Positions 1 through 64,000 of a stretch of 64,000 nt of DNA are shown here, one piece after another (within the stretch, counting starts at the first letter, position 1; each line of letters starts with the position of its first letter). Source of the stretch: Bacteroidales bacterium (GTDB lineage Bacteria; Bacteroidota; Bacteroidia; Bacteroidales; F082). The DNA lies in contig JAEFAE010000002.1 of the NCBI GenBank assembly GCA_016291135.1, positions 1 through 64,000 on the forward strand. Direction: 5' to 3'. Below the pieces are notes generated by a model. It was not told the origin of the DNA, ran no database searches, and worked only from the letters and a program-made list of their open reading frames with translations. Both the position numbers and the translations under genes were made by a program.

Positions 1-58
1 ATTGATACTAGAATAAAGGTTTTTCTCATGGTGTTTGTGGTTTTGCAAATATACGTAA

Positions 59-439
59 TTAATCCGTCACCTCGAACTCGCCGTAATACTCATCCCCGTT
101 GCCGAGGGTGATGGTGACCACGTAGTCGCCCGTGTTGGGGATATAGGCGATGTAGCTGTTGGGGGTCCACAGATCCGTGAGATCGACTGTGCCGCCCGTG
201 GCGGTGGTGACCTCAACCTGGACGTTGCCGAGGTTCTCGGAGAACGTCACCGTGAGCTGATGCCCGTTGATGATGGCCTCAATGGAAGAGGTTCTTGGGA
301 TACCTTGTACGGTTGCCTCTTTAATGACGATGGGACTTGGGCCATCATTTGCAGTAGTGCCGACAGCTCCACTCCATGTCACCGTGAACATGAATGCGAG
401 CATCAGCGTGATTTTTTTGGTTTGTACGGAATGCTTCAT
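59..439 (-). CDS. Small secreted DUF3244-type protein, copy 1
   Basis: A 126-residue exported protein of unknown function. Residues 1-30 form a signal peptide with a hydrophobic core. The rest is one beta-sandwich-like domain with alternating strands, ending in the block 'YYGEFEVTD'. The layout fits the Bacteroidales DUF3244 family, which I recognise by pattern only. It lies downstream of, and on the same strand as, a TPR lipoprotein regulator. The same pair recurs at 22655-24957 and as a remnant at 27721-28064, which suggests the two proteins work together. A promoter-like TATATTTG and a 5' hairpin precede the ATG. The end is certain; the start follows from the signal peptide. Confidence 0.8.
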   Translation of the reverse strand: MKHSVQTKKITLMLAFMFTVTWSGAVGTTANDGPSPIVIKEATVQGIPRTSSIEAIINGHQLTVTFSENLGNVQVEVTTATGGTVDLTDLWTPNSYIAYIPNTGDYVVTITLGNGDEYYGEFEVTD

Positions 440-440
440 A

Positions 441-466
441 GTATCGTTTTTTTAGTTGAACGATAC
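441..466 (-). promoter_or_regulatory. 5' UTR hairpin just upstream of DUF3244 copy 1
   Basis: GTATCGTT and AACGATAC form a perfect 8-bp inverted repeat around a T-rich loop. It sits between the promoter-like box (466-473) and the ATG at 439, so the transcript would begin with a stem-loop. It could stabilise the mRNA or control translation. The structure is seen; the role is inferred. Confidence 0.5.
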
Positions 467-473
467 AAATATA
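466..473 (-). promoter_or_regulatory. Bacteroidota -7 promoter box (TATATTTG)
   Basis: On the minus strand TATATTTG matches the TAnnTTTG -7 consensus of Bacteroidota sigma factors. It lies 27 bases before the ATG of the DUF3244 gene. No convincing -33 TTTG was found. Confidence 0.45.
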
Positions 474-571
474 GCATAACGGACTTTCTATAGAAGGAAC
501 TTTTTAGTAGAAAATAGTCGCCATTTTTTACCTAACAACTTAATTTTCAATAATATATAAAGAAGTTTAAG

Positions 572-2359
572 TTATAATACCCATTCCCTTAGAAACGACT
601 GCGGCGTTTTTTCAGTCTGGAAAGCATTCTTTAGTTTTACGGAACGCTTTTTTATCGTCGAATAATTGCACTGCAACAAGGCAGCAATTTGGACGTCTTC
701 AAAATTTAGCAGGCTCAACAGGCATTGGTTCATTTCGTTTCGAGTGATTTTGGGATAAAGGGATGTCAGCTTACTGCCGAATCCGTCAAAGTGTTTTGAG
801 ACCGCAACCTCCAATTTCAAAAGTTGGTCTTTATCAAGTCGCAGGTATTGATAATCGTTAATATTAGCTCCCCTTTTGATATGCACGCCTTCAAACATTC
901 CCAAAATCGTTTGACAAATGGGCTCGTTCATGAAAACATCGTAGCTGCTCCATGTCGTTTGCCTTTGCTGTGCATCCAGATTTTCCTGTAGCTTTTTGAC
1001 TTCCTCGTTTCTCAAACGAAGTGTCTCGCCTTTTTTCTTAAGTCTTCCGCCCAGGGCTTTCTGTGCCATATCGTGAGCATACTTTTCCTTTGAAAACCGG
1101 GTCTCCGAGAGCTTCTTTTTGTGCTTGATCACATGGTAGAATACAAAGTTGGCCAGAAACAGGAAGACCAGGGTTCCGATAATGAGACCCGTCAGCTTCT
1201 CCTGTAGCTTGATCTTTTGTCGGTGCCTGATGTCGTGGTCTCTTTTGAGATGGCTGCTATATTGTTCAGCTAATTGAGATTTTATCTCGCCAAGATATTC
1301 GTTTTGATTGGCAAAAGGCACTAGATAGTCAGCGTATTCATTGGAATCCAACCCACGACACTTGCCGATTTCCGCAAGCCGTTCTGCAGCCTGTTTCTTG
1401 GAGCCGACGCTTTTGCTCTCCCGAAACACCGTATTGAAGAAATGCCATGCTGAATCATACTGCTGTTCGAGATAATACACTTCGCCAATCACCAGACATC
1501 TTGCAAGGTACTCTTGGGGGCTTTTTGAAAGTGCAAGCATCTCCTGCAATTGTTTCAGCGCACTAGTGGCTTTCCCGCCATTTTTGTATGTCAAAAGGGC
1601 GAGGTGTGTTTCAATGTCCCTGTAGGTCAATTCATTGGTGTCGGTCAAGCATTGCTCCGCACTTTGGTAATAATGCATCGCGCTGTCACACGAATTCATG
1701 ATGTCGTATTGCACTCCAATCTCTTCCAGCAACCATGAAACATGCTGTGGTTTTGCCTCATATAGACTGTAATACAATAATGCTTGTTTTCCAAGATAAA
1801 TGGCCTGCTCGTGCAAATACTGGTCAGAAAACAATTCATTCAAATGAGAGTATGCCAACGCCATGAACTGTGCCTTTTTTCCCGTTAGCTCCTTCTCGCT
1901 GAAACGTTCCTCCATGAGTTCTACCGAACGAAGGTACTCGCGGCAGGCGGGGACCACACTATCCATCTCGTAATAGCCAACGCCGTCTATGTAATGGGAA
2001 CGGGCATTCAGGAACACCAAGTCGGCATCGACACGGGAACCGCTTTCTGCCATTAGGGAATCAAAGTAACCCACCGCAAAAAGCAGTTGGTCTCGGTTGG
2101 TCTGTTCATAATAGTTTTTGTAGAGTAATTCCGAAAGCAACAAGTGGAAGTAATGCCCGTTAAAGTCGTTCAAGCTGTCCATCACGGGACTGTCGGCAAA
2201 GGCCAACAGTTGGGTAAAAGCACTATCGGGTTGGGTCCACAGCAGACTGTCAACAGCGGCCAGCGCAGGATCAGTTGTTAAGCCTTCAGTATCAGGATGA
2301 TGCCAGACACAAGAGGCTAAGGCCATCAAAACCAAGATCATTGTCGCAAACCGTTTCAT
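572..2359 (-). CDS. TPR lipoprotein with transmembrane helix and C-terminal HTH, copy 1
   Basis: A 595-residue protein that looks like a one-piece membrane sensor-regulator. The signal peptide ends in a lipobox (LASC, about residue 17). Residues 40-370 are helical repeats of TPR character, expected in the periplasm. One transmembrane helix lies at about 388-410, followed by a charged coiled coil. The C-terminal 60 residues carry a LuxR-like helix-turn-helix (about 548-573, 'DVQIAALLQCNYSTIKKRS'). TPR plus TM plus HTH proteins are common in Bacteroidales (DUF6377-like). It starts 6 bases after the coiled-coil gene, so they share an operon. A paralogue with the same domains is at 22655-24448. 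DNA binding is inferred. Confidence 0.8.
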   Translation of the reverse strand: MKRFATMILVLMALASCVWHHPDTEGLTTDPALAAVDSLLWTQPDSAFTQLLAFADSPVMDSLNDFNGHYFHLLLSELLYKNYYEQTNRDQLLFAVGYFDSLMAESGSRVDADLVFLNARSHYIDGVGYYEMDSVVPACREYLRSVELMEERFSEKELTGKKAQFMALAYSHLNELFSDQYLHEQAIYLGKQALLYYSLYEAKPQHVSWLLEEIGVQYDIMNSCDSAMHYYQSAEQCLTDTNELTYRDIETHLALLTYKNGGKATSALKQLQEMLALSKSPQEYLARCLVIGEVYYLEQQYDSAWHFFNTVFRESKSVGSKKQAAERLAEIGKCRGLDSNEYADYLVPFANQNEYLGEIKSQLAEQYSSHLKRDHDIRHRQKIKLQEKLTGLIIGTLVFLFLANFVFYHVIKHKKKLSETRFSKEKYAHDMAQKALGGRLKKKGETLRLRNEEVKKLQENLDAQQRQTTWSSYDVFMNEPICQTILGMFEGVHIKRGANINDYQYLRLDKDQLLKLEVAVSKHFDGFGSKLTSLYPKITRNEMNQCLLSLLNFEDVQIAALLQCNYSTIKKRSVKLKNAFQTEKTPQSFLREWVL

Positions 2360-2365
2360 AGGCGG

Positions 2366-3487
2366 TTATTTCTTGATATAAGAAATGAAATCAAGGTCAA
2401 ACGACAGACTCACGAAGGGTTTGGGCTTCCAAACCTTGGAGATTTGGTCGGTGAGGGACCAGCCGGTGGGAAGGATATCTCCTTCTTGGATGATGCCCGT
2501 GAGCATTTCGTATTCACAGATGTTGACTCCGACGGTGAGATGAAAGAAGTCGAGGAACTTGAACGAGGGACCTACATAGAAGTTCTTGAAGAGGTTGCTG
2601 CCACCGAAGCCGACATACAAGCCTAGGCTATAGGAGAAATCCTGGTCAAACTTCTTGATTTCCAAGAAACGGGTGCCGACACTGTCGGTTTCTTGTTTTT
2701 TCTCTTTCCGGGTCAGGTCCCACAACATTACCGAGGCACCTGCAGTATAGTCGAACTCCACGTCCCCGCCGTTTTTGTTGAAGATGCGATATACTGGTTT
2801 GGGATTACCATGATCATCCACAATTTGGTCGGGTGCCAGCGACCAGTTGGGTGTCCGAAAGGCCTTCATGGCAATGCCTTGGATCGCCACCACCTTTTTC
2901 TTTCGGGCGGTGGCGGCGTTGACTTTGGCTTCGGCTTCCTTGGCGCGCTGTTGGGTGTATTTGAGGGCTTCGTTGGTCTGGATGATCTTCTTCTCCGCCT
3001 CGTTCAGGCTGTTGCGTATGGAGTCGTATTGCGTGCGGTACGTTGCATTTTCCTGCTGGATCTTGAGGTTGTTCTCCTTTTCATGACGCAACGCTTCTTC
3101 CTTCTCCTTGAGGTTGTTTTGCAGGTACCGTATCTCCTTGTCTTTGGCTTCTTTGTAAAGGTCTTCCTTCTCCAGGTTGAATCGTTCTTTCTGTTCCATC
3201 TTCTCGATGGCTTCCTGCAACAAGCGGATACGGCCCTCCAGCTCGGTGATCTCGCGTGACTGTGAAGCCTCCCGCTCCTCGCCGGCATCTTTCTCGGCAA
3301 GGCATTGGTGATACAGGAGGGTGAGGCTGTCGAGGCGCTGCTGGTATTCGGCGCGAAGCACGGCCATGCTATCCACGGCGTTCACGGTGTCTGTTTGCGG
3401 TACCAAGGTGTCGGCTTCTTGAGCACGGCTTACGAACACGGATACCATCAGCATAGCGATCGTGAGAATGAAGCGAATCCCTTTCAT
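2366..3487 (-). CDS. Exported coiled-coil protein with beta-rich C-terminus
   Basis: A 373-residue protein I cannot assign to a named family. A signal peptide (about 1-22) is followed by a long Glu/Lys/Gln-rich coiled coil (about 40-200). The last 150 residues are rich in alternating aromatic and small residues ('GLYVGFGGSNLF'), like outer-membrane beta strands. It is the first gene of a minus-strand operon with the TPR lipoprotein regulator 6 bases downstream, so it may be a partner of that sensor. TATTTTTG at 3505-3512 is a plausible promoter. Attachment to the outer membrane is an inference. Confidence 0.65.
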   Translation of the reverse strand: MKGIRFILTIAMLMVSVFVSRAQEADTLVPQTDTVNAVDSMAVLRAEYQQRLDSLTLLYHQCLAEKDAGEEREASQSREITELEGRIRLLQEAIEKMEQKERFNLEKEDLYKEAKDKEIRYLQNNLKEKEEALRHEKENNLKIQQENATYRTQYDSIRNSLNEAEKKIIQTNEALKYTQQRAKEAEAKVNAATARKKKVVAIQGIAMKAFRTPNWSLAPDQIVDDHGNPKPVYRIFNKNGGDVEFDYTAGASVMLWDLTRKEKKQETDSVGTRFLEIKKFDQDFSYSLGLYVGFGGSNLFKNFYVGPSFKFLDFFHLTVGVNICEYEMLTGIIQEGDILPTGWSLTDQISKVWKPKPFVSLSFDLDFISYIKK

Positions 3488-3504
3488 GAAGTCTGTTTTG
3501 ATGG

Positions 3505-3512
3505 CAAAAATA
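3505..3512 (-). promoter_or_regulatory. -7 promoter box for the coiled-coil/TPR operon
   Basis: TATTTTTG on the minus strand fits TAnnTTTG and lies 17 bases before the ATG at 3487. No -33 box is clear at the usual spacing. Confidence 0.4.
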
Positions 3513-3566
3513 GCTTGATTTCCAATAATAAACTCCAGTTTTCTGATTTTAGTTTATTTAGAAATG

Positions 3567-3593
3567 AAAAAAGCCCGTCAACGACGGGCTTTT
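3567..3593 (-). terminator. Rho-independent terminator after tRNA-Cys
   Basis: A 7-bp GC-rich stem (GCCCGTC/GACGGGC) with a 3-base loop is followed on the minus strand by TTTTTT. It lies 5 bases after the end of tRNA-Cys. Confidence 0.85.
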
Positions 3594-3597
3594 CAGG

Positions 3598-3668
3598 AGG
3601 TACCTGGCGGATTCGAACCGCCGTCCCCGGTTTTGCAGACCGATCCCTAACCGCTCGGGCAAGGTACC
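3598..3668 (-). tRNA. tRNA-Cys (GCA)
   Basis: A complete cloverleaf can be drawn. The acceptor stem is GGTACCT/AGGTACC, the discriminator is U (usual for Cys), the anticodon loop CTGCAAA gives GCA, and the T loop is TTCGAAT. The length is 71. No encoded CCA follows. It has a well-spaced promoter upstream and a terminator downstream, so it is a single-gene transcript. Confidence 0.95.
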
Positions 3669-3679
3669 ATTTGCGGGTG

Positions 3680-3709
3680 CAAAGATACAACATTTTTCTA
3701 TATGCGCAA
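3680..3709 (-). promoter_or_regulatory. tRNA-Cys promoter (TTG-N19-TATCTTTG)
   Basis: On the minus strand TTG is followed after 19 bases by TATCTTTG, a near-ideal Bacteroidota promoter. It ends 12 bases before the tRNA 5' end. Confidence 0.75.
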
Positions 3710-3716
3710 CTATTTT

Positions 3717-5129
3717 TTAAGGAATTAATCCTCGAGCCGACAGTTTCAGGTAGTTCCAAGCCACGATGGCGACCAAAAGCAATCCGCAGTACGTGTAATA
3801 CCATGCATGGTCTTTTTTCCGGAAATGGGTGATGGCGTATGCGCCCATGAGCAAAAACCCGGGCATCGCCGGCAAATGGTAGCGTTCGCTGTTGGCGGCA
3901 AATGAAAAGGCAATGACGAGGACATAGACCACCGTGTAGCTGCCGAACAGGCGGAAGTCGCGGACCCGTTTCTCACGGATCGCCACCACGATGCACCACA
4001 TCACGAAGAAAGCCAGATAGTTCTTGACGAAGTAGGTGCCGGTCATCAGTTTCTGGTTGTTGTTGGCGACTTCCACCAGGTTGGTCAACGGAAGTGTGAA
4101 CGCCCCGGGAGCCATGTATTTATAATGGGCGTATTCGGCATATCTCAATCCCAGATGTTCGTATTTCCAAGTCAGAAAGCCGCTTTCCTTGATGTTCAGT
4201 TGGAACATGAAGATCATCTCCTTTCCTATCGGGGTGACCAGCAACACAAGGGTTGTCAGCACGACCACGCCGATGCCGATGGTTTTGGCTTTCTTGGACA
4301 CCAATGCGGTTTCAGCGAACAGGATCGAAATCACAAAGCTGCCGATCAGGATCATCCCTACAACGGTCCGGAACCCGAACGTCATGGCGGTCAATACGAT
4401 GGGCCATAGGATGTTCCAGAAACGGTAGCGCTGGCTGTGGATCAGATAGTCGAAACGTTCCATGGCAAGGGTGGCCAAAAAGATCAGTTCCGTCTCTTTC
4501 AGGTAGGTGCCGTTATAGTGGAAGAAATGGGGTAGCAGCATCGCCATCACCGCGGTCAGCCGGGCGGTCTTTTCATCGAGGTTGCGTTCGGCCAGCCGAT
4601 ACAACGAGATGCACATCCAGGCACTCATCAAGGCCTTGAGGATCCTGGGGCCGAGGACATTCTTTCCAAAGACGGTGTAGAGCGAGGTCAGGTAGAGCAC
4701 ATAGCCTTGGTCGGAGAAGCCCATGGTGTTGGCGTTCAGCGTACGGAAGACTTTCCTGAAATGTCCTTCCCGGATATCGTCGGCAAAGTGGGAAGACGTC
4801 AGGTGGTAGCCGATGCTGTCGGCAGCGCCATATTCGAGGGAGAGTCCCGTTCGATAGTAGTAGTAATACACCATGGCAGTGACATACACGGCGTGGAGGA
4901 TGAAAGCGGTCCAAAACACCTTCATGAGAAACTTCCGCCGGTCGTCGTGTTGCCAGCGTTGATAGAGGTACCAGGTGCCCATGAAAAAGAGCACAACGGT
5001 GCCGATGCCCCAGATCCACCATTCCGTACGCATGGCGAAAGGTCGGAACCAAAGGCTCACGATGAGCAATGCCAGGAGATAGACGGCGATGCCTAGGATC
5101 GAAAAACCGCTATGGAGCTTGCGAGACAT
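3717..5129 (-). CDS. Membrane glycosyltransferase, GT39/GT-C-like
   Basis: A 470-residue integral membrane protein with about ten hydrophobic segments. The first large loop holds an acidic 'AADSIGYH' motif, placed like the Asp motif of GT-C lipid-linked sugar transferases (GT39/ArnT/PMT type). It probably moves a sugar from a polyprenyl-phosphate carrier to an envelope acceptor at the periplasmic face; donor and acceptor are unknown. The ORF track starts three bases early at a TTG. The ATG at 5129 overlaps the stop of the BACON gene as TGATG, so translation is probably coupled. The family call rests on topology and one motif. Confidence 0.6.
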   Translation of the reverse strand: MSRKLHSGFSILGIAVYLLALLIVSLWFRPFAMRTEWWIWGIGTVVLFFMGTWYLYQRWQHDDRRKFLMKVFWTAFILHAVYVTAMVYYYYYRTGLSLEYGAADSIGYHLTSSHFADDIREGHFRKVFRTLNANTMGFSDQGYVLYLTSLYTVFGKNVLGPRILKALMSAWMCISLYRLAERNLDEKTARLTAVMAMLLPHFFHYNGTYLKETELIFLATLAMERFDYLIHSQRYRFWNILWPIVLTAMTFGFRTVVGMILIGSFVISILFAETALVSKKAKTIGIGVVVLTTLVLLVTPIGKEMIFMFQLNIKESGFLTWKYEHLGLRYAEYAHYKYMAPGAFTLPLTNLVEVANNNQKLMTGTYFVKNYLAFFVMWCIVVAIREKRVRDFRLFGSYTVVYVLVIAFSFAANSERYHLPAMPGFLLMGAYAITHFRKKDHAWYYTYCGLLLVAIVAWNYLKLSARGLIP

Positions 5130-5941
5130 CAATTCTCGACTTGGATGAGCGGACCGGCGTGCTTTTTCGAAACTTTCTTAGGCTTCACGAAGGGTCGTTT
5201 TTCGCTGAGGGTCACGTTGTCCAGGGTGAGGCGTTCGAAACGATGCTGCCTGTATTCGTTCTGGAAGATGAACGTCTCGCCGTCCAGCTCTTCCACGATG
5301 GTGTGATAGTCTTCCACCAAACCGGCACTGTCGGTCTCAAAGTTGATATAGAGGCTGTCTTCCAAGGGATAATAGACATAGTTGAACGCAAAATAGACGG
5401 TATCGTTGTTTTTGGCGTGCCATTGGTAGCCGGTGCTGTCTTCCAGGAAATAGAAGAACCAGTTGTCATATTCCGCACCGTACCAGTAGTTCCAGTTGCG
5501 ATACGAGTCCTCGATGTATTGGTCGTAGTAGTCCGTTTCCCACCGCTCATAGAAGTGCATGAACCAGAACTTGTTGACCAGATCGGTCATCTCGATGCGG
5601 CGTTGGGTGATGGTCAGCTCTTTCTTAACCTTGCCGTTTTCGCTGATCACGGTGATGATGGCGCTTCGGTCGGCGGCTTCGTTCCACTCACCGGCCCGGA
5701 TGCTGATGATGTCGCCGTTGTTGCCCGACATCGGTTCAATGGTGAACCAATCCTGTTGGTCGTTTTTCTGGATGGTCCAGGCACAGTCGGAATATACCTT
5801 GACGGAGCGCAAGCCGCCTACGGGAGCAAAGATCACCTTGTTCTTCGAAAGGAAGATCTGCTGTTTTTTGCGGCAAGAGGTGACTCCCATGATGAGAACG
5901 AGGCCCATCAGCAGGATCGGGAGGTAGTTTCTTTTCGTCAT
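5129..5941 (-). CDS. BACON-domain lipoprotein
   Basis: A 270-residue lipoprotein. I take the start at 5941, because the preceding 51 residues of the ORF are low-complexity read-through of the upstream gene. From there the protein opens with a clear signal peptide and lipobox (GVTSC). Residues about 28-92 match a BACON domain ('CAWTI...WFTIEP', ending 'LTITQR'), a Bacteroidota Ig-like module often linked with glycan binding. The remainder is aromatic-rich and could be lipocalin-like. It is coupled by TGATG to the membrane glycosyltransferase. The ligand is unknown. Confidence 0.75.
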   Translation of the reverse strand: MTKRNYLPILLMGLVLIMGVTSCRKKQQIFLSKNKVIFAPVGGLRSVKVYSDCAWTIQKNDQQDWFTIEPMSGNNGDIISIRAGEWNEAADRSAIITVISENGKVKKELTITQRRIEMTDLVNKFWFMHFYERWETDYYDQYIEDSYRNWNYWYGAEYDNWFFYFLEDSTGYQWHAKNNDTVYFAFNYVYYPLEDSLYINFETDSAGLVEDYHTIVEELDGETFIFQNEYRQHRFERLTLDNVTLSEKRPFVKPKKVSKKHAGPLIQVEN

Positions 5942-5984
5942 ATCGGGTTGTTTTAAGGTTGTTGCTTGCTTGGTTTGAGGTGGG

Positions 5985-6632
5985 TCAGTCTTCGGCTTCG
6001 GGATCGGGAAGGTGTTCTTCCACGATGACCTCGCCGAGATAGATGCTGTTGCTGATTCGGTTTTCCTTGTTGTTGGTAAAGGCCATGTAGGCATGGAAGG
6101 TGCCCTGCAGGTGGGTGTCGAGGAGCAGCAGTCCGTATTGGTCTTTCCGGGTTTCCTTTTTTATTTCCCACAGGGCGATGGCTTGTTCGGGGCTGTAAAG
6201 CATGACGACGGCACGGTCGCTTTCCTTGGCGTCGATGTCGCCGCTGTTGTTTTCCCAACGGAAGACGGCCACGTGGTCGCTGATCCGGATGCTGGGCTTT
6301 TGGGGCGGGCAGAGGCTTCCCTCACTGACACGTGCACGGGCGGGCGTGAACCCGTCTTGTTCGAAAGCCGTGCGCATCAAGCAGGATGTGGCTGCCTGAT
6401 AAGGGTTCAGGTTGGGCTTGCGTTCGACGAACCCAAGGGGCAAGAAGGCTTTTAGGGGCTTTAGGAAGGCATTGGCCTGCTGCATCTTGCTCCGTTGCTT
6501 GAGTTGCCCTTCCGACTTGCGGTCGTTGGGGGTGGGCAGGGATCGGACATAGACGCCGTTCTTGCCGTTCACAATGACCATCTGTCCGAGCTTTCCGGAG
6601 AGCATGCCGTTCCATAGATTCACTTTTGCCAT
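5985..6632 (-). CDS. DUF6266 family protein
   Basis: A 215-residue protein without a signal peptide. The N-terminus has the family hallmark of a short Asn/Gly/Lys-rich stretch ('MLSGKLGQMVIVNG') followed by 'VYVRSLP'. A long basic segment and a beta-rich C-terminal half come next. The function is unknown. It is first on a minus-strand transcript, 43 bases before the BACON lipoprotein, with a promoter-like TATTTTTG 16 bases before the ATG. The family is recognised by pattern only. Confidence 0.65.
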   Translation of the reverse strand: MAKVNLWNGMLSGKLGQMVIVNGKNGVYVRSLPTPNDRKSEGQLKQRSKMQQANAFLKPLKAFLPLGFVERKPNLNPYQAATSCLMRTAFEQDGFTPARARVSEGSLCPPQKPSIRISDHVAVFRWENNSGDIDAKESDRAVVMLYSPEQAIALWEIKKETRKDQYGLLLLDTHLQGTFHAYMAFTNNKENRISNSIYLGEVIVEEHLPDPEAED

Positions 6633-6648
6633 CCCAACAGTTTTTCCG

Positions 6649-6656
6649 CAAAAATA
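6649..6656 (-). promoter_or_regulatory. -7 promoter box for the DUF6266 gene
   Basis: Minus-strand TATTTTTG fits TAnnTTTG and lies 16 bases upstream of the ATG at 6632. Confidence 0.5.
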
Positions 6657-6724
6657 CGATTATTTTGTTGCATGGCTTAAAAAAGGGTGTTTTTTTCCAC
6701 CATTTTTCAGTAATGATCTTGGAT

Positions 6725-6743
6725 TATATTTGTTCTATCTTTG
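6725..6743 (+). promoter_or_regulatory. Tandem -7 boxes upstream of the DUF4175 gene
   Basis: TATATTTG (6725-6732) and TATCTTTG (6736-6743) lie four bases apart in the 270-base intergenic region between the divergent DUF6266 and DUF4175 genes. A third box, TATCTTTG at 6875-6882, lies 21 bases before the ATG. Apart from these boxes and the minus-strand one, I see nothing in this gap. Confidence 0.5.
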
Positions 6744-6903
6744 TTTTAACTTCGGTTTCTACCGAATAAATACCGAACCAAATCCAAATTATTCCTTTAT
6801 TATCCTTGGTCTCCCTTTCCTAGGCGCTATCGAAAAACCGTTCCACAATCCCTCCCGTTATCAACATTTTCCCTTATCTTTGCACCTTGTTTATTTTAAA
6901 ACC

Positions 6904-9900
6904 ATGTCATCGAAACAGGTATTGGTCGAAAAGATCGAACGCTTCATCCGGAAGTTTTACCTCAACCGCCTGGTGCAAGGTGTGTTGGTGGGTGCTGCCT
7001 TATGGATCGTTTTTTATCTGTTGGTGAATGCCTTGGAGTATTTCTCCTGGTTCTCCTCTAAAGTCCGTCTGGGCCTCTTTGTGCTGCTGTTGCTCGGCAG
7101 TGCCGTGGTGCTGGTGCATTGGTTTTTGGTGCCGCTTTGGAATCTGGTCCGTTTCAGGAAGCGCATGACCCACGAGCAGGCGGCCTTGTTGATCGGTCGT
7201 TTTTTCCCCGACATCCAGGACAAGTTGCTCAATACGCTGCAGTTGGCCGATGCTGCGGAGACCGATCCCGAAAACGCCTTGTTGGCCGCTTCCATCGAAC
7301 AGCGCACCCAACGGCTCACCCCGGTGCGTTTCACCGATGCGGTCGATCTGAAGGGCAACCTCCGCTATCTTTGGCTCTTTCTCGGATTGGTGGCTGTCCT
7401 GATCGGTTTGGTCTGTTTCCTTCCGCGTTTTGCGGTGCAGCCCACCCAGCGCATCCTTCATTACAACGAAGCGTTTGAGAAACCGCTTCCTTTTGAGGTG
7501 GTGCTTTCGCATGACGCTTTCGAGGCCACCCAAGGTTCCGATCTGCCCTTCTCGATCCGTGTTACTGGTTCCCGCATTCCGGATGCCTTTTACGTGAAGA
7601 GCCCCTTGGGCCAGCAATTGCTGAACAAGCAAAGTGTCAACGATTACGACTATGTGTTTCGCAACCTCAACCACGACTTTTCTTTCCAAGTGGTGGGCGG
7701 TGACTATTGCAGTCAACCCATCCCGGTGACGGTGCATCCCAATCCGGTGCTCCTCTCCTACCGTTGTTTGGTGACCTATCCCACCTATATCCATCGTGCT
7801 CCTGAATCCTTCGACGGCAAGACCCGTTTGTTGGTTCCTCAGGGCGCGCGTCTCGCCTTTTTCTTTTCGTTGCGCGATTGCGACAGCGCCTTCATCCAAG
7901 TGGACTCCCTTTGGCGGGCGCTGCCGTTGCAAGACGGTGAAGCCACCTTTCCCTTGACGGCCTCCTCCTCGCTTGCTTTCGACTTGGTGGCGCGCAACGC
8001 CTGGTCCTCGAAGTTCGACCCCCTTCGGTTTGCGGTGGACGTGATTCCCGACGCCTATCCCGACATCCGTGTGGAGTCGTTCGATGAGGCCTTATCCAAC
8101 GACGTGTATTACTCGGGCCTGCTGGCCGACGATTATGGTTTGACCAAACTCGTTTTCCATGGCGTGGTCAAACAGCCGGTGGAGCGCACCTTCATCGTCC
8201 CGGTGGTATTCGACAAGACCCAGCCGCGCACTTCGTTCTTCCACCACCTCAACCTCGACAGCCTCGGCGTGCTTCCTGGACAGGAGTTGGAGGTGTATTT
8301 CGAGGTTTGGGACAACGACGGCTTCCATGGACCCAAGTCGAAGCGCTCCACGACGTTCTCCTATTTCAAGGCCTCGCAGGCGATGCTTGACTCGGTGGCC
8401 TCGCAGACCGAGAATGAGATCATGGACAAGATGGCGGAACGCTCCCAGGATGCTTCCAAACTGAAAGACGATTTGGAGAAGATGCTTCAGGAACTGGCCG
8501 CCAAAAAGGAATTGGATTGGTCGGACAAGGAGAAGATCAAAGACCTGGTGCAACAACAGGCCCAGCTCGAGGAGGAGTGGAACAAGCTGCAGGACGAACA
8601 GCGTCAACTCAGTGATTTCATGAAGGAAAACAACGTCGCCAACGAGGAATTGCTCAAGAAACAGCAGCAAATCAACGAGCTCTTTGAGGAGCTGGTTCCC
8701 GACGAGTTGAAGAAAATGATGGAGGAAATCGAGCGCCTGCTCGACGAAATGCCGCGTGACCGGATGCAAGAACTGCTGAAGGACATGAAGACGGACAACC
8801 AAAAGATGCAAGACCTCCTCGACCGCAACCTCGCCTTGCTCGAACAACTCCGGATGGAGAAAGACCTTACCGATTTGGCCGACAAACTCCAGCAGTTGGG
8901 CGAAGCCTTGCAGGAAGAAAAGACCAAATCGGCCGAGGAGGCCCAACGCGAATTCGACGACCTGATGAAGACGTTCGATAGCCTCCAGGAGAAGAACCAA
9001 CAGCTCACCGACCCCTTCCAGATCCAAAAAGACGAAGCCTTGGAAGAGTCGATCGATCAGGATTTGGAGCAAGCGGCTGCCCAAGAACAACAGGAACAGG
9101 CGGGTGAATCCGGCGATCAGGATGCGGAACCTTCGTCCGAAGAGCAACCTTCGTCCGAAGAACAACCATCCTCCGAAGAGCAACCTTCGTCCGAAGAACA
9201 ACCGTCGTCGGAACCCTCCAGCAGCCCTTCTTCTTCACAATCGAAGAAAAACGCGGGCAAGAAGATGCAACAGATGGCCAATGCCATGATGATGCAGATG
9301 CAATCGGGTGCGGACCAGCAAATGGCCGAAGATGCCCATCTGGTACGCATCCTGTTGGAAAACGTCGTCAGGGCGTCGCACCAGCAGGAAGCCTTGATGT
9401 CGTCGCTGGGCCGGATGCGGAACGACGATCCTTCCCTGTCGGATAAAATCGTCCAGCAGAAGGCCTTGGCCGACAACTTCACGATGGTGGAAGATTCGCT
9501 CCGGGCCATGGCCTTGCGCCAGCCGATGATCAAGAACTACATCTTCGACGAACTCGATGTCGTTGACCGACAGACGGAGGTGGCTCTTAAATATATGAAC
9601 GACCTTCGGCTTTCGATGGCGGTTGCCAACCAACAAACCGCCTTGCAGTCGATGAACAACCTGGCCTTGATGCTTGCCGAATCGCTCCAGCAGATGGAAA
9701 GCTCCATGAGCGGGTCGGGTTCGTCGCAACAGCGCAGCAAACCTAGCAAAGGCCAACAAGGCCAAAACATGAAGAACATGCAACAGCTTCAGGAACAAAT
9801 GGGTGAACAGCTCAAACAACTCCAGCAGCAGATGCAAAGCCAACAGGGCGACAAGCTTTCGAAACAGCTTTCCGAGGAGCTGGCACGTATGGCCGCTGAA

Positions 9901-10296
9901 CAGGAAATGTTGCGCGAAGGGATGCAGCAGATGCTGGACGAAATGAAAAAGAACGGTCAACTGGGCGACGACGGTCTCAATCAAATCATCAAGGATATGG
10001 AGCGCTTGGAAGAGGATATCGTCAATAAACGGATCACCAACCAGACCCTGGAACGAAACCGGCAGATCGTGTCGCGTATGCTCGAATCGGAAATAGCCCA
10101 GCAAAAACGTGATCAGGATGAGCGTCGCAAATCCAACGAATACAAGGGTTCGCGATTCGACCGTGACGTGGATCCTCTTTATTATGAGCAGCGCATGAAG
10201 AAGAGCCAGGAGTTTTTGAAACAGCAACCGGTTCAATACCAACCCTATTTCAAATCGAAGATCAACGAGTATTACCTAAAAAAGAACAGCCAATAA
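6904..10296 (+). CDS. DUF4175 family membrane protein
   Basis: An 1130-residue protein. The ORF track begins at 6562, but ATG 6904 is the sensible start. It opens with 'MSSKQVLVEKIERF', has a promoter box just upstream, and what precedes it is non-coding in character. Two or three transmembrane helices lie in the first 160 residues, then a periplasmic Ig-like region, then a very long Gln/Glu/Lys coiled coil (about 490-1090). A six-residue repeat (PSSEEQ) interrupts the coiled coil. The domain order fits the Bacteroidota DUF4175 family, whose function is unknown. ybeY follows after one base, so they are probably co-transcribed. Confidence 0.8.
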   Translation: MSSKQVLVEKIERFIRKFYLNRLVQGVLVGAALWIVFYLLVNALEYFSWFSSKVRLGLFVLLLLGSAVVLVHWFLVPLWNLVRFRKRMTHEQAALLIGRFFPDIQDKLLNTLQLADAAETDPENALLAASIEQRTQRLTPVRFTDAVDLKGNLRYLWLFLGLVAVLIGLVCFLPRFAVQPTQRILHYNEAFEKPLPFEVVLSHDAFEATQGSDLPFSIRVTGSRIPDAFYVKSPLGQQLLNKQSVNDYDYVFRNLNHDFSFQVVGGDYCSQPIPVTVHPNPVLLSYRCLVTYPTYIHRAPESFDGKTRLLVPQGARLAFFFSLRDCDSAFIQVDSLWRALPLQDGEATFPLTASSSLAFDLVARNAWSSKFDPLRFAVDVIPDAYPDIRVESFDEALSNDVYYSGLLADDYGLTKLVFHGVVKQPVERTFIVPVVFDKTQPRTSFFHHLNLDSLGVLPGQELEVYFEVWDNDGFHGPKSKRSTTFSYFKASQAMLDSVASQTENEIMDKMAERSQDASKLKDDLEKMLQELAAKKELDWSDKEKIKDLVQQQAQLEEEWNKLQDEQRQLSDFMKENNVANEELLKKQQQINELFEELVPDELKKMMEEIERLLDEMPRDRMQELLKDMKTDNQKMQDLLDRNLALLEQLRMEKDLTDLADKLQQLGEALQEEKTKSAEEAQREFDDLMKTFDSLQEKNQQLTDPFQIQKDEALEESIDQDLEQAAAQEQQEQAGESGDQDAEPSSEEQPSSEEQPSSEEQPSSEEQPSSEPSSSPSSSQSKKNAGKKMQQMANAMMMQMQSGADQQMAEDAHLVRILLENVVRASHQQEALMSSLGRMRNDDPSLSDKIVQQKALADNFTMVEDSLRAMALRQPMIKNYIFDELDVVDRQTEVALKYMNDLRLSMAVANQQTALQSMNNLALMLAESLQQMESSMSGSGSSQQRSKPSKGQQGQNMKNMQQLQEQMGEQLKQLQQQMQSQQGDKLSKQLSEELARMAAEQEMLREGMQQMLDEMKKNGQLGDDGLNQIIKDMERLEEDIVNKRITNQTLERNRQIVSRMLESEIAQQKRDQDERRKSNEYKGSRFDRDVDPLYYEQRMKKSQEFLKQQPVQYQPYFKSKINEYYLKKNSQ
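9130..9213 (+). repeat. 18-bp tandem repeat encoding PSSEEQ
   Basis: There are four full copies and one partial copy of an 18-base unit (ccttcgtccgaagagcaa, with small variants). It is in frame inside the DUF4175 gene and gives (PSSEEQ)4-PSSEP. The copies differ at synonymous sites. It is a likely flexible linker and a likely length-variable site. Confidence 0.9.
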
Positions 10297-10297
10297 G

Positions 10298-10720
10298 ATG
10301 ATCCGTTTCCATACCATCGACGTTTCACTGCCTGTGTTCGACCCCGATGTGGTTCGGGCTTGGGTGTCACAGGTGATTGAAGATCGCGGCTTTGCTGTCG
10401 GTGAGCTGCATTACTATTTTTGCAGTGACGAGGCTTTGTTGCAAATCAACCGCGAGCGGTTGGGGCATGACTTCTATACGGACATTGTCACCTTTCCGCT
10501 TTCGGACGATCCCCACTTTGTTTCCAGCGAGTTTTGCATCAGTCTCGATCGCATTGCCGAGAATGCGACCGCTTTTGGACGCAGTTACGAGAGTGAACTA
10601 TTCCGCGTGATGATTCATGGGGTGCTTCATTTGATCGGTTTTGACGATCACACCGAAAAGGATCAAAAAGACATGCGGGCGATGGAGGAAAAATGTCTCT
10701 TAAAGATTTTAAACAATTGA
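10298..10720 (+). CDS. ybeY: Endoribonuclease YbeY
   Basis: A 140-residue single-strand-specific metal-dependent endoribonuclease used in 16S rRNA 3' maturation and ribosome quality control. The zinc motif is complete ('HGVLHLIGFDDH', three His). The length is normal. It starts one base after the DUF4175 stop and lies upstream of mnmG, another translation-related gene. It acts in the cytoplasm. Confidence 0.95.
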   Translation: MIRFHTIDVSLPVFDPDVVRAWVSQVIEDRGFAVGELHYYFCSDEALLQINRERLGHDFYTDIVTFPLSDDPHFVSSEFCISLDRIAENATAFGRSYESELFRVMIHGVLHLIGFDDHTEKDQKDMRAMEEKCLLKILNN

Positions 10721-10741
10721 ATATCAATAATATAGCATAAT

Positions 10742-10757
10742 TGTTCCTTGTGAAACA
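10742..10757. promoter_or_regulatory. parS-like site upstream of mnmG
   Basis: TGTTCCTTGTGAAACA matches the widely conserved ParB-binding site TGTTNCACGTGAAACA at 14 of 16 positions (mismatches at positions 7 and 8). It lies in the ybeY-mnmG gap. A better match lies on the other side of mnmG. Confidence 0.45.
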
Positions 10758-10767
10758 TTAAAATGTC

Positions 10768-12642
10768 ATGACCTTTGAACTGTATGATATCATCGTAGTG
10801 GGTGCGGGCCATGCCGGGTGCGAGGCTGCCGCTGCGGCTGCCAATTTAGGCAATAAGGTGTTGTTGGTGACCATGGACTTGCGTTTGTTTGCCTCCATGT
10901 CGTGCAATCCGGCCATGGGCGGCATTGCCAAGGGGCAGATTGTTCGCGAGATCGATGCCATGGGCGGCTATTCGGGGATTGTTTCCGACAAAACCATGAT
11001 CCAGTTCCGGATGCTCAACAAGAGCAAGGGTCCTGCCATGTGGAGTCCCCGTTGCCAAAGTGACAAGATGATGTTCTCGGCTGAATGGCGTAGCCAATTA
11101 CAACAAGTGCCCAACTTGGATTTCTGGCAAGATTCCGTCGATGGGCTGTTGTTCGAAGGGGATCGGGTATGCGGGGTCCATACGTTCATGGGTGGCGATA
11201 TCCATTCCAAAGCCGTGGTATTGACCAACGGCACCTTCTTGAATGGCTTGATCCATATTGGGGAGATGCATTTTTCAGGCGGTCGCATGGGCGAGCCTGC
11301 CAGTCAGGGTTTGTCCGACCAACTTCGCAACCACGGGTTCGAGGTGAAGCGTTTGAAGACGGGAACCCCCATGCGTATCGACGGTCGCACCATCGATTTC
11401 GGCAAGCTGGAAGAGCAAAAGGGTGACGACGAGGTGGTTGGCTTTTCCTACCTGAAACACGATCCGATTCCTTGCCAGCGTAGCTGTTACATCGCGCGTA
11501 CGTCACGCAAGGTGCACGACATTCTCCGGAAGGGATTCCAATACTCACCGATGTTTACCGGTCGCATCCAAGGCGTTGGGCCACGGTATTGTCCCAGCAT
11601 CGAAGACAAGATCGAGCGTTTTTCCGATAAGGATTCGCATCAGTTGTTTGTGGAACCTGAAGGATGGACCACCCAGGAATATTACCTGAATGGATTCAGC
11701 TCTTCGCTGCCCGATACCATCCAATATGAGGCCTTGCGAGCCATCGAAGGCTTCGAACACGCCAAAATCTACCGGCCGGGTTATGCCATCGAATACGACT
11801 ACTTCCCTCCCGACCAGCTTCACCATTCCCTGGAGACCCGCCTTGTACACGGTTTGTTCTTTGCTGGTCAAATCAACGGCACTACGGGCTATGAAGAGGC
11901 GGCTTGCCAAGGGTTGATGGCAGGCATTAACGCCCATCTGTTGCTTCACGACCAAGATCCTTTGGTGTTATCCCGGTCCGAAGCTTATATCGGTGTGTTG
12001 ATCGACGATCTGATCACCAAAGGCGTGGACGAACCGTATCGGATGTTTACCAGCCGCGCCGAATACCGTATCCTGTTGCGTCAGGACAACGCCGACACGC
12101 GTTTGACGGAACGTTCCTATCGGTTGGGCTTGGCCAATGAGGCGCGGTACCAGTTGTTGCTGGAGAAAAAAGAAAAGGTAGCTGCGTTGATGGCACAGTT
12201 GGAGCAAACCAGTGTGACCCCTGACGAAATCAACGGCCTTCTGGAACAGCATGGCACCTCCCCTATTGCTCAGCGTACCCGTCTCTCCTACCTTTTGTTA
12301 CGTCCGCAACTGAGTTTGTTCGATTTGATTGAAGGGGTCCCCATGCTTGCTTCCCAATATGCCCTTAAGGATCGTTTTGTCCGGGAGTGTGTGCAGGAAG
12401 CCGAAATCCTCATCAAGTACGATGGTTATATCAACAAGGAATATGACCTGGCTGAAAAGTTGAACCGTCTGGAGTCCTTTAAATTGCCGGTTGATTTCGA
12501 TTACCATACCCTTACTTCCCTCTCGTTTGAGGCGAGGGAAAAACTGAACCGATACCGCCCTGAGACCCTTGGCCAAGCCTCTCGAATCAGTGGTATTTCT
12601 CCGGCCGATGTTTCTGTATTAGCCATATTTTTAGGAAGATAG
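10768..12642 (+). CDS. mnmG: tRNA uridine-5-carboxymethylaminomethyl(34) synthesis enzyme MnmG
   Basis: A 624-residue flavoprotein (formerly GidA). With MnmE it uses methylene-tetrahydrofolate to build the carboxymethylaminomethyl group on wobble U34 of several tRNAs. The N-terminus has the FAD dinucleotide-binding motif ('VGAGHAGCEAA', about 12-22), followed by the conserved 'CNPAMGGIAKG' and 'GTFLNG' blocks. The C-terminus ends in the usual helical MnmE-binding domain ('QASRISGISPADVS'). Length is normal and all parts are present. parS-like sites on both sides hint at closeness to the replication origin. Confidence 0.97.
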   Translation: MTFELYDIIVVGAGHAGCEAAAAAANLGNKVLLVTMDLRLFASMSCNPAMGGIAKGQIVREIDAMGGYSGIVSDKTMIQFRMLNKSKGPAMWSPRCQSDKMMFSAEWRSQLQQVPNLDFWQDSVDGLLFEGDRVCGVHTFMGGDIHSKAVVLTNGTFLNGLIHIGEMHFSGGRMGEPASQGLSDQLRNHGFEVKRLKTGTPMRIDGRTIDFGKLEEQKGDDEVVGFSYLKHDPIPCQRSCYIARTSRKVHDILRKGFQYSPMFTGRIQGVGPRYCPSIEDKIERFSDKDSHQLFVEPEGWTTQEYYLNGFSSSLPDTIQYEALRAIEGFEHAKIYRPGYAIEYDYFPPDQLHHSLETRLVHGLFFAGQINGTTGYEEAACQGLMAGINAHLLLHDQDPLVLSRSEAYIGVLIDDLITKGVDEPYRMFTSRAEYRILLRQDNADTRLTERSYRLGLANEARYQLLLEKKEKVAALMAQLEQTSVTPDEINGLLEQHGTSPIAQRTRLSYLLLRPQLSLFDLIEGVPMLASQYALKDRFVRECVQEAEILIKYDGYINKEYDLAEKLNRLESFKLPVDFDYHTLTSLSFEAREKLNRYRPETLGQASRISGISPADVSVLAIFLGR

Positions 12643-12647
12643 CAAAT

Positions 12648-12663
12648 TGTTTCACGTGAAAAA
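12648..12663. promoter_or_regulatory. parS-like site downstream of mnmG
   Basis: TGTTTCACGTGAAAAA matches TGTTNCACGTGAAACA at 15 of 16 positions. It sits in the 32-base gap between mnmG and the methyltransferase gene. ParB binding is inferred. Confidence 0.65.
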
Positions 12664-12674
12664 CTCGTTTTTGT

Positions 12675-13547
12675 ATGACTCGTTGTCCCTGGTGCCAAGC
12701 TGAAAACAACCATCGTTATTTGCAAGTGAAAGACCATTTCCTTTCGCAGGAAGTATTCGATGTGTTGGCGTGTGATCAATGCGGATTGCTCTTTACGGAT
12801 CCCCGTCCCGATGCAGAGCATATTGGTGCCTATTATGAAAGTGATGAATACCTCAGCCATCAAGAAAACAAATCGGGTTTGGTGCCTCGATTGTATGAGC
12901 GGGTAAAAAGAATCAATCTCAAGAATAAGCGTCGGATGGCCTTGCAAGGTCTTCAAAAGGGACGTTTGCTTGATATCGGTTGTGGTGTTGGTGATTTCTT
13001 GTGTGTAATGAAAGAATCTGGCTGGGAGGTGGCTGGCATTGAGCCTTCGGAACACGCTAAATCCATCGCCCTTAAGCGCTTGGGTTTCCTTCCTTTGGAT
13101 CCATCAGAAGCGAATAGTTATACTGATGCTTCTTTCGATGTGATTACGATGTGGCATGTTTTGGAGCATGTGGACGATTTGCGTGCGCAACTGGCTACCC
13201 TCCACCGGTTGCTCAAGCCGGGCGGTCGCTTGGTGATTGCTGTTCCTAACTATCAATCCTACGATGCAAAATATTATCAGCAGGCTTGGGCGGCGTGGGA
13301 TGTGCCCCGTCATTTGAACCATTTCAACGCTGCTTTTCTCCAAGCCGCTTTTCAAGATTATGGTTTTGAAATCGTTGAACATCAGTCGCTTAACTGGGAT
13401 TCATATTATATTTCCTTCCTTAGTGAGCGTTATTTGACGCATGGTCTTGCCTTGGTACGCGGTGCTTTCCGTGGGGCGGTTTCCAACCTTAAGGCGCATC
13501 GGAACGGGGCCTACTCCAGTCGGGTTTATGTTTTCAAAAAGAAATGA
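12675..13547 (+). CDS. SAM-dependent methyltransferase with N-terminal zinc ribbon
   Basis: A 290-residue cytoplasmic enzyme. Residues 1-40 carry two Cys pairs (C4/C7 and C33/C36), a zinc ribbon often seen in sugar or cell-surface methyltransferases. A class I Rossmann methyltransferase follows: motif I 'LLDIGCGVGDFL' at about 97, then 'DVITMWHVLEHVDD' and 'LLKPGGRLVIAVPN'. The substrate is unknown. The nearby sensor kinase and flippase would allow a role in envelope glycans, but this is only context. Confidence 0.85.
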   Translation: MTRCPWCQAENNHRYLQVKDHFLSQEVFDVLACDQCGLLFTDPRPDAEHIGAYYESDEYLSHQENKSGLVPRLYERVKRINLKNKRRMALQGLQKGRLLDIGCGVGDFLCVMKESGWEVAGIEPSEHAKSIALKRLGFLPLDPSEANSYTDASFDVITMWHVLEHVDDLRAQLATLHRLLKPGGRLVIAVPNYQSYDAKYYQQAWAAWDVPRHLNHFNAAFLQAAFQDYGFEIVEHQSLNWDSYYISFLSERYLTHGLALVRGAFRGAVSNLKAHRNGAYSSRVYVFKKK

Positions 13548-13681
13548 GCCCATGTTGGTTGTTTCGTCCAGAATCCCCTTTTTTCGCCTTTTCAGCGCAT
13601 TTTTACTTTTTTGAACCGGATCTTCATTTTTCAAAAAATCTTCGTAAATTCGCCGTGTTTTTATAAATAATTCTCAATCAA

Positions 13682-16600
13682 ATGGTTAAACGAGGCAAAC
13701 GTCGTCTTTGGATTCCTTGGGTGCTTTGGTCGCTCTTTTTTGGTGCCGCCTTGCTCTTGGGTTGGCATCTCTTTTCCAAATCGGAAGCTTCCCGTGCTTA
13801 TGACGCCCGTCGCATCCAACAATCGGTGCTTCGTTTGGACGGTTCGTTGAAAGACTTTCAGAATGTCCTCTGTACCCTTCCCGATGCCACGGGCATTCTT
13901 TCGGATCATTCCCGGCGGTATGCTTTCTTCCAAGAACAACCTGCGGTCGTCTTTTATGACGATTCGCTTCTGTTTTGGAACATCAATCAAGTGGAGCCAC
14001 GCATTTTGCGGAAACGGGTTCCGCTTCCTTCGGACACCATCATGCATTTCAATGCCGGTGACTTCATAGTGCATGCGTTCCGTCATGAAGGTTTCTCGGT
14101 ATTTCTCTTAGCGACCCTTACTACAGAGTATCCCATAGAAAACACCTTTTTTGTCAATCGGTTCCAACCTTTGCCCATTCGGCGCGAAGTCCATTTTTTG
14201 TCGCAACCCACGCCTGACAGCCATCCCGTTTATGGGCAATCCGGAGCACTCCTCTCCTACCTGGACCTTTCTCCTTCCCCTGCTTTGAATGACCTATACG
14301 AAGGTTGGCCTCTGGTCTGTGTGTTGCTGATGCTCTGCTGCCTGTATTTGCTTTGCTGCCGCTGGGTGGTCGCCAAAATGCCCACCCCCTCCCCTGCCCA
14401 AACCGCCGCGTTCGGTAAGATTGGGCCGGTGATCGCCACCTTGGGTTTTGTCGTGCTCGTGGCTTTTGCCTTCGCCCGCTTGTGTCGCTTTTTCTTTGCG
14501 CATGGTTTCTTCATTCCAGGGGCCATGCGGCTCGACATGTCTTTCCTCTTGCTGTTCGTGTTTCTGTTGCTGGTGTTGACGCTGATGCTGTTGTTGAAGC
14601 GGCTTTTCTTGCGCCATCACGCCACTTCGTCGCGCAACGAATTGTATTTCATGATCTTGCAGTTGATGGTATTGGGCGTCTTGTTGACCTATTGCTACAA
14701 CCGGGAATATACCCGTTTCGAGAACCGGCAGGTACAATCCTTGGCTATGGACTTGGCGGATGAGCGGGATCCTGAGTTTGAGGAGTCTTACCGTCGTTTT
14801 CTCGCCACCGCCCCTTACGACACCACGTTTTTCACCACCCTGCTTTCGGAGGATGTGATGGAAGCGGTGGCCGAAGACTACATGCGTAATTTCCTCTTCG
14901 ACTCGGTGATGAACCAATACAACGTTTTTGCCACCCTCTGCTCGCCGGGTATGGAGCTGGTGGTGCAACCTTTCGACGAGGTGGCCGAATGTGGGGCCTA
15001 TTTCCTCTCGAAAGTGAATGACAACCATGGCGTGGACCTCAACGACGGCCTCTATTTCCTCGATTACAACAGCTTGGATCCCAGCTACCTCTCTACGTTC
15101 AATTTCCTGGTGGGCGATTCCATTTCAAAACGCACGGTCTATCTGGAGTTCACCAAGCCGATCGCTCCCCAAGGATTCGGCCTTCCCAAGATGCTCCAGA
15201 CCGTTCATAGCCAACTGCCCATCGACTACTCTGTCGCTTGCTATCAGGACAGCCTGTTGGTGTATAAGAACGGCTCCTATGTGTATCCCAACTACCTTTC
15301 CGACTACCATCACCAACCCAACGACTTCTATTATGGTCGCCGGATGAAGCATTACACGTGCCAGACCGACGAGGGCAAGGTGATTGCCCTCAGCTTGCCG
15401 CGCCGCGATTGGAAACAGGTGACCACGCCTTTTGTGGTCTTTTTCCTGATCCTGTTGACGAACTTCCTGTTGGTGTATTTCGTGGGCGGGGTCCGGCGGC
15501 ATTATCCCACCGCCCATACCTTGAGCAACCAATTCCAGATGCTGGTGCTCATCGCCTTGGGCCTGTCGTTCCTTGTGGTGGGCCCGGTTTCGGTGCTCTA
15601 CATGCGTGCCTTCTACACCCAGAAGTCGGAAGACTACCATTTTGAGCGGATCCGCACCCTTCTGCTCGACATCACCGGCGAGGTGGACTTTTCCTTCCTG
15701 AAGCAGCCGGGCTTCAAATACGAGTTGGACGGGATCCTCCGGCACTATTCCGAGACGTTTTTCACCGACATCAACCTGTATGGTCTCGACGGAAAGATGT
15801 TGGCCACCACCAGCCCCGAACTCCTCGACCTCCACCTGCAGTCGTCGTTGATGAATGCGGAAGCCTTCCACAACCTGCAAGGGGAGAAGTCGCTGTATTA
15901 CATCCACAATGAGCAACTGGGTGAAGCGGTGTTCCAGTCGGCCTACATCCCCATCCAAGACGCCAGCGGCAAGGTCCTGGCCTACCTCAACACCCCGTCG
16001 TTCGCCAGCCGGTCGGAGTTGCGTTCCGAGATCCTGAATTTCCTGCTGACCTACGTCAACATCATCCTGTTGCTCGTCATGGCCATTCTCGCCTATCTGC
16101 TCTACCAAACCCGTCGGCTGACCGACCCCTTGGTCCGTTTGCAGGAGAAGATGCGTCAGATCGACCTCAACAAGTCGAACGAGAAGCTGGAATGGCGGAG
16201 TTCCGACGAGATTGGCGCTTTGGTCAACCAATACAACCAGCTAGTGGTGGAGCTTGAGAAGAGTGCCGCCGAACTGCGTCGCACCACTACCGAATCGGCC
16301 TGGCGCGGCGTGGCCCGACAGGTGGCGCACGAGATCAAGAACTCGCTCACCCCGATGCGGCTCAGCGTGCAGCTGTTGCAACGCAACATCGCCCAAGGTA
16401 CCGCCACGCCGGAACAGATCCAACGCACCACCAACACCCTCATCGAGCAGATCGACGCCCTCTCCGACATCGCTTCCTCGTTCTCCAGCTACGCCAAGCT
16501 GCCGGAGAATCACCCGCAGCCTTTCGACCTGGCCGAACTGGTGGGCAACCTGGTCAACCTCTACGATAACGAGGAAAACATCACCTTCCGATACGTGTAC

Positions 16601-16954
16601 GATGCCCAGCGGGACCATACCTTCAATGGTGACAAGACCAACCTGAACAGTGCGGTGGGCAACCTGATCAAAAACGCCGTTCAAGCCATCGGGAACGCCC
16701 CCAACGGACAGATTACAGTCAGGCTGGACGACCGGGGCGACCGTTTCGTCGTGTCGGTCAAGGACAACGGAAAGGGCATCAAGGAGGAAGACAAGAACAT
16801 GATTTTCCTGCCCAATTTCACCACCAAGTCGAGCGGTTCGGGCGTCGGGCTTTCCTTGACCTACAACATCGTCAAGGCGGCCGGTGGCACCATTTCGTTC
16901 GACAGCACGGAAGGGGAGGGGGCCGAGTTTGTCATCGAATTGCCGAAAAGTTAA
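13682..16954 (+). CDS. Large orphan sensor histidine kinase
   Basis: A 1090-residue membrane kinase. There are several transmembrane segments (about 12-32, 208-228, 250-275, 285-310, 325-342, 585-605, 620-640 and 785-805) with large periplasmic loops between them. A HAMP linker follows the last helix. The HisKA domain has the phospho-acceptor in 'VAHEIKNSLTPMRLS' (His883), and the ATPase domain has 'NLIKNAVQAIGN', 'DNGKGI' and 'SGVGLSLTYNIV'. The HEIKNSLTPM box recalls NtrY. No response regulator gene is adjacent, so its partner lies elsewhere. The input domain is not a family I recognise. Confidence 0.9.
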   Translation: MVKRGKRRLWIPWVLWSLFFGAALLLGWHLFSKSEASRAYDARRIQQSVLRLDGSLKDFQNVLCTLPDATGILSDHSRRYAFFQEQPAVVFYDDSLLFWNINQVEPRILRKRVPLPSDTIMHFNAGDFIVHAFRHEGFSVFLLATLTTEYPIENTFFVNRFQPLPIRREVHFLSQPTPDSHPVYGQSGALLSYLDLSPSPALNDLYEGWPLVCVLLMLCCLYLLCCRWVVAKMPTPSPAQTAAFGKIGPVIATLGFVVLVAFAFARLCRFFFAHGFFIPGAMRLDMSFLLLFVFLLLVLTLMLLLKRLFLRHHATSSRNELYFMILQLMVLGVLLTYCYNREYTRFENRQVQSLAMDLADERDPEFEESYRRFLATAPYDTTFFTTLLSEDVMEAVAEDYMRNFLFDSVMNQYNVFATLCSPGMELVVQPFDEVAECGAYFLSKVNDNHGVDLNDGLYFLDYNSLDPSYLSTFNFLVGDSISKRTVYLEFTKPIAPQGFGLPKMLQTVHSQLPIDYSVACYQDSLLVYKNGSYVYPNYLSDYHHQPNDFYYGRRMKHYTCQTDEGKVIALSLPRRDWKQVTTPFVVFFLILLTNFLLVYFVGGVRRHYPTAHTLSNQFQMLVLIALGLSFLVVGPVSVLYMRAFYTQKSEDYHFERIRTLLLDITGEVDFSFLKQPGFKYELDGILRHYSETFFTDINLYGLDGKMLATTSPELLDLHLQSSLMNAEAFHNLQGEKSLYYIHNEQLGEAVFQSAYIPIQDASGKVLAYLNTPSFASRSELRSEILNFLLTYVNIILLLVMAILAYLLYQTRRLTDPLVRLQEKMRQIDLNKSNEKLEWRSSDEIGALVNQYNQLVVELEKSAAELRRTTTESAWRGVARQVAHEIKNSLTPMRLSVQLLQRNIAQGTATPEQIQRTTNTLIEQIDALSDIASSFSSYAKLPENHPQPFDLAELVGNLVNLYDNEENITFRYVYDAQRDHTFNGDKTNLNSAVGNLIKNAVQAIGNAPNGQITVRLDDRGDRFVVSVKDNGKGIKEEDKNMIFLPNFTTKSSGSGVGLSLTYNIVKAAGGTISFDSTEGEGAEFVIELPKS

Positions 16955-16974
16955 GCCCAACCAAATATTCAGCG

Positions 16975-16982
16975 TATTTTTG
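16975..16982 (+). promoter_or_regulatory. -7 promoter box for the flippase operon
   Basis: TATTTTTG fits TAnnTTTG and lies 27 bases before the ATG at 17010, in the gap after the kinase gene. No -33 box was found. Confidence 0.45.
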
Positions 16983-17009
16983 CGTTAAAGCACTACGATA
17001 TTACCAACC

Positions 17010-18515
17010 ATGTCAGAAAGCAAACTAGGATCCCTCGCAAAACAAACCGCCATCTATGGCTTGAGCAGCATCATCGGCAGGTTCTTGAACTACCTGCTGG
17101 TGCCCATTCACACCCATCGCATGGCCGCAGAATCGGGAGGCTATGGCATCGTCACCAACCTGTATGCCTACACCGCCCTCCTGCTGGTCATCCTGACCTT
17201 CGGCATGGAGACCACCTTCTTCCGTTTCTCCAACAAAGATGACGTCAACCCCGACAAGGCCTTCTCCACGGCTGGACTGTCGGTGGGCTTTGTCGCTCTG
17301 CTATTCCTGCTGCTGGTGTCGGCATTTTTGAAACCCATTGCTGGCGCCTTGGATTATGCCTTGCATCCCGAGTTTGTGGAAATCATGGCCATCATCGTGG
17401 CTTTCGACGCGTTCCAAGCCATCCTTTTCGCCAGGCTGCGTTATGAAAACCGTCCCATCAAGTTCATGGTGCTGAAACTGTCGTTCATCATCATGAGCCT
17501 GTTGCTCAACCTGTTCATCTTTTATCTGGCGCCGTACCTGAAAGCCCATTTCCCGGCCATGATGGAATGGTACCATACCAGTTACCAGGTGGGTTACATC
17601 TTCATCGCCAACCTGATCTGTACCGTGTTGGTCACCTTCGGTTTCATCCCCGAGATCAAGAAGCTGAAAACCGGCATCGACTTTACGCTGTTGAAGCGGA
17701 TGCTGAACTATACGTGGCCGATCCTGCTCCTGGGCCTGGCCGGCATCCTCAACCAGGTGGCCGACAAGATCGTCTTCAAGAAAATCGTCCCCGGACTGGA
17801 AGGGGAGGAGCAGCTCGGCATCTATGGCGCCTGTGTGAAGATCGCGATGATCATGGCCATGATCACCCAAGCCTTCCGCTATGCCTACGAGCCTTTCGTT
17901 TTTGGCGGCAAGCGCGATACGGCCGACAAGGAGACCCAAGCCAAGGTGATGAAGTACTTCATCATCTTCACGTTGCTGGCTTTCCTTGCCGTGATGATGT
18001 ACATGCCGCTGTTGCAGCATCTCGTCGGTGCCGACTACCGGGAAGGCCTGCGCGTGGTGCCCATCGTGATGATGGCCGAGATCTTCATGGGCATCTATTT
18101 CAACCTCTCGTTCTGGTACAAGCTCATCGACGAGACCTGGTGGGGGGCTCTTTTCTCCGCCATCGGCTGTGCGGTGCTGCTGGCCATCAACTTTGTCTTT
18201 GTGCCGAAATACGGCTATATGGCTTGTGCCTGGGGCGGTTTTGCCGGCTACGGCACCTGCATGGTGCTGTCCTATTTCGTGGGACAGAAAAAGGCGCCAA
18301 TTCCGTACGACCTGAAGTCGGCCTTCCTGTATTTCGCCGTGGCCCTGGTTTTGTTCTTTGTCCAGCAATCCCTCCATTTCGAAAGCAAGGCCTTGACCTT
18401 GGTCGTCAATACCGTCCTGTTGCTGGTCTTTGCCGCCTTCATTTGCTGGAAAGAAAAAGACCTGGTTAAGGCCGTGACCCAGCTTGTAAATAGTAAAATA
18501 TTGAAAAAGAAATAG
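17010..18515 (+). CDS. Polysaccharide flippase, Wzx/MOP family
   Basis: A 501-residue membrane protein with 12-14 helices. The N-terminus ('[20 protein letters not shown]') is typical of the MOP-superfamily lipid-linked oligosaccharide exporters of Bacteroidota. It probably flips undecaprenyl-linked sugar units to the periplasm. It heads a run of five plus-strand genes (flippase, dut, TPR protein, DUF4292, envC-like) with very short spacing; dut starts two bases after its stop. I recall a similar gene order in other Bacteroidales genomes. The substrate is unknown. Confidence 0.85.
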
Positions 18516-18517
18516 TT

Positions 18518-18955
18518 ATGAAACTACACATTGTCAATACATCGAACAATCCGTTGCCAGCCTACGAAACGGTGAACGCTGCTGGCATGGATTTGCGTGC
18601 CTATTTGCCCGAAGGCCCCGTGACCTTGGCGCCGATGCAACGTTTTTTGGTGCCTACAGGCCTCTATATGGAGATTCCCGAAGGTTACGAGGGACAGGTG
18701 CGTCCTCGCAGCGGCTTGGCGATCAAGAGCGGCATCACGGTGCTCAATACCCCTGGAACCATCGATGCCGACTATCGTGGACAGGTTTGTGTGATCTTGA
18801 TCAACCTCTCCGACAAGCCGTTCGTCATCAACAGTGGGGACCGTGTCGCCCAGCTGGTCATCGCCCGTTGTGAACAGGTGGAGCCGGTGCAGGTGGAAGT
18901 GCTCTCCGAGACGGAACGCGGTGCGGGGGGATTTGGACATACGGGACAACATTGA
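18518..18955 (+). CDS. dut: dUTP diphosphatase
   Basis: A 145-residue trimeric dUTPase that hydrolyses dUTP to dUMP and pyrophosphate, keeping uracil out of DNA and supplying dTMP synthesis. All five motifs are present: '[10 protein letters not shown]', '[12 protein letters not shown]', '[12 protein letters not shown]', 'GDRVAQLVI' and the C-terminal '[10 protein letters not shown]'. In the last, His replaces the more usual Ser. The start is two bases after the flippase stop. Confidence 0.97.
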
Positions 18956-18960
18956 ACGGA

Positions 18961-19006
18961 GCACCCCATAGGGGTGCCCTATTGGTAACCAGGGGCGCCA
19001 CCCCTG
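18961..19006 (+). promoter_or_regulatory. Two GC-rich hairpins between dut and the TPR gene
   Basis: GCACCCC-ATA-GGGGTGC (18961-18977) is a perfect 7-bp stem. CAGGGG-CGCCA-CCCCTG (18990-19006) is a perfect 6-bp stem ending 10 bases before the next ATG. No T-run follows either one, so they are not ordinary terminators. Attenuation, mRNA processing or a dispersed palindrome are possible. Confidence 0.5.
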
Positions 19007-19015
19007 AAAAGAAAG

Positions 19016-20710
19016 ATGAAGAAAAAGAAACTATATTTCGGTTTATTGATTGCGTTGTTGTTTGCGACCTGGGGAGAAGGGTTCTCGCAGGTGGACAAAC
19101 GCAAGAACGCACTGAATTTTTCCAAGGGCATCGAATGCAAATACAAGGATGATGTCCAGGGTGCCATCCAGCATTTCGAGACGGCCTTGAAGGCATTCCC
19201 CGACGATGCTGCCAGCATGTTCGAGCTCAGCGAGCAGTACGTGAAGGCGGGTAGGGTGGACGATGGTTTTGCGATGATCAAGCGGGCCTCGGAGATCGAT
19301 CCTGAAAACAAATGGTACCAGATGCGTCTGGCGCGGTTCTACCGCAACTACGAACAATATGACGACTTCATCCGGGTCTATGAGGCGTTGACGAGCCGCT
19401 ATCCGGGCGATGTCGACATGCTCAGCGAGTTGGTCGAGGTATACCTGATTTCCGAACGGTACGACAAGGCGCTCGACAAACTCGCATTGCTGGAGAAAGA
19501 AATCGGCCACCATCCCCTCATCGGAGAGCAGCGGGTGGAGATCTATAAACGCCAAGGCAAGACCAAGAACGTCATTGCCGAGTTGCAGAAGATGATCGAT
19601 GCCGACCCCGAGAACACCCGCTATTACAACATGCTGGCCAAGGTGTATATGGACAACGGCAAGGAAAAGGAAGCCGTCAAGCTGTACGAACAGATCAAGG
19701 CCATCGATCCCAACGACCCGTATATCAACATCTCCCTGCTTGAGTATTATGAGAAACGCGGCGAGTTCGACAAGGCGTTCGGGGAGCTGATTGCGGCCAT
19801 CAACAACAAGAACCTGGATTTCAACACCAAGGCCAATATTTACGAATACTGGTTCAACAAGTTCCAGGCGTCCGACCAGATCGACCGGCAGGCGATGGAA
19901 GCAGGGAAGGCTTTCCTGGCCAACTATCCCGACAACAAGATGGGCTACCTGATCCTGGGCTCGTATTACATGAACAAGGAGGATTATCGGGCTTGCCGCG
20001 ACATGTCGCTGAAAGCCTTGACCTACGAACCGGGCAACTATGCCGCCTGGCAGTACCTGGTGCTCAGCGAGGCCCCGCTTCGCGAGAACGACTCGTTGAT
20101 GAAACATTCGCTGCAGGCGCTGCAGTTCTATCCCACCCAGCCGGTGTTCTACTGGTTTGCCGGCGTGTCGCATGCCCTCGACAAACAGGACGAGGCGGCC
20201 ATCGGCTATTTTGAGAAAGGCCGCAAGTTTGTGACCGACCGCAAGTTGCTGGCCGATTTCGACAGCTATCTGGGCGATCTGTACCATGCCACGGGCGACT
20301 GGGAGAAATCGTTCGAGGCCTACGACCGTGTGTTGAAATTCAACCCCGACGACGCCTTGGTGCTGAACAACTACGCCTATTATCTCTCGTTGCGGTCGGA
20401 GCATCTCGACAAGGCCAAGGAGATGGCCTTGCATGCCGTGGAGCTGGATCCCAACAACGCCATCTATCTCGACACCTACGCCTGGGTGCTGTTCAAGCTC
20501 GGCGACCTAAAGGCCGCCGAGGCTCAGATGAAGAAAGCCTTGAACCAGCACAAATCGCCCGATGGCACGTATTTTGAGCATTATGGCGACATCCTTTTCA
20601 AGCAGGGAAAGACGGCCGAGGCGGTGGATCAATGGAGCCGGGCCAAACAAGCAGGCGGTGGCTCTGCCTTGCTCGACAAGAAACTGAAAGACAAAAAACT
20701 ATATGAATAA
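19016..20710 (+). CDS. Exported TPR-repeat protein
   Basis: A 564-residue protein with a signal peptide (about 1-24, cleaved near 'GFSQ'). The whole mature part is tetratricopeptide repeats. Conserved TPR signatures occur throughout, for example 'VLNNYAYYLSLR' and 'AIYLDTYAWVLFKLG' near the end. It is expected in the periplasm as a scaffold. It overlaps the start of the DUF4292 gene by 8 bases (ATGAATAA), so translation is probably coupled. Neighbours point to envelope assembly; the partner is not known. Confidence 0.85.
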   Translation: MKKKKLYFGLLIALLFATWGEGFSQVDKRKNALNFSKGIECKYKDDVQGAIQHFETALKAFPDDAASMFELSEQYVKAGRVDDGFAMIKRASEIDPENKWYQMRLARFYRNYEQYDDFIRVYEALTSRYPGDVDMLSELVEVYLISERYDKALDKLALLEKEIGHHPLIGEQRVEIYKRQGKTKNVIAELQKMIDADPENTRYYNMLAKVYMDNGKEKEAVKLYEQIKAIDPNDPYINISLLEYYEKRGEFDKAFGELIAAINNKNLDFNTKANIYEYWFNKFQASDQIDRQAMEAGKAFLANYPDNKMGYLILGSYYMNKEDYRACRDMSLKALTYEPGNYAAWQYLVLSEAPLRENDSLMKHSLQALQFYPTQPVFYWFAGVSHALDKQDEAAIGYFEKGRKFVTDRKLLADFDSYLGDLYHATGDWEKSFEAYDRVLKFNPDDALVLNNYAYYLSLRSEHLDKAKEMALHAVELDPNNAIYLDTYAWVLFKLGDLKAAEAQMKKALNQHKSPDGTYFEHYGDILFKQGKTAEAVDQWSRAKQAGGGSALLDKKLKDKKLYE

Positions 20711-21230
20711 CGTTCGTAGTATCGGTGGTTGGTTGTTGGCGGTGCTCTTGCTATCGTTGCTGGCGTCGTGCACGTCACGCAAGAAGCTGGTGTCGCCCAT
20801 GGCCCATGCTGCCGACTACGAGTGGATGACGGCCAAGATGACCCTCGACGTCTGTGCCGAGGAAATGGAACTCAACGACCTCAACGGCGTCCTGAGGATG
20901 CGGCGCGACAGCGTGATCTGGATCTCGGCTTCCGCCATGATGGGCATGGAGGCCGTGCGCGCTTGCGTCACCGCCGACTCCGTGGTCGTTCTCAACCGGC
21001 TCGAAAAGACCTATCTCGCCGAGCCTCTTGCCGAGGTGAGCGAGAAGCTGGCATTGCCCTTGACCCTGTCGGAGACCCAGACCCTGCTCCTGGGCGACGG
21101 ACGCTCCGACCACGTGGAGCTGCGGGTTGGCCCCTATACCGCCAAGATCCGTTATTCCGACATCCATTGGAACGAGCCGACCACCTTCCCGATCCATGTC
21201 GGCAAGACCTACGAAAGGAGGAAGCTATGA
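20703..21230 (+). CDS. DUF4292 lipoprotein (LolB-like fold suspected)
   Basis: A 175-residue lipoprotein. The lipobox is LASC at about residue 22-25. The body ('MTLDVCAEEMELNDLNGVLRMRRDSVIWISA') is the signature of the Bacteroidota DUF4292 family, whose members look like LolA/LolB half-barrels. It may help lipoprotein or lipid handling at the outer membrane (inference). This protein is shorter than many family members. It overlaps both neighbours (8 bases upstream, ATGA downstream). Confidence 0.85.
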   Translation: MNNVRSIGGWLLAVLLLSLLASCTSRKKLVSPMAHAADYEWMTAKMTLDVCAEEMELNDLNGVLRMRRDSVIWISASAMMGMEAVRACVTADSVVVLNRLEKTYLAEPLAEVSEKLALPLTLSETQTLLLGDGRSDHVELRVGPYTAKIRYSDIHWNEPTTFPIHVGKTYERRKL

Positions 21231-22468
21231 GACTGTCGTACCGTTTTGTGTTGCTGCTGTTGACGCTCTCCCTTGCCTTGGGAGGCTATGCCCAGCGTAG
21301 CAAGTCCTCGTTGGAGAAGCAGATCAAGGCGTTGCAGACCGAGATCGCCAACGCCAACAAACTCCTCAAGGAGACCTCGAAAAACAAGCAGGCCACCCTC
21401 AACCAGGTGTCGCTTACCGAGAAGAAGATCAAGAACCGACAGAAGCTCATCAACGCCTGCAATGAGCAGATCAAGGTGCTGGAACAGGAGATCGGCAGGG
21501 GAGAGGCCCGCATCGCCTCCATGAACAAGGAGCTGAGCCAGCTTCGGCAGGAGTATGCCAAGATGGTTGCGTTCGCTTACAAGAACAGGAGCCACTACGA
21601 CAAGCTGGAGTTCCTGTTCGCCTCCGAAGACTTCAACCAGGCCTTTCAGCGGATGCGTTACATCCAGCAGTTCACCGAGGCCCGCAAGACCAAGATGGAC
21701 CAGATTGCCGGCACCCAGAAGAAAGTGAGCGAAGAAGTGGAGACCCTCCGGAAAAACCGGGAAGAACAAGCCACGCTGCTGGCCGAAGAGAAGAACCAAC
21801 AGGCGTTGCTGCTCCAGGAGAAGTCGGAGCTCAACGCCCAGGTGAAGCAGCTCAAGAAGAAGGAAGGCAACATCCAGCAGAGCATCAAGGACAAGCAGGC
21901 CCAGGCCAAGAAGTTCCAAAAGGAGATCGACAAGATCATCGCCGAGGAGATCCGCAAGGCCAACGAGAAGGCCGCCAAGGAAGCCAAGAGCAGCAAGACG
22001 GGCAAGACCACCAAACCCGACAAAATGGCCCTTACGCCCTCAGAAAAGGTCCTTTCGACGAGTTTTTCGGCCAACAAGGGAAAACTGCCATGGCCGGTGG
22101 AACGGGGCGTGATATCGAGTTCTTTCGGCAAACATGCCTCTTCTGTTTCGAGCAAGGTCACCGTGACCAACAACGGCATCGATATTGCGACCTCCGAAAA
22201 CAGCAGGGCGCGCTGTGTTTTCGAAGGCGTTGTGGTGAGTGTGGTGAAGCCTTCCGCCTCCAACATCGGGGTCATCATCCGTCACGGCGACTACTTTACG
22301 GTGTATTCCCAGCTCGACGAGGTGTATGTGGGCCGGGGCGACAAAGTGAAGACCAAACAAAACATCGGCAAGGTACATACCGACAAGTCGGAGGGTAAGA
22401 CCGAGTTGCATTTTGAGTTGCGACACGGCACGGAATGCCAGAATCCGGCCTCGTGGCTATCAAGGTGA
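21227..22468 (+). CDS. EnvC-type murein hydrolase activator (M23 fold)
   Basis: A 413-residue periplasmic protein. The ORF track begins at 20729, but the ATG at 21227 has a strong Shine-Dalgarno (AAAGGAGG), overlaps the DUF4292 stop as ATGA, and starts a clear signal peptide. Residues 25-260 are a long coiled coil. The C-terminal 130 residues are a degenerate M23/LytM domain ('GVISSSFGKH', 'NGIDIAT', 'LHFELRHGTECQNPASWL'). The usual metal His of HxxxD is Asn in 'NGIDI', so it probably activates amidases rather than cutting peptidoglycan itself. The role in cell separation is from the family. Confidence 0.9.
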   Translation: MRLSYRFVLLLLTLSLALGGYAQRSKSSLEKQIKALQTEIANANKLLKETSKNKQATLNQVSLTEKKIKNRQKLINACNEQIKVLEQEIGRGEARIASMNKELSQLRQEYAKMVAFAYKNRSHYDKLEFLFASEDFNQAFQRMRYIQQFTEARKTKMDQIAGTQKKVSEEVETLRKNREEQATLLAEEKNQQALLLQEKSELNAQVKQLKKKEGNIQQSIKDKQAQAKKFQKEIDKIIAEEIRKANEKAAKEAKSSKTGKTTKPDKMALTPSEKVLSTSFSANKGKLPWPVERGVISSSFGKHASSVSSKVTVTNNGIDIATSENSRARCVFEGVVVSVVKPSASNIGVIIRHGDYFTVYSQLDEVYVGRGDKVKTKQNIGKVHTDKSEGKTELHFELRHGTECQNPASWLSR

Positions 22469-22483
22469 TAAAAACATAACAAG

Positions 22484-22621
22484 ATGAAAAAGAAACGCAT
22501 CGTAACGATCCTGGTGTTGTTGATTACGGCCTTGCTGCTGGTGAGCTGTCGCAGCCAGGAACGTTTCGGCCAACGCAAGGCTCCCAAGAACTGCCATACC
22601 TGTACCAAGTGGGGCAAGTAA
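22484..22621 (+). CDS. 45-residue Cys-containing lipoprotein
   Basis: This gene is absent from the ORF track because of its size. ATG at 22484 lies 15 bases after the EnvC stop. The product starts with a perfect lipoprotein signal (KKKR, hydrophobic core, LVSC at 19-22). It ends in a short basic tail with a Cys pair, 'NCHTCTKWGK'. After processing only about 24 residues remain. It looks real from the signal peptide, spacing and GC-rich codon use. The CxxC could bind a metal or form a disulfide. No family is recognised. Confidence 0.75.
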   Translation: MKKKRIVTILVLLITALLLVSCRSQERFGQRKAPKNCHTCTKWGK

Positions 22622-22641
22622 TAACATTTTATCCTTTTTTG

Positions 22642-22649
22642 TACCTTTG
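22642..22649 (+). promoter_or_regulatory. -7 promoter box for TPR regulator copy 2
   Basis: TACCTTTG fits TAnnTTTG and is only 5 bases from the ATG at 22655. This suggests a very short leader. A T-run precedes it; no -33 TTTG is clear. Confidence 0.45.
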
Positions 22650-22654
22650 TAGCC

Positions 22655-24448
22655 ATGAAAATACAAAAACGGATCGGATTATGGATGATCGCCATTTTGG
22701 CAGCCTGTTCATCGTGTTCTGAACCGAAGGGATCCGTGCGTCCAGCCGATACCTCTTTGGTTGCCATCGACGGCCTGCTCTGGACCCAGCCTGACAGCGC
22801 CTTCGCGCAGCTTCAGGGCTTTGCAGAAAACCACGAGGTGGACAGCCTCGACCCCTTCAACCGCCATTACTTCCACCTGCTGCTTTCCGAGCTCTTGTAT
22901 AAGAACGATTATGCCCAAACCAACCGCGACGAGCTGCTTCTGGCGGTGGACTATTACGATTCTCTTGTGGCAGAAGGCGGTTCCCATGCCGATGCCGCCC
23001 TTTTGTTTCTGGATGCCCGCGCCCATTACATCGACGGTGTTGGCTATTATGAGATGGACAGCGTAATCCCGGCATGTGAGCACTACCTGAAGGCGCTGGA
23101 GGTGATGGAGGAACACTTCGACGAGAAGGAACTGGTGGGGAAGAAGGCGCAGTTCATGGCGCTAGCATTCACTCATTTGACAGCATTGTTTTCCGACCAA
23201 TATTTACACGAACAAGCTCTTTATTACGGAAACCAGGCCTTGCATTATTACGATAGGTACGACGCTGAACCTTGGCATGTTTCATGGATGCTGGAAGAGA
23301 CAGGAGTTTATCATGACATTCTCGAAAAGTGGGATAGCGCAGCGTATTATTACCACGAGGCAGAGAAGCTGATGTCTGATACCAACACTTTGATATACAG
23401 GGATATTGAAACACATCTTGCTCATTTATCGTACGAAATGGGGGGTAGTCCTACAGTGGCGATAGAACGGTTGAGCGAGTTGCTTAGTCGCTCGGTAACC
23501 GCCAAAGAGTACTATGCCAGATGTTTGGTCATTGGAGAGATATTATTCCAAGAACAGCAATATGACTCTGCGCAGTTCTATCTAGACAAAGTCTATTTGG
23601 AAACAGAAAGCACAAAAGCCAAGAGTCAAGCTGCCGAATGGCTTGCGATAATCCGGGAACACAAAGGATTGGACCCCGGTGAATACGCAGCATACCTGGT
23701 ACCCCTCGCCAATCAGGAACCCAACCAAAGCGAGACCAAATCTCTTTTGGCTGAGCAGTTTGGCACCCACCTCAGAAATACCCATGAAATCTCTCATCAA
23801 CGAAGAATCAAACGACAGATGAAAACGTCATTGGTGATTGCTGGAGCTTTAGTTAGTCTGTTATTGATCTACTTCATCGCTTTTTACGTAAATAAACGAA
23901 AAAGGAAACACCTTGAAAGCGACATTATTGAAGAGCGCTTTGCCCATCAAGCAAAGCAGAAAGCACTAGGAGCCAAACTTGTGAAGAGGAACGAGGCGTT
24001 ACGCCTGGTAGTTGATGAGAATAAAAAACTACATGCATTATTGGAAGCACTGCGAAGACAGAAGACTCGGGGCTGTTACGACGAATTCATGAACGAGCCT
24101 ATTTGCCAGTCAATCGTAGGAAGGCTAAAAGACCAACCGGTCAAGAGGGTGGCTAAAAACAGAGATTACCCAGAGTTGAAACTTACAGACAGCGAACTTT
24201 CACAACTGGCGGCCGTTGTAGCTAATCATTTCGAAGGGTTCGGCGAATTGTTAACCGCCCTTTATCCCAAGATCACGCGCAACGAGATCAACCAATGCCA
24301 CCTCTGCCTTCTCAACTTGCCAGATGCCCAGATTGCGGCCCTGCTTCACAATGATTATTCCACAGTAAAGAGGCGGTCAAATAAGTTAAGAAAGGTATTT
24401 TCCACGAAAAAAACGCCACAAATGTTCCTCATGGAAAAGGTGTGCTGA
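22655..24448 (+). CDS. TPR lipoprotein with transmembrane helix and C-terminal HTH, copy 2
   Basis: A 597-residue paralogue of the gene at 572-2359, with the same order: lipobox (LAAC, about 15-18), TPR-like helices, one transmembrane helix (about 391-412), coiled coil and C-terminal HTH (about 552-582, 'DAQIAALLHNDYSTVKRRS'). Long blocks are shared, such as 'HYFHLLLSELLYKN', 'HYIDGVGYYEMDSV' and 'LTALYPKITRNE'. Base composition changes inside the gene: the first 500 bases are GC-rich like the core genome and the rest is AT-richer, which suggests a recombination junction near 23160. A DUF3244 gene follows, as at copy 1. It is probably a membrane-bound transcription regulator. Confidence 0.8.
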   Translation: MKIQKRIGLWMIAILAACSSCSEPKGSVRPADTSLVAIDGLLWTQPDSAFAQLQGFAENHEVDSLDPFNRHYFHLLLSELLYKNDYAQTNRDELLLAVDYYDSLVAEGGSHADAALLFLDARAHYIDGVGYYEMDSVIPACEHYLKALEVMEEHFDEKELVGKKAQFMALAFTHLTALFSDQYLHEQALYYGNQALHYYDRYDAEPWHVSWMLEETGVYHDILEKWDSAAYYYHEAEKLMSDTNTLIYRDIETHLAHLSYEMGGSPTVAIERLSELLSRSVTAKEYYARCLVIGEILFQEQQYDSAQFYLDKVYLETESTKAKSQAAEWLAIIREHKGLDPGEYAAYLVPLANQEPNQSETKSLLAEQFGTHLRNTHEISHQRRIKRQMKTSLVIAGALVSLLLIYFIAFYVNKRKRKHLESDIIEERFAHQAKQKALGAKLVKRNEALRLVVDENKKLHALLEALRRQKTRGCYDEFMNEPICQSIVGRLKDQPVKRVAKNRDYPELKLTDSELSQLAAVVANHFEGFGELLTALYPKITRNEINQCHLCLLNLPDAQIAALLHNDYSTVKRRSNKLRKVFSTKKTPQMFLMEKVC

Positions 24449-24579
24449 TCAGATTCTTTTTTTATTTCGCTGTTAATCAAGTTGTTAGTTAAAAACTTGC
24501 AACAATTTGCAACCAAAAAATTGAGTGCATTAATAATCGGTTTTACTATTATTGCATTGTTCAATTAACGATTCACATA

Positions 24580-24957
24580 ATGCATAATTCCCCCAAAAAA
24601 CTATTCGTTTTACTATTCGTGTTGTTGTTATCAACGGTGTGTTGGGGAGCAATCATCACCTGTTCATACGATGAGCAACACCCGATTGTAATCAAAGAGA
24701 GCTCTGTCCAAGGCCCTCCCAAGGGTTCTACCATCCAGGCCTCCATCAACGGCCATGCCCTCACGGTGACGTTCACCGAGAACCTCGGTGACGTACAGAT
24801 CGACATCACCAGCGCCTCGGGCGGTGCGGTAAGCTACGGCCACGTCTGGACCCCCGACAGCTACATCGCCTACATCCCCAACACGGGCAGCTACGTGGTC
24901 ACCATCACCCTCGGCAACGGGGATGTGTATTACGGCGAGTTCGAGGTGACGGATTGA
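24580..24957 (+). CDS. Small secreted DUF3244-type protein, copy 2
   Basis: A 125-residue exported protein with a signal peptide (about 1-23). The N-terminal third is divergent and AT-rich. The C-terminal part from 24731 on is GC-rich and nearly identical at DNA level to 27838-28062. It ends 'YYGEFEVTD' like copy 1. It lies 131 bases after the TPR regulator copy 2, the same pairing as at the start of the window. It may be a secreted partner or target of the regulator; no function is known. Confidence 0.8.
   Translation: MHNSPKKLFVLLFVLLLSTVCWGAIITCSYDEQHPIVIKESSVQGPPKGSTIQASINGHALTVTFTENLGDVQIDITSASGGAVSYGHVWTPDSYIAYIPNTGSYVVTITLGNGDVYYGEFEVTD
24731..24955 (+). repeat. 225-bp direct repeat, first copy
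   Basis: This block is almost identical to 27838-28062, 3107 bases downstream in the same orientation. I count about three differences by eye. It encodes the C-terminal domain of the DUF3244 protein. The near-identity shows a recent duplication or gene conversion. Confidence 0.9.
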
Positions 24958-25051
24958 CTTTCCCAACGCTAGTCGCAATGGACAAGCGTATTTCTTCCCC
25001 AAATAGCACCCAAAAACAGTTATCATCAATCCTTATCAAACAAAACAAACA

Positions 25052-26044
25052 ATGAAAAAAAACATCGCTTTAACAATCGTGTTCTTAGCTACCTTAGTTG
25101 CGGCCTTTATTGCATCTTGCAATAAAGAGAAGCAGGAAATTAATTCAAAAGACGGAATTGTTTCTGAATCAACTGGAGAAGTCGATAACATGGATGACTA
25201 TCTACTTTTGTTCAGGAGCAAATTGAATAGTGCATCTAATTCAAAGGAAACAATCACTTTGGATCAAGCTCAAAGAGATTTAGGCAATCTTTTAAATTTT
25301 GACTTTGGAGACGCCAATTATCCTACTAATGTGTATCAAAATGATACTATTCGCTTGAATCTGCCCTTGGTTGAAGGAGAAATATATATGAAAGACTTGG
25401 CTGAGGCCTATCTAAAATCCAGAGAAGAAGTATCGAAAGCATTTAACAAAGTGGTTTTGTCTGAAAAGAGCGTCTATGCCATTAAATGCTCCATAACCCC
25501 TCAAACAAGAGACGACACTGATGCGGAAATCCAATTAGTTCTCATAACAAGAGGTGTAGCCCCTGGATTGTTGATTAAAACCAGTATTGACACAACGGAT
25601 AATTGGCATGTGGGAGAGCTCATGGGCAAATGTGATGGCACTTGTGTTGGCGATGATCACACAACCATTATCAAAAAAGTGTTTATGAATAACCGTCCGC
25701 CTTTGGACTGTGCCAATGGTAGACTTTATTATACCGACTTTAATAACGATTGTTTCTTTTCAGGAAACTATTTCGAAACAGGTTCTGTATCATGGAATAA
25801 TGGATATATGTTTTGGGATGGAAACTATAATGATTACATGACCCATTGCGTGATTTATCAAGAAATGCAGTACTACTATAACAACTTCTGCCAGGTCATG
25901 GGAGATCGTGTTCCTGAAGGTCATGTTTTTATAACAGTCGATTGTTATATAGACCATACCGTATCTATTGAGGATGCGGAATTTAGCTTTTTTTGCTGTT
26001 ATACAACCGCCAAACCAAATTGCACAAATGAACCTCTTGAATAA
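25052..26044 (+). CDS. Cys-rich lipoprotein of unknown function
   Basis: A 330-residue lipoprotein (lipobox IASC at about 20-23). An N-terminal helical part contains 'TLDQAQRDLGNLLNFDFG'. The C-terminal half is rich in Cys, Tyr and Asn and may be disulfide-bonded. I do not recognise a named family. The DNA is clearly AT-richer than the core genes. Its stop overlaps the start of the next gene by 17 bases, and the DUF3244 gene lies 94 bases upstream, so the three are likely expressed together. The surface location is inferred. Confidence 0.7.
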   Translation: MKKNIALTIVFLATLVAAFIASCNKEKQEINSKDGIVSESTGEVDNMDDYLLLFRSKLNSASNSKETITLDQAQRDLGNLLNFDFGDANYPTNVYQNDTIRLNLPLVEGEIYMKDLAEAYLKSREEVSKAFNKVVLSEKSVYAIKCSITPQTRDDTDAEIQLVLITRGVAPGLLIKTSIDTTDNWHVGELMGKCDGTCVGDDHTTIIKKVFMNNRPPLDCANGRLYYTDFNNDCFFSGNYFETGSVSWNNGYMFWDGNYNDYMTHCVIYQEMQYYYNNFCQVMGDRVPEGHVFITVDCYIDHTVSIEDAEFSFFCCYTTAKPNCTNEPLE

Positions 26045-27560
26045 TAAAGGGTTATTCTTGCTCTTGCCCGCACTGCTTTTCTTGTTGTTTCCAGCAACAG
26101 CCCAAGAAAAAGGCTTTTTCCATTTGTATGAAAGGCCGGACAGATCTTTTATGGCCAGCTCAGCAGTCGAAACATCCGAAGGAAACATGATAGTAGCCTT
26201 GTTTTTTTATGATGGGCCGGGATCACTAGCCTTGCTGTCTGAGGATGGAGCATTGGTTAAAGAAACACTCATCAATGACAATGGGTGTCGATCAGGCATA
26301 GAACACCTGTTTCAGGATCCTGATCAGCCTGGATTATTCTATGGAATTGGAGAAATAGGTGATCCCCTAAATCAAACTTTTTTGCCATATATCATTCATT
26401 TTGACGACGAATTGAACATCTTGTTAAGGAAAGAAGTGAAGCTACCGGATGGATACAAAACAATACGAATATCGAGGACAGTGCTCACCAAAAACGGAAA
26501 ATTCCTGTATGCAGGATCTCTTGATGAGGAGAACGACTATCATCGGCTTTACATTTTGATTTCACTTGATGGGGAAGTTGAAGCCATGGCAGAAATAGAT
26601 TCAGATGCAGAATATCAAACACGGATTGATGCTATTTGCGAATCACCTGTTAGCGATCTTTATTTTGAATACCGAAATTCATATAACGACCTTGGACAGT
26701 ATGTAAAACGTTTGTTTATATTTGACGATGGGTTTGTATTCAATCCGATAAACGAGTATCACATCATAGACTTTTGGGAACACGACACGCTTCACTCTGT
26801 TTTCTTTACTCCATCCGCCAATTCCACCATGACCTTTTTAGATGACACAACCTTGCTGTTCTCAGATCGAATACATGAAAAGTGGAGTGCCCCCAACGGT
26901 TCAGTATACTCAACAGATCATTCAGCATTTCTATTCACAACCGATCTACAAGGCAATATACAGGAGCACTATGTGGATGGAAGCGGAAACGACACGCTGG
27001 ACTATCCACTTCACTTTAATGCCGTTGCTAAAACGAGCGGAAACGTCCCTGAAAAGACCTGTATCTTTCATGGTTGTTATGGATTCTTTTCCCCGCCTCG
27101 GCCTAACCATATAACATTGACAAAAACGGATTGTCATCTCAATCCGCTCTGGAAACACTCCTATTCTTGTAAAGGCAAGTATTTAACGGCTATCAACATA
27201 TTGACAACCAATGACGGGGGATGCATTATGGTAGGAGGTGCCATGACCTTGGAAAACGGGCATTATGATTGGTTTGCACTCAAGGTCAATCCCGAAGGTC
27301 TGGTGGGGTCTGAAGAAATCATTGTAAATGATCTTGTTATTTTCTATCCCAACCCCGTCACTGATGCATTGCAGCTTCATTGTCCGCCCGGAACAAAACC
27401 TGTTCGAGTGGAGCTCTACGACGTGGAAGGCCGGCAGGTGCTGACGCAACAGACTGATCTCGAACGGATCGGCATGGAAGGTTTCTCACCCGGCCTTTAC
27501 ACCCTGCGCGTTATCTTGGACGACGGTACCGTTTATACCGACAAGCTCGTCAAGCAATAA
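26028..27560 (+). CDS. T9SS-sorted secreted protein of unknown function
   Basis: The ORF track begins at 25968. I place the start at ATG 26028, where a clean signal peptide begins ('LLLPALLFLLFPATAQ'), giving 510 residues. The central part (about 30-420) is beta-rich with repeated Asp/Gly turns and looks like a propeller. The last 75 residues are a type A T9SS sorting domain, starting 'VIFYPNPVTD' and ending 'GLYTLRVILDDG...KLVKQ'. It should be exported by the type IX system and fixed to the surface or released. Expression is probably coupled to the upstream lipoprotein. Confidence 0.8.
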   Translation: MNLLNNKGLFLLLPALLFLLFPATAQEKGFFHLYERPDRSFMASSAVETSEGNMIVALFFYDGPGSLALLSEDGALVKETLINDNGCRSGIEHLFQDPDQPGLFYGIGEIGDPLNQTFLPYIIHFDDELNILLRKEVKLPDGYKTIRISRTVLTKNGKFLYAGSLDEENDYHRLYILISLDGEVEAMAEIDSDAEYQTRIDAICESPVSDLYFEYRNSYNDLGQYVKRLFIFDDGFVFNPINEYHIIDFWEHDTLHSVFFTPSANSTMTFLDDTTLLFSDRIHEKWSAPNGSVYSTDHSAFLFTTDLQGNIQEHYVDGSGNDTLDYPLHFNAVAKTSGNVPEKTCIFHGCYGFFSPPRPNHITLTKTDCHLNPLWKHSYSCKGKYLTAINILTTNDGGCIMVGGAMTLENGHYDWFALKVNPEGLVGSEEIIVNDLVIFYPNPVTDALQLHCPPGTKPVRVELYDVEGRQVLTQQTDLERIGMEGFSPGLYTLRVILDDGTVYTDKLVKQ

Positions 27561-27590
27561 CTGGCATTTTATCGTTTTCAACAGGAACCG

Positions 27591-27614
27591 GCGTTGGCCT
27601 TAGCGAGCCAACGC
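27591..27614 (+). terminator. Hairpin terminator after the T9SS protein gene
   Basis: GCGTTGGC and GCCAACGC form a perfect 8-bp stem with an 8-base loop, 31 bases after the stop codon. It is followed by TGTTGTTT, a weak T-rich tail. It probably ends the accessory operon. Confidence 0.6.
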
Positions 27615-27680
27615 TGTTGTTTAAATAAGGATATTTTATAAATTAATACAAATTTGATTAATTTAATAAAATATTGTTGT

Positions 27681-27688
27681 TATCTTTG
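27681..27688 (+). promoter_or_regulatory. -7 promoter box before the cassette remnant
   Basis: TATCTTTG fits TAnnTTTG. TTTG lies at 27653-27656, a 24-base gap that is somewhat long. The box precedes the 36-codon regulator fragment, so the collapsed cassette may still be transcribed. Confidence 0.45.
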
Positions 27689-27720
27689 CAGGCGAATTAG
27701 TTTTAAAACAATTGCCTGAC

Positions 27721-28064
27721 ATGGAAAAACCGATTATCTTTGCCGAAAACAACGAGGTGGATAGTCTGAACGACTTCAATGGGCATTACTTCCACCTGTT
27801 GCTTTCAGAGTTGCTCTACAAGAACTACTAAGCTCTTCCATCCAGGCCTCCATCAACGGCCACGTCCTCACGGTGACGTTCACCGAGAACCTCGGTGACG
27901 TACAGATCGACATCACCAGCGCCTCGGGCGGTGCGGTAAGCTACGGCCACGTCTGGACCCCCGACAGCTACATCGCCTACATCCCCAACACGGGCAGCTA
28001 CGTGGTCACCATCACCCTCGGCAACGGGGATGAGTATTACGGCGAGTTCGAGGTGACGGATTAA
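27721..28064 (+). pseudogene. Collapsed third TPR-regulator/DUF3244 cassette
   Basis: Positions 27721-27831 encode 36 residues, 'MEKPIIFAENNEVDSLND' and onward to a stop. They match residues about 50-85 of the TPR regulators. The stop is directly followed by the C-terminal DUF3244 domain (27831-28064), with no signal peptide or N-terminus. About 1.7 kb has been lost at the junction. The regulator piece mixes residues typical of copy 1 ('SLNDFNGHYF') and copy 2 ('FAEN.EVDSL'). The 63-residue ORF at 27873 in the track is part of this remnant and probably not a gene. Confidence 0.85.
27838..28062 (+). repeat. 225-bp direct repeat, second copy
   Basis: Nearly identical to 24731-24955 (offset 3107). 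Differences seen include ccatgccctc/ccacgtcctc and gatgtg/gatgag, and the stop codon changes from TGA to TAA. Recombination between the two copies would delete the lipoprotein and the T9SS gene between them. Confidence 0.9.
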
Positions 28065-28119
28065 ACAATAAAAGCGCTAAATCAAAAATAACTGCCACAA
28101 TTATTAACGATTCCGTGTT

Positions 28120-28179
28120 ATGAAAAAGATCTGCATTCTATTCTCGGTTGAGACCGGGAAACTGGTCGTGGTAAAATAA
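28120..28179 (+). other. 19-codon ORF, probable remnant
   Basis: ATG followed by Lys-Lys and a short hydrophobic run, then 'TGKLVVVK' and a stop. It looks like a signal-peptide start joined to an unrelated tail by a deletion. It lies in the 209-base gap before the next gene, in a segment that already carries other remnants. Low confidence as a gene. Confidence 0.3.
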
Positions 28180-28273
28180 CCATTGTCACCTTTTGACAGA
28201 CGAAAGAAAACAACATAACTTTGCAGATAAACGATTTCAACAACGATTACAAACCCATAAAACAATAGGAACC

Positions 28274-29617
28274 ATGAAAAGACACGCTATCATAACAACC
28301 CTTCTCCTCCTGCTACTGGTTACAGAAATGGTGAAGGCTCAACAATGGAGGGAACTACCTACGGGGGTCACCGAAGACCTCTATGATGTCTGCTGCATCG
28401 ACACCAACACAGTTTTCGCGTGTGGACAGAACGGAGTGATTTTGAAGACCACCGATGGCGGGGAAACGTGGGAGGAGAAATACCGCCAACCAGGCTGCCA
28501 AATGACCAAGATGTATTTTATTAATCCACAGGTTGGTTATGTTTTTTGTGATTCGAACATTTCCATCTCCTCCCATACATGGTCGCTGATGAAAACCGAA
28601 GACGGAGGGGAGAGTTGGCAAAGTACAGGAACGCCCCAAAACAGTAGTTTCGTTTATCTTGATGACTGGAATGCTCTTACCAATCGATATGTCTGTAGTG
28701 AGATGGCTTTTAAAGGCACTGATACCATATTTGTAGCTATTTCGCTCGACGGACTATACAGAAGTCTGGATGGCGGCGAAAGTTTTGAAATAATACCCAT
28801 AGAGGGTTTTGCGGGTTCCGAAGTGCGCGGTTTCTATCTTGAGGATAATATAGGATACCTCTTATGGTGGAACAGAAAATATTACACAGCCGGCATTGCC
28901 AAGACTGAAGACGGTGGGGGGAGTTGGCATCGGATTGACTCTGATTTAGGAATAACAAGCTCCATTATTTATTTTGCCCATTTCCAAGACAAAAACAATC
29001 TACGGGTTTTCGGCTGGTTTAACGTCGGCCCTTACGACTTTTCTTTGTTGGACACCCATGATGGTTTTCAAACATTTGATATGAATGGCGTGGAATCTGG
29101 TCTTACTTGGTGGTACGATGTTCTCTATGAAGAGTATCGAAAATGTCACTTCACAGACCGAAATCATGGAATGGCATTCTATGTTGGAAAAGACATGGTT
29201 GACTTGTGGGATGTTTCCTACACAGAGGACAATGGCTCTTCGTGGACATCTTATTCCCATACTGCCTTTCCGAATTACCCGGATCGACTGTATGACGTTG
29301 ATGGAATCGACACGGTGTTTTTCATTTCTGGTGAAAACGGACTCGTCGCCAAGAATCGGCAATTCACTTTGATGGACAATGTTGAGCAAGATGAATCCAC
29401 GGTTAGCGTTTATCCCAATCCCATGGTTGACAAGCTGTTTGTGAAATGCGAGGAAGAATCGGATGTGACACTGTTTTCCAGCACCGGCCAGGTGTTGTAT
29501 GAAAAAAGGATCGTTTCCGAAACCATTGATGTAAGCGGTCTCGAACCCGGGTTGTATCTGATACGAATCGCTAATTCTGATGGGATCTCCCATGTCAAGA
29601 AACTGATCAAGCAATGA
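28274..29617 (+). CDS. T9SS-sorted YCF48-like beta-propeller protein
   Basis: I start at ATG 28274 (447 residues), which opens a signal peptide ending 'MVKAQQ'; the ORF track start at 28193 adds 27 unlikely residues. The body has BNR/Asp-box-like repeats ('KTTDGGETWEE', 'KTEDGGESW', 'KTEDGGGSW', 'YTEDNGSSW') as in YCF48/Hcf136-type propellers. The C-terminus is a type A T9SS sorting domain ('VSVYPNPMVDKLF' to 'KKLIKQ'). It is expected at the cell surface. The AT-rich DNA and the remnants around it suggest an accessory gene. Confidence 0.85.
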   Translation: MKRHAIITTLLLLLLVTEMVKAQQWRELPTGVTEDLYDVCCIDTNTVFACGQNGVILKTTDGGETWEEKYRQPGCQMTKMYFINPQVGYVFCDSNISISSHTWSLMKTEDGGESWQSTGTPQNSSFVYLDDWNALTNRYVCSEMAFKGTDTIFVAISLDGLYRSLDGGESFEIIPIEGFAGSEVRGFYLEDNIGYLLWWNRKYYTAGIAKTEDGGGSWHRIDSDLGITSSIIYFAHFQDKNNLRVFGWFNVGPYDFSLLDTHDGFQTFDMNGVESGLTWWYDVLYEEYRKCHFTDRNHGMAFYVGKDMVDLWDVSYTEDNGSSWTSYSHTAFPNYPDRLYDVDGIDTVFFISGENGLVAKNRQFTLMDNVEQDESTVSVYPNPMVDKLFVKCEEESDVTLFSSTGQVLYEKRIVSETIDVSGLEPGLYLIRIANSDGISHVKKLIKQ

Positions 29618-29633
29618 CGCTGGCATTAACAAA

Positions 29634-30042
29634 TTGTTATTAGATATAATCACCAAAGCCCGTATCGAGACCCTTGTCGGACAGGGCAAAAGTTTCGCCG
29701 AGGCCAAGTGGCAGGCGGAAGGTGAATTCCAGGACTTTCTTGGCGTGACCGAGCATTTCAACCAAGGCTTCGAACAGATGTCCATCGCCTCGGAAGGCGA
29801 CTTCAACGCTATGCTACTGGTCGCCGAATTCGTCTATCCCGACAAAGCCACTCCTACTCCGGAGTTGGGCGGTGCAGGAGCGGTCTCCAACATTCTCGTA
29901 AAAGACGTGACGCATTTCGACGGCGAGCAAGCTCGGTGGTCCTTTCAAGGATGGTTCTGCAACTATAGCGTATTACGAAGATTCCGACACCCCGACCTTC
30001 ACCAAGCAAATCACTTGGACAGGAGGTTGGATGCAAAAATAA
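29634..30042 (+). pseudogene. Decayed gene fragment (Bacteroidota hypothetical)
   Basis: The frame from 29634 (no ATG, TTG only) reads 'ARIETLVGQGKSFAEAKWQ' and on to about 29930. This resembles part of a family of Bacteroidota surface lipoproteins that I recall only by pattern. The reading then makes sense only in another frame, ending 'TIAYYEDSDTPTF...GGWMQK' with a stop at 30040-30042. So both the 5' end and a frameshift mark it as broken. It lies at the right edge of the AT-rich accessory segment. Confidence 0.6.
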
Positions 30043-30045
30043 ATA

Positions 30046-31725
30046 CTAAAACCCGTTCAACGACATCGTCACAGTGGGGATGAGCAGCAGGGCCCCGATG
30101 ACGATCAGCACCAAGATGAACTTCCAGATGAACCGCACCCATTTTTCCCAAGGAATGCGAGCCACGCCCAGGGTGGCGATGAGCACGCCCGAGGTGGGGG
30201 TGATCATGTTGGTGAAGCCGTCGCCAAACTGGAAAGCCATCACCGTGGTCTGACGTGAGATGCCGATCAGGTCGCTGAAAGGCGCCATGATGGGCATGGT
30301 GATGGCGGCCTTGGCCGAACCCGAAGGGATGACGATGTTGATCAGGGTCTGGATGCCGTACATGATCTCGGTGGAGGCGATGGTTCCCAGGTTGTTCATC
30401 GACTTCGACAGGCCGTAGAGGATGGTGTCGATGACGCCGCCGTCCTGCAACACGATGACGATCCCTGCGGCCAACCCCACCACGATTGCCGCCGAGAGGA
30501 TGTCGCCCATCCCCTCGATGAAAAGCTTGGCGATGTCACTGGCGCTCTTGCCGATGGCCAGTCCGCTGCAGACGCCCATGAAGAGGAACAAGGTGGCGAT
30601 CTCCATGATGTACCAGCCATAGCCCAACACGCCCACGATGAGGTAATAGACCGTGCCGAACAGCAGCGTCAGGATGAAATACGCCACCGACTTGCGCAAG
30701 GCAAAGAACCCAATCATGGCAAACATACCAGCGCCGATAGGCAGCAAGGGCAGGGTAGAGGCCTTGTTGCCGACCTTCATCGTGGTCATGGGATAGCGGA
30801 TGGCACAAAAGACCAGGAGGGCGGTGATGAGGCCATAGACGATCCAGGAAGGTGAAAGATGAAAACGGCACTTTGCGTCCTTGCTCGGAGCGGCGCTTTG
30901 CGGAGCGCCGTGGCCATCCCCTTGACTTCGGTCTGCTGCCTCCCGACTTTCGACTTCGGTCTGCTGCCTTCTCCAATATTCGTCATCTTCGTAAACGACC
31001 GATGCCATCGGATGCTTCTTCACCTTGTTGGCGTACCACAGCACGAAAACAATACCGATGACCGTCAGGATGACCCAACAGACAAAACGGTAGCCGATGC
31101 CCGAAAACAACGGGATGTCGGCGATGCCTTGGGCGATGCCGATGGTGAAGGGGTTGAGCATGGCTCCCGAGAAACCGATGTGCGCCGCCACATACACCAT
31201 GCAGACACCGACGATGGAGTCGTAGCCCATGGAGATGGCCAAGGGGATGACAATCAAGGTGAAGGCGATGGTCTCCTCGCTCATGCCGAATACCGAGCCG
31301 AAAAGGCTGAACAAGATCATGATCAGGGTGATGATGATGTTGTTGACCCCGATTTTTCGGATGACCCTGTTGTGTTCCATCCGTTTCGTGAAACGCAAGA
31401 AAGCCATGATACCCGTGTCGATGGCCCGGCTCTTGTTCATGATCCAGAAGGCACCTCCGACGATCAAAATGAACACGATGATGCCGCTCTGCTTTTCGAA
31501 GCCCTTGTACAACGCGGAGAATACCTGCCAGGTCTGGGGCTCGGCGTGGAACTCCGCGGCGTGCTCCTCGGGGAGCTGATCCTGGTAGTAAAACGTGGTG
31601 ACCGACTGTCCGCCCACGTCCTCGGTGACGTATTTTCCGGGTTTGATGAACCAGGTCATCATGGCCGCCAACAGGATGCAACAAAAAACGATGACAAAAG
31701 TATGCGGAACCTTGCGTTTTTTCAT
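30046..31725 (-). CDS. YfcC/DcuC-family transporter
   Basis: A 559-residue inner-membrane protein with about 12 helices. The ORF track starts at 31773, but the ATG at 31725 begins the usual family start 'MKKRKVPHTFVIVF'. Conserved blocks include 'GYDSIVGVCMVYVAAHIGF' and 'IVIPSGSAKAAITMPIMAP'. The family includes anaerobic C4-dicarboxylate carriers and YfcC proteins of uncertain substrate, often amino acids or peptides. The gene is divergent from two secreted peptidases. A charged cytoplasmic loop is enlarged by an odd insertion (see repeat 30858-30990). Confidence 0.8.
   Translation of the reverse strand: MKKRKVPHTFVIVFCCILLAAMMTWFIKPGKYVTEDVGGQSVTTFYYQDQLPEEHAAEFHAEPQTWQVFSALYKGFEKQSGIIVFILIVGGAFWIMNKSRAIDTGIMAFLRFTKRMEHNRVIRKIGVNNIIITLIMILFSLFGSVFGMSEETIAFTLIVIPLAISMGYDSIVGVCMVYVAAHIGFSGAMLNPFTIGIAQGIADIPLFSGIGYRFVCWVILTVIGIVFVLWYANKVKKHPMASVVYEDDEYWRRQQTEVESREAADRSQGDGHGAPQSAAPSKDAKCRFHLSPSWIVYGLITALLVFCAIRYPMTTMKVGNKASTLPLLPIGAGMFAMIGFFALRKSVAYFILTLLFGTVYYLIVGVLGYGWYIMEIATLFLFMGVCSGLAIGKSASDIAKLFIEGMGDILSAAIVVGLAAGIVIVLQDGGVIDTILYGLSKSMNNLGTIASTEIMYGIQTLINIVIPSGSAKAAITMPIMAPFSDLIGISRQTTVMAFQFGDGFTNMITPTSGVLIATLGVARIPWEKWVRFIWKFILVLIVIGALLLIPTVTMSLNGF
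30858..30990 (-). repeat. Repeat-bearing insertion inside the YfcC-type gene
   Basis: This stretch encodes about 40 residues of low-complexity charged sequence between two membrane segments. It holds an 18-base direct repeat (30924-30941 and 30952-30969, gacttcggtctgctgcct) with a 28-base period, so the two copies are read in different frames ('QQTEV' and 'AADRS'). It also holds a perfect 7-bp inverted repeat (30891-30910, CGGCGCT/AGCGCCG) and a GGTGAAAGATGAAAA tract. It looks like inserted non-coding DNA that stayed open. Confidence 0.7.
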
Positions 31726-31738
31726 GGCTGGAAAATGA

Positions 31739-31770
31739 TTTGCAATAATACGAAAAATGACGTAACTTTG
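31739..31770 (+). promoter_or_regulatory. Promoter of the peptidase genes (TTTG-N20-TAACTTTG)
   Basis: TTTG at 31739-31742 and TAACTTTG at 31763-31770 are 20 bases apart, an excellent Bacteroidota promoter, 40 bases before the ATG at 31811. It overlaps the leader of the divergent transporter gene. Confidence 0.75.
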
Positions 31771-31810
31771 CACGCTCTTATCATCGAATCGGTATTTTTA
31801 ACTTAATATT

Positions 31811-33451
31811 ATGAAAATCAAACATTTAACAATTATTGCAGCGGTGGCGTTGATCGCCTCTGCCTGCTCCAATGCGCCCAAACAGCCTGTTGTGGAGCAA
31901 CAACCCCAGCCCAAACTCATCGACAAGTATGCCCAGTATACGCTGACCACCGACATCAGCCACCTCAGCGAGAACGAGAAGGAGATGCTTCCCCTGCTGT
32001 TCGAGGCCGCCGACATCATGGACCAGCTTTTCTGGATGGAGAACTACGGCGACAAGGACGAACTGATGGCCAAGATCAGCGATCCCGACGTGCAGCGTTT
32101 TGCCTGCATCACCTACGGCCCTTGGGATGGCCTCGACGGCAACAAGTCGTTCGTGGAAGGCATCGGTGAGAAGCCTGCCGGAGCGCAGTTCTATCCTCAG
32201 GACATGACCGAGGAAGAATGGAACGCCTTCGACGATCCTAACAAGAACAGCCAATACACCATGATCGTCCGCGATGAGAACGGTGCCCTGAAGTGCGTGT
32301 GGTATCACGACTACTTCGAGCAACAGATCAAGAAAGCCGCTTCCTTGCTCGACGATGCCTCCGAGTTGGCCGGCGACGAGGAGTTCGCCACCTACCTGGC
32401 CCTGCGTGCCAAGGCCCTCCGCAGCGACGACTACCTGGAGAGCGACATGCGCTGGATGGACGTCCGCAACAACAACATCGACATGGTGATCGGACCCATC
32501 GAGAACTACACCGACGCCCGCTATGGCATCAAGGCCTCCCACGAGGCGTTCATCCTGATCAAGGACCAGGAGTGGACCAAGCAGCTGGCCCGTTATGCCC
32601 AGTTTGTGCCTGAACTGCAGAAGCAGCTTCCCGTTTCGGAGGAATACAAGAAGGAAGTGCCTGGCAGCGATGTCGATTTGGCCGCCTACGACGTGGTCTA
32701 TTACGCCGGCGACTGCAACGCCAACAGCAAGACCATCGCCATCAACCTGCCCAACGACGAGCGTGTGCAGCTGGAACGCGGCACCCGCAAGCTCCAGCTC
32801 AAGAACGCCATGGCCGCCAAGTTCGAGAAGATCCTGGTGCCGCTCTCAGGCGTTCTCATGACCCCCGAGTCGATGGAACACATCAAGTTCGACGCCTTCT
32901 TCGCCAACGTGATGTTCCACGAGACCGCCCACGGCATGGGCATCAAGAACACCATCACCGGCAAGGGCTCCGTGCATAGCGCCCTGGGCAACCAGTACAA
33001 CGCCATCGAAGAAGCCAAGGCCGACGTGCTGGGCCTCTACCTGGTGACCAAGCTCGCCGAGATGGGTGAATATACCAACACCGAGCTGGTCGACAACTAC
33101 ACCACCTTCCTGGCCGGGATCTTCCGCTCGGTGCGTTTCGGTGCCGCCAGCGCCCATGGCAAGGCCAACATGCTCGAATTCAACTACATGCAGAAAGAAG
33201 GTGCCTTCACCCGCAACGAACAGGGCCAGTATGCCATCGACTTCGAGAAGATGAAGGCGGCCGTCGAGAAACTCGCAGGCGACATCCTGATGTGCCAGGG
33301 CAACGGTGACTACGAGGCCGCCAAGGCTTGGCTGGGCGAGATGAGCGTCATCCATCCCGAACTCCAGGCCGACCTCGACCGCGTCAACAACGCCGGCATC
33401 CCCACCGACATCTATTACAACATGGGACCGGACGTGCTTCTCAAGAAGTAA
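31811..33451 (+). CDS. M49-like (DPP3-type) zinc peptidase lipoprotein
   Basis: A 546-residue lipoprotein (lipobox ASAC at about 17-20). The zinc motif is 'HETAHGMG' (His370, Glu371, His374) with a downstream 'EEAKADVLGLY' (Glu400/401) as the third ligand region. This is the dipeptidyl-peptidase III-like group, in its bacterial HExxH form rather than the classical HExxxH. It probably removes dipeptides from short peptides in the periplasm. An S46 dipeptidyl peptidase follows 54 bases later, and a transporter is divergent. Peptide use is inferred from this set. Confidence 0.8.
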   Translation: MKIKHLTIIAAVALIASACSNAPKQPVVEQQPQPKLIDKYAQYTLTTDISHLSENEKEMLPLLFEAADIMDQLFWMENYGDKDELMAKISDPDVQRFACITYGPWDGLDGNKSFVEGIGEKPAGAQFYPQDMTEEEWNAFDDPNKNSQYTMIVRDENGALKCVWYHDYFEQQIKKAASLLDDASELAGDEEFATYLALRAKALRSDDYLESDMRWMDVRNNNIDMVIGPIENYTDARYGIKASHEAFILIKDQEWTKQLARYAQFVPELQKQLPVSEEYKKEVPGSDVDLAAYDVVYYAGDCNANSKTIAINLPNDERVQLERGTRKLQLKNAMAAKFEKILVPLSGVLMTPESMEHIKFDAFFANVMFHETAHGMGIKNTITGKGSVHSALGNQYNAIEEAKADVLGLYLVTKLAEMGEYTNTELVDNYTTFLAGIFRSVRFGAASAHGKANMLEFNYMQKEGAFTRNEQGQYAIDFEKMKAAVEKLAGDILMCQGNGDYEAAKAWLGEMSVIHPELQADLDRVNNAGIPTDIYYNMGPDVLLKK

Positions 33452-33505
33452 GGAAACAGCATCAGAAATAGACCAACCATTAAACAAATCAACCAATCAA
33501 CAATA

Positions 33506-35722
33506 ATGAAAAGAATTCTCGTATTTGCGCTCGCCATCCTCGCACTGGTTGGCCGCGTTCGTGCCGACGAAGGCATGTGGCTCCCGATGTTCGTGGAGCG
33601 TCTGAACTATGTCGATATGCAGAAAATGGGTCTGCAGTTGACGCCTGAAGAACTGTACAGCATCAACCACAGCAGTTTGAAGGACGCCATCGTGGGTCTG
33701 GGAAGCACGCCCAAGCCCACCGGTTTCTTCTGCACGGGTGAGATCGTCTCCGAAAAGGGACTGCTCTTCACCAACCACCACTGCGGCTACAGTGCCATCC
33801 AGAAACTCAGCTCCGTGGAGCACGACTACCTGAAAGACGGCTTCTGGGCCAAGAATTACAGCGAAGAACTGCCCGCTCCCGACATGACGGCCTCTTTCCT
33901 GATCCGCATGGAAGACGTCACCGAGGAGGTGCTGGGTGTGGTCGCCGACACTATGGACTGGCAAGCCCGTGGCAAGGCCATCGATGCCAAGATCAAGGAG
34001 CTCCAGGAAGCTGCTTCCGAAGACGGCAAGTACAACCCCGTCATCAAGGGCTTCTTCGAGGGTAATGAGTATTATATGTTTGTGTATCAAGTGTATACCG
34101 ACGTTCGTCTGGTGGGTGTCGCCAACTCCTCCATCGGCAAGTTCGGTGGCGACACCGACAACTGGATGTGGCCCCGCCACACGGGCGACTTCTCCATCTT
34201 CCGCGTCTATGCCGACAAAGACGGCAACCCGGCTGCCTACTCCAAGGACAACGTGCCGCTGACGCCCAAGCACCACCTCCCCATCAGCCTCGATGGCGTG
34301 AAGCAAGACGATTTCACCATGATCTGGGGCTTCCCGGGCAGCACCGAGCGTTACATGTCGAGCTACGGCATCGACTACAACGTGGATACCTTCTATCCCA
34401 TCATTATCGATGTCTTCGGCAAACAGCTCGAAGTGATGGATGAGTTCATGCAAAAGGACGACGCCATCAACTTGATGTATGCCGACAACCACGCCGGCTT
34501 GGCCAACACTTGGAAGAACTTCATCGGACAGTGCACCATGCTCCGCAAGAACAAGGTCAGCGAAGCCAAGGTGGCCCTCGAGAACGACTTTACCAATTGG
34601 GTCAACGGCAAGGCCGACCGCAAGGCGGAATACGGCGAGGCTCTCCCGAACCTCCAGAAGGCTTACCAAGACCTCGGTACCGTAGCCAAACAGCTGTTCT
34701 ATCCCAGCTTAACGATTCAAGTCGGCCCCATCGGCCGTGCTGCTGTTTTTGCGGGTTACTATATGGCTGCCACGAGCAAGGACAAGGAGATGTTGGAAGC
34801 GGCTACCATGGAGCTTCAAGGCATGGATGTGGACGGTTTCTTCGCCGAGACCGATCCTCAGGTGGAACACAAGACCTTCGCCGAGATGCTGAAGCTGTAC
34901 CGCAACGCTTTCGACGCCAACGAACTTCCCGAGTTCTACACCACCATCATCGACAAGAAGTTCAAGGGCGACATCGACGCCTTTGCCGACTATGTCTATG
35001 AAAACTCCTTCTTTGCCACGCCCGAGAGCATCAAGGCCTTCATCGCCAAGCCGAATGCCAAGAAGATGGCCAAGGACTATGCCTTCCAAATCAGCCAACA
35101 GCTGATGGAAACCCGCGTGCAGGCTGCTCCTGCGTATCTCAAAGCCCAGACCGTTGTTTCCGAGAACGACCATGTCTTTGTCAAGGGCCTCCGCGAGTAT
35201 TATGCCGAAACCCAGCCCGGCAAGAGCCTCTATCCCGATGCCAACTCCACCATGCGTATGAGCTACGGCTCTGTCAAGGACTACATGCCCGCCGACGCCG
35301 TCCACTACGACTATGTGTGCACCGCCAACGGCATCCTCGAGAAGTATGTGCCTGGCGACTATGAGTTCGACGCCCCCAAGCGCCTCATCGAGCTCATCGA
35401 GAAGAAGGACTTCGGTCCGTATGCGGATGAGAACGGCGATCTGATCGTGTGCTTCCTCTCCACCAACGACATCACCGGTGGCAACTCCGGCAGTCCCATC
35501 ATGAACGGCAAGGGCGAACTCATCGGCTTGGCCTTCGACGGCAACTGGGAAGCCATGAGCGGCGACGTCAACTTCGAACCTCGTCTGCAGCGTACCATCA
35601 ACGTGGATGCCCGTTACGTGCTCTTCGTCATCGACAAGTACGCCGGCGCCACCAACCTCATCAACGAGCTTGACATCCGCAAGTCGGAACCGCAGCCCAT
35701 GCGTGAGGAAGTGGAAGAATAA
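33506..35722 (+). CDS. S46 family dipeptidyl peptidase, DPP7 type
   Basis: A 738-residue periplasmic serine exopeptidase with a signal peptide (cleaved near residue 20). The triad is visible: His in 'FTNHHCGY' (about 92), Asp in 'TDNWMWPRHTGDFS', and Ser661 in 'GGNSGSPI'. The S46 family releases N-terminal dipeptides. The residue 18 after the catalytic Ser sets specificity in studied members (Gly in DPP7, Arg in DPP11). Here it is Gly ('AFDGNWEAM'), so cleavage after hydrophobic residues is predicted. It probably works with the M49-like enzyme just upstream. Confidence 0.93.
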   Translation: MKRILVFALAILALVGRVRADEGMWLPMFVERLNYVDMQKMGLQLTPEELYSINHSSLKDAIVGLGSTPKPTGFFCTGEIVSEKGLLFTNHHCGYSAIQKLSSVEHDYLKDGFWAKNYSEELPAPDMTASFLIRMEDVTEEVLGVVADTMDWQARGKAIDAKIKELQEAASEDGKYNPVIKGFFEGNEYYMFVYQVYTDVRLVGVANSSIGKFGGDTDNWMWPRHTGDFSIFRVYADKDGNPAAYSKDNVPLTPKHHLPISLDGVKQDDFTMIWGFPGSTERYMSSYGIDYNVDTFYPIIIDVFGKQLEVMDEFMQKDDAINLMYADNHAGLANTWKNFIGQCTMLRKNKVSEAKVALENDFTNWVNGKADRKAEYGEALPNLQKAYQDLGTVAKQLFYPSLTIQVGPIGRAAVFAGYYMAATSKDKEMLEAATMELQGMDVDGFFAETDPQVEHKTFAEMLKLYRNAFDANELPEFYTTIIDKKFKGDIDAFADYVYENSFFATPESIKAFIAKPNAKKMAKDYAFQISQQLMETRVQAAPAYLKAQTVVSENDHVFVKGLREYYAETQPGKSLYPDANSTMRMSYGSVKDYMPADAVHYDYVCTANGILEKYVPGDYEFDAPKRLIELIEKKDFGPYADENGDLIVCFLSTNDITGGNSGSPIMNGKGELIGLAFDGNWEAMSGDVNFEPRLQRTINVDARYVLFVIDKYAGATNLINELDIRKSEPQPMREEVEE

Positions 35723-35723
35723 A

Positions 35724-35754
35724 AGCGGAAAGTGAACGTGGAAAGAGGAAAGTG
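35724..35754 (+). repeat. GTGGAAA-type repeat at the start of the CotH gene
   Basis: The tract agcggaaagtgaacgtgg continues with aaagaggaaagtg and overlaps the only plausible start codons (GTG 35732 or 35738). It is the same low-complexity motif found inside several genes downstream. Confidence 0.6.
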
Positions 35755-37591
35755 GATCGTACTCTTTGGGTTATTCATCCTTGTACCGTTTTTTGGTACA
35801 AGCCAAAGCGCCGAGAAGGTTTTGTTCTCGGTACCCGGAGGCTTTTATGAGGAGTCTCCCGTGCTGACGCTTTCCACCGTCTATCCGCAGCATCACATCC
35901 GTTTCACCACTAATGGCAACCGTCCAACAGTACAGTCCCGGTGTTACACCGAGCCGTTGCTGTTGGACAGTTGTCTTTATTCTACCTCAGACATTTACAC
36001 GATACGGATCACCCCAAGGGGAGAGATGTTCTATCCCGACAGCGTGCGTCATTGCATCGTGATCCGTGCGGCAGTGTTCGATGAAAACGACAGCTGCGTC
36101 AGCGAAGTAGCCACCAACAGCTATTTCATTCAAGCCCTGGGGTGCGACACGCACGGTCTGCCCGTCATGTCGCTTTGTGCCGATTCGTTGGATTTATTCG
36201 ACTTTTGGCGGGGAATCCTGGTGCCTGGTGCTTACTATAACCCTAATATTCCTGATTGGACCGGCAATTACTTCTGCAAAGGAATCTTGTGGGAACGGCC
36301 CTGCAATGTGGAGTTTTACGAAAGAAACGCTCATTACCTTAATAGTGGCATCAACCAGCTGGCTGGCGTTCGCACTCACGGAGGTGCCTCCAGGCGTTTT
36401 CAGCAGAAGGGATTGAAAATCTTTGCAAGGGAAGATTATGGTGAGAAACGTTTCAAGCATCGCTTTTTCGACGAAATTCCATTAGCAACATTCAAGCATC
36501 TGACGCTGAAACCTTTCAGATGTGATAACTGGGGACACGTTGGTGTTCAAGACCAACTGGCCAGTCGCTTGGCGCACGATCTCGGACTTGAGAGCCTTGC
36601 CTCCCGACAGACGGTACTTTTCCTCAATGGTGAGTATTGGGGTATCTATGCCCTGACGGAAGTCCCTGACGAGCGTTACCTTGAGGATCATTTTAATGCG
36701 GATTTGGAGCAGATCAACATCATGAAGAAGTGGACCCAGCTTGAACATGGCGACAGCACCCAATGGCTCGAGTTATACCAATGGATGGAAACGGCCGATC
36801 TCACCAATCCGTCGAGCTACGATCAAGCGGCTTCATATCTTGATTTGGACAATTTTATGGACTATCAGATCTTTGAAATCTATTCCGGCAATCTTGATTG
36901 GCCCGCTAATAACGTGCGTTGCTGGCAAGAAGGGCAAGGCAAATGGCGGTGGTTTTTCTATGACGGCGACGGTTGTTTTGTAGAGGATTGGGATGTTTTT
37001 GCCAATGCTATTGACACCAGCGACAACATCAACCCTTCCAACGCCCGCGCCACCTTGTTTTTCCGAAAGCTGATCCAACAGCCACTTTTTATGGATCGTT
37101 TCAAACACCGTTTTCAAGAATTGATGACCCATCAGTGGCGTTATGAAACCCTCGCTCCGCTTTTTCAATCGCTTTGTGCCACGCTTGCCGGAGAGGTGCC
37201 TTTCCAAGCCGAACGTTTTGGGTTCCCCATAGACTTCGATCAATGGGAATCCGATGTCGCCGCTGAGGACGATCGGTTGTTCCATTGGAACGAACAGATG
37301 TCTTTACGGCTTGCGTCGTTTCTCTCTGAGCATGCCTTGCTGGAGACCACTTTGGTGGAAGCAATCCGATGCGTGCCCAATCCTTCGAAGGGGCCTTTTG
37401 ATTTCATCGTCACCACGACATCCGAAGGGGTTGCTTCCATGCTCTTGTTTGATGCGACTGGCTGTCAGGTGTTTCATCAGCCGGTGGATTTGAAACCCGG
37501 TGTCAATCACATCCCCATGAATAGATCTTTCGCTCCTGGCCTCTATATACTCAAAATCGGCGGATCTACCCTTAAAATCATCCAACAATGA
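35732..37591 (+). CDS. CotH-kinase-like secreted protein with T9SS sorting domain
   Basis: A protein of about 619 residues, beginning at a GTG that lies inside a GTGGAAA-type repeat. A signal peptide follows ('LFGLFILVPFFGTSQ'). Residues about 25-130 look like a chitobiase C-terminal (Ig-like) domain. The middle is a CotH kinase-like domain ('GVRTHGGASRRF', 'KPFRCDNW', 'YWGIYALTEVPDERYL', 'FFYDGDGCF'). The last 75 residues are a T9SS sorting domain (from 'CVPNPSKGPF'). CotH kinases phosphorylate spore-coat proteins; the target here is unknown. The stop overlaps the next ATG (ATGA). Confidence 0.8.
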   Translation: MNVERGKWIVLFGLFILVPFFGTSQSAEKVLFSVPGGFYEESPVLTLSTVYPQHHIRFTTNGNRPTVQSRCYTEPLLLDSCLYSTSDIYTIRITPRGEMFYPDSVRHCIVIRAAVFDENDSCVSEVATNSYFIQALGCDTHGLPVMSLCADSLDLFDFWRGILVPGAYYNPNIPDWTGNYFCKGILWERPCNVEFYERNAHYLNSGINQLAGVRTHGGASRRFQQKGLKIFAREDYGEKRFKHRFFDEIPLATFKHLTLKPFRCDNWGHVGVQDQLASRLAHDLGLESLASRQTVLFLNGEYWGIYALTEVPDERYLEDHFNADLEQINIMKKWTQLEHGDSTQWLELYQWMETADLTNPSSYDQAASYLDLDNFMDYQIFEIYSGNLDWPANNVRCWQEGQGKWRWFFYDGDGCFVEDWDVFANAIDTSDNINPSNARATLFFRKLIQQPLFMDRFKHRFQELMTHQWRYETLAPLFQSLCATLAGEVPFQAERFGFPIDFDQWESDVAAEDDRLFHWNEQMSLRLASFLSEHALLETTLVEAIRCVPNPSKGPFDFIVTTTSEGVASMLLFDATGCQVFHQPVDLKPGVNHIPMNRSFAPGLYILKIGGSTLKIIQQ

Positions 37592-39570
37592 AACGACGTA
37601 CTCCCTTAATTTTGGCTATCGCCTTGGTATCGCTGGCCGCTGCCTTTTTCATCCGTCAAGGCGTCAACTGCCACTTCCGTCCCATGACCAACTTCAAGGC
37701 CGGGCGCACGGTATGCCTCGACATGGATCTGGAGAATGCCGTCACCGATGGCATCTATCTCCCTTCCGCAAAACAGACCGAAAAGGGGGAAGGTGTTTTC
37801 AGTTTTCGCTTTATCGCCCCGAAAAAAGGCTGGTATTACAAGATCTATTACCAGAACGAGAGTTATAAATTCGCCGACACAAGTGCGCTCTCCGGCGAGA
37901 ATTTCTATGGTAGCTGGGAAGATGTCAGCGTGGGTTTCAAACCCATCGGGCGCTGGGTGGTGCGGGATTCGCTCCGCATTGTGGGCAACCCCCGCGACGA
38001 ACGTCGTTTTTATGGCGCCGACTTGAGCGAAAACAGCTTTAGCAAAGAGCATGTATCCAAAGTGATACAGAGCATCCGCAACCAGGAGCAGTGGTACAAC
38101 AGCATCGTCGAGAAGGCGGAACGCAATGGCGTCAGCGTTGAAGAACAGCTCTACCGCGACGCCCTATGGGTGATCAGCGGCAGCCGCAACGACGGCGACT
38201 GCAACCACCGCTGGAAACGCAATCCTCGAGTGGGTCGCTACAGCTTCCTGTTGGTGCTCTGCGATGAGGAAGGACTCAACGAGATCCCCGACTATATCCA
38301 ACATATCGGCAACACCGATGAAAACGGTACTTTTATCAACCCTTACGGCTGGTTCGAGACGCATCCTTCCAAGCATATCAAGACGGTAAAGAGTGGCCGC
38401 CAGCTGAAAACCCGCGCGGTCATCACCCCACGCCAAGGGGTGTTTGTTGATGAGGCCAACGTCCACAGCCAAGGCTACGAGCCCGATACGACCTGCCTGA
38501 GCTGTGGCATCAACGATGCGCTATACCAACATGCGCTTTTTGAGCAGTTCTTCAGCTCGGTCAGCCAGCAATACACCCTCCGTAACATTCCCGTTATCCA
38601 GGATGTGGTGGGGGAGGACCCCTACACCCGTGCCGACTACGAAGCCAATAAGACCAAATACGATTCTGCTCAGCTGCATTGGGATTATCCCGTGGTCTCC
38701 AAGACGCCCTGCCAGACGGTGCAGGTGGCCGATGACGGCAGCTATATTACGTTGATCAACCCAGGCAACGACGACCTCAACGACCTTCATAAGGAATCTA
38801 CGGGCATCCGTACCCGCGTGGGCTTCACCTACGGTAAGTTCACCGGCAAGATCAAGTTCCCCGTGATGCTCAACGACGAGAACGTGTGGAACGGCCTGAC
38901 CTATGCCTTCTGGCTGATTTATAGCGACAACCACGCATGGAACAACCGCCGTCACGATGAGGCCGAAGGCGGCTATGTCGATAAGAACGACGACTCCGAA
39001 ACCCCGGTTCGTCACCCAGACTATCATTATTCCGAAATCGATATCGAGATCGTGAAGGCCTCCAAGTTCTGGCCCAAGAACTATTATGGCCACCGTGCCG
39101 ACAGCATTTGCGTGGAAGAAGACGCCACGTTGAACGACGATGTGATGTATTGCTGCACCAACTGGGACCTGGCCGTGCCTTCGCCGAAGTACTTCAAGGC
39201 AGGCATCGACTCCATCCCCTACGGCAAGGACCATAAGTTCGAGACCTTGCGGTGGTACAAGCTCTATAAGGCGTTGACCGAACGCGCCCCGATGAGTAAC
39301 AACGACTTCAAAGCGCCCTGGTATTACTATGAGATCGAATGGCGACCCACCGAGATCATTTGGCGCCTCGGTCCCGACCCGAAGCACATGCGGGTGATGG
39401 GCTACATGAACGACCAATACACCAGCATTCCGAACAACCAAATGAAAGCCATTGTCACCCAGGAATATCATTACTCTGAATGGTGGCCGCCCATTGTCTG
39501 GGAACAGGGATTGATCCCCTATAACAAGACGGATATTGAGGGCCGTGTTTACGAAATAGTCATTGAATAA
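37588..39570 (+). CDS. GH16-like glycan-active membrane-anchored protein
   Basis: A 660-residue protein with an N-terminal signal anchor (about 7-25). The C-terminal half resembles a GH16 jelly roll. It has 'GKFTGKIKFP', 'GLTYAFWLIY', the catalytic-type 'EIDIE' with both Glu, and 'YYEIEWRPTEIIWRLG', as in beta-glucanases. So it may cut or re-join a polysaccharide. The N-terminal half is unassigned but holds a helical motif (about 155-195, 'NQEQWYNSIVEKAERNG') that also ends the AlgJ-like proteins in this locus. The start overlaps the CotH stop by four bases. Activity is inferred from the motif. Confidence 0.6.
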   Translation: MKRRTPLILAIALVSLAAAFFIRQGVNCHFRPMTNFKAGRTVCLDMDLENAVTDGIYLPSAKQTEKGEGVFSFRFIAPKKGWYYKIYYQNESYKFADTSALSGENFYGSWEDVSVGFKPIGRWVVRDSLRIVGNPRDERRFYGADLSENSFSKEHVSKVIQSIRNQEQWYNSIVEKAERNGVSVEEQLYRDALWVISGSRNDGDCNHRWKRNPRVGRYSFLLVLCDEEGLNEIPDYIQHIGNTDENGTFINPYGWFETHPSKHIKTVKSGRQLKTRAVITPRQGVFVDEANVHSQGYEPDTTCLSCGINDALYQHALFEQFFSSVSQQYTLRNIPVIQDVVGEDPYTRADYEANKTKYDSAQLHWDYPVVSKTPCQTVQVADDGSYITLINPGNDDLNDLHKESTGIRTRVGFTYGKFTGKIKFPVMLNDENVWNGLTYAFWLIYSDNHAWNNRRHDEAEGGYVDKNDDSETPVRHPDYHYSEIDIEIVKASKFWPKNYYGHRADSICVEEDATLNDDVMYCCTNWDLAVPSPKYFKAGIDSIPYGKDHKFETLRWYKLYKALTERAPMSNNDFKAPWYYYEIEWRPTEIIWRLGPDPKHMRVMGYMNDQYTSIPNNQMKAIVTQEYHYSEWWPPIVWEQGLIPYNKTDIEGRVYEIVIE

Positions 39571-39587
39571 CGCTAAAAGAATGAACC

Positions 39588-41150
39588 ATGGTTTATAAAG
39601 CCTATTCCAAACGCGACACGACCATCATCAAAGGCTTTGCGATTCTTTGCATTGTCTTGCACAACTATTTCCATTGGCTGACCCCCATGCCGGGGGAGAA
39701 TGAGTTCGATTTCTCTCCACTAAGGGTACAAAAACTGTTCGATTTATTGGGTCAATATCCTGGCGAATTCATCAATATATTGTTGAGTTATTTCGGTCAT
39801 TTCGGGGTGCAGCTGTTCCTGTTGGTCAGCGGTTTCGGCTTGGCTTTTTCCATGTTGAGGCGAGAACGCTCTTGGGGGGTGTTCATGCTGGAGCGTCTCA
39901 AAAAGCTCTATCCGCTGCTGATCGTCGGCGTGTTGGTCTGTTTTCTCGGCTGCATCTTGATGAATGGCAGGATGTTCGTCAAGGAGGAATGGAGGGAGAT
40001 CGGCTATAAACTGCTTTTCATCCAAACACTGTTGCCCGAATCCGGCACCAGTTTCAACGGTCCTTGGTGGTTTTTTTGCTTGATCTTCCAACTTTATCTG
40101 CTGTTTCCTCTGCTGTTCCGTTGTATCAGAAAATGGCATTGGAAGGCCTTCTTGGTCCTGTTGGTGATTTCATACGGGTTGATCTTCCTGTTCCGGTATG
40201 GTTTGGACTTGTATCATGGGACGATTGTGATGCAGAATGCGCCAGGACACCTGCCAGAGTTTGCTTTAGGAATCCTGTTGGCTTTTTCCAAGGACAAAAA
40301 GATCCATTGGCTGTGGCTGGTGCTGGCATTGGGGGTGTTTGTCGGTGGCAACTTCATTGAGGTGTTGTACCCCTTCACATTTCTCTCGCTTTGTGTCTTT
40401 ACTGTGTTTGCCTATCAAGGCCTGAAGCATCTGAAGCATCGAAAGCTTTCCACGCTCCACTTCTCACTTTTCAATTATTTTGGCGGTATCTCCATGATGT
40501 TGTTCGTGGTACACGGCTATTTCAGGGGACCTGTTCTGAAGTTGGGCAACACGATGACGAGTGCGTGGGGGCATTTGGCTTCCGGGCTCATGTATTTCCT
40601 ATTGGTGTGGGGCATCGCCTTGGCGGCGAAACCCTTGTATGATTTTGTCGAGGCGCGACTGGATCGGATCCATGGGCGTGAAAACCGTTTCACCAAAATC
40701 TTGCAAACAGTCTTTCAGGTAGCATTTGTGTTGTTTTTCCTCTATGTCGGTTGCTATTATATCCGTCAAAATCTGGCAAAGCATCCCGCTACACCGTTGA
40801 TAACATCATTATATGTGGAGCAGGGGCAAATTGTCGTTGACGACAAGTTCGTGTCGTTGGCTAAGTTCCCTTTGGAGAAAAACCATCTTGTGTTGCATGT
40901 CGAAGGCGAATTTGAGCTTGAAAAAGGGGTGGTGCCTCCGTACCTGGTAGTGGACATCCGGGATGTGTTGTGGAAAACCATGACGCTGTATCCTTCCCCC
41001 GATGGCGAATGGATTCATTATACCTTCAAGTACGACTATTATCGTCCTTTTGTCAATTCCATCAACGAGAAGGATCTCAAGATCTATTTCTGGAATCGCG
41101 ACCAAAATGCGATGCGGTTTCGTAATTTTACTATTTTTGCAAATTATTAA
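39588..41150 (+). CDS. Acyltransferase family 3 with C-terminal sandwich domain
   Basis: A 520-residue membrane O-acyltransferase of the OafA/YrhL type. The N-terminus has the conserved 'KGFAILCIVLHNYFHW' (His in the first helix) and 'GVQLFLLVSGFGLAFS', followed by about ten helices. It normally moves acetyl or another acyl group across the membrane to a surface sugar. The last 110 residues form an added soluble domain ('WIHYTFKYDYYRPF', 'LKIYFWNRDQNAMRF') that resembles the ends of the two LtaS-like proteins downstream. A GTGGAAA-type tract is embedded at 40441-40473. Confidence 0.8.
   Translation: MVYKAYSKRDTTIIKGFAILCIVLHNYFHWLTPMPGENEFDFSPLRVQKLFDLLGQYPGEFINILLSYFGHFGVQLFLLVSGFGLAFSMLRRERSWGVFMLERLKKLYPLLIVGVLVCFLGCILMNGRMFVKEEWREIGYKLLFIQTLLPESGTSFNGPWWFFCLIFQLYLLFPLLFRCIRKWHWKAFLVLLVISYGLIFLFRYGLDLYHGTIVMQNAPGHLPEFALGILLAFSKDKKIHWLWLVLALGVFVGGNFIEVLYPFTFLSLCVFTVFAYQGLKHLKHRKLSTLHFSLFNYFGGISMMLFVVHGYFRGPVLKLGNTMTSAWGHLASGLMYFLLVWGIALAAKPLYDFVEARLDRIHGRENRFTKILQTVFQVAFVLFFLYVGCYYIRQNLAKHPATPLITSLYVEQGQIVVDDKFVSLAKFPLEKNHLVLHVEGEFELEKGVVPPYLVVDIRDVLWKTMTLYPSPDGEWIHYTFKYDYYRPFVNSINEKDLKIYFWNRDQNAMRFRNFTIFANY
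40441..40473 (+). repeat. TTTCCAC-type tract inside the acyltransferase gene
   Basis: The tract gaaagctttccacgctcc and following acttctcacttttc encodes 'RKLSTLHFSLF' in a loop between helices. It shares TTCCACGCTCCACTT with the element at 43072-43137. Confidence 0.6.
41132..41139 (+). promoter_or_regulatory. -7 promoter box before MBOAT 1
   Basis: TATTTTTG lies at the very end of the acyltransferase gene, 24 bases before the ATG at 41164. It may give the downstream acyl/phosphotransferase genes their own start point. Confidence 0.4.
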
Positions 41151-41163
41151 TATATAATAAAAC

Positions 41164-42579
41164 ATGGTATTCAGCAGCAACGTCTTTTTGCTTTATTTCT
41201 TGCCACTGTTTCTGCTGTGCTACTTCGTCTGTCCGCAAAGGTTCAGGAATTATGTCATTCTGGTCTTCTCCATCATCTTCTATGCCTGGGGCGGGCCCGA
41301 GTTCATCCTGATCTTGCTGGGATCCACCATCGCGACGTATTTCATCGTCAAGGCGATGTGCAAGACGGATAAGTCATCGGCAAAGAAATGGCTTTGTGCT
41401 GCTGCCATCACCTTGAATCTGGGGTTGTTGGTGTGGTTCAAATACGCCAACTTCTTGGTGGATAACGTCAACGCTCTTGTAGCGCTTTTCCACGGTCATG
41501 GCATTCAACTGGCCAAAGTCGTGCTGCCCATAGGCATTTCTTTCTTCACCTTCCAGTCCATCACCTACGTGTTAGACTCCTACCGGGGTCAGGTGAAACC
41601 CATGGACAAGCTGACGGACTACATCGTCTATATCATGATGTTTCCGCAGCTGATTGCGGGTCCCATCGTGCGGTATGGTGATGTGGAACAGCAACTCAGG
41701 CATCGTGAGAGTCCGCCGTCGGAACGCTTGCAGGGCTTCTATCGGTTTGTCATCGGCCTTGCCAAGAAAGTATTGATAGCTGACGTCATCGCCAAGCAGG
41801 CGGATGTCTATTTCGCCTCCGACCTCAGCACCATGGACATGGGCACAGCTTGGATCGGCATTTTGGCCTATACCATGCAGCTGTATTTCGACTTCTCGGG
41901 CTATTCCGACATGGCTATCGGTCTGGGACGGATCATGGGATTCAAGTTCCCCGAGAACTTCGACAATCCCTATACCAGCAAGAGCATCACTGAATTTTGG
42001 CGCCGGTGGCATATCACGCTGGGTACATTCATCAAAGGCTATCTGTACATCCCCTTGGGTGGCAACCGAAGGGGTACGGCCCGCACCTATTTCAACCTCT
42101 GGGTCTGTTTCCTGCTTTCGGGCCTGTGGCACGGTGCCGCTTGGAACTTCGTGCTTTGGGGCGCGTTCCACGGCTTTTTCATCGTGCTGGAGAAGTTGTT
42201 GAGTGGCAAACGGAAAGATTTCCATTTCCCACTTTCCACGCTGGTCACGTTCATCCTCGTCATGATCGGCTGGGTGTTGTTCCGCGCGGATAACATCAGT
42301 CACGCCTTCGACTACTACAAGGCCATGTTCTCGTTCAACTTCGAGGGCTTCAGCTGGAACGGTGATAGCCAGTTCTACACCACGCTCATCCTCGCTGTGG
42401 TCTTCTCCTTCTTGACGTTATTCCCCTTCGGTCGAAAGATCGAGCAGGTGGTGTTCTATAAGAACTATGGCGCCTGGGGTCATGTGGCAGCTTGGGTGGT
42501 GTCCGTCGCCTTGTTGATCTTCAGTATCGGAGCGCTGAACGCCACAGGTTTCAGTCCATTCATCTATTTCAGATTCTAA
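41164..42579 (+). CDS. MBOAT O-acyltransferase 1 (AlgI/DltB-like)
   Basis: A 471-residue polytopic membrane protein of the AlgI/PatA type. The N-terminus 'MVFSSNVFLLYFLPLFLLCY' and the signature 'FWRRWHITLGTF...YIPLGGNRRG' are typical. The catalytic His lies in 'GLWHGAAWNFVLWG' (His323). MBOATs pass acyl groups across the membrane to a periplasmic SGNH partner that acylates a polymer; several AlgJ-like candidates are encoded nearby. It is closely similar to MBOAT 2 and 3 of this window. The first LtaS-like gene starts four bases after its stop. Confidence 0.92.
   Translation: MVFSSNVFLLYFLPLFLLCYFVCPQRFRNYVILVFSIIFYAWGGPEFILILLGSTIATYFIVKAMCKTDKSSAKKWLCAAAITLNLGLLVWFKYANFLVDNVNALVALFHGHGIQLAKVVLPIGISFFTFQSITYVLDSYRGQVKPMDKLTDYIVYIMMFPQLIAGPIVRYGDVEQQLRHRESPPSERLQGFYRFVIGLAKKVLIADVIAKQADVYFASDLSTMDMGTAWIGILAYTMQLYFDFSGYSDMAIGLGRIMGFKFPENFDNPYTSKSITEFWRRWHITLGTFIKGYLYIPLGGNRRGTARTYFNLWVCFLLSGLWHGAAWNFVLWGAFHGFFIVLEKLLSGKRKDFHFPLSTLVTFILVMIGWVLFRADNISHAFDYYKAMFSFNFEGFSWNGDSQFYTTLILAVVFSFLTLFPFGRKIEQVVFYKNYGAWGHVAAWVVSVALLIFSIGALNATGFSPFIYFRF
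42211..42240 (+). repeat. TTTCCAC-type tract inside MBOAT 1
   Basis: The tract cggaaagatttccatttc continues with ccactttccacg and encodes 'RKDFHFPLST' in a loop before a conserved helix. The same loop of MBOAT 2 and 3 carries longer tracts. Confidence 0.55.
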
Positions 42580-42583
42580 GGCT

Positions 42584-45067
42584 ATGGGCAATCATAAAAC
42601 AAACCGCTTTTCACCTTCGGCCCTTCGTCCTTTTTTAGCGTTCCTCTTTTGGATGCTGGTCTTCGGCTTTGCTGTCCGACTTTTTGAGGCGGCTTTGCTG
42701 GGCTATTACCAGGAGCAGTTTTGGAAGCAACTCGCCCTGTGTTTGAAGGGTTTCTGTTACGATGTGTTGTTTTTCAGCAAACTCGCGCTTATCCTCTGCC
42801 CCCTGTATCTGTTGATCCATCGTTTTTCGAGAAAGGCCGCCCGATGGACCTTTTGCATCATCGGCACCATGATGTTGCTGATTTCCAATGCAATGATTAT
42901 GTACTACATCTCGGCGATGATGCCTTTGGACAAAGTCTTTTTCGACTATTCGGTGAAAGAGCTGATCTATATTTCCCAATCCACCGGCGCTTTCGTCTGG
43001 TGGGGCTACGTCGGCCTCTTGCTCATCCCCGCCTTGTTTTTCATCGTCTATGGCATCCTCAAAAAAGAACCCTTTCCACTTTACCTCCCTTCGGTCGGTG
43101 AGGGCTTACGCCGTTCCACGCTCCACTTTCCACTTTATCTTTGGCTCGCCCTTGCCCTTCTCGGTCTCTTTGTCTGGGACGTTCCCGTTTGGGCTTATAG
43201 CAACCGTGAAGGCAAGAACACCATCTGTAACAAGCAGGAGTTCTTCTGGAAAAGCCTGATCCGGACCGAGGCGCCTTTCTCACGTTTCGACCCGAAGGAC
43301 TTGGAACAACAGCGCGACCGCATACAGACCTTCCAATCTTTCTTCCCTGAGGACGAGTTTGTGGATTACCGTTATCCGTTTGCCCATGTTGACCATTCGC
43401 CCGATGTGCTCTCGCAGTATTTCGATTTGAATCCCGATACGATGCCGAATCTGGTGTTCATCATCACCGAGGGGCTAAGCCGTGAGTTCAGCGGTCCGAA
43501 CAGCAAATTCCCTTCGGCCACTCCCTTCCTCGATTCGCTGGCCGACCACAGCCTTTCGTGGCTTAACTGCATGTCGTCGTCGCAACGTACCATCGCCGTG
43601 CTGCCTAGCCTGTTCGGCAGCCTGCCCTTTGGCAAACGGGGCTTCATGCAGTCGCCCGACTGTCCCCGTTTTTACTCTTTGCCCGGCATCTTGAAGGACA
43701 ATGGCTATGAGACTTCTTTCTTCTATGGCGGCTGGACCTGTTTCGACGATATGTGCTATTTCCTGAACGATATGGGTATCGACCATTATCTGCCGGAATA
43801 CACCAGCTATCCTCAAGAGATGCAAAACACCTGGGGCCTCTACGACGAATACCTCTTCTCCGAATCCCTCAAAGAAAGGAACCTTTCACCTTTCACCTCT
43901 CACCTCTCACCTCATCTCGATATCTACCTCACCTTGTCCACCCACGATCCCTTTGACTACCCCGACAAAGCACGTTACACGAAGATCTATACCGACAAGT
44001 TGATCCAAAACCACAAACAGCATAACATCGAACAATTCCAGTATGAGCAATACGCCTCTTATCTCTATTACGACGACTGTTTGAGGAAGTTCTTCGACGC
44101 ATATCGTCAGCTGCCCGGTTTTGAAAACACAATCTTCATCATCACCGGCGACCATTGCTTCAACGGCAAGTCGGAGGAACTTGACAAATATCATGTGCCT
44201 TTTGTTATCTGGTCGCCCATGCTCAAGGAAGCACATCGTTTTCCAGCCATAATTTCCCATCGCGACGTGACCCCTTCGTTCTTGGCCATGATGAAACAGG
44301 TTTACGGCATCCAGTCGCCCTCTGTGGTGAGTTGGCTTAATACAGGCTTGGACACGTGTTCTCACTTCCGGTCGAACACTTTTACGCCTCAGCTGAAAAA
44401 CTCCCGCAAAATGGACAATATGGTCTATAAGGACTATTATTACGACGAGGGGATGGTGTTCAAGTTTGGTTTTGAGGATGACAAACTGACGATCACTCCG
44501 GTCAACAACGAAGCGATGCTGAATTTTGTGAAAGAATACAAAGCCATGGATGACTATGTGATGCGGAACGACGCCTTGGTGAAACTGGATGAGGACAAAC
44601 AGCAGCTGCTGGTGTCTGTTGACAGCACCCAGAGCGTGAATCACGTGCTTCTTAACAGCTATACAAGGCCGATCGACACCTTGGATCATCACAATTGTTT
44701 TGTGTTCAACGGAATCTATCCATTCACCTTGTTCAGCGAAGTCCTGGACGACACCCTTCAGTCGGTGGTGGTGTATTGTAGTTTCGATATCTTCATTCCC
44801 CGCGGAGATGATAAAGAGAAAATCGCTTTGGGCTTTTCCATCGACCGTTTGGATGGACGGCGGGAACTGCTGAAGACGCTGGTGATCAACTACGATTGGT
44901 ATGAGTATTACGATCAATGGCAGCATTACTCTTTGACGCAAACCTTTAACCGCGCTCAGTTGAAATATCTGACAGGGGAGAAGCTGATGGCCTATTTTGG
45001 AAATGGCGGCGAGCGCACCTTTGTTTTGTCGGATTTTAATCTTAAAGTGGTGGGGATCAATGAATAA
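42584..45067 (+). CDS. LtaS-like phosphotransferase (sulfatase fold) 1
   Basis: An 827-residue membrane enzyme of the alkaline phosphatase/sulfatase superfamily, closest in layout to lipoteichoic acid synthase and OpgB. Five N-terminal helices (to about 215) precede the periplasmic domain. That domain shows 'NLVFIITEGLSREF' (metal Glu), 'SSQRTIAVLPSLFG' (probable Thr nucleophile) and 'IITGDHCFNG' (metal Asp/His). It may transfer glycerophosphate or phosphoethanolamine to a glycan. A C-terminal sandwich-like region (about 680-827) resembles those of its neighbours. Two repeat tracts are embedded in it. The start of LtaS-like 2 overlaps its stop. Confidence 0.8.
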   Translation: MGNHKTNRFSPSALRPFLAFLFWMLVFGFAVRLFEAALLGYYQEQFWKQLALCLKGFCYDVLFFSKLALILCPLYLLIHRFSRKAARWTFCIIGTMMLLISNAMIMYYISAMMPLDKVFFDYSVKELIYISQSTGAFVWWGYVGLLLIPALFFIVYGILKKEPFPLYLPSVGEGLRRSTLHFPLYLWLALALLGLFVWDVPVWAYSNREGKNTICNKQEFFWKSLIRTEAPFSRFDPKDLEQQRDRIQTFQSFFPEDEFVDYRYPFAHVDHSPDVLSQYFDLNPDTMPNLVFIITEGLSREFSGPNSKFPSATPFLDSLADHSLSWLNCMSSSQRTIAVLPSLFGSLPFGKRGFMQSPDCPRFYSLPGILKDNGYETSFFYGGWTCFDDMCYFLNDMGIDHYLPEYTSYPQEMQNTWGLYDEYLFSESLKERNLSPFTSHLSPHLDIYLTLSTHDPFDYPDKARYTKIYTDKLIQNHKQHNIEQFQYEQYASYLYYDDCLRKFFDAYRQLPGFENTIFIITGDHCFNGKSEELDKYHVPFVIWSPMLKEAHRFPAIISHRDVTPSFLAMMKQVYGIQSPSVVSWLNTGLDTCSHFRSNTFTPQLKNSRKMDNMVYKDYYYDEGMVFKFGFEDDKLTITPVNNEAMLNFVKEYKAMDDYVMRNDALVKLDEDKQQLLVSVDSTQSVNHVLLNSYTRPIDTLDHHNCFVFNGIYPFTLFSEVLDDTLQSVVVYCSFDIFIPRGDDKEKIALGFSIDRLDGRRELLKTLVINYDWYEYYDQWQHYSLTQTFNRAQLKYLTGEKLMAYFGNGGERTFVLSDFNLKVVGINE
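43072..43137 (+). repeat. Composite intragenic repeat element in LtaS-like 1
   Basis: CTTTCCACTTTACCTCCC followed by TTCGGTCGGTGAG matches the reverse complement of the two 47-base units at 60800-60893 in the U32 gene, with a single extra base there. TTTCCAC repeats flank it on both sides. It encodes 'FPLYLPSVGEGLRRSTLHF' in a loop between membrane helices. Confidence 0.85.
43881..43913 (+). repeat. CTTTCACC-type tract in LtaS-like 1
   Basis: Copies of acctttcacc and acctctcacc in tandem encode 'LSPFTSHLSPHL' within the periplasmic domain. The same tract on the other strand occurs in MBOAT 3 at 55121-55153. Confidence 0.7.
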
Positions 45068-47567
45068 CAAAAAATCTTTATCTATCGCACTGGCTCAATG
45101 GCTTCGTCTGAATGCCTTGTTGCTGCTGTGCATGATCGCAGTCCGTCCCCTTTTCTTTTTGGAGGTCTATTTCAGGGTAGGATTGGCTCCCATTCATTTT
45201 TTCACCATCCTTTCTGGAGCCATCTACGATCTTCTGCTGGTCTGCCGGATCTTCGCCTATGGCCTGATCCCTTTCCTGGTCTTGCATGCTTTCTTCCCTA
45301 AGACGGCTCGGGGCATCTTCATCGGCTTGATCGTATTTTATGCGGTGGTGTCGGCGTTGCTTGCCGAGTATTACTGCAACCTCACCATGCCGCTTGACCA
45401 TGTGATTTTGATGTATTCCTATCAAGATCTAAAAACCACATTGAGTTCTTCTGCCACCTTGTCGATCGGTCAGGTGATCTGGTTTTTGTTGCAGGTGGGA
45501 GTGCCGGTGGGAATCGTGGTGTGGAGTAGAAAGTGGGGAGTGAAAAGTGGAAAGAGGAGAGAGAAAAGTGGAAAGTCTTCTGTTCTACGAGGTGTTTTGG
45601 CGGTGCTAATCGTTGCTGTTGGGTTGTTGGTGCCTTACAACCGCATGATCCGGGAGGAGCGGCTATATCCTGCCCATTATGACTTCTGTCTGGCCGTGAA
45701 CCAGCCCAGTTATTCGTATATCAAGATCGCCGATTATCTGAGGAACGAGGTGTTTCGTGACGTTTTCGAAGACAGTGACTTGTTTGATGAGCACCTGAAA
45801 GAGGCAGTGGCGGCCTATCATGCTGTCCATCCTGAGTTCGAGTACGACTATCCGGATTATCCGTTTTACCGCAAGGCCACCGATCCCGATGTACTCAGTC
45901 CATTCCTCCGTCAGACCTCAGATGGCTTGCCGCCTAATTTGGTCTTCATCATCGTGGAAGGATTGGGACGCCGTTTGACGGCGGTGTGGGAACCCGTCTT
46001 GTCGTTCACGCCTTTCATCGACAGTCTGGCATCAGAAGGACTGTTCTGGCCGCAATGTCTCTCCACTGCGGAACGCACCTTCGCCGTGTTGCCTTCGGTA
46101 TTTGCCTCCGCTCCCCATGGCCGATATGGTTTTTGCACGACCCTGAGTCAGACGCCACGCCACCACTCCCTGCTCCGCGACTTGGAGCGGAACGGATACT
46201 ACTCTTCCTTCTATTATGGCGGCGAACTCACTTTCGACCACTACGATTTCTTCCTGCAGGCGAACCACGTGGACTACCTGTTCAGTCCTTCCATCGTGGT
46301 GGAGGACACCGCAAAGTCTCGTTTGCTGACCGAAAACCACCGATGGGGCCTCGATGATGATCAGCTGGTGGAGCTGGCCATCGCTCAAAAACGTCAGGAC
46401 ACCGTGACAAGGCGGCCTTTTGTGGATATGTATCTGACGCTTAGCACCCACGAGCCTTTTGTGGTGGATGACTTGGAGCATTATGAGGAACTAGCAAGGC
46501 AAAGGGTTGAAAGCACGCCCAATGTGACCGACCAGGAACGCAGCAATGTGATGAAAAACCTCAACATCTTCGCCTGTTACCTCTATATGGACGAATGCAT
46601 CCGCAACTTGTTCGCTTACTATGCCTCCCGACCTGATTTCGAGAACACCTTGTTTGTCCTTACTGGCGACCATAGGATGGCTTATTTGCCTTTTGGAAGC
46701 TCCATCCGCAAATACAACGTGCCGCTGGTGATCTACTCGCCGCTGCTGTCCCGTTCAAAGCGGATGGAAGCAGTGGTCTCGCATCTCGACATCACCCCCT
46801 CGCTCAATGCCTATCTTCACGCCAACTACAACTATGCCATTGACGACCATTGCCACTGGCTAGGCACCTCGTTCGACACCGTCTCGGAATTCCGCAATAC
46901 CCGCAAACTCGCGTTCATGCTCAACAACCGTGATGTGGTGGATTATTGTAGCGGTAATCATATCCTCAGTAATCAAAAACTGTTTCAACTGGATTCCCGT
47001 CTGGTGGAAACCAAGGATGATAACGAGAATCTGTGCAAACTCCTAATGAACGAGCTGGACAACTTCGATTTGATCAGCCGCTTTGTAGTGAAGGAAGACC
47101 TCCTGCTTCCGCGAGGTGACCAATCCAATCTCTACTCCTGTCTCTTGGACTTCGACCACAACTCCATGAGTGTCTTCGATAAATACCTGGTCAAAGACAG
47201 CGCCTTCCTGCGTGTGGGCAAGGAGGTGGAGTATTTCTCCCTGTGCTCAAATCTGGCCGTCTTGCCGATCTATGAGGATCTGTTGGTGGAGGTGTCGTTT
47301 GACATCCGGAGTGTGGACACAAGTCTCACTTTGCCCGCTCTGCGCGTCGCCTTGGGTGATGCCTACGCACAACGGAATCTCTCCGAAGTGAACGGATTGA
47401 ACACTGGTAAGTGGGAGCATTACCATGCCCGAATCCCGATGGAGGTGATCCATCAGACAGAAACCCAGGCGCTGAAACTGGTCTTGTGGAAGAAGAACTC
47501 GAGTTCGTTTGAACTGGACAACCTCGTGGTGAATGTGGAGGCTTCGTTGAGGCAGAAGGATCAATAG
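45060..47567 (+). CDS. LtaS-like phosphotransferase (sulfatase fold) 2
   Basis: An 835-residue homologue of the preceding enzyme. I start at ATG 45060, which overlaps the previous stop by 8 bases (ATGAATAA); the track start at 44997 adds 21 residues of overlap. Membrane helices occupy the first 215 residues. The catalytic domain shows 'NLVFIIVEGLGRRL', 'STAERTFAVLPSVF' and 'VLTGDHRMA'. The C-terminal region ('GKWEHYHARIPMEV', 'LKLVLWKKNSSSFELDNL') resembles that of the acyltransferase. Two such enzymes side by side suggest priming and extension, or two substrates. The stop overlaps the convergent GDPD-like gene by 7 bases. Confidence 0.8.
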   Translation: MNNKKSLSIALAQWLRLNALLLLCMIAVRPLFFLEVYFRVGLAPIHFFTILSGAIYDLLLVCRIFAYGLIPFLVLHAFFPKTARGIFIGLIVFYAVVSALLAEYYCNLTMPLDHVILMYSYQDLKTTLSSSATLSIGQVIWFLLQVGVPVGIVVWSRKWGVKSGKRREKSGKSSVLRGVLAVLIVAVGLLVPYNRMIREERLYPAHYDFCLAVNQPSYSYIKIADYLRNEVFRDVFEDSDLFDEHLKEAVAAYHAVHPEFEYDYPDYPFYRKATDPDVLSPFLRQTSDGLPPNLVFIIVEGLGRRLTAVWEPVLSFTPFIDSLASEGLFWPQCLSTAERTFAVLPSVFASAPHGRYGFCTTLSQTPRHHSLLRDLERNGYYSSFYYGGELTFDHYDFFLQANHVDYLFSPSIVVEDTAKSRLLTENHRWGLDDDQLVELAIAQKRQDTVTRRPFVDMYLTLSTHEPFVVDDLEHYEELARQRVESTPNVTDQERSNVMKNLNIFACYLYMDECIRNLFAYYASRPDFENTLFVLTGDHRMAYLPFGSSIRKYNVPLVIYSPLLSRSKRMEAVVSHLDITPSLNAYLHANYNYAIDDHCHWLGTSFDTVSEFRNTRKLAFMLNNRDVVDYCSGNHILSNQKLFQLDSRLVETKDDNENLCKLLMNELDNFDLISRFVVKEDLLLPRGDQSNLYSCLLDFDHNSMSVFDKYLVKDSAFLRVGKEVEYFSLCSNLAVLPIYEDLLVEVSFDIRSVDTSLTLPALRVALGDAYAQRNLSEVNGLNTGKWEHYHARIPMEVIHQTETQALKLVLWKKNSSSFELDNLVVNVEASLRQKDQ
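45521..45576 (+). repeat. GTGGAAA-type array in LtaS-like 2
   Basis: Tandem variants of AAAAGTGG and GAGGAGAG span 56 bases and encode 'SRKWGVKSGKRREKSGKSS', a strongly basic loop after the fourth helix. The tract is A/G-only for most of its length, unlike the surrounding codons. Confidence 0.75.
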
Positions 47568-48262
47568 TGGCTGTTGGGAACCAGTAGGACATCCACCAAG
47601 GTGTCGCTGCCGATCTTATCCCTCAGTCTGGCTTGATAGTGTGCGTGTGTATTGAGGGTCCACAGTAGCTTGCGTTGTTCGGGGAACTCCCTTTTCATGA
47701 AGTCATACTGGTAGTCATATCCCGAAAGATGGGTCACCCCGCTGAGGATCGCACGTTGGATCTTTTCCACATATTGTTGGTATTGTATGGAATCGACGGT
47801 TTCCGGGTCGAAAGGAGGGATATAATAGCTGTCTTGGAAGCCTGCCTTCCGGAAGGACGGAAGCGCGTCGTAAGCGGTGCTTTCAACGATCAACATGCCT
47901 TGAAGCTCGTATTTGTCCCTGAGGTCCGTAAGGCACCGCAGGGCAGACTCGCAGTTCAGGGAGCTCAGGTTTTTGAAGTCGAACCAGATGCCAAGTCTGG
48001 AGATCTGATCCAAGGCTCCGCACCACTGATCGAGCGTGAGGGTTGTGGTATCATTGACGTCGTGTTTGACCAAGAACATGTTCAACGAGTCGATGTAACA
48101 CACATCGATTTCCAATCCGCTGTATTGGCCTTGGAAAAATTGTGCTTTTTCGATGCTGTTGGCCCTATGGAGCCACACTTGAAGGTTGGTCGCTGTATTT
48201 TCCCTTGGCTTGCAGGCTGTTGCGATGAAAAGGATCGTTATGTATAGTAGCGTTTTTTTCAT
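47561..48262 (-). CDS. GDPD/menorin-like lipoprotein
   Basis: A 233-residue lipoprotein. The start at 48262 gives a lipobox (IATAC at about 13-17); the track start adds 14 residues. The fold looks like the TIM barrel of glycerophosphodiester phosphodiesterases or FAM151/menorin. It has 'VWLHRANSIEKA' (His), 'GLEIDVCY' (Glu and Asp) and 'FLVKHDVN' (His), the usual catalytic set. A role in cutting a glycerophosphate polymer would fit the LtaS-like genes that converge on it. It is the last gene of the minus-strand run. Activity is inferred. Confidence 0.6.
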   Translation of the reverse strand: MKKTLLYITILFIATACKPRENTATNLQVWLHRANSIEKAQFFQGQYSGLEIDVCYIDSLNMFLVKHDVNDTTTLTLDQWCGALDQISRLGIWFDFKNLSSLNCESALRCLTDLRDKYELQGMLIVESTAYDALPSFRKAGFQDSYYIPPFDPETVDSIQYQQYVEKIQRAILSGVTHLSGYDYQYDFMKREFPEQRKLLWTLNTHAHYQARLRDKIGSDTLVDVLLVPNSHY

Positions 48263-48269
48263 AGTGCGT

Positions 48270-49793
48270 TCAATTGGATTTGAGATGCTGCCTCCATTCC
48301 GCATCTTGGATCATGACGGTTTCCAGGTCGAGATGCCGTTCCTTTGCCTTCTTTTCCAGGCTTTCCCGCCATTGTTGGTTGGTATGCATGTAACGCAGCG
48401 TGATTCCGATGGGATCTTCAGGATCGGTCATCCTGAGCATGGTGTTGCGGGTGGAGGGATGGTTTTCAGCCAACGCGGGGAAATAGCGTTCCGGATTCGA
48501 ATACAACACATATTCAGCTTCGCTATGTAGGACTTGATCCAAGGATTTGCCTTGTTCGGCGGCTTTTTTCTCGATAGCGGCCATCCAGTCGTCCGTGTTG
48601 TTGATGTTCTCGATGACCTTCTGAAGGACACGGTTGACTTCCTGTTTGTTGTAGCACAGATTCACCAACGCCTGGCAAGAGAAGAGGTTGCTCATGGAAT
48701 ACAAGTTGACCGTGCAAAACGAAATCATCACAAAGTCTGTGTTGGTAAGCTGCTCGATCAGGCTGAAGTCGGCCGTTTTTTGATATTGCGGGTCGTAATA
48801 CACACTGTTGTTGTAATACCAGAAAGGATGCCGGCTGAAAAGGCTGTCGAGAGGAATATGGTAGGCGATGTTCCAGAAATAAGAGTCGCCGATAGTGATG
48901 ATAGCGGGCTTCCGAAAGGCGGTGTCGTTTGCGATATGGAAGTCGGCGTATTGGTTCGGGATCTCGCGTATGGACCGTGAGAGGTTGAGCAGTTTCTCCA
49001 GATCGTCATCGGGCCGCATGGTGGTATCGTACAAGGTCTGGCTGATCTCCAGTTGTGGTAGTTCGGTGTCTCCAAGCCATTCCATGTATCGCAGAATGGA
49101 ATCGGTGACGTGTAAGGCGGCAAGGTTGGACCAATGGGTGCCCAGTTGTGGATAGAGGGCATAGCCGACGCTGTCCTTGATCTGTTGGAACCAACGGTCG
49201 AGGTTGATATAGTTCACACCGATGCTGTCGAACAATACGGGATAGAGGTCGGCGGCGGTCAGGTGGTTTTCCTGCTTTCGGATCTTGTCGGGCAGATACT
49301 CCGGATAAACACGGGCTTTGCTGGGCTCGATGACGACAAATAGATGTTTTCCGTATTCGGCTAGAATCTCCTGCACCTTTCGGAGCCGGGTGGCCTCTAA
49401 AACGAGTTTGGGCCGGAGTTGCTCAACACTATCTATATAATTATATTGATATTCCCCACAATAGTCCTCTATAACCGCCGTATTGTACAGATAATTCTCC
49501 TTTCCAATGGTGATAGATTGCACGTTGGTTTTTTTGTAACAATCCCAAAGATATTGGTTGTAGTACCGTATAAGGCATTCGCGGAAGCCGAAATTTTCGC
49601 GGAGATATTGTTCCAGATCGTTCTGATAGTTTCCTGTGACACAGTTTTTCATTGTCAGCGCGGGAAATTCCGTCTTCTCGGTAACACCGTTAAGCGGTTT
49701 GAGTTTGAAAAGGGGCCAATGCTCTTGTACGAAAAACAGAAGGAGACAGCCGATCGTCAACAGACATAGTATATGACACAATCCTTTTTTCAT
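48270..49793 (-). CDS. AlgJ/AlgX-like SGNH protein 1
   Basis: A 507-residue protein with one N-terminal membrane anchor. The family hallmarks are 'NFGFRECLIRYYNQYLW', 'VIEPSKARVYPEYLP', 'LGTHWSNLAAL' (catalytic His with the HW motif) and 'TIGDSYFWN' (catalytic Ser). Such proteins take an acyl group from an MBOAT and place it on a periplasmic polysaccharide. It differs from its five neighbours in carrying two copies of the C-terminal helical motif ('NTDDWMAAIEKKAAEQG' and 'NQQWRESLEKKAKERH'). The gene starts 5 bases after the stop of AlgJ-like 2. Confidence 0.82.
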   Translation of the reverse strand: MKKGLCHILCLLTIGCLLLFFVQEHWPLFKLKPLNGVTEKTEFPALTMKNCVTGNYQNDLEQYLRENFGFRECLIRYYNQYLWDCYKKTNVQSITIGKENYLYNTAVIEDYCGEYQYNYIDSVEQLRPKLVLEATRLRKVQEILAEYGKHLFVVIEPSKARVYPEYLPDKIRKQENHLTAADLYPVLFDSIGVNYINLDRWFQQIKDSVGYALYPQLGTHWSNLAALHVTDSILRYMEWLGDTELPQLEISQTLYDTTMRPDDDLEKLLNLSRSIREIPNQYADFHIANDTAFRKPAIITIGDSYFWNIAYHIPLDSLFSRHPFWYYNNSVYYDPQYQKTADFSLIEQLTNTDFVMISFCTVNLYSMSNLFSCQALVNLCYNKQEVNRVLQKVIENINNTDDWMAAIEKKAAEQGKSLDQVLHSEAEYVLYSNPERYFPALAENHPSTRNTMLRMTDPEDPIGITLRYMHTNQQWRESLEKKAKERHLDLETVMIQDAEWRQHLKSN

Positions 49794-49798
49794 CTGCG

Positions 49799-51148
49799 TT
49801 ATCGGACAAATCCTTTGGGTTCAATGTTCATTCGGTAGGTATAGTCGGCGTTGTCCCAGAGTGACTGTTCGAGGCTGATGCCTTTTTCCTCCGCTTGTTT
49901 CTCGACACTTTCAATCCATTCGGGAGAGGCCTTGATATTGTCTATGATCCGTTGGATCTCACTGTTTCGATAATCGAGATACAGGCGGTCGGCTTCATCG
50001 TAGTCCGCTTCCGTTTTCCATCGAAACTCGTTGTCATAGCCGCTCAGATAGCGTTCAATGAAACCATAGGGCCACAAGTGGTTGGTGGCCTCGGTGCAGA
50101 CCAGCAGCACAAACTCCTGGTTTTCAATCTCTTTTTTGTAGTCGAGGGCATCCACTTGTTGGACGGGATCCCTTTCAGGATAGACGGTCTTGTTGTAAAA
50201 CCAAAAACCGCCGTCAGTGAAGAGATGCTGCGGCAGGGCTACATTCCAGGCCCATACCGTCCACCAGTAAGAGTCAGCGATAGCCAGGACCCTTGGCCGG
50301 TAACCTTCGGTGAAGTTGAAATGCGGGTTGTCAATCGTGTTGTGTGGCAGCGGCAACAGGATGTTCATCATCCGGTAGAGATCGTCATCTTGGTTCATCA
50401 GGCCGTCGTTATCGAAACTTTCGATATAGGAATGGACCTGCGTCTGTTGACTTTTCGTCTCCATGTACCGCACCAGTGAGTCCAGGGCCAGGGAAGCCGC
50501 ATAAACAGTCCAATGGGCACTCAAGTCGCAATACACGGGATGGTCGAATTGGTCTTTTCGTTCACAGAAGTACCGATTAAAGTCAATCCAATCGACCGAT
50601 TGATCCTGAAACGCTTTCTGGTATTGTTGGTAGTTGTTGGTCTCCCTTCCCCGGTGGAGGTACTTTTCGGGAATCAGTTCGGGATAGTAGGAAGCCTTGC
50701 CCACTGTGAAAACAGGCAAAAGGGTGATGCCTTTGGTTCGGAGCATCTCCTGGATGAGTTTGATTTGCCGGGTCTTGTTGACGATTTGTTCTTCGCCGAT
50801 ATAGGTCTCTCCTGTATAGCTGATGATATAGGACTCTTCGATGAAGGTCTTTCCGTTGTTGCCTTTCACCGGCCCTATGGCCGATATTTTCCCAAAGGCG
50901 GAATACAACAATTGGTTATTAAGACGGATCATCGTCTTTCTGAACCCGGATTGTTCCGTACACCAGGTCATCAACGAATCTTGGGCGGTTTCATGGAACA
51001 GGGTCTTCAGCGTGATTACAGGTTTCGGAGTCTCCACGAAGGCACCATCCAACGGCTTTTCGTCCACAAAATGGAACACGGCCTGTAGCATGGGCAGCAA
51101 CAGCAGCACGAGAAACAGCGCAAATCCTATTTTCTTGAGTCTTTCCAT
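49799..51148 (-). CDS. AlgJ/AlgX-like SGNH protein 2 (variant active site)
   Basis: A 449-residue paralogue with the same anchor and 'QSGFRKTMIRLNNQLLY' start. The active-site blocks differ from the others: 'DLSAHWTVYAA' replaces GTHWS, and 'AIADSYWWTVW' replaces GDSYF. The Gly before Asp-Ser is therefore lost, though His, Asp and Ser remain. It could have a changed acceptor or be a binding-only AlgX-like partner. It ends with the NPEW motif ('SPEWIESVEKQAEEKG'). The start overlaps the MBOAT 2 stop as TGATG, so the two are probably a working pair. Confidence 0.8.
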   Translation of the reverse strand: MERLKKIGFALFLVLLLLPMLQAVFHFVDEKPLDGAFVETPKPVITLKTLFHETAQDSLMTWCTEQSGFRKTMIRLNNQLLYSAFGKISAIGPVKGNNGKTFIEESYIISYTGETYIGEEQIVNKTRQIKLIQEMLRTKGITLLPVFTVGKASYYPELIPEKYLHRGRETNNYQQYQKAFQDQSVDWIDFNRYFCERKDQFDHPVYCDLSAHWTVYAASLALDSLVRYMETKSQQTQVHSYIESFDNDGLMNQDDDLYRMMNILLPLPHNTIDNPHFNFTEGYRPRVLAIADSYWWTVWAWNVALPQHLFTDGGFWFYNKTVYPERDPVQQVDALDYKKEIENQEFVLLVCTEATNHLWPYGFIERYLSGYDNEFRWKTEADYDEADRLYLDYRNSEIQRIIDNIKASPEWIESVEKQAEEKGISLEQSLWDNADYTYRMNIEPKGFVR

Positions 51149-52593
51149 CAGAACCTAAAATATATGAAGGGGTTGAAACTGCCTTTGAGGATGAAAGAAG
51201 CGGAGAGTATCAGCAGGACGACCATCAGCAGGCTGACGAGCGCATATTGTCTAGGCCGATAGGCCTTTTTGTTGAAGAAGAAATCCAGGGTTTTTTGTCC
51301 CGCTTGGGTCATCCCGAAGAAGGAGAAGAAGGCGGCGATGACCAAAGTGGTGACAAACTGCGGGTTGCAGAAGGCCACAGGGTTGTTGCCGTGGAAGCCG
51401 AACAGGGTGCCAAGATACTGGATGGCATAGCCAAGCGTGTCGGCGCGGAAGAACACCCAGCCGATCATGACTAGGAAGAAGGTAAGGAGCGTGGAGAATG
51501 GGGAGTGAAGCGTAGATAGTTTTCCGTTTTCCACCTTTCGCTTCCCTTTTAACAATTTGTCCAGACAGATGAAGATGCCGTGGTAGGCGCCCCAGACCAC
51601 AAAGTTCCAGGAGGCACCGTGCCAGAGCCCCGACAGGAAGAAGACGATCCAGAGGTTGAGATAGGTTCTGCCCCGGCCTTTGCGGTTACCTCCCAGCGGG
51701 ATGTATAGATAATCCATCATCCAGTTGCCTAGGGTGATGTGCCAGCGTTTCCAGAACTCGGTGATGCTTTTGCTGATATAGGGACAGTTGAAGTTTTCCG
51801 GGAACTTGAAGCCAATCATCCGTCCGATACCGATGGCCATGTCGGAATACCCCGAGAAGTCGAAATAGATCTGGAAGGTGTAGGCAAGGATGCCCAACCA
51901 AGCGGTCCCCACCCCGATTTCGGTGGCGGGCTGGGCAAACACCTGATCGACATATTCTGCCATAATGTTGGCAATCAACATCTTCTTCGAGAGTCCGATA
52001 ATAAAACGGTACATGCCAAGCAGCTTGTTGTCAATGGTCTCGTTGGCTTGCCTGTCAACCAGTTGCTCGGCGACTTCGTTGTAGCGCACGATGGGTCCCG
52101 CGATCAGTTGCGGGAAAAGCATGATGAACAGCGCGTAGTCAGCGATGTTGTCCAACGAGGCTGCCGTCTTTCGATAGACGTCGATGCTACAGCTCATTTT
52201 CTGGAACGTAAAGAAGGAGATGCCGATGGGCAGTACCACCTTGGTCCATCTCACAGGGCTGCTTCCAAAGACGGCTAGCAGACTGTTGAAGTTCTCGATG
52301 AAGAAATTGGCGTATTTAAAATAGGCCAGCAACCCGATGTTCAAGACCACGGACAGCAGCAAAAACAACTTGCGTCGTTTGGGATCTTCGCTTTTGCTGA
52401 TCTGACGGACCAGAAAGTAGTCGATCAGGATGGAAAGCAGCAACACTATCAAGAACCTGGGTGATCCAAATCCGTAGAACACCAGGCTCGCCAGCAGCGC
52501 AATCCCGTTTTTGTATTTCCTGTCAGCAAGGAAATACAGCACCAAGAACAGGGGCAGGAAATAAAACAAGAAGATGCTGCTACTGAATACCAT
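51148..52593 (-). CDS. MBOAT O-acyltransferase 2 (AlgI/DltB-like)
   Basis: A 481-residue membrane acyltransferase. Signatures are 'MVFSSSIFLFYFLPLFLVLY', 'EFWKRWHITLGNWMMDYLYI' and 'GLWHGASWNFVVWG' with the catalytic His. It is about ten residues longer than the other two because of a repeat tract in one loop ('KRKVENGKLSTLHSPFST'). It is coupled to AlgJ-like 2 by a TGATG overlap and has a possible promoter inside the end of AlgJ-like 3. Confidence 0.92.
   Translation of the reverse strand: MVFSSSIFLFYFLPLFLVLYFLADRKYKNGIALLASLVFYGFGSPRFLIVLLLSILIDYFLVRQISKSEDPKRRKLFLLLSVVLNIGLLAYFKYANFFIENFNSLLAVFGSSPVRWTKVVLPIGISFFTFQKMSCSIDVYRKTAASLDNIADYALFIMLFPQLIAGPIVRYNEVAEQLVDRQANETIDNKLLGMYRFIIGLSKKMLIANIMAEYVDQVFAQPATEIGVGTAWLGILAYTFQIYFDFSGYSDMAIGIGRMIGFKFPENFNCPYISKSITEFWKRWHITLGNWMMDYLYIPLGGNRKGRGRTYLNLWIVFFLSGLWHGASWNFVVWGAYHGIFICLDKLLKGKRKVENGKLSTLHSPFSTLLTFFLVMIGWVFFRADTLGYAIQYLGTLFGFHGNNPVAFCNPQFVTTLVIAAFFSFFGMTQAGQKTLDFFFNKKAYRPRQYALVSLLMVVLLILSASFILKGSFNPFIYFRF
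51489..51549 (-). repeat. GTGGAAA/TTTCC tract inside MBOAT 2
   Basis: The tract runs from gcgtggagaatggggagtga to agttttccgttttccacc and cgcttccctttt. It shares AGTTTTCCGTTTTCC with MBOAT 3 and the U32 gene. It adds residues to a loop that is shorter in the other MBOATs, so it is a true length change in the protein. Confidence 0.75.
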
Positions 52594-52607
52594 GTTTCGT
52601 GTATTGT

Positions 52608-53930
52608 TTATGGTGCAAAGTTACGTTTTTTTCGGTGTTCCAAGAAATAAATAGCGTTAATGCGGAGATTGTCCTCAACGGACAGTTTTTTTGCTTCGGC
52701 TTGATCGACAACGGCTTGATACCATTCGGGATTATTCCGGATGATTTCCATCATTTCTTGTATCTCGTCATCTTGGAGACGGTACATGTCGAGTGCTTTG
52801 ACCGGAAATCCCGACATGAAGTTATACAACATGGGCGCGGTATTGATGCCTAAGACGATATCGGCGTTTTTCAAGGTCTTCGAAGTGCCTTTGATGTTAT
52901 TGAAAGGCACGTTCCAGTAGCCTTGAGAGGAATACACATTCATCAGATACTGCCAAAAATCCCATTGCTTAAAGGCATCTTTAAAGCATGAAAACATCAG
53001 CTGGTCAAAGTAACTGTCGCCGATGACGAGCAGGTTGGGCCGGTCTTTGCCGACGGTGTCGCTCAAGGTGTATAAAGGCCTTGGCCGCGCAGGCTTTGGC
53101 CAGGGAAACAACAGGTTCATGCTTTTCTCCAGCTCCCAGTCGTAATCACTATAGTCGGAAGTGACATTCTCATCAATAAGCTGGATGGTCGGCAGGTCGT
53201 AGCCAGTCAGCGCACGGAGTGTTTTCAGAATGGTGTCGGCAGCCATGGGAATCATGTATTCAGACCAGTGGGAAGCGGCCTTGGTGTATAATGGATAGGC
53301 CGAGGTGTCTCTGACTGACTGGAAGTAATGGTACAGGTCGATATGCGGAATGTGATACTCTTTGAAGAGTTCGATGTAATATTCTTCCAAACAGAAATCA
53401 GCAATGTGCTCGCGGTAGTACTTGGGCATCTTCTCGGGATAAAGGGCTGTTTTTGTAGGAGCAAAGACATAGAGAAAATAAGTGCCATGCTGTCGTAGCG
53501 TGTCGATAAGGGTTACGGTCTCCTGTGCGTGAAGCCTCGCCTGCGACTTGGCTTCTTCCATGCTCCCGAACTTGTTGAGAAGGGTCTGGCCAGTGATTTC
53601 GTTCAAATACATGTTGAGGAACAACTCTTTGTCTTCTCCTTCCTGGATATTGTTGTTGGAGATTTTATGGAAACAGTTGTACAGGTATTGATTATAGAGC
53701 CGGATCCAAAACTCCCGAAAGCCTGTATTCCTTTTGGCGTGTTCGGTCAGATAATCCTGATAGGAGCCATCATAAAAAGTCTTGAATTGCAGCGGTTGGG
53801 CCTTTTCCTCTTTCGGGTATCCAAACAAGGGGTTCATTTTAACGACACGGGTGAATCCTTGCGTCATGATGGCGGTCAACACGACCAGGACGCAAATGAA
53901 TTGTATCAGAAAATGACGTTGTTTTCTCAT
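52608..53930 (-). CDS. AlgJ/AlgX-like SGNH protein 3
   Basis: A 440-residue periplasmic protein with an N-terminal membrane anchor. Motifs are 'NTGFREFWIRLYNQYLY', 'APTKTALYPEKMP', 'AASHWSEYMIP' and 'VIGDSYFDQLM', so the probable Ser-His machinery is intact. It ends with 'NPEWYQAVVDQAEAKKLS', the shared helical motif. It belongs with AlgJ-like 4 and 5 by sequence. It lies between MBOAT 3 (3 bases upstream) and MBOAT 2 (14 bases downstream). The acyl group and polymer are unknown. Confidence 0.82.
   Translation of the reverse strand: MRKQRHFLIQFICVLVVLTAIMTQGFTRVVKMNPLFGYPKEEKAQPLQFKTFYDGSYQDYLTEHAKRNTGFREFWIRLYNQYLYNCFHKISNNNIQEGEDKELFLNMYLNEITGQTLLNKFGSMEEAKSQARLHAQETVTLIDTLRQHGTYFLYVFAPTKTALYPEKMPKYYREHIADFCLEEYYIELFKEYHIPHIDLYHYFQSVRDTSAYPLYTKAASHWSEYMIPMAADTILKTLRALTGYDLPTIQLIDENVTSDYSDYDWELEKSMNLLFPWPKPARPRPLYTLSDTVGKDRPNLLVIGDSYFDQLMFSCFKDAFKQWDFWQYLMNVYSSQGYWNVPFNNIKGTSKTLKNADIVLGINTAPMLYNFMSGFPVKALDMYRLQDDEIQEMMEIIRNNPEWYQAVVDQAEAKKLSVEDNLRINAIYFLEHRKKRNFAP
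52616..52641 (-). promoter_or_regulatory. Possible internal promoter for MBOAT 2
   Basis: Minus-strand TAACTTTG (52616-52623) fits TAnnTTTG and overlaps the last codons of AlgJ-like 3. TTGG lies about 16 bases further upstream. It would allow MBOAT 2 and the genes after it to be expressed separately. Confidence 0.45.
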
Positions 53931-53933
53931 GGA

Positions 53934-55352
53934 TTAGAATCGGAAGTAGATGAAGGGATTGAAGTCGGAGACACAGAGTGCGCCAGTGGATAGGATCAGA
54001 AGAACCAGCGTGATGGCAAACATGATCCAGGATAGTCTTCGGGAATAGTGCTCGGCAAAGACGGTGTCTTGCAGCTTCTTTCCGCCCTTAGTGAGGGTGA
54101 GGAAGGAGAAAACCAAGGCGATGACGAGGGTGGCCCAGAACTGCGCATCGGCGGTTCCATGAAGGCCCTGCCTGAAGGAGAAGAGCGCAGCATAATACCC
54201 GCCTGCACCGAGGATGTCATCCGCCCTGAAGAGCACCCAGCCCATCATGACGAGGAAGAAAGTGGTGAGAGTGGAAAGTGGAAAGTGGAAAGTTTTCCGT
54301 TTTCCACTTAACAGCTTGTCGATGCAGATGAAGAATCCGTGGAAGGCTCCCCAGAGCACGAAGTTCCAGGAGGCGCCATGCCACAAGCCCGAGAGCAGGA
54401 AACAGAGCCACAAATTGAGGTACATTCGTCCTCTGCCTTTGCGGTTGCCACCCAGCGGGATGTAGAGATAATGCATGATGAAGTTACCCAGGGTCATATG
54501 CCAGCGTTTCCAGAACTCGGTGATGCTCTTGCTGGTATAAGGGTCGTTGAAGTTCTCCGGGAACCGGAAGCCCATCATCATGCCCAAGCCGATGGCCATG
54601 TCGGAATAGCCCGAGAAGTCGAAGTAGATCTGCATGGTATAGGCCAAGATGCCCAGCCAGGCGCTTCCGGTGGACAACTCGGCGTAGTTCATGCCGAAGA
54701 CCTGGTCGGCATACAAGGCCAAGGTGTTGGCGATGAGCACTTTCTTGCTCAAGCCGATGACGAAACGGTAAAAGCCCAGGGCTCGGCCTTCCATGGTGCT
54801 CTCGCGAGAGACCAGCTGTTCGGCCACGGTATTGTAGTTGACGATGGGACCGGCGATGAGCTGGGGAAACATCATGATGTACACCACATAGTCGGTGAGC
54901 TTCTTGCTGGGAGGGGTCGTGCCGCGAAACACGTCGAGGGTATAAGTGATCGACTGGAAGGTGAAGAACGAGATGCCAATGGGCAAGGCCACCTTCATCC
55001 AACCAACGGGCTCATGGTGGAACCAGCCAATGATAGCGTTGAGGTTTTCCATGAGAAAGTTGGCGTATTTGAAATAGATCAACAGCCCTAGCGACATGAT
55101 GATGGAAAGGGCACACAAAACACCTTTCATCTTTAACCTTTCACCTTTCACCTTCGCCATACCTCGCACCAAAAAATAGTTGATGATGCATTCTCCCACC
55201 AGCACCAACACAAAATCGGGTGCTCCATAGGCATAAAAGACCAGGGAAAATAGCAACAGGGTATAGTTCCTGAATTTCCGCGGGGTGAGATAATACACTA
55301 TTAGAAATATGGGTAGGAAAAAGAAAAGAAATATGTTACTACTGAATACCAT
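53934..55352 (-). CDS. MBOAT O-acyltransferase 3 (AlgI/DltB-like)
   Basis: A 472-residue membrane acyltransferase. Signatures are 'MVFSSNIFLFFFLPIFLIVY', 'EFWKRWHMTLGNFIMHYLYI' and 'GLWHGASWNFVLWG'. It is very close to MBOAT 1. Two repeat tracts lie in its loops: 'KVKGERLKMKG' (55121-55153) and 'GKRKTFHFPLST' (54262-54309). It has AlgJ-like 4 two bases upstream and AlgJ-like 3 three bases downstream, so either may be its acceptor partner. Confidence 0.92.
   Translation of the reverse strand: MVFSSNIFLFFFLPIFLIVYYLTPRKFRNYTLLLFSLVFYAYGAPDFVLVLVGECIINYFLVRGMAKVKGERLKMKGVLCALSIIMSLGLLIYFKYANFLMENLNAIIGWFHHEPVGWMKVALPIGISFFTFQSITYTLDVFRGTTPPSKKLTDYVVYIMMFPQLIAGPIVNYNTVAEQLVSRESTMEGRALGFYRFVIGLSKKVLIANTLALYADQVFGMNYAELSTGSAWLGILAYTMQIYFDFSGYSDMAIGLGMMMGFRFPENFNDPYTSKSITEFWKRWHMTLGNFIMHYLYIPLGGNRKGRGRMYLNLWLCFLLSGLWHGASWNFVLWGAFHGFFICIDKLLSGKRKTFHFPLSTLTTFFLVMMGWVLFRADDILGAGGYYAALFSFRQGLHGTADAQFWATLVIALVFSFLTLTKGGKKLQDTVFAEHYSRRLSWIMFAITLVLLILSTGALCVSDFNPFIYFRF
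54262..54309 (-). repeat. GTGGAAA array with inverted arm in MBOAT 3
   Basis: Three tandem copies of GTGGAAA are followed by TTTTCCGTTTTCCACTT, so the tract can fold back on itself (AAGTGGAAA/TTTCCACTT). It encodes a loop before a conserved helix. Confidence 0.75.
55121..55153 (-). repeat. CTTTCACC-type tract in MBOAT 3
   Basis: Tandem acctttca/acctttcacc units encode 'KVKGERLKMKG', a basic loop after the third helix. On the opposite coding strand the same unit occurs in LtaS-like 1 at 43881-43913. Confidence 0.7.
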
Positions 55353-55354
55353 GG

Positions 55355-56704
55355 TTATTGTTGTTTTGACATTTCTTGGTGTTTTTGTTTATTGGTTCGA
55401 AGGACGTAATCAGCATTGTCCAACAGGTTCTCCTCCACGGTGATTCCGCGTTCTTTAGCCTGTTCAACCACCTTCTGGTACCATTCGGGATTGGATTTGA
55501 TATTGTTGATGATAAGGGCAATGGCTTCCTCGTCACTGATGCCCCCGTTACGCAGCTGTTCTTCGGCGAAGGGGATGAATCCGAACATGTATTTTGACAT
55601 GAAAGAGGTGGTGAACATAGCGATGATCAAGTCGCTGTCCTCGATCACCTCGTTGGCGGTGAGGATCATGTTCATGTGTTTTCCGTTGTAAAACGGCCGT
55701 GATGAGTAGATGTCTCTGTTATAAATCCAATAATCCCATTCGTTGAAAGCGTTCACGAAACAGCTGTTCTTGAGTTGTTTAAAATAGCTGTCTCCGACCA
55801 ACAACAGGTTGATGCGGTCTTTCCCTATGGTATCCTTTAGGGTAAATTCGGGTTGAGGGATTGCCGGTTTTCGAAAGGGAAACAAGAGGTTCAGGTTGTC
55901 TTCCAGTTCGCTGTCCGATCCAGAGTAGTCGGTGGTTAGATTCCAGTCGAGTATCTCTATCGAAGGCATGGCTTTTCCCGTGACCTCCTCGATTTTCCTG
56001 AAAAGCGAGTCGCACACGAAAGGAATAGTGGATTCAGCCCAGTGGGTACCCGTTTGGGCATACAGGGGATAGGGGAATTCGTCTTTTATCTGCTGGAAAT
56101 AATGATAGAAATCAATATAAGGAATGCCTTTTTCCTCAAATAGTTTAATATAATACTCAATAAGTTGAAAATCAGATATTTCATCTTTGTAAGGCTGGGG
56201 CATGTATTCGGGATAAACGGCTGTTTTGGAAGGGCAGAACACAAACAAAAAATCCGTACCGCGTTGCTTTATGATGTTGATGAACTCCAGCGTTTCCTCC
56301 ACGTTCTTCACGGCATCGGCCTTGGCGTTCTCCACGCTGCCGAGATCCCAGATCAGCTTCTTTCCTGTGATGTCGTTCAAATACATGGTCAAGTAGAACT
56401 CATTGTTTGAACCTTTGACGATGTTGCTATTGGTGATTTTGCCGAAACAAGTGTAAACCGCTTGGTTGTAGCATCGGATGAAAAACTCCCGGAAACCCGT
56501 GCGTTGCTTGGCGTAACTGGTGAGGAAATTTTGATAAGTCCCGTTGTAACACTTTTTGAAGGTCAGGGTATCTTTCGTGATCTCGTCGGTGAATCCATTG
56601 AGGGGTTTCATCTTTACCATGGGGAAAAACCCTTGGAGCATGATGGCGATCAGTAGGGTCATCATGACGACAAAGGGGATGGTAAAGTGTTTCTTGGCGT
56701 TCAT
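55355..56704 (-). CDS. AlgJ/AlgX-like SGNH protein 4
   Basis: A 449-residue anchored periplasmic protein. It shows 'RTGFREFFIRCYNQAVY', 'CPSKTAVYPEYMP', 'QTGTHWAESTIPF' and 'LVGDSYFKQLK', so the expected catalytic His and Ser are present. It ends with 'NPEWYQKVVEQAKERG'. Its start overlaps the stop of AlgJ-like 5 by four bases (ATGA) and its stop is two bases before MBOAT 3. Strong paralogy to AlgJ-like 3 and 5 points to local tandem duplication. Confidence 0.82.
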   Translation of the reverse strand: MNAKKHFTIPFVVMMTLLIAIMLQGFFPMVKMKPLNGFTDEITKDTLTFKKCYNGTYQNFLTSYAKQRTGFREFFIRCYNQAVYTCFGKITNSNIVKGSNNEFYLTMYLNDITGKKLIWDLGSVENAKADAVKNVEETLEFINIIKQRGTDFLFVFCPSKTAVYPEYMPQPYKDEISDFQLIEYYIKLFEEKGIPYIDFYHYFQQIKDEFPYPLYAQTGTHWAESTIPFVCDSLFRKIEEVTGKAMPSIEILDWNLTTDYSGSDSELEDNLNLLFPFRKPAIPQPEFTLKDTIGKDRINLLLVGDSYFKQLKNSCFVNAFNEWDYWIYNRDIYSSRPFYNGKHMNMILTANEVIEDSDLIIAMFTTSFMSKYMFGFIPFAEEQLRNGGISDEEAIALIINNIKSNPEWYQKVVEQAKERGITVEENLLDNADYVLRTNKQKHQEMSKQQ

Positions 56705-58026
56705 TGTTTATGGCTGTTTAATACATAGATGGCATTGTCGCGAAGGTTGTCCTCCACGCTCAGATTCCTTTCCGCGGCCTGCTTGACGATGGCTTCGTAC
56801 CATTCGGGGTTGCTTTTGATCTCTTCCATCTTCAACAGGATGGTCTCTTCCTCGTTGAGCGGACCGTGTGCAAACAGGTTGAAGGCGCGTTGCTCGAATC
56901 CCCAAAGGTATTCGTAGATGTAAGGAGAGGTGACGATCGCCATGACGATGTCGGCGTCCTCGAGCATTTGGTAAGCCTCTGCGTAATAATCCACTTTTTT
57001 CCAGTTCAGGTTCTCGCGCAGGGTAAGCAGATTCTCGTTGTACCGCCAATAGTCGCAGTAATGGAAGGCGTCGTTGAAACACGACCTCTTGACTTGGATG
57101 AAATAGCTGTCGCCTACCACCAGCAGGTTGGGGTGGTCTTTCCCTACCGTGTCGGTCAATCGGAAGACGGGTCTTCCCACCGGAGGTTTCTCAACAGGGA
57201 AGTAAAGGTTCATCAAAGCCTCCAGCTCGCCGTCTTGATTGGAATAATCGGTGGTGATGTTTTCGTCGATGACTTCTATGCTTGGCAGGGAATAACCCGT
57301 CACCACTTCCAAGGCCCTGAAGAGGGTGTCGACAACAAAGGGGATGGAGGCCTCCGACCAGTGCGATCCATAGCGGGTGTAGAGCGGGTAGGAGACGGTG
57401 TCTTTGATGTCCCTGAAGCAGTGAAATAGGTCGAGGTAGGGAATACCCGCCTCCTTGAACAGCTCGATGTAGTACTCCGAAAGTATGAAATGAGGTTGTT
57501 TCAGACAATTCTGATAGGCGTTAGGCAGGTTCTCCTGATCGGTATATACTTTCGAGGGGGCAAAGACGAACAGGAAGTCGGTGTGGTGCTGATGTAGGGT
57601 GTCGATCAGCCGAAGCGTCTCCTTCACGTTGTCGCGAGCGACCGCCTTGGCTCGTTCCTCTGTTTCAAAGAACTCTTTCACTCGTTTGCCGGAGATATCG
57701 TCAAGATACATCGTCATGTACAGTTCCTTGTTTTTCCCACAAACCACATTGTCGTTGCTGATTTTGTCAAAGCACCAATAACACAGCTGGTTATAACTTC
57801 TAATAAGGAATTCCCGGAAGCCGGTATGCACGCGGGCATAGTCGGTCAGGTACTCTTGGAAAGATCCGTCCATCCAAGTGTCCCTGTTGAGTTTGACGCG
57901 CGATTTTGCATCGTAAAATCCACTTAGGGACTTAGCCGGAATCCAGTGGGTGAAGCCTTGCACCAGAGAGGCCGTCATCAACAGCATGAGGCAAAGAAAA
58001 GGAATGATGAAATGACGCTGTTTCAT
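56701..58026 (-). CDS. AlgJ/AlgX-like SGNH protein 5
   Basis: A 441-residue paralogue. It shows 'HTGFREFLIRSYNQLCYW', 'APSKVYTDQENLP' (the usual YPE is changed), 'RYGSHWSEASIPF' and 'VVGDSYFIQVK'. It ends with 'NPEWYEAIVKQAAERN'. ATGA overlaps join it to AlgJ-like 6 upstream and AlgJ-like 4 downstream, so the three are translated from one message. Confidence 0.82.
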   Translation of the reverse strand: MKQRHFIIPFLCLMLLMTASLVQGFTHWIPAKSLSGFYDAKSRVKLNRDTWMDGSFQEYLTDYARVHTGFREFLIRSYNQLCYWCFDKISNDNVVCGKNKELYMTMYLDDISGKRVKEFFETEERAKAVARDNVKETLRLIDTLHQHHTDFLFVFAPSKVYTDQENLPNAYQNCLKQPHFILSEYYIELFKEAGIPYLDLFHCFRDIKDTVSYPLYTRYGSHWSEASIPFVVDTLFRALEVVTGYSLPSIEVIDENITTDYSNQDGELEALMNLYFPVEKPPVGRPVFRLTDTVGKDHPNLLVVGDSYFIQVKRSCFNDAFHYCDYWRYNENLLTLRENLNWKKVDYYAEAYQMLEDADIVMAIVTSPYIYEYLWGFEQRAFNLFAHGPLNEEETILLKMEEIKSNPEWYEAIVKQAAERNLSVEDNLRDNAIYVLNSHKQ

Positions 58027-59411
58027 GGCATTGGGTGTTGTGTGATCCTTGTGGATCGTTTAACAGGGATACTGTCTTTCAGGGTCTCGATGAAGAAATC
58101 TGGATGAGCGTTTACGACGTTACGAGCCTCGGTGTTGATGGCGGTGTCTAGGGGTATTTGATAGGTCTCCGCCCGTTGTTGGATGTCGGCCAGCCACTTG
58201 GGGGAGTTGTGGATATTTCGGATGCAGGCAGCTTCGGCTTGTCGGAGGTCTTCAGGATCGCAGCAGAGGGCCAACAGTGCCTGCTGGCTGAATTGGTCGC
58301 TCATCTTGTAGAGCTGGGTGGAGCTGTAGAGGAGCATCACCACGTCGGCGCTGAGCAGCTCGTCAACGAGATCCAGCTCTTGGGTGGAGTGGTGCAACGA
58401 GTCGAAATAGATGGTGCTGTTGTAATACCAATAGGCACTGGATGAGAACAGGGAATCCATCGGGATCTGATCACACAAGTTCCAGTAGAAGGAGTCTCCT
58501 ATGACGATCAGTTTTGGTTTGACCGCACCTGGGCGCAGCTCCACGTGCACATCGGCATACTGTTGGGGACGGCGTTGTAGCGGACGAACCAGATTCAGCA
58601 ACTCTTCCAGATCGTTGTCCGGTCTTCTGATCTTATCGATGTAGGGGGTCCCGATCACCAGGTGATTCAGGCGGACTTCCTTTTTTTCTTCTATATAGCG
58701 AAAGAGACTGTCGGCGGCATACAAGGCGGCGAGGTTGCTCCAATGGGTGCCTTTCTGTGGGAACAGGTCGAAAGTGGCGGTATCTTTCATCTGAAGGAAC
58801 CATTGCTCCATATTGATATGGTTCAGGCCCAGTGCGTTGAACTTGTCTTCGTAATAGTCTCTTGCGCTGAGTATCTTGGGTCGGGTGGTGACGGTATCGT
58901 CGGGGAGGTATTCGGGATAGATCAGGTCTTTTCCGGGGGCTTGGCAGACCAGAAGCGTGGTGCCATAGTCCTCCAAGATGTGTTGCAGCTGGTAAAGGCG
59001 CAAGGCTTCTTCGTCGAAACCCTTGGCTAAGGCCAGCGAGTCTTTCTTTTGGTTGTAGGTGCCGCCATGGTAGTAATCCTCCACAAACCAAGGCTCGTAT
59101 AGCCAGCCTTCTTTGCCGAAGGTCAAGACGCTTTGGGTGTAGGTCTTGTGGTAAAAGTCCCAGAGGTACTGGTTATACCACCGAATCGTAACAGGTCGAT
59201 AGCCGTAGTGCTGTCGCAGGTATCGCTCCAGGCTGCGCTGATAATGACCGCTGTGGAAGTTGTCCCAGGTGAGTTTTGGGATTTTGGCCTGTGGCGAGAC
59301 GCCCGCCAGGGGCTTGACTTTTAGGACATGAAGATGCTCCTGCACCATGGGCGCGAAAGCCAACACGGCGAGGAGGATGAACAAAATAAGGGTGGTCTGT
59401 TCTTTCTTCAT
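58023..59411 (-). CDS. AlgJ/AlgX-like SGNH protein 6
   Basis: The track ORF begins at 60113 inside the U32 gene. The real start is ATG 59411 (462 residues), which gives the expected N-terminal anchor ('LILFILLAVLAFAPMV') and has a promoter box just upstream. Motifs are 'HYGYRPVTIRWYNQYLW', 'APGKDLIYPEYLP', 'QKGTHWSNLAAL' and 'VIGDSFYWN'. It is closest to AlgJ-like 1, so the two subtypes bracket the cluster. The helical motif is present ('SPKWLADIQQRAETYQ') but followed by a further tail. It is the first gene of the minus-strand operon. Confidence 0.82.
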   Translation of the reverse strand: MKKEQTTLILFILLAVLAFAPMVQEHLHVLKVKPLAGVSPQAKIPKLTWDNFHSGHYQRSLERYLRQHYGYRPVTIRWYNQYLWDFYHKTYTQSVLTFGKEGWLYEPWFVEDYYHGGTYNQKKDSLALAKGFDEEALRLYQLQHILEDYGTTLLVCQAPGKDLIYPEYLPDDTVTTRPKILSARDYYEDKFNALGLNHINMEQWFLQMKDTATFDLFPQKGTHWSNLAALYAADSLFRYIEEKKEVRLNHLVIGTPYIDKIRRPDNDLEELLNLVRPLQRRPQQYADVHVELRPGAVKPKLIVIGDSFYWNLCDQIPMDSLFSSSAYWYYNSTIYFDSLHHSTQELDLVDELLSADVVMLLYSSTQLYKMSDQFSQQALLALCCDPEDLRQAEAACIRNIHNSPKWLADIQQRAETYQIPLDTAINTEARNVVNAHPDFFIETLKDSIPVKRSTRITQHPMP

Positions 59412-59424
59412 GACAACATTAATC

Positions 59425-59451
59425 TTGCAAAAGTATAAATTATTATCTTTG
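59425..59451 (+). promoter_or_regulatory. Promoter of the U32 gene (TTG-N16-TATCTTTG)
   Basis: TTG at 59425-59427 and TATCTTTG at 59444-59451, ending 5 bases before the ATG at 59457. The 45-base divergent gap thus carries promoters for both directions. Confidence 0.6.
59428..59435 (-). promoter_or_regulatory. -7 promoter box of the AlgJ/MBOAT operon
   Basis: Minus-strand TACTTTTG fits TAnnTTTG, 16 bases before the ATG at 59411. It overlaps the divergent U32 promoter region. Confidence 0.45.
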
Positions 59452-59456
59452 CATTC

Positions 59457-61505
59457 ATGAAAAATACCAGGATTGAGCTTCTTTCGCCCGCCAAAGACGT
59501 GGAAGTGGGTATCGCCGCCATCAACCACGGGGCGGATGCCGTCTATATCGGGGGTCCCGCCTTCGGGGCTCGGGAGAAGGCCGGCAACAGCATCGCCGAC
59601 ATCGAGCGGCTGTGCCGTCATGCGGCCTTGTTCGATGCCAAGGTGTATGTTACTTTGAACACCTTGCTCTACGATAGTGAGTTGGAACAAGCTCGTCGGA
59701 TCGCCCTTGACTGCTGGAATGCCGGGGTCGATGCTTTGATTGTGCAGGACATGGCCCTGTTGCAGATGGATTTGCCCATCCCTTTGCATGCCAGCACGCA
59801 ATGCGATAACATGACGGTGGAGAAGGTTCATTTTCTGGAGTCGGTGGGCTTTTCGCAAGTGGTGTTGGGTCGTGAGCTCACGATCGACCAGATCCGTGAG
59901 ATCCGGCAGCACACCACGGTGCCTTTGGAATTTTTCGTGCATGGGGCCTTGTGTGTGAGCCATAGTGGGCAGTGTTATCTGAGTCACTATATCGGCAACC
60001 GTTCGGCCAACCGAGGTGCTTGTGCCCAGCCTTGCCGACTTCCTTGGGATTTGGTGGCTTCTTCCTTGTCCTCTTCCCAAGGGAGGGAGGAGACCCTGAT
60101 TAAAGGAAAGCACCTTCTATGCTTAAAGGATTTGAACAACAGCACCCATCTCGAAGAATTGATGGATGCGGGCATCACGAGTTTCAAGATCGAAGGCCGT
60201 TTGAAAGACGCTGATTATGTAAAGAATGTGACTGCTTTTTACCGGCAGTTGCTGGATGCGATCTTCGAGCGTCGTCCTGAGTATGTCCAAGCCTCGCTCG
60301 GTCATGGTAGCTTTGATTTCGAGGTGAACCCTTCAAAGTCGTTCAACCGGGGCTTCACCGACTATTTCATTCACGGTCGCCAGCCAGGTATCGGTTCCCC
60401 CGATACGCCCAAGTCGATGGGCGAATACATCGGGGTGGTGAAATGGTGCAATTCCGTCCAGATGGAAATCCAATTGGATCCTATAGCGGCGCTTGGCCAG
60501 GTGTCGCTGCACAATGGGGATGGTTTGTGTTTCCTAAATGATGATGGGGAGCTGGTTGGTATCCGCGCCGATGTGGTACGGAATGGTACGGACCCGGTAC
60601 GGAAAGGTACGGATGCGGTACGGAAAGGTACGGACGCCGTTTGTAAGGTGGTCACCAATCGGCCTCACGGAGCCTCCCGCGGCACGCGCATCTATAGGAA
60701 TTATGACCTTGAATGGCAGAAACAAGTGGATGCTTCCAAAGGCAACCGCAAGATCGATATCGCCTTGGTGTTGTCGGAAACGGAAGAAGGCTATGAGTTA
60801 AGTGGAAAGTTGAACCCCGAAGGGCTCACCGACCGAATGGGAGGTAAAGTGGAAAGTGGAACCCCGGAGGGCTCACCGACCGAATGGGAGGTAAAGTTTT
60901 CCGTTTTCCGTTTTACACTTTCCACTCCCAAGATCGTCGCCACCAACCCGGAGAAGGCCTCGGAGAACATCCGCAAGAAGGCCCTGCAGTGGGGCGACAC
61001 GGTGTTCAATCCCGTAAACCTAGAGCTGCGTTTTTCTCAGCCTTATCTGATCCCTGCCTCTGTGCTTGGGGAGTTGAAACGGGGCTTGGTGGAACGGTTA
61101 ACCGAAGTGTTGATCGATCGGCATCATCGTTCTCGATTAGGGAAAGCGGTTCTTGCTAAGGAGGGCGCTTCTTCTGAGTCGCGGATATCTTCCGGAGGAG
61201 CATCTGCGCCCGCCCCGTATCCTACCTCCCAACTGTCCTATCAAGGCAATGTCACCAACCATTTGGCGGAGGCCTTCTATCGTTCGCATGGGGTAGCGGA
61301 AATCGAGGAAGCCTTGGAGAAGTCGTTCTCGAAGCAACCCGGTCTGACCTTGATGACCACCCACCATTGTATCCGTTTCGCCAACGGAATGTGTTTGAAA
61401 AACCACCCCGCTTACACGGGTCCATTAACGATCCGCAACGGATCCAACACCTTCCGGTTGGAATTTGATTGCAAGCATTGTCTTATGAAAGTTATCTCAA
61501 TTTAA
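59457..61505 (+). CDS. U32 family peptidase-like protein (RlhA/YhbU type)
   Basis: A 682-residue protein with the U32 signature 'EFFVHGALCVSHSGQCYLS' (about 162-180) and 'RGACAQPCRLPW'. The N-terminal TIM-like part begins 'IELLSPAKDVEVGIAAINHG'. Once called collagenase-like, many U32 proteins in fact act in RNA modification; the long form with a C-terminal extension is like E. coli RlhA (23S rRNA C2501 hydroxylation). A conserved Cys set is present. About 45 residues between the domains come from a repeat element read in two frames (60796-60930). It is monocistronic and divergent from the AlgJ operon. Confidence 0.85.
   Translation: MKNTRIELLSPAKDVEVGIAAINHGADAVYIGGPAFGAREKAGNSIADIERLCRHAALFDAKVYVTLNTLLYDSELEQARRIALDCWNAGVDALIVQDMALLQMDLPIPLHASTQCDNMTVEKVHFLESVGFSQVVLGRELTIDQIREIRQHTTVPLEFFVHGALCVSHSGQCYLSHYIGNRSANRGACAQPCRLPWDLVASSLSSSQGREETLIKGKHLLCLKDLNNSTHLEELMDAGITSFKIEGRLKDADYVKNVTAFYRQLLDAIFERRPEYVQASLGHGSFDFEVNPSKSFNRGFTDYFIHGRQPGIGSPDTPKSMGEYIGVVKWCNSVQMEIQLDPIAALGQVSLHNGDGLCFLNDDGELVGIRADVVRNGTDPVRKGTDAVRKGTDAVCKVVTNRPHGASRGTRIYRNYDLEWQKQVDASKGNRKIDIALVLSETEEGYELSGKLNPEGLTDRMGGKVESGTPEGSPTEWEVKFSVFRFTLSTPKIVATNPEKASENIRKKALQWGDTVFNPVNLELRFSQPYLIPASVLGELKRGLVERLTEVLIDRHHRSRLGKAVLAKEGASSESRISSGGASAPAPYPTSQLSYQGNVTNHLAEAFYRSHGVAEIEEALEKSFSKQPGLTLMTTHHCIRFANGMCLKNHPAYTGPLTIRNGSNTFRLEFDCKHCLMKVISI
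60796..60930 (+). repeat. Duplicated composite repeat element inside the U32 gene
   Basis: Two 47-base units start at 60800 and 60847 (aagtggaaagt..., ctcaccgaccgaatgggagg) and differ at two positions by eye. A TTTTCCGTTTTCCG and TTTACACTTTCCACT arm follows. Because 47 is not a multiple of three, the first unit reads 'NPEGLTDRMGG' and the second 'TPEGSPTEWEV'. The reverse complement of the same unit lies in LtaS-like 1 (43072-43137). Confidence 0.9.
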
Positions 61506-61602
61506 ATACGTTATTCGTTCGGTGTTTTACCGAACGAGCAGCGAAGTAATTACGAATCAATGCGACTTTTTTCAACTTTTTTCAACTAAATTCAACCGAA
61601 AA

Positions 61603-63399
61603 ATGAACCTCTGGCAACTCTTTAGAAACGTCAAGCCTTTTGTGAAGCCCTACAAATGGTTGGTGCTGATCACCTTGATCCTTACCTTGGTGGGCTCCCT
61701 CATGGCACAGGTCAACGCCATTGTCCTCGACTGGACCGTGGACAAGGTCAATGGTCTGGTGACCTCAGGGGCAGAATGGGGTGCCCAAGCCATCCGTATC
61801 GTCACCATCATCTCGATCGTGTTGCTGGGCAAGGAAATCCTTTCCGCCTTGATCACCTTTGCCCAGAATTACTACGGCGAGCGGATGCGCATCTTCGTCA
61901 GCCGCGACTTGGCGCAAAGCGTCATCGAGAAGGTGCTGACCTTCAAGATGGCCTTCTTTAACTCAGGCGACAATGCCACGGGCAAGCTCCAAGCCCGTAT
62001 CGACCAAGGCGTGAGCAGCCTCTCGCGCACGGTGCAGAACTTCTTCATTGACCTCTTGCCACTGTTCACCAGCGCCTTGTTGGCTCTCATCCTCATGTTC
62101 ATCGCCAACGTGTATGTTGGTTTGGTGGCCTTGGGCATCGTGCCTATCTATTTCTGGATCACCTACCGCCAGGCACGCCGCCTCAAAGGCTGGCGCCGTG
62201 AGATGCGTTCCCATCTGGAGACCAAGAGCCAGGGCATCAAGAATATCATCGATTCCATCAACGTCATCAAGAGCTTCAACCGCGAGCAGATCGAGGGCCA
62301 GAAACAGCTGGATATCCAGAACCAAGTGACGGAAAACCAGATGAAGACCCGTCGGGTGGCCTTCTATTATAACGGCATCAAGAGCTTCGTCAGACAGGTG
62401 GGCACGGTGCTGGTCATCATCCTCACCGCTTACCTGGTCTTGAAGGGCTATCCCGGCATGACCATCGGTAAGATCATGTACCACGTGATGCTGTTCAGCA
62501 ACGTCATCGCGCCCATCACCCAGCTGCAGCGCATCTTCGACGATGTCAACGACGCTTTGATCTACGCTGAGGGCTTCTTCGGCATTCTCGACTCGGAGCA
62601 GGACATCGAGCCGTCGGGCAGTTACAAGCCCGAGCATATCCACGGCAACTTCGAGCTCAAGAACGTCGATTTCACCTATCCCAACGGCACCCAGGCCTTG
62701 TTCAACGTGAATATGAAGATCGAGCCGGGCAAGATCACCGCCTTGGTGGGACTCTCCGGCGCGGGTAAGAGCACCATCGTCAACCTGTTGGACAAGTTCT
62801 ACGAGCCCCAGGTCGGTGTGATCACCCTCGACGGCGTGGATCTTCGCGAATACGACACGCAATACCTTCGCGAGAACATCGGCTTGGTGTTGCAGAAGAA
62901 CCACATCTTCGACGGCACAATCGAGGAGAACATCCTCTATGGCAATCCCAACGCCACCCATGAGGAGGTGATCGAGGCGGCCAAGAAGTCGCATCTATAC
63001 GACCAGATCATGGCCCTGCCGAAGCAGTTCCAGCACAACGCCGCCGACCTCTCGGGAGGACAGCAGCAGCGTGTGGCCATCGCCCGTATGTTCCTCAAGA
63101 ACCCGGCCATCATCTTCTTGGACGAGCCCACGGCCAGCCTCGACGCCATCGCCACCGAGCAGATCAAGAACAGCATCGACGCCATCAAGAAGGACCGCAC
63201 CGTCATCATCATCTCGCATAGCATCTCACAGATCATCGATGCCGACTACATCTACGCTTTGCAGAACGGTCGCGTGGAGGAATCCGGCGATCCCGACGAG
63301 ATCTACAAGAAAGGCGGTATCTACAAGGACATCATCGATGCCTCGGCTAGAAGCTTGAATATCGAGAAGATCGCCCGTACGATTGGCGATGAGGATTAA
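61603..63399 (+). CDS. MsbA-like ABC exporter (fused permease/ATPase)
   Basis: The track starts at 61522; ATG 61603 is preferred because it begins the usual 'MNLWQLFRNVKPFVKPYKW' and leaves a 98-base leader containing repeats of TTCAAC. The 598-residue half-transporter has six helices and then an ATPase with Walker A 'GLSGAGKST' (about 383), signature 'LSGGQQQR' (about 483), Walker B 'AIIFLDEP' and an H-loop His in 'IIISHSIS'. Homodimers of this type export lipids, lipopolysaccharide precursors or peptides. The substrate is unknown. The flanking genes do not form an operon with it. Confidence 0.92.
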   Translation: MNLWQLFRNVKPFVKPYKWLVLITLILTLVGSLMAQVNAIVLDWTVDKVNGLVTSGAEWGAQAIRIVTIISIVLLGKEILSALITFAQNYYGERMRIFVSRDLAQSVIEKVLTFKMAFFNSGDNATGKLQARIDQGVSSLSRTVQNFFIDLLPLFTSALLALILMFIANVYVGLVALGIVPIYFWITYRQARRLKGWRREMRSHLETKSQGIKNIIDSINVIKSFNREQIEGQKQLDIQNQVTENQMKTRRVAFYYNGIKSFVRQVGTVLVIILTAYLVLKGYPGMTIGKIMYHVMLFSNVIAPITQLQRIFDDVNDALIYAEGFFGILDSEQDIEPSGSYKPEHIHGNFELKNVDFTYPNGTQALFNVNMKIEPGKITALVGLSGAGKSTIVNLLDKFYEPQVGVITLDGVDLREYDTQYLRENIGLVLQKNHIFDGTIEENILYGNPNATHEEVIEAAKKSHLYDQIMALPKQFQHNAADLSGGQQQRVAIARMFLKNPAIIFLDEPTASLDAIATEQIKNSIDAIKKDRTVIIISHSISQIIDADYIYALQNGRVEESGDPDEIYKKGGIYKDIIDASARSLNIEKIARTIGDED

Positions 63400-63412
63400 G
63401 GATGGTTGTTAG

Positions 63413-63485
63413 CAGGAGCAGGAGGGTTCGAACCTCCGACCTTCGGTTTTGGAGACCGACATTCTACCAACTGAACTATGCTCCA
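63413..63485 (-). tRNA. tRNA-Trp (CCA)
   Basis: A cloverleaf of 73 bases. The anticodon loop CTCCAAA gives CCA, the T arm is GGAGG-TTCGAAC-CCTCC, and the discriminator is G as in other tRNA-Trp. Six acceptor pairs are good (GGAGCA/TGCTCC), but the first base is T opposite T72, where A-T is usual. It follows tRNA-Phe after six bases. Confidence 0.92.
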
Positions 63486-63491
63486 TTATTG

Positions 63492-63564
63492 TGGAACCTC
63501 GTGGATTCGAACCACGTTCTCAGGATTTTCAGTCCTGCGCATACACCAAGTCTGCCAAGGTTCC
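63492..63564 (-). tRNA. tRNA-Phe (GAA)
   Basis: A cloverleaf of 73 bases. The acceptor is GGAACCT/AGGTTCC with discriminator A, the anticodon stem-loop is CAGGA-CTGAAAA-TCCTG (GAA), and the T arm is CGTGG-TTCGAAT-CCACG. The D arm is short (GCA/TGC). It is probably co-transcribed with tRNA-Trp. Confidence 0.93.
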
Positions 63565-63569
63565 AGGTT

Positions 63570-63980
63570 TTATTTCAACATTCTTGAGCACCGATCGATG
63601 ATGTCGTTGGCGAGGCGCGTGCCACCCATGCAGGTGGTTTTGCTCTGATTTCCATCATAGCCCATGTAAACATGGATCGTTTCGTAGGCCGTATTGAACA
63701 AGGCGAGTAGTTTTTTGTCGCGTTTAGCCACTTCATCGCGGTAGTCGATGACATCGGGATGCATCCGCCCGATGCGCTTCACGTGAAATACCGCGTCGAT
63801 GATGAGCAGCACACCATTCCATAGGGTGTTGCCTGCCATACGGACGTATTTTCGGTCCTGATAGAGTTGTGTCTCGTAGTCAAGGTTTCCGTGTTCTTTC
63901 AAGATGGTTTGGGCGTTCTCCACATAGCGGCGGGCTTCAGCGACGGGATCCGCTACGGTCTCAAGAATAGGGTCTTTCAT
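63570..63980 (-). CDS. DUF5618 family protein
   Basis: A 136-residue all-helical cytoplasmic protein. It begins 'EARRYVENAQTILKEHG', then 'YQDRKYVRMAGNTLWNGVLL' and 'KKLLALFNTAYETIHVYMGYDGN', which fits the Bacteroidota DUF5618 family by pattern. The helix layout is reminiscent of HEPN proteins, but no RNase motif (RxxxxH) is evident. The function is unknown. Its stop lies 5 bases before the tRNA-Phe gene on the same strand, so the tRNAs may share its transcript. It contains a parS-like palindrome at 63775-63790. Confidence 0.7.
   Translation of the reverse strand: MKDPILETVADPVAEARRYVENAQTILKEHGNLDYETQLYQDRKYVRMAGNTLWNGVLLIIDAVFHVKRIGRMHPDVIDYRDEVAKRDKKLLALFNTAYETIHVYMGYDGNQSKTTCMGGTRLANDIIDRCSRMLK
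63775..63790. promoter_or_regulatory. Weak parS-like palindrome inside the DUF5618 gene
   Basis: CGCTTCACGTGAAATA shares the central TTCACGTGAAA with parS and matches the 16-base consensus at 13 positions. It is within coding sequence, so chance is possible. Confidence 0.3.
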
Positions 63981-64000
63981 GACGGGTTTGTATTAATCTA

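Follow-up and report, generated by a model that had tools for sequence, protein, structure and literature searches.

A gene for a membrane regulator and a gene for a small exported DUF3244 protein were found as a recurring cassette in the window (the whole stretch of Bacteroidales DNA that was analyzed, 64,000 nucleotides in length), and the two probably constitute, with a repeat operator lying in the gap between them, a self-contained module in which the membrane one-component regulator has DUF3244 as the dedicated partner of its TPR domain in a feedback or co-sensing role. Within this reading, sequence gives good support to the linkage and to the repeat operator, and an activator role for the regulator and contact between DUF3244 and the TPR domain are likely.

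The first pair consists of a membrane regulator of 597 aa (22655..24448, + strand) and a DUF3244 protein of 125 aa (24580..24957, +) with a signal peptide and an Ig-like beta sandwich (residues ~34-123), and the second, on the - strand, of a regulator of 595 aa (572..2359) with ~57% identity to the first and a DUF3244 protein of 126 aa (59..439). The DUF3244 profile (PF11589, cut-off 25 bits) gave 28.2 and 26.0 bits for these two proteins. Downstream of the first pair, and probably in the same operon, are genes for a lipoprotein whose family was not recognised (25052..26044, +) and an exported protein that carries a type IX sorting domain (26031..27560, +). Beyond them lies a regulator N-terminal remnant (27739..27846, +) that is 75% identical to regulator residues 56-91, ends in TAA and is deletion-joined through that codon to a DUF3244 3'-half remnant (27831..28064, +), in which the 3' half of the gene occupies 27831-28055 and the domain of which narrowly exceeded the cut-off (25.3 bits). 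Because this deletion fusion unites part of a regulator with a DUF3244 3' half, a third cassette of the same gene order must formerly have been present; it is directly followed by a gene for a BNR/YCF48-like protein that is exported and also bears a type IX sorting domain (28268..29617, +). Two pairs and a remnant at these places had been reported in the first-pass annotation, and the ORFs were found as described there.

The AlphaFold model of the window regulator (pLDDT 91.3) comprised TPR helices at residues 33-353, an unbroken helix at 355-479 holding the membrane segment, and a helical HTH domain at 482-596. A single strong hydrophobic helix (~391-409) was predicted ahead of the C-terminal HTH, and the predicted signal peptide ends in a lipobox-like Cys that the first-pass annotation had missed; such a Cys was present in 54/54 paired regulators examined (read by eye, the automatic pattern having missed a few). 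The earlier description of a periplasmic TPR domain, one membrane helix and a cytoplasmic HTH is backed by these predictions. In a few members of the wider family, the C terminus matched LuxR-type (GerE), sigma-70 region 4 and DUF6377 profiles. The NCBIfam model NF053779 ('BT3442 family') was matched by 37/41 regulators; its equivalog cut-off of 940 bits was reached neither by the window regulator (16.4 bits) nor by the best among the matches listed (337.6), and by these scores the window regulator is a wider relative of the BT3442 family, not an equivalog.

A likeness to the peptide receptors of the RRNPP type (NprR, Rap, PlcR) had also been put forward, and of this comparison only the generic fold stood. 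The TPR superhelix is shared and NprR and Rap were among the structural matches; general TPR proteins match the regulator too, and the superhelix is common to TPR proteins of every kind. The differences concern the order of the domains, membrane anchoring, HTH type and ligand type: the HTH, where present, is N-terminal in RRNPP proteins, whereas in the window regulator it (482-596) follows the TPR domain (33-353); RRNPP proteins are cytoplasmic and have no membrane segment, whereas the window regulator has the lipobox Cys and the strong hydrophobic helix; and their ligand is a short peptide, whereas the candidate partner here is a folded domain of ~90 residues. The regulator is not a member of the RRNPP family.

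The model of the window DUF3244 protein (pLDDT 91.3) showed the Ig-like beta sandwich known from solved structures of its family, with matches to 3d33 (Z 12.6, rmsd 2.0, 88 aligned), 3sd2 (Z 10.8) and 4g5a (Z 9.4). The nearest fold after the family's own was that of the type IX C-terminal sorting domains (RemA, RgpB, RemZ; Z 8.4-9.2), from which the window protein differs in being a standalone exported protein; the Por secretion tail profile did not match it in either Pfam or NCBIfam. The fold bears on the idea that DUF3244 acts as a protease inhibitor and is expressed together with exported proteases, a role suggested for the staphostatin-like BtiZ (BT2221). BT2221 has been called a staphostatin-like inhibitor beside C10 proteases (PMC3462683) and, elsewhere, a DUF3244 protein (PMC10434189), but the solved structures of DUF3244 proteins show Ig-like sandwiches, whereas staphostatins are lipocalin-like by the title of a work cited in PMC3462683, and no C10 protease was found among the downstream genes examined (a partial check in which some of them were profiled). 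An inhibitor function was deemed most improbable.

Linkage was surveyed across the order. Only standalone ORFs were counted, because most order-wide PF11589 hits fell in large ORFs, on their type IX sorting domains; taking all PF11589 hits as DUF3244 was rejected, and this cross-matching of the profile to sorting domains of large proteins can mislead annotation. In the source genome, which is an incomplete assembly (83%), 10/10 DUF3244-like genes (8 profile hits and 2 found by eye, with one remnant and one regulator split into two reading frames included) follow a regulator on the same strand. In other Bacteroidales, ~97/101 testable standalone DUF3244 copies adjoin a protein with a lipobox, TPR domain, membrane helix and HTH, these loci forming two sets that are not independent draws because one family (that of G105) dominates both. 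The first set contained 56 standalone loci, 4 of which were cut by contig ends, and the regulator was adjacent in 50 of the remaining 52 (one divergent, a few truncated, and one with an intervening ORF), the exceptions being a locus disrupted by an insertion sequence (L123) and a fragment (L131). In the replication set, for which genomes not used before were taken once the hypothesis was fixed, the regulator was adjacent in 47/53 loci, or 47/49 when three contig-end loci and one large ORF were left aside. The pairing is far beyond chance and is general across gut and environmental Bacteroidales. The recurring cassette claimed earlier was thus confirmed by the very survey of co-occurrence that had been suggested as a check on it, and the two families did not prove to be usually unlinked elsewhere.

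Several individual loci were recorded in the course of the survey. At L123, a repeated 302-aa ORF and an ORF resembling a reverse transcriptase flank DUF3244, and a regulator lies 2.2 kb downstream. In the source genome, the regulator of the C24 cassette occupies two overlapping frames (L026:5072-6684, +), reflecting a frameshift or an assembly error, and the DUF3244 gene, repeat operator and cargo of that cassette look intact. A 298-aa ORF with a DUF3244-like start (L188:2308-3204, +) may be a fusion with the next lipoprotein and is apparently another deletion product. Cassettes stand at the ends of source-genome contigs C44 (start), C3 (both ends) and C39 (start), so the assembly was probably interrupted by repeats within or beside them, and further copies may be missing. 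A scan of wider genome contigs returned two rumen Bacteroidales fragments only.

The gap between regulator and DUF3244 gene (median 145 bp) was found to carry a promoter box and direct repeats. The Bacteroidota -7 box TAnnTTTG was present in 34/54 gaps of the first set (7.4 expected from mononucleotide shuffles) and in 39/46 gaps of the replication set, where shuffles that preserve dinucleotides predicted 9.3. Perfect direct repeats of 8 bp with a 10-12 bp period were found in 16/52 gaps, while shuffles of the latter kind gave 0.35 and the control flanks had none (0/51 before the regulator and 0/49 after DUF3244); on replication they were found in 7/46 gaps (0.07 expected) and again in no control flank (0/42 and 0/46). 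When spacings up to 35 bp were scanned, the signal lay almost only at 10-12 and 20-22 bp, which correspond to one and two helical turns. A 7-of-8 repeat was absent from about 36% of first-set gaps and 59% of second-set gaps, so that operators there would be weak, longer-spaced or different. In the window, the candidate operator of the first pair (24497..24513, +) is the tandem repeat TTGCAAC-AAT-TTGCAAC with a 10 bp period, followed by a candidate -7 box TATTATTG (24547..24554, +) that was read by eye and matches TAnnTTTG at 7/8 positions, with one mismatch; that of the second pair, CGACTATTTTCTAC (507..520, -), is an imperfect 10-bp repeat with a candidate -7 box TATATTTG at 466..473 (-). The repeat often starts 47-63 bp upstream of the -7 box, and 50 bp separate the two starts in the first window pair. 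This position would suit an activator, and repressor action would fit the operator as well.

The repeat words vary by pair (TGTCAAC, TGTGAACG, TTTGTCCA, GCGAACAAAA, CCGTACCATT and others), and their similarity tracked that of the HTH with TPR controlled (0.27; 0/2000 permutations) and scarcely that of the TPR domain with HTH controlled (0.03), both for an operator set of n=28 that takes in a few operators added by hand. The repeats are probably the regulator's own operator ahead of DUF3244, because they are absent from the control flanks and covary with the HTH, not with the TPR domain. The window operator TTGCAACAATTTGCAAC (24497-24513) is the sole exact match to TTGCAACNNNTTGCAAC in the source genome. 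A relaxed motif, CRACWATTTKCWAC, was built from four pairs and finds those four promoters (by construction) and one orphan site; the notion of a wholly private operator for each paralogous pair of the source genome was softened on this account, and cross-regulation among the four pairs that share the motif is possible. An orphan copy of the window operator, together with the intergenic sequence around it (source-genome C15:7696-7712; L214, L217), lies near an RHS-like gene, no regulator or DUF3244 was detected around it, and it is probably what is left of a lost cassette.

DUF3244 itself covaried with the other end of the regulator. Its similarity followed that of the TPR domain given the HTH (0.40) far more than that of the HTH given the TPR domain (0.09; n=53), a contrast with which length-matched columns and a thinned first set agreed, and the new loci gave 0.46 and 0.10; in the thinned replication set the contrast was smaller (0.35 vs 0.19) and the plain correlations were nearly equal. 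Shared ancestry partly remains in all of these values, and the permutations test exchangeability, not binding. Were linkage alone responsible, DUF3244 should go with the HTH no less than with the TPR domain, because the HTH is encoded adjacent to it and the TPR domain farther away. The covariation is as expected for binding partners and, like the operator ahead of DUF3244, lends indirect support to a sensor-partner relation, in which contact is likely. A mapping of the covariation to the C-terminal half of the TPR domain was dropped, since the first set gave 0.36 vs 0.08 and the second only 0.36 vs 0.26.

This covariation also counts against an explanation in which DUF3244 is merely the first exported product of the operon and the regulator senses misfolded or untransported cargo, a peptide or a glycan without binding DUF3244. 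That explanation draws on TPR-membrane-HTH regulators that have no DUF3244 and stand directly before other exported-protein genes (L029, L187, L194, L203, L204 and others), several of them with similar 10-11 bp tandem repeats. The regulator/DUF3244 pair is by this token one branch of a larger, undescribed regulator class, which as a whole does not require DUF3244. Against the explanation, DUF3244 remains the first gene while the genes behind it change: in some loci these encode LANC-like proteins, radical SAM maturases, a TIGR04149 RiPP precursor and peptidase-ABC exporters, in many loci lipoproteins with outer-membrane proteins, and in the window's genome type IX cargo, and in B. thetaiotaomicron BT_3442/BT_3441 head a MACPF cluster (PMC2954219). 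Because the module is constant while the cargo changes, DUF3244 probably belongs to the regulator rather than to the cargo, and the first-product explanation was considered rather unlikely. In an iron study, BT3221-BT3223 (DUF3244, DUF4848 and a hypothetical protein) shifted together by 10 to 15-fold (PMC10434189).

Within the source genome, five paralogous cassettes are 85-92% identical in DNA over the DUF3244 3' half, with ~50% identity in mid-cassette and a further drop past the stop codon. Fourfold sites were 76-90% identical in the 3' half, compared with 18-57% over the regulator, and this homogenisation of fourfold sites indicates recent gene conversion. The homogenised part lies at 24771-24957 in the window, the 5' half of DUF3244 being diverged between copies, and a congeneric genome (L066/L067) shows the same 3'-half homogenisation with a different sequence of its own. 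These data bear on the idea of the first-pass annotation that DUF3244 could serve as a secreted signal by which cells sense themselves or their neighbours. The protein is exported, diverse in sequence between paralogous pairs and paired with a periplasmic sensor, as such a signal might be; however, its exit from the cell and re-entry into the periplasm are hypothetical, a folded domain of 90 residues exceeds the ligands of TPR pheromone receptors, and its 3' half is homogenised between source-genome copies. Cell-to-cell signalling by DUF3244 is possible, a feedback or co-sensor role fits at least as well, and the secreted-signal idea was judged quite improbable. The more general proposal of a Bacteroidales-wide class, in which the exported Ig-like protein would be the cognate ligand of a TPR regulator that senses the export state or density of its own cell or its neighbours through a protein instead of a peptide, and switches on antagonistic products such as RiPPs and pore-forming proteins, was held to be improbable.

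In the preferred reading, that of a self-contained module, the regulator would be a membrane-integrated one-component transcription factor with a lipid-anchored TPR domain in the periplasm, and one long helix would relay the signal across the membrane to the C-terminal HTH. The HTH probably binds the tandem repeats, which lie one helical turn apart and ~50 bp upstream of the next promoter's -7 box, and is probably an activator of that promoter, the first gene of which encodes the exported DUF3244 Ig-like protein. As the dedicated partner of the TPR sensor, which it would bind, DUF3244 may report or feed back the state of whichever exported product the genes farther downstream encode.

Transcription factors that span the membrane, have their sensor in the periplasm and are accompanied by a small periplasmic partner encoded by the neighbouring gene are known from ToxR/ToxS, TcpP/TcpH and VtrA/VtrC. 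The pair is best read as ToxR/ToxS-like in logic, by analogy, although those systems have an N-terminal DNA-binding domain (the opposite topology), unrelated domains and hosts in another phylum. SusR-like regulators of Bacteroides share the periplasmic sensor, membrane helix and cytoplasmic C-terminal HTH, all three being predicted here, and also have predicted direct-repeat operators, but with half-sites 67 or 77 bp apart and at sugar-use genes (PMC3878776), whereas the repeats of the pair, within a scan that reached 35 bp, are 10-12 or 20-22 bp apart and lie ahead of DUF3244. Only 5/41 regulators were matched, weakly, by the NCBIfam SusR model, and its cut-off of 480 bits was not reached (22.1 bits for the best among the matches listed). 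The same kind of pair, at the head of an exported-protein cluster, is BT_3442/BT_3441, noted as neighbours in a 2010 paper that described BT_3441 as homologous to 3d33, a DUF3244 structure, and called the two a TPR protein and an Ig-fold protein only, proposing no regulator, operator or partner role (PMC2954219). No literature on the regulator class or on both proteins acting together was found among open-licence papers; what appears to be new here is the candidate repeat operator in the gap, together with the covariation of operator with HTH and of DUF3244 with TPR.

The module gives a testable role to two unexplained families, the DUF3244 and the TPR-membrane-HTH proteins, and, for many pairs, a readable DNA operator from which targets become predictable from sequence. 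It also offers a handle on how Bacteroidales control bacteriocin-like RiPPs, MACPF proteins, surface lipoproteins and type IX cargo, the regulation of which is largely unknown, and the finding that operons for such dissimilar exported products begin with the pair points to a widespread and as yet undescribed control of their release.

Follow-up and report, generated by a model that had tools for sequence, protein, structure and literature searches.

A small module shared by AlgJ-like proteins and a GH16-like protein of Bacteroidales as a candidate docking tag of envelope-glycan enzymes

Introduction

The described systems closest to the locus of this work are the MBOAT-SGNH pairs PatA-PatB, DltB-DltD and AlgI-AlgJ, which resemble its MBOATs and AlgJ-like proteins. 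Elsewhere, acyl transfer by such pairs works without the module that we describe here; the module is an addition, which counts against a docking role. In AlgX, which acts in the acetylation of alginate in Pseudomonas, an SGNH domain of the AlgJ/AlgX family is followed on its C-terminal side by a non-catalytic domain, an arrangement found also in our AlgJ-like carriers, and the setting is polymer acylation (PMC4148444). The C-terminal domain of AlgX is a CBM, whereas the present module has about 45 residues, is predicted to be helical, occurs in tandem and is found on other carriers as well. Dockerin-cohesin and CBM-type modules are small and removable, occur on different enzymes and gather them on a scaffold or on a substrate. 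Dockerins differ from our module in their calcium-binding repeat: no such repeat is seen in the module consensus, and a test against the Pfam dockerin family gave no match. AlgF, an interaction mediator of alginate acetylation, has the role that is proposed here for the module, to keep acylation enzymes together on the outer side of the cytoplasmic membrane (PMC10641220). AlgF, made of two beta-sandwiches, is a protein in its own right, while the present unit is an appended, predicted-helical module.

Results

Organization of the locus

The window is the whole stretch of DNA that was analysed, 64,000 nucleotides in length (positions 1-64,000, forward strand, of contig JAEFAE010000002.1, assembly GCA_016291135.1, Bacteroidales bacterium). 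The features of the locus are listed below; the module copies were located by profile search.

35732-37591, protein of the CotH kinase family with a weak match to the T9SS tail model
37588..39570, plus strand, GH16-like protein of 660 aa, with the module between the N-terminal region and the GH16-like region
38047..38190, plus strand, module copy of the GH16-like protein
39588..41150, plus strand, acyltransferase-3 (PF01757), a neighbour without the module
41164..42579, plus strand, MBOAT (PF03062), C-terminal end FIYFRF
42584..47567, plus strand, two sulfatase-superfamily membrane proteins (PF00884) without the module
48270..49793, minus strand, AlgJ-like protein 1 (SGNH, PF16822) with two tandem C-terminal modules
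48489..48629, minus strand, module copy 1 of AlgJ-like protein 1
48273..48416, minus strand, module copy 2 of AlgJ-like protein 1
49799..51148, minus strand, AlgJ-like protein 2 (PF16822)
49820..49960, minus strand, module copy of AlgJ-like protein 2
51148..52593, minus strand, MBOAT, C-terminal end FIYFRF
52608..53930, minus strand, AlgJ-like protein 3 (PF16822)
52626..52769, minus strand, module copy of AlgJ-like protein 3
53934..55352, minus strand, MBOAT, C-terminal end FIYFRF
55355..56704, minus strand, AlgJ-like protein 4 (PF16822)
55385..55528, minus strand, module copy of AlgJ-like protein 4
56701..58026, minus strand, AlgJ-like protein 5 (PF16822 just under the cut-off)
56704..56847, minus strand, module copy of AlgJ-like protein 5
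58023..59411, minus strand, AlgJ-like protein 6 (PF16822), start set at the ATG of MKKEQTTL
58098..58241, minus strand, module copy of AlgJ-like protein 6

Against PF16822 (ALGX), five of the six AlgJ-like proteins score over the 26.5-bit cut-off and the sixth reaches 24.4 bits. Among PDB sequences, the AlgJ-like profile matches the solved AlgJ 4o8v at 5e-9, and its matches to solved AlgJ/AlgX chains are confined to the SGNH part. The SGNH Ser and His are invariant (59 of 59 AlgJ-like rows), but 51 of the 59 have G, S, A or N where the DxH motif has its Asp. At this position the six window proteins (48270-59411) all have G, S or A, and they lack the complete Ser-His-Asp triad. Because the DxH Asp is missing, we name these proteins AlgJ-like and not AlgJ. 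The GH16-like protein scores 20.6 bits against Pfam GH16 (cut-off 22); among 14 homologues, four reach E<=0.01 (3.6e-5 for the best), and PDB sequences searched with the GH16-like profile gave no match. Its E483-I-D485-I-E487 has the form ExDxE, with E, D and E invariant in 14 and in 40 homologues; ExDxE or ExDxxE is the catalytic motif of GH16.

All three MBOATs of the window (41164-42579, 51148-52593 and 53934-55352) terminate in FIYFRF, which fits FXYXXF, the acyl-shuttle motif of bacterial MBOATs (PMC12148441). The sulfatase-superfamily pair (42584-47567) is polytopic with an LTA-synthase-like layout, and its members are possible phosphoglycerol or phosphoethanolamine transferases. Between the sulfatase-like and the AlgJ-like genes, 47561-48304 encodes a small lipoprotein-like protein that matches Menorin weakly. 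The content of the locus (three MBOATs, the AlgJ-like proteins, the acyltransferase-3, two sulfatase-superfamily proteins and the GH16-like protein) would fit, as a whole, a pathway that adds acyl and perhaps phosphate-linked groups to a surface polysaccharide, judging from these families and from work on MBOAT-SGNH systems (PMC12148441, PMC4148444, PMC10641220).

Sequence of the module

The sequence-only reading of this DNA had proposed that the six AlgJ-like proteins and the GH16-like protein hold a common block, and the profile comparison bears this out. An HMM built from the seven AlgJ-like copies, with the GH16 copy excluded, matches that copy with 36 bits (i-E 1e-10), and it still does so without the second tandem copy (i-E 1e-9). 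Used as a single-sequence query, the GH16 copy matches five of the six AlgJ-like proteins at E 2e-6 to 2e-3, while over forty rounds of shuffled ORFs the score of the module HMM stayed at 9 bits or below. There are eight copies, as had been counted: seven in the six AlgJ-like proteins (with a tandem pair in 48270-49793) and one in the GH16-like protein. In the whole 2.62-Mb assembly (83% complete) these eight copies, all in this locus, are the only matches at E<=10.

The description of the block had to be revised on two points. The literal N-x-x-W formula given for every copy matches three copies only; it is too strict because N, S or T may stand at the first position and because the GH16 copy is longer by one residue, and a profile is the right description. 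The conserved unit extends over about 45 residues and not 35. Over 468 aligned copies (292 non-redundant) the consensus is I..II..I[RK][NS][DN]PeW...I..KA....[GN]iS.[ED]..L..DA.[WYF], with conservation of W16 (84%), A24 (94%), A39 (92%), I/M at position 10 (94%), W/Y/F at 41 (94%), D/N/E at 38 (96%) and E/D at 32 (91%). Three segments show a peak of hydrophobic periodicity at 90-110 degrees, and helix-capping signatures are seen before the second helix ([DNST]-P) and before the third (S/T-x-x-E). The module is therefore likely a helical mini-domain, probably of three short helices.

No Pfam family was matched by more than two of 36 module copies, and none of these matches was credible. NCBIfam gave no match at the module position of the host proteins, and the module profile found among PDB sequences only designed repeat proteins and short helical fragments, nothing credible. 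No description of the module was found in the literature searched. The module, previously unnamed, thus appears undescribed in these sources.

Distribution and carriers

The survey profile for the genome samples was a module alignment of 36 rows and 48 columns. It found the module in 66 of 80 genomes of the genus, in 123 of 393 genomes of the order sample (Bacteroidales) and in 96 of 395 genomes of a class-wide sample, mostly of other orders; a draw from the phylum gave none in 197 genomes. A restriction of the module to one order, which the last draw had suggested, is ruled out by about 94 carrier genomes of other orders. The module is patchy within Bacteroidia.

Sixty fetched regions of the sampled genomes hold 80 carriers: 54 AlgJ-like (one of which is really a 282-aa lipoprotein with a weak AlgJ match, L106:9671-10516), 14 GH16-like and 12 polytopic proteins. 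In AlgJ-like carriers the module is C-terminal, with one to four tandem copies; in GH16-like carriers it is an internal insertion about 455 residues before the C-terminus; and in polytopic carriers, part of which match PMT_2/PMT, GT-C type glycosyltransferases, it ends 16 or fewer residues from the C-terminus. A CotH protein (L316:12081-14060; PF08757, E 4e-55) has a C-terminal module, and a further set of regions gave an SGNH-like carrier without a Pfam match. Two lipoproteins of 139 and 144 aa (L316:4806-5237 and L317:4894-5310) consist of a lipobox and two modules, with little else. The module had been thought to link two enzyme classes; it is not so limited, being found also on polytopic, CotH, SGNH-like and lipoprotein carriers. 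Nor does the HMM match at random among unrelated proteins; in the AlgJ-like, GH16-like and polytopic classes the position of the module is fixed. The small lipoproteins L316:4806-5237, L317:4894-5310 and L106:9671-10516, each with two modules, adjoin module-bearing enzymes.

The carriers are clustered. Another carrier lies within 10 kb for 27 of 65 carriers, compared with about 0.4 expected (order genomes with at least two carriers, among the matches listed, which miss weak hits). One tightly packed apparent operon (L316:4806-10893) runs lipoprotein, MBOAT, AlgJ-like protein, polytopic protein, AlgJ-like protein, the last three with the module. Most of 80 named GH16 loci, mainly from rumen or gut Bacteroidales metagenome assemblies, have module-bearing AlgJ-like genes and MBOATs nearby. 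The module is not confined to MBOAT loci: an MBOAT lies in the fetched flank of 46 of 53 AlgJ-like carriers, but of only 6 of 14 GH16-like and 3 of 12 polytopic ones. The genome of the window has a second MBOAT with two AlgX-type DHHW proteins (L058:3189-7071), and this set is without the module; therefore, partners of MBOATs do not require it in general.

Natural loss of the module

Two orthologues of the GH16-like protein (L211 and L215, which share 66-68% identity with the window protein) are missing precisely the module through a clean deletion, so that RIVGNPRDE and RWxRNPRVG are nearly joined. Since both sit inside a module-bearing clade, the module was lost, in one or two events. In the genome of L211 (G666) no module was found at E<=1, with stop codons read through in the search. 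This genome keeps the GH16-like protein and three AlgJ-like proteins, with their catalytic domains. One of the three, 64% identical to AlgJ-like protein 6, stops shortly behind its SGNH part; in the other two the post-module linker (NPNRYIPAL and PEDYFPDL) is still there, with a short remnant in place of the module. The nearest homologues of all three are module-bearing. Four proteins of G666 have thus lost the module, by visibly different changes.

The genome of L215 (G667, the same as G624) has one AlgJ without the module and one with it. The module is absent from four of five AlgJ-like proteins where the GH16-like protein has lost it, compared with 6 of 144 where the GH16-like protein keeps it (Fisher p 5e-5, an optimistic value as the sequences are related). 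In the complete genome G009, which has neither module nor GH16-like protein, the single AlgJ ends before the module position and its best relatives have the module. Concerted loss is clear in one genome (G666) and partial in G667 and G009, and the related genomes are not independent cases. The GH16-like protein is absent from all 14 module-free genomes of the genus, and AlgJ-like proteins are absent too in nine of the ten checked. AlgJ-like relatives without the module occur in genomes that keep modules elsewhere (L165:20153-21367 and L045:1019-2317), so single losses also occur.

Discussion

These data directly support the homology of the copies, the autonomy of the module, its presence in several host families, its genomic clustering and its concerted loss. 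The module is autonomous because it is found inserted, terminal, in tandem, standing alone and cleanly removable. We regard it as a new family of appended targeting modules and not as a new kind of system. Its placements vary, its hosts are unrelated proteins of one process and its loss is joint, which argues for a tag for something outside each host. The concerted loss in at least one genome suggests that the module tethers enzymes to one common target. Our preferred reading, which we hold to be only narrowly probable, is that the module is an autonomous helical docking tag that would act outside the cytoplasm and bring different envelope-glycan enzymes to one shared partner, a polymer or an export or assembly protein. 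That the module is helical, lies on the extracytoplasmic side and binds a partner, and what this partner is, we infer from sequence.

In mechanistic terms, the module of about 45 residues, predicted to be helical, would sit outside the cytoplasm on envelope-glycan enzymes. The shared partner may be either the surface polymer on which these enzymes act or an export or assembly protein that they have in common. At the window locus, the module would tie all six AlgJ-like acyl-transfer proteins, together with the GH16-like protein, to one polymer or machine. The suggestion of a common partner dates from the first reading. It gains from a module that is autonomous, tandem, present on unrelated neighbouring envelope proteins and lost in concert; the docking itself, and whether the partner is protein or polymer, we infer. 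No gene that tracks the module was found. The CotH protein (35732-37591) was considered, as it lies upstream of the GH16-like gene in close relatives and is missing from the module-less loci L211 and L215; as a general partner it is rejected, being absent from many module-bearing genomes.

An unlikely alternative to the docking tag is that the modules bind each other, which would make a complex of the carriers with the two-module lipoproteins as bridges. Such homotypic assembly draws on the module-only lipoproteins that adjoin module-bearing enzymes and on the tandem copies, and concerted loss fits it equally well. However, nine of 17 tested genomes with the GH16-like protein hold one module only, in that protein, where self-pairing is what remains; so the module need not pair with the module of another protein. 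A single carrier is found in many genomes, and incomplete assembly is unlikely to account for every one. Module-module pairing between different proteins is thus less likely than a common protein or polymer.

Still less probable is that the module stabilises each host by itself, as a structural cap or spacer, with no partner in trans. The module does lie C-terminal to the catalytic part in AlgJ-like and polytopic carriers, and its helix caps and hydrophobic pattern suggest a stable mini-fold. Such a cap would be hard to reconcile with hosts of unrelated folds, with internal insertion and with lipoproteins of almost nothing else; it also leaves aside the clean loss from otherwise conserved proteins, and the joint loss from every carrier of one genome. 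A signal for sorting or export, like the C-terminal domains of type IX secretion, is very improbable. The mostly C-terminal position in AlgJ-like, polytopic and CotH carriers would suit it, but the module is internal in GH16-like proteins, occurs in tandem and is carried by polytopic membrane proteins, for which secretion is impossible. A signal or anchor of their own is present in the hosts, and the known T9SS tail model has no match to the module, although the same model weakly matches the neighbouring CotH protein. Chance similarity of short amphipathic helices, to which the short helical unit and the low per-domain bits of the matched designed helical proteins might point, is hardly credible given the reciprocal matches (1e-10 to 1e-6), the shuffles at 9 bits or below, the absence from 197 genomes of one draw, the W, A, DA and W/Y that hardly vary among 292 non-redundant copies, and the fixed position in each class.

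For the docking tag, a wider role is possible though not probable, and we put it forward tentatively: the module may be a general docking code of Bacteroidia envelopes, which gathers a polysaccharide-making and -decorating assembly round one receptor or polymer in the manner of cohesin and dockerin in cellulosomes. Its hosts would then be acyltransferases, glycosyltransferases, the GH16-type enzyme, CotH proteins and the module-only lipoproteins.

The module is a sequence marker for Bacteroidia envelope enzymes that act together, many of which now lack a named domain, and a shared module can assign enzymes to the same surface-polymer pathway. The natural module-less orthologues can serve directly as controls. 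A protein partner would be the missing organiser of polymer acylation in Bacteroidia; if the partner is the polymer, the module would be a new and very small glycan-binding fold.

Follow-up and report, generated by a model that had tools for sequence, protein, structure and literature searches.

A 31-bp DNA repeat confined to one genus of Bacteroidales appears to be an ultra-small mobile element that lands in pre-existing repeats and hairpins and persists in protein loops that tolerate it, a reading to which we assign a probability of roughly 0.8. Three copies are present in the window, the 64,000-nucleotide stretch of contig analysed here, and their common sequence has two layers: an outer one of 7-bp units (GTGGAAA, CGGAAAA and others), arranged as an array or a hairpin, and an inner 31-bp core, CCCCGAAGGGCTCACCGACCGAAYGGGAGGT. 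In our collection of 65 distinct copies from the same genome and its relatives, the core is dispersed, flanked by AA, associated with a net length of 33 bp, nested in other repeats and cleanly absent from orthologues, and in-frame copies occupy several essential-type genes. The pattern suggests that the core has moved actively, that its insertions are neutral, and that the tolerance of protein loops decides which copies survive.

The two host proteins in the window are unrelated by Pfam. One gene (ORF at 42584-45067, plus strand) encodes an LtaS-like membrane sulfatase (Sulfatase, PF00884), and the other (59457-61505, plus strand) encodes a U32 peptidase with DUF3656 (Peptidase_U32, PF01136; PF12392). 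As the first-pass annotation had reported, an element in the LtaS-like gene recurs twice in the U32 gene as its reverse complement (60797-60894) with one extra base (CCC-A-TTCGG), and both ORFs stay open through it. In the LtaS-like gene, a minus-strand core of subfamily B (CGGCGTAAGCCCTCACCGACCGAAGGGAGGT) at 43083-43113 splits a plus-strand (CTTTCCA)n array at 43072-43136, of which positions 43072-43102 read CTTTCCACTTTACCTCCC-TTCGGTCGGTGAG; the core has TT on each side, at 43081-43082 and 43114-43115, which is AA when read on the minus strand, and it encodes ..LYLPSVGEGLRRS.. in the protein. The two U32 cores, both on the plus strand, lie in a heptamer hairpin at 60797-60926 (plus strand) that has a GTGGAAA arm and a TTTTCCG/CACTTTCCAC arm. 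The first (60815-60845, AA at 60813-60814 and 60846-60847) is translated as NPEGLTDRMGG, and the second (60862-60892, AA at 60860-60861 and 60893-60894) is read in a different frame as TPEGSPTEWEV. The left third of the core is CGGCGTAAGCC in the LtaS copy and CCCCGAAGGG in the U32 copies. Subtracting the core and one AA from each of the three leaves unbroken heptamer arrays, GTGGAAAGTTGAAAGTGGAAAGTGGAAAGTTTTCCGTTTTCCGTTTTACACTTTCCAC in the U32 gene and CTTTCCACTTTCCACGCTCCACTTTCCACTTT in the LtaS-like gene.

Similar arrays occur elsewhere in the window. A heptamer hairpin that lacks a core lies in loop 2 of an MBOAT acyltransferase (54240-54314, minus strand), and the G008 orthologue has a core at that loop; a second MBOAT paralogue has a hairpin (51481-51555, minus strand) and a third has heptamer units (42196-42270, plus strand) in the same loop. 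The LtaS-like gene contains a second, in-frame array with the unit CACCTCT (NLSPFTSHLSPH; 43880-43921, plus strand), and a second LtaS-like gene has GTGGAAA-type units at 45540-45574 (WGVKSGKRREKSGKSS).

The length of the mobile unit could be defined from the 65 copies, some of which came from the same genomes under different labels, with duplicates taken out by sequence. The invariant part is the 31 bp of CCCCGAAGGGCTCACCGACCGAAYGGGAGGT, with subfamily B taking in the LtaS copy. Among the 63 measurable copies, core length is exactly 31 bp in 56, 30 bp in six and 29 bp in one, and AA is found on each side in all but one (62/63). For 38 copies hosted by heptamer arrays, removing 33 nt (the core plus one AA) gave a 92% lag-7 match across the joint (244/266), and the other removal lengths tested, from 25 to 39 nt, gave 12-54%. 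Since removal of 33 nt restores the 7-bp register, the net insertion is 33 bp, or 11 codons, and the frame is kept. A simple reading of the double AA is duplication of an AA target; it could also be that the AA on both sides is the element's own end, carried along. Four of the six frames of the main core (subfamily A) are open, and this, together with a net length divisible by three, explains why genic insertions usually add just 11 residues. We rejected the idea that being open in all six frames is a design feature, as the core is open in four and shuffled sequences average five.

By pattern scoring, 40 of the 65 cores reside in heptamer arrays (CGGAAAA or GTGGAAA), 19 in CGTCATTGCGAG...GCAATCC palindromes, one in a context scored as both and five in neither, proportions that do not amount to an unbiased census, of contexts or of genic copies, because the copies were partly collected by searching for the core itself. 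By eye, one of the five unscored copies (L097) corresponds to one end of a CGTCATTGCGAG...GCAATCC palindrome, two (L002, L003) sit in degenerate heptamers, and two (L118, L137) resemble other hairpins. These contexts overturn one earlier proposal, that the element is built of TTTCCAC units: the heptamers are an older landing array, and the same core resides in CGGAAAA arrays and in the palindromes. Heptamer arrays are themselves in excess in the congeners sampled, with 16 in 80 kb of G023, 28 in 200 kb of G034 and 21 in 200 kb of G011, against one in 200 kb of a genome from another family. Coding hairpins of at least 13 bp were only weakly above shuffles genome-wide and were not specific to core-bearing genomes, and we dropped them as evidence. 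At one locus (L010, G000:C57:29543), a CCGTTTTC/heptamer array lies immediately upstream of an apparent tmRNA gene.

The nesting of every copy in repeats, with flanks that fit the local array type, could be explained if the core arose once in a heptamer array and was copied through shared heptamers by gene conversion, with no transposition at all. Spread within one array type could indeed be conversion between arrays. As a full account we consider this possible but doubtful, since the core and its AA borders are found in unrelated hosts, in arrays of CGGAAAA or GTGGAAA units and at three different places within the CGTC palindrome (GCGAG-AA, GGC-AA-TCC and CTCGC-AA-TGACG), and several independent insertions would still be needed. 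Identical AA borders around the core in at least five different host sequences point to genuine insertions and speak against gene conversion as the only process.

The core is restricted to a single genus, known mainly from ruminant metagenome-assembled genomes (MAGs). In the genome from which the window derives (2.62 Mb, 60 contigs, 83% complete), further copies are present on other contigs and on both strands, with E values from 9e-18 to 5e-8. A 23-mer search allowing up to two mismatches found 25 matches in G008, 13 in G023, seven in G000, three in G013 and one each in G004 and G034; 29 other congeners had no match, and a reversed-pattern control returned zero. Only the window's own genome matched among 393 Bacteroidales genomes of 206 genera, and the exact 23-mer was found in six Bacteroidales MAGs, several of them ruminant-labelled, out of 85,462 GTDB genomes. 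Viral contigs, phages and plasmids gave no match to the core, and we rejected transfer by phage or plasmid. Given the E values of the additional copies and the empty reversed control, the similarity between the two host genes is not due to chance. All of our data are MAGs, a source in which assembly artefacts might be suspected, yet the core is present in assemblies made independently in yak, goat, red deer and other studies, and the exact restoration of register adds to the clean control in giving artefact or chance coding similarity a negligible probability.

Twenty-one copies are internal to ORFs of 190 aa or more, with no fewer than 35 residues between them and either end, and all are read through. 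Hosts backed by Pfam include PurA, MurE, AroE, a GreA-type protein, Vsr, an S41 protease and a PfkB kinase, with MBOAT backed by the Pfam matches of the window paralogues; two further hosts we take, from their sequences, to be LptD and FtsK. The MurE insert comprises 32 residues and falls between positions that align to neighbouring residues 389 and 390 of PDB 8f5d, and the alignments of PurA and AroE likewise show gaps at their inserts. In an AlphaFold model of an MBOAT protein with two inserts, built from a shallow six-sequence alignment (mean pLDDT 69), both inserts are placed in low-confidence loops between helices (70-80 and 360-386).

Comparison of orthologous loops suggests how such inserts are built up. 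In the four closest LtaS orthologues, at 69-76% identity, the element is missing and the loop is 17 residues shorter. MurE provides the clearest series, from a plain loop, V-R-(C/R)-H-K-E-T-L-I-T (VRCHKETLITVVG), in 12 species, to heptamer arrays of various units in G010, G018, G020, G022, G023 and G034, to arrays with a core in G008. The PurA loop is mostly plain; some species have AGAAGAC-type arrays there, and RUI549 has both an array and a core. Local coding sequence seems to have seeded the array in some purA genes; in G008 (L325), a AGAAGACAG array is apparently expanded from local AGAAGATAGAAG coding sequence. Every stage, from plain loop through heptamer array to array plus core, can thus be seen among congeners in murE and purA. 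The first-pass annotation had inferred dispersed in-frame insertion, and this is borne out by the further copies in the same genome and genus and by homologues without the residues; neither of the outcomes that would have undercut it, shared residues in homologues or a repeat found only here, was observed.

We read the DNA of the U32 loop in 19 congeners, and most of them carry a repeat there other than the one in the window: GTAGAGACGCACGGCCGTGCGTCTCTAC, a CGTCATTGCGAGG palindrome, (CGGAGAA)n hairpins, CAGTTGG/CCAACTG, CAATTAT or CACCTTT. MBOAT loops 1 and 2 follow a similar pattern across species. That the U32 loop holds a different repeat, inverted or heptameric, in nearly every species of the clade might mean that a hairpin or an added peptide is useful there, for RNA stability or protein regulation, and that each species retains its loop repeat by selection. 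We regard such a function as improbable: the inserts share no common peptide sequence between species and differ in frame, the U32 loop of a sister clade (L051-L060) is short and has no repeat, and so many unrelated proteins are affected that tolerance is the simpler explanation. At one congener's U32 loop (L049), a palindrome, TTTTTTCGCAAATCACGGAAACC/GTTTCCGTGATTTGCGAAAAAA, looks from the alignment to have been copied from neighbouring coding sequence, suggesting that template switching may be an origin of such hairpins. A second U32 loop in the window (60573-60650) carries a tandem GGTACGGA(C/T)GC-type repeat, and congeners have GTAGAGACG-type palindromes there.

We propose that the 31-bp core inserts at an AA dinucleotide within existing heptamer arrays or palindromic repeats, leaving AA on either side and a net gain of 33 bp. 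The arrays would already sit in insertion-tolerant loops, such as the variable DUF3656 loop of the U32 peptidase, inter-helix segments of LtaS and MBOAT, and linkers of MurE and PurA, so that insertions would be nearly neutral and persist. The likeliest route would be that a folded single strand enters AA sites in exposed repeat hairpins, either by means of an enzyme acting in trans or through template switching during replication. The two-hairpin fold predicted for the core is little better than that of shuffled sequences, as RNA or as DNA (z about -1), and single-strand or hairpin-based insertion is therefore a guess, prompted by how rich the targets are in hairpins.

Alternatively, a host RAYT (Y1 transposase) might mobilise the core as a REP/REPIN-type element. 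RAYT-type genes were present in nine of ten genomes tested, and the CGTC palindromes in which cores are found resemble known CGTC REPs, a family also reported from Bacteroidetes (PMC3733652). CGTC- and GTAG-tagged REPs are likewise short and sometimes intragenic, and two Xanthomonas species carry different REPs at roughly the same position in recB (PMC3733652). The core, in contrast, has neither the CGTC or GTAG end tag nor the 8-9 bp stem by which such REPs are defined (PMC3733652), and it inserts into such palindromes. REPINs flank their cognate RAYT, and among 20 matched Y1 loci we found no core within about 1.5 kb, nor any transposase near a core. Movement by a RAYT thus appears unlikely. 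Two of the Y1 loci (L166 and L168) have a nearby CATTGCGAG motif.

The system most similar in outcome is that of the RPEs of Rickettsia, established in-frame repeats (Ogata 2000, 2002; reviewed in PMC10969869). Both are dispersed, frame-compatible, presumed selfish, and found in frame in many unrelated and presumably working genes. The likeness to RPEs that had been suggested from the window therefore stands in functional terms but not by definition: RPEs are described as palindromic over their full length of about 150 bp, whereas the core is 31 bp, forms no single long palindrome, is nested within other repeats with AA borders and a 33-bp gain, and belongs to another sequence family and phylum. 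In-frame selfish repeats have been a well-known oddity of Rickettsia, and here an RPE-like outcome is reached in an unrelated phylum with a far smaller element. MITEs are also non-autonomous and dispersed, and the AA on both sides with a 33-nt gain could reflect a short target-site duplication, though the AA may be the element's own; the core differs in lying below the MITE size range of 70-300 bp (PMC3733652) and in having no terminal inverted repeats (its ends read CCCC...AGGT).

For the outer layer, the nearest relatives are tandem heptamers. TAACTGA heptamers have been described in five Bacteroidetes, mainly in intergenic regions (PMC4679880). The arrays studied here are similar in being tandem, 7 bp in unit length and genus-wide, with a unit that varies by species, and differ in that many form hairpins within coding loops and act as landing sites. 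Cyanobacterial STRRs are heptamer tandem repeats as well; the landing-pad arrays share with them tandem 7-bp units above chance, a property that does not apply to the core. A likeness on the side of the core is offered by the small dispersed repeats (SDRs) of cyanobacteria, which are 20-30 bp, mobile and found within other repeats, and which differ in being palindromic and mostly intergenic. SDRs were described by Elhai (2008; cited in PMC3116915).

No report of the core, or of in-frame repeats in this group, was found in the open-access literature, which leaves most subscription journals outside. The earlier statement that no Bacteroidota family like this had been described accordingly holds for the core within that literature, and gives way where related repeats are concerned, since CGTC-type palindromes (PMC3733652) and TAACTGA heptamers (PMC4679880) are on record in Bacteroidetes. 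We tentatively raise the possibility that the core represents a class of mobile DNA that is new, its unit of 31 bp being one of the smallest known. Such a unit would enter only repeat arrays and hairpins, at AA, its net length would be divisible by three, and in several species of one genus it would extend protein loops by an undescribed single-strand insertion activity. How short repeats enter proteins and persist in them is an old question that can now be tested directly. Annotators should be aware that, in these genomes, an insert in a loop may be a DNA parasite and not a domain.

An Rfam scan of the window matched tRNAs and no other known structured RNA. Two other kinds of repeat are found in the window: a segment of 110-230 bp in three copies that are 95-98% identical (59-169, 24727-24955 and 27834-28062), and an in-frame 18-bp tandem repeat (AACCTTCGTCCGAAGAGC) at 9128-9217, inside a long ORF.

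What the first reader, a model, noticed from the sequence alone, without database searches (positions are those of the whole stretch)
60796..60930. Tandem 47-base units in the U32 gene are translated in two different frames
The period of 47 is not a multiple of three, so the two near-identical DNA units give different peptides (NPEGLTDRMGG and TPEGSPTEWEV). Neither contains a stop. Selection therefore kept the DNA unit open in more than one frame, or the duplication is very recent. With the antisense reading in LtaS-like 1 the unit is open in at least three of six frames. This fits a nucleic-acid element adapted to live in genes better than a protein repeat.
Basis: seen in the sequence. Interest (0 to 1): 0.8.

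Follow-up and report, generated by a model that had tools for sequence, protein, structure and literature searches.

The report
Tiny repeat inserted twice in gene
The two "47-base units" are two copies of a 33-base wandering DNA repeat that landed, without breaking the reading frame, in a run of 7-base repeats inside a floppy loop of a rumen-type bacterium's protein; the same repeat sits in dozens of other genes and gaps of related species, which makes it a candidate for one of the smallest mobile DNA elements known.

Summary
In detail: two 94%-identical units of 47 bp at 60797-60890 in the U32 gene are read in two frames. The reading of it changes. The unit is 33 + 14 bp: a 33-bp dispersed cassette (AACCCCGAAGGGCTCACCGACCGAAYGGGAGGT) plus two heptamers. 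The cassette was found at 68 places in 11 of 99 genomes of the genus and in none of about 388 other genomes of the order. It nearly always sits inside another repeat: heptamer arrays, always at GG^AA or a close variant, or CATTGCGAG palindromes, at recurring AA sites. Three related species have the same U32 loop with the array but no cassette. That loop is 150 nt against 216 here, a difference of exactly 2 x 33. So the copies are two frame-neutral 33-bp insertions, not a 47-bp duplication (230 nt, out of frame). Two frames follow from the 14-nt spacing; the Vsr genes of two species repeat the pattern. Open frames (3-4 of 6) are what shuffles give, so selection for multi-frame openness is not supported. 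The same U32 loop holds three unrelated repeat families across the genus. The architecture resembles cyanobacterial small dispersed repeats, but here inside essential genes. How the cassette moves is unproven.

The parts
59457..61505 (+). Host gene: U32 family peptidase with DUF3656 (682 aa)
   Evidence: ORF; Pfam PF01136 E 2.3e-75 and PF12392 E 6e-12; 73 related loci
60797..60812 (+). 5' heptamer stretch of the host array (..AAGTGGAAAGTTG) before cassette 1
   Evidence: Sequence; array-only form of the same loop in L014, L018, L044
60813..60845 (+). Cassette 1, 33 bp, AACCCCGAAGGGCTCACCGACCGAATGGGAGGT, read as NPEGLTDRMGG
   Evidence: Exact match, followed by AA; frame
60846..60859 (+). Two heptamers (AAAGTGG)2 separating the cassettes; this 14-nt spacer, not divisible by 3, sets the second frame
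   Evidence: 47 = 33 + 14
60860..60892 (+). Cassette 2, 33 bp (one mismatch to the consensus), read as TPEGSPTEWEV
   Evidence: One-mismatch match; frame
60893..60926 (+). 3' part of the heptamer array, in inverted orientation (TTTTCCGTTTTCCGTTTTACACTTTCCACT)
   Evidence: Inverted repeats I1/I2; heptamer array
43083..43115 (-). Third, diverged cassette of the window, antisense inside the LtaS-like sulfatase gene, also in an AGTGGAA heptamer array
   Evidence: sulfatase domain PF00884

Best explanation
The segment is two copies of a 33-bp dispersed cassette, each inserted separately into a pre-existing array of 7-bp repeats that occupies a flexible loop between two strands of the DUF3656 part of a U32 protein. 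Shown: 33 is divisible by three, so each insertion leaves the frame downstream intact; the cassette is stop-free in two of three sense frames; and because the two landing sites are two heptamers (14 nt) apart, the copies are translated in two frames. Also shown: the same cassette is scattered through 11 species of the genus, almost always inside heptamer arrays or CATTGCGAG palindromes, with AA at both edges. Inferred: the 33-mer is itself the moving unit and is moved by a recombinase or transposase acting in trans, which joins it at an AA (GG^AA in heptamers) and prefers repeat arrays. Copies that break proteins are lost, and those in tolerant loops and termini survive. The element is probably selfish, and the encoded peptides are tolerated rather than used.
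For: Dispersal: 7 pattern matches in the own genome, 68 places in 11 of 99 genus genomes with no read-backwards control match, and none in about 388 other genomes of the order. Host repeats and junctions: in the heptamer class 39 of 39 measurable copies are exactly 33 nt and the heptamer resumes in register; AA...AA edges in 66 of 67 measurable copies. Empty sites: the U32 loop is 216 nt here and 150 nt in L014, L018 and L044, which carry the array without cassette; the difference is 2 x 33. Vsr loop: 141 nt in G000 and in G023 = 108 nt (array-only relatives) + 33, with the cassette two heptamers apart and read in the two different frames. MurE: 204 = 150 (array only, G448) + 33 + 21. The 33-mer as unit: in G008 the identical 33-mer lies in 6 heptamer arrays and in 6 palindromes whose flanks share only AA; in L170 two cassettes sit at two different sites of one palindrome. 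Tolerance: the loop is among the three lowest-confidence segments of a good model (456-480 below pLDDT 50; mean 85.7) between strands 445-452 and 483-489. In-frame copies lie in PurA, MurE, Vsr, HemN-type, AroE, LptD, FtsK, RNase H and MBOAT proteins.
Against: No transposase was linked to it: PF01797 is present in 9 of 11 carriers and 13 of 19 non-carriers, and no cassette lies within the stretches held around the Y1 genes examined. No terminal inverted repeats and no unusual fold (z about 0.2 to 0.4). Near-total confinement to arrays, with an AAAACGG heptamer following in 35 of 40, would also follow from homologous exchange between arrays. At the palindrome site GCGAG^AA the native form (GCGAG-GAG-CGGAGC) is not restored by removing 33 nt. 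All data come from draft assemblies, mostly metagenomic, without strain-level polymorphism.
Confidence: 0.75

Rival explanations
1. The cassette has no transposase. Once present in one array it spreads by homologous exchange, strand annealing or template switching between the many similar heptamer arrays (and between palindromes), so that the array homology carries it. This replaces only the mechanism step of the best explanation, not the two-insertion history.
For: Almost always inside arrays; always at the same heptamer phase; most copies have AACGG before and AAAACGG after. No linked recombinase found.
Against: Identical 33-mers lie in two unrelated hosts in one genome. Copies in AGTGGAA/AGTTGAA arrays keep local flanks (L001, L089, L101). 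Two cassettes at different sites of one palindrome (L170).
Confidence: 0.35
2. A single cassette followed by a 47-bp tandem duplication by slippage in the U32 gene.
For: The units are adjacent and 94% identical.
Against: From the 150-nt empty loop it predicts 230 nt and a shifted frame; 216 nt is observed. It would need a further compensating loss of 14 nt.
Confidence: 0.08
3. The peptide made by the cassette is useful (a selected linker or loop), so that coding function drives its spread.
For: Copies in genes lie mostly in the sense orientation, which gives polar peptides (31 of 40, P 0.0007).
Against: Two sense frames are used about equally (16 and 15), plus antisense frames, in unrelated proteins. 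The same U32 loop holds unrelated repeats in other species. 32 of 72 copies have no ORF of 180 aa or more.
Confidence: 0.06
4. Assembly artefact of a metagenome contig.
For: The source is a draft assembly of 60 contigs, 83% complete; no reads were seen.
Against: The array is under 100 bp; the frame stays open over 682 aa; the same cassette occurs in 11 genomes; doubled copies occur in L170 too.
Confidence: 0.03

Closest known systems
Small dispersed repeats (SDRs) of Nostoc and relatives (Elhai et al. 2008, Genome Res 18:1484; seen only as a citation; content from memory)
   Same: Very short dispersed sequence confined to one clade; embedded in tandem heptamers or in other small elements; nested insertions; no encoded transposase
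   Different: 33 nt rather than 21-27; unrelated sequence and phylum; AA edges; many copies in frame inside housekeeping genes; no special secondary structure
Rickettsia palindromic elements (RPE)
   Same: In-frame insertion into unrelated metabolic genes, thought to be tolerated (PMC10969869)
   Different: RPEs are about 150 bp palindromes; this is a 33-bp non-palindrome that enters genes through other repeats
REP/REPIN elements, GTAG and CGTC families (PMC3733652, PMC3116915)
   Same: Short dispersed non-autonomous repeats, sometimes intragenic; CATTGCGAG..GGCAATCCA, one of its two host repeats, looks like a CGTC-type REP
   Different: The cassette has no hairpin stem with a GTAG or CGTC tag and no linked RAYT; it is a guest inside such repeats
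Heptameric tandem repeats of bacteria (PMC4692102)
   Same: The host arrays here are heptamer repeats, often inverted
   Different: Described mainly as intergenic in Xanthomonas and Nostoc; here they are also translated and serve as landing pads
MITEs
   Same: Non-coding, dispersed, presumably moved in trans
   Different: No terminal inverted repeats; far shorter than 70-300 bp

Membership tests
Small dispersed repeats (SDR, Elhai 2008) | Short sequence dispersed in the genome and confined to a clade | tested here: met
   68 places in 11 of 99 genus genomes; none in about 388 others of the order
Small dispersed repeats (SDR, Elhai 2008) | Often embedded in tandem heptamers or other small elements (criterion from memory) | tested here: met
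   At least 40 of 72 in heptamer arrays and 24 in CATTGCGAG palindromes; several of the remaining 8 are heptamer arrays by eye
Small dispersed repeats (SDR, Elhai 2008) | Length 21-27 nt (from memory) | tested here: not met
   33 nt in 57 of 67 measured copies, range 30-39
Small dispersed repeats (SDR, Elhai 2008) | Shared secondary structure (SDR4-6, from memory) | tested here: not met
   Folding no better than shuffles, z 0.20 and 0.43
REP/REPIN with RAYT | Palindromic stem with GTAG or CGTC tag | tested here: not met
   No stem of that kind; sequence
REP/REPIN with RAYT | Linked Y1 transposase (RAYT) | tested here: not met
   No cassette in 11 Y1 loci examined; Y1 presence does not follow cassette presence
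MITE | Terminal inverted repeats | tested here: not met
   Ends AACCCC...GAGGT are not inverted repeats
MITE | Target-site duplication | tested here: inconclusive
   AA at both edges in 66 of 67; could be a 2-bp duplication or a fixed end
Rickettsia palindromic elements | In-frame insertion in functional genes | tested here: met
   Pfam-supported genes with in-frame copies
Rickettsia palindromic elements | About 150 bp palindrome | tested here: not met
   33 bp, not palindromic
Protein repeat or conserved domain | Same peptide conserved across orthologues | tested here: not met
   Loop absent, different or of other repeat origin in 73 relatives

The most novel reading that the evidence does not exclude
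The 33-mer is an actively mobile element, among the smallest known, with a dedicated but unidentified machinery that joins it at AA inside repeat arrays. It spreads through essential genes because its length is a multiple of three, it is open in four of six frames, and it enters only arrays that already sit in tolerant protein loops, giving a three-level nesting (loop, array, cassette).
Probability: 0.3. Interest if true: 0.85.

Novelty: new variant of a known kind. Interest (0 to 1): 0.62.

Why it matters
It extends the idea of minimal nested mobile repeats from cyanobacteria to Bacteroidota and shows them living in frame inside essential enzymes. The genus offers a natural series for one and the same loop (empty, array only, array plus one or two cassettes, and two other repeat families), with exact length arithmetic. 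That makes two open questions testable: how elements of about 30 bp move, and how selfish DNA supplies new protein segments.

Tried and rejected
47-bp duplication: rejected by length arithmetic. Protein repeat or domain: rejected by 73 relatives. Selection for multi-frame openness: open-frame counts equal to shuffles. Structured RNA: no Rfam match and no stable fold. RAYT/IS200-type linkage: one Y1 gene in this genome, flanked by other REPs, no association over 30 genomes and no nearby cassette. Phage vehicle: no exact match in the IMG/VR viral contigs. Elhai 2008 is not held in the paper library, so its content is from memory. A first Pfam call failed for wrong coordinates. A Foldseek search of the U32 model only confirmed weak TIM-barrel-like matches led by a U32 peptidase and added nothing about the loop.

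Full report
WHAT WAS CHECKED. Tandem Repeats Finder and the repeat finder both report two 47-nt copies at 60797-60843 and 60844-60890, 94% identical. They lie in a 682-aa ORF, 59457-61505 on the plus strand, with Pfam U32 peptidase and DUF3656 domains. The two copies are read in different frames, as NPEGLTDRMGG and TPEGSPTEWEV.

WHAT THE UNIT IS. A search of the window's own genome with the region found more places with the core, and a pattern search found seven matches against one in the read-backwards control. In the genus, 68 places in 11 of 99 genomes match CTCACCGACCGAANGGGAGGTAA with at most three mismatches, with no control match. The longer pattern AACCCC...GGAGGTAA matched none of about 388 genomes of other genera of the order. 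I collected 72 distinct copies with flanks. The constant part is 33 nt, AACCCCGAAGGGCTCACCGACCGAAYGGGAGGT, followed by AA. The rest of the finding's 47-nt unit is 14 nt of a heptamer array, (AAAGTGG)2.

WHERE IT SITS. By a simple automatic rule 40 of 72 copies lie in heptamer arrays of types (AAAACGG)n or (AAAGTGG)n, 24 in CATTGCGAG...GGCAATCC palindromes, and 8 were left unclassified; several of those 8 are clearly heptamer arrays too, including window copy 2, L002 and L137. In the heptamer class the cassette was exactly 33 nt in all 39 measurable copies. It usually follows AACGG (29 of 40) or a close variant, and it is followed by AAAACGG or AAAGTGG in 39 of 40, so removing 33 nt restores the heptamer register. 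AA stands at both edges in 66 of 67 measurable copies. The search pattern included the downstream AA but tolerated its loss; the upstream AA was not part of it. In palindromes the recurring sites are GCGAG^AA, GTGGC^AATCC and CTCGC^AATGAC. At the last two, removal restores the native palindrome (removing 31 nt in several CTCGC copies). At the first it does not exactly, since uninterrupted copies read GCGAG-GAG-CGGAGC. L170 carries two cassettes at two sites of one palindrome. In genome G008 the identical 33-mer lies in six heptamer arrays and six palindromes. This is the best evidence that the 33-mer itself is the unit that moves.

EMPTY SITES. The U32 loop from NRK to NPEKA is 216 nt in the window. 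In L014, L018 and L044, which come from three other species, it is 150 nt and consists of an inverted heptamer array without cassette, for example GAACGGAGAACGGAGAACGGAGAACGGAAAACTTTCCGTTTTCCGTTCTCCGTTCTCC. The difference is 66 = 2 x 33. A 47-bp duplication after one insertion would give 230 nt and a shifted frame. Two separate insertions into an existing array are therefore the simplest account. The two frames follow, because the landing sites are 14 nt apart and each 33-bp insertion leaves the frame alone. Vsr repeats this: the loop is 141 nt in G000 (L195) and in G023 (L196), against 108 nt in species with an array only (L211, L212, L215, L220). The cassette lies two heptamers apart in the two orthologues and is read as NPEGLTDRMGG in one and TPKGSPTEWEV in the other. 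In MurE the loop is 204 nt with the cassette (L225) and 150 nt with an array only (L228). That is a difference of 33 + 21, and 21 is three heptamers, the smallest frame-neutral change of an array.

FRAMES AND SELECTION. As cut, the window's units are open in 3 and 4 of 6 frames; shuffles give means of 3.4 and 4.0. So openness needs no explanation. Of 72 copies, 40 lie in ORFs of at least 180 aa, some of which may be spurious (for example L168, without a Pfam match). Of these, 31 are in sense and 9 in antisense orientation (two-sided P 0.0007). The 31 sense copies use two frames about equally (16 and 15) and never the third, which ends in TAA at the downstream junction. The simplest reading is loss of copies that break or damage proteins. 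The sense excess may reflect that the sense peptides are polar, but this was not tested further.

THE PROTEINS. Copies lie in frame in proteins with clear Pfam domains: Vsr, MBOAT (several), S41 peptidase, HemN-type, adenylosuccinate synthetase, MurE, shikimate dehydrogenase, RNase H, LptD, transglutaminase, FG-GAP, FtsK, and a GreA-like protein; and near the ends of EamA and HlyD-type proteins. Alignment to solved structures places the insertions in gaps of MurE, Vsr and PurA alignments. An AlphaFold2 model of the window's U32 protein has mean pLDDT 85.7. Its three segments below 50 are residues 379-391, 456-480 and 571-581. The second is the cassette region, lying between strands 445-452 and 483-489; the first falls in the 21-bp repeat at 60575-60635.

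THE SAME LOOP ACROSS SPECIES. Among relatives from the search for related loci, the U32 loop holds heptamer arrays in 9, GTAGAGACG palindromes in 18, CATTGCGAG-type repeats in 7 and both palindrome types in 1. The more distant relatives whose loop could be read (L045-L059, L079) have a constant 144-147 nt loop without any of these (simple motif rules, so counts are approximate). The loop is a shared landing place for unrelated repeats, which again speaks against a function of any one peptide.

HOW IT MAY WORK. Shown: dispersal, nesting in repeats, AA edges, 33-nt steps, frame neutrality, tolerance in loops. Not shown: movement as such and the machinery. A recombinase acting in trans that joins the 33-mer at AA within arrays explains the two unrelated hosts and the doubled sites. 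Homologous exchange between arrays explains the restriction to arrays. For the mechanism step alone I put these at about 0.55 and 0.35. A Y1/RAYT link was looked for and not found; the fold is unremarkable.

COMPARISON. The nearest known kind is the cyanobacterial small dispersed repeats of Elhai et al. 2008, which by my memory of the abstract are 21-27 nt, often embedded in tandem heptamers or minitransposons, and nested; the paper is not held here and was seen only as a citation. This cassette works like an SDR but is longer, lacks their structure, and is often intragenic and in frame, as in Rickettsia palindromic elements (PMC10969869) and intragenic REPs (PMC3733652). I found no description of this family, but the library searched is only part of the literature. 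Hence: new variant of a known kind.

Noticed in passing
window 60575-60635: A second variable loop of the same U32 protein holds three 21-bp repeats (GGTACGGAAAGGTACGGACCC); relatives carry other repeats there, such as CVPAVGK..GNCGDAVADN-encoding ones. The AlphaFold model is poor there too (379-391).
   Followed up: partly
window 43881-43908, 54267-54287, 55121-55155, 45525-45575: More heptamer arrays (ACCTTTC, GAGAGTG, CACCTTT types) and a 21-bp (3 x 7) array, at least two of them in ORFs.
   Followed up: no
L114 (own genome, contig 10), 950-2350: The single Y1 transposase gene of the genome is flanked by arrays of its own REP-like repeats (ACCCCGTTAGGGGTGCGCTGTCGGTAGCCAGGGGTTCC; CGACAGGTCGCCCCTACGGGGCG), as expected for a RAYT.
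   Followed up: partly
L102:251-1753 (minus), genome G008: An MBOAT gene with two cassettes in frame at residues 69-80 and 364-375; at the second place the protein of L112 has the heptamer-type peptide without cassette and L135 (G023) has it with one.
   Followed up: partly
L126:1351-2361, genome G465: A shikimate dehydrogenase gene with several repeat insertions in frame: cassette in a palindrome, a CATTGCGAG-type repeat (RHCEGGTTEAIQ) and a heptamer-type stretch (LTPHSSPLTPHSPLLTPHS).
   Followed up: no
L174 about 1000 (minus), genome G448: The cassette splits a third kind of palindrome at its centre: TTGCGCCCCG^AACGGGCAA.
   Followed up: no
U32 and Vsr loops of many relatives (for example L209, L213, L218): A palindrome GTAGAGACG..CGTCTCTAC is translated in the same loops, apparently another gene-tolerated repeat family of this genus.
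   Followed up: partly
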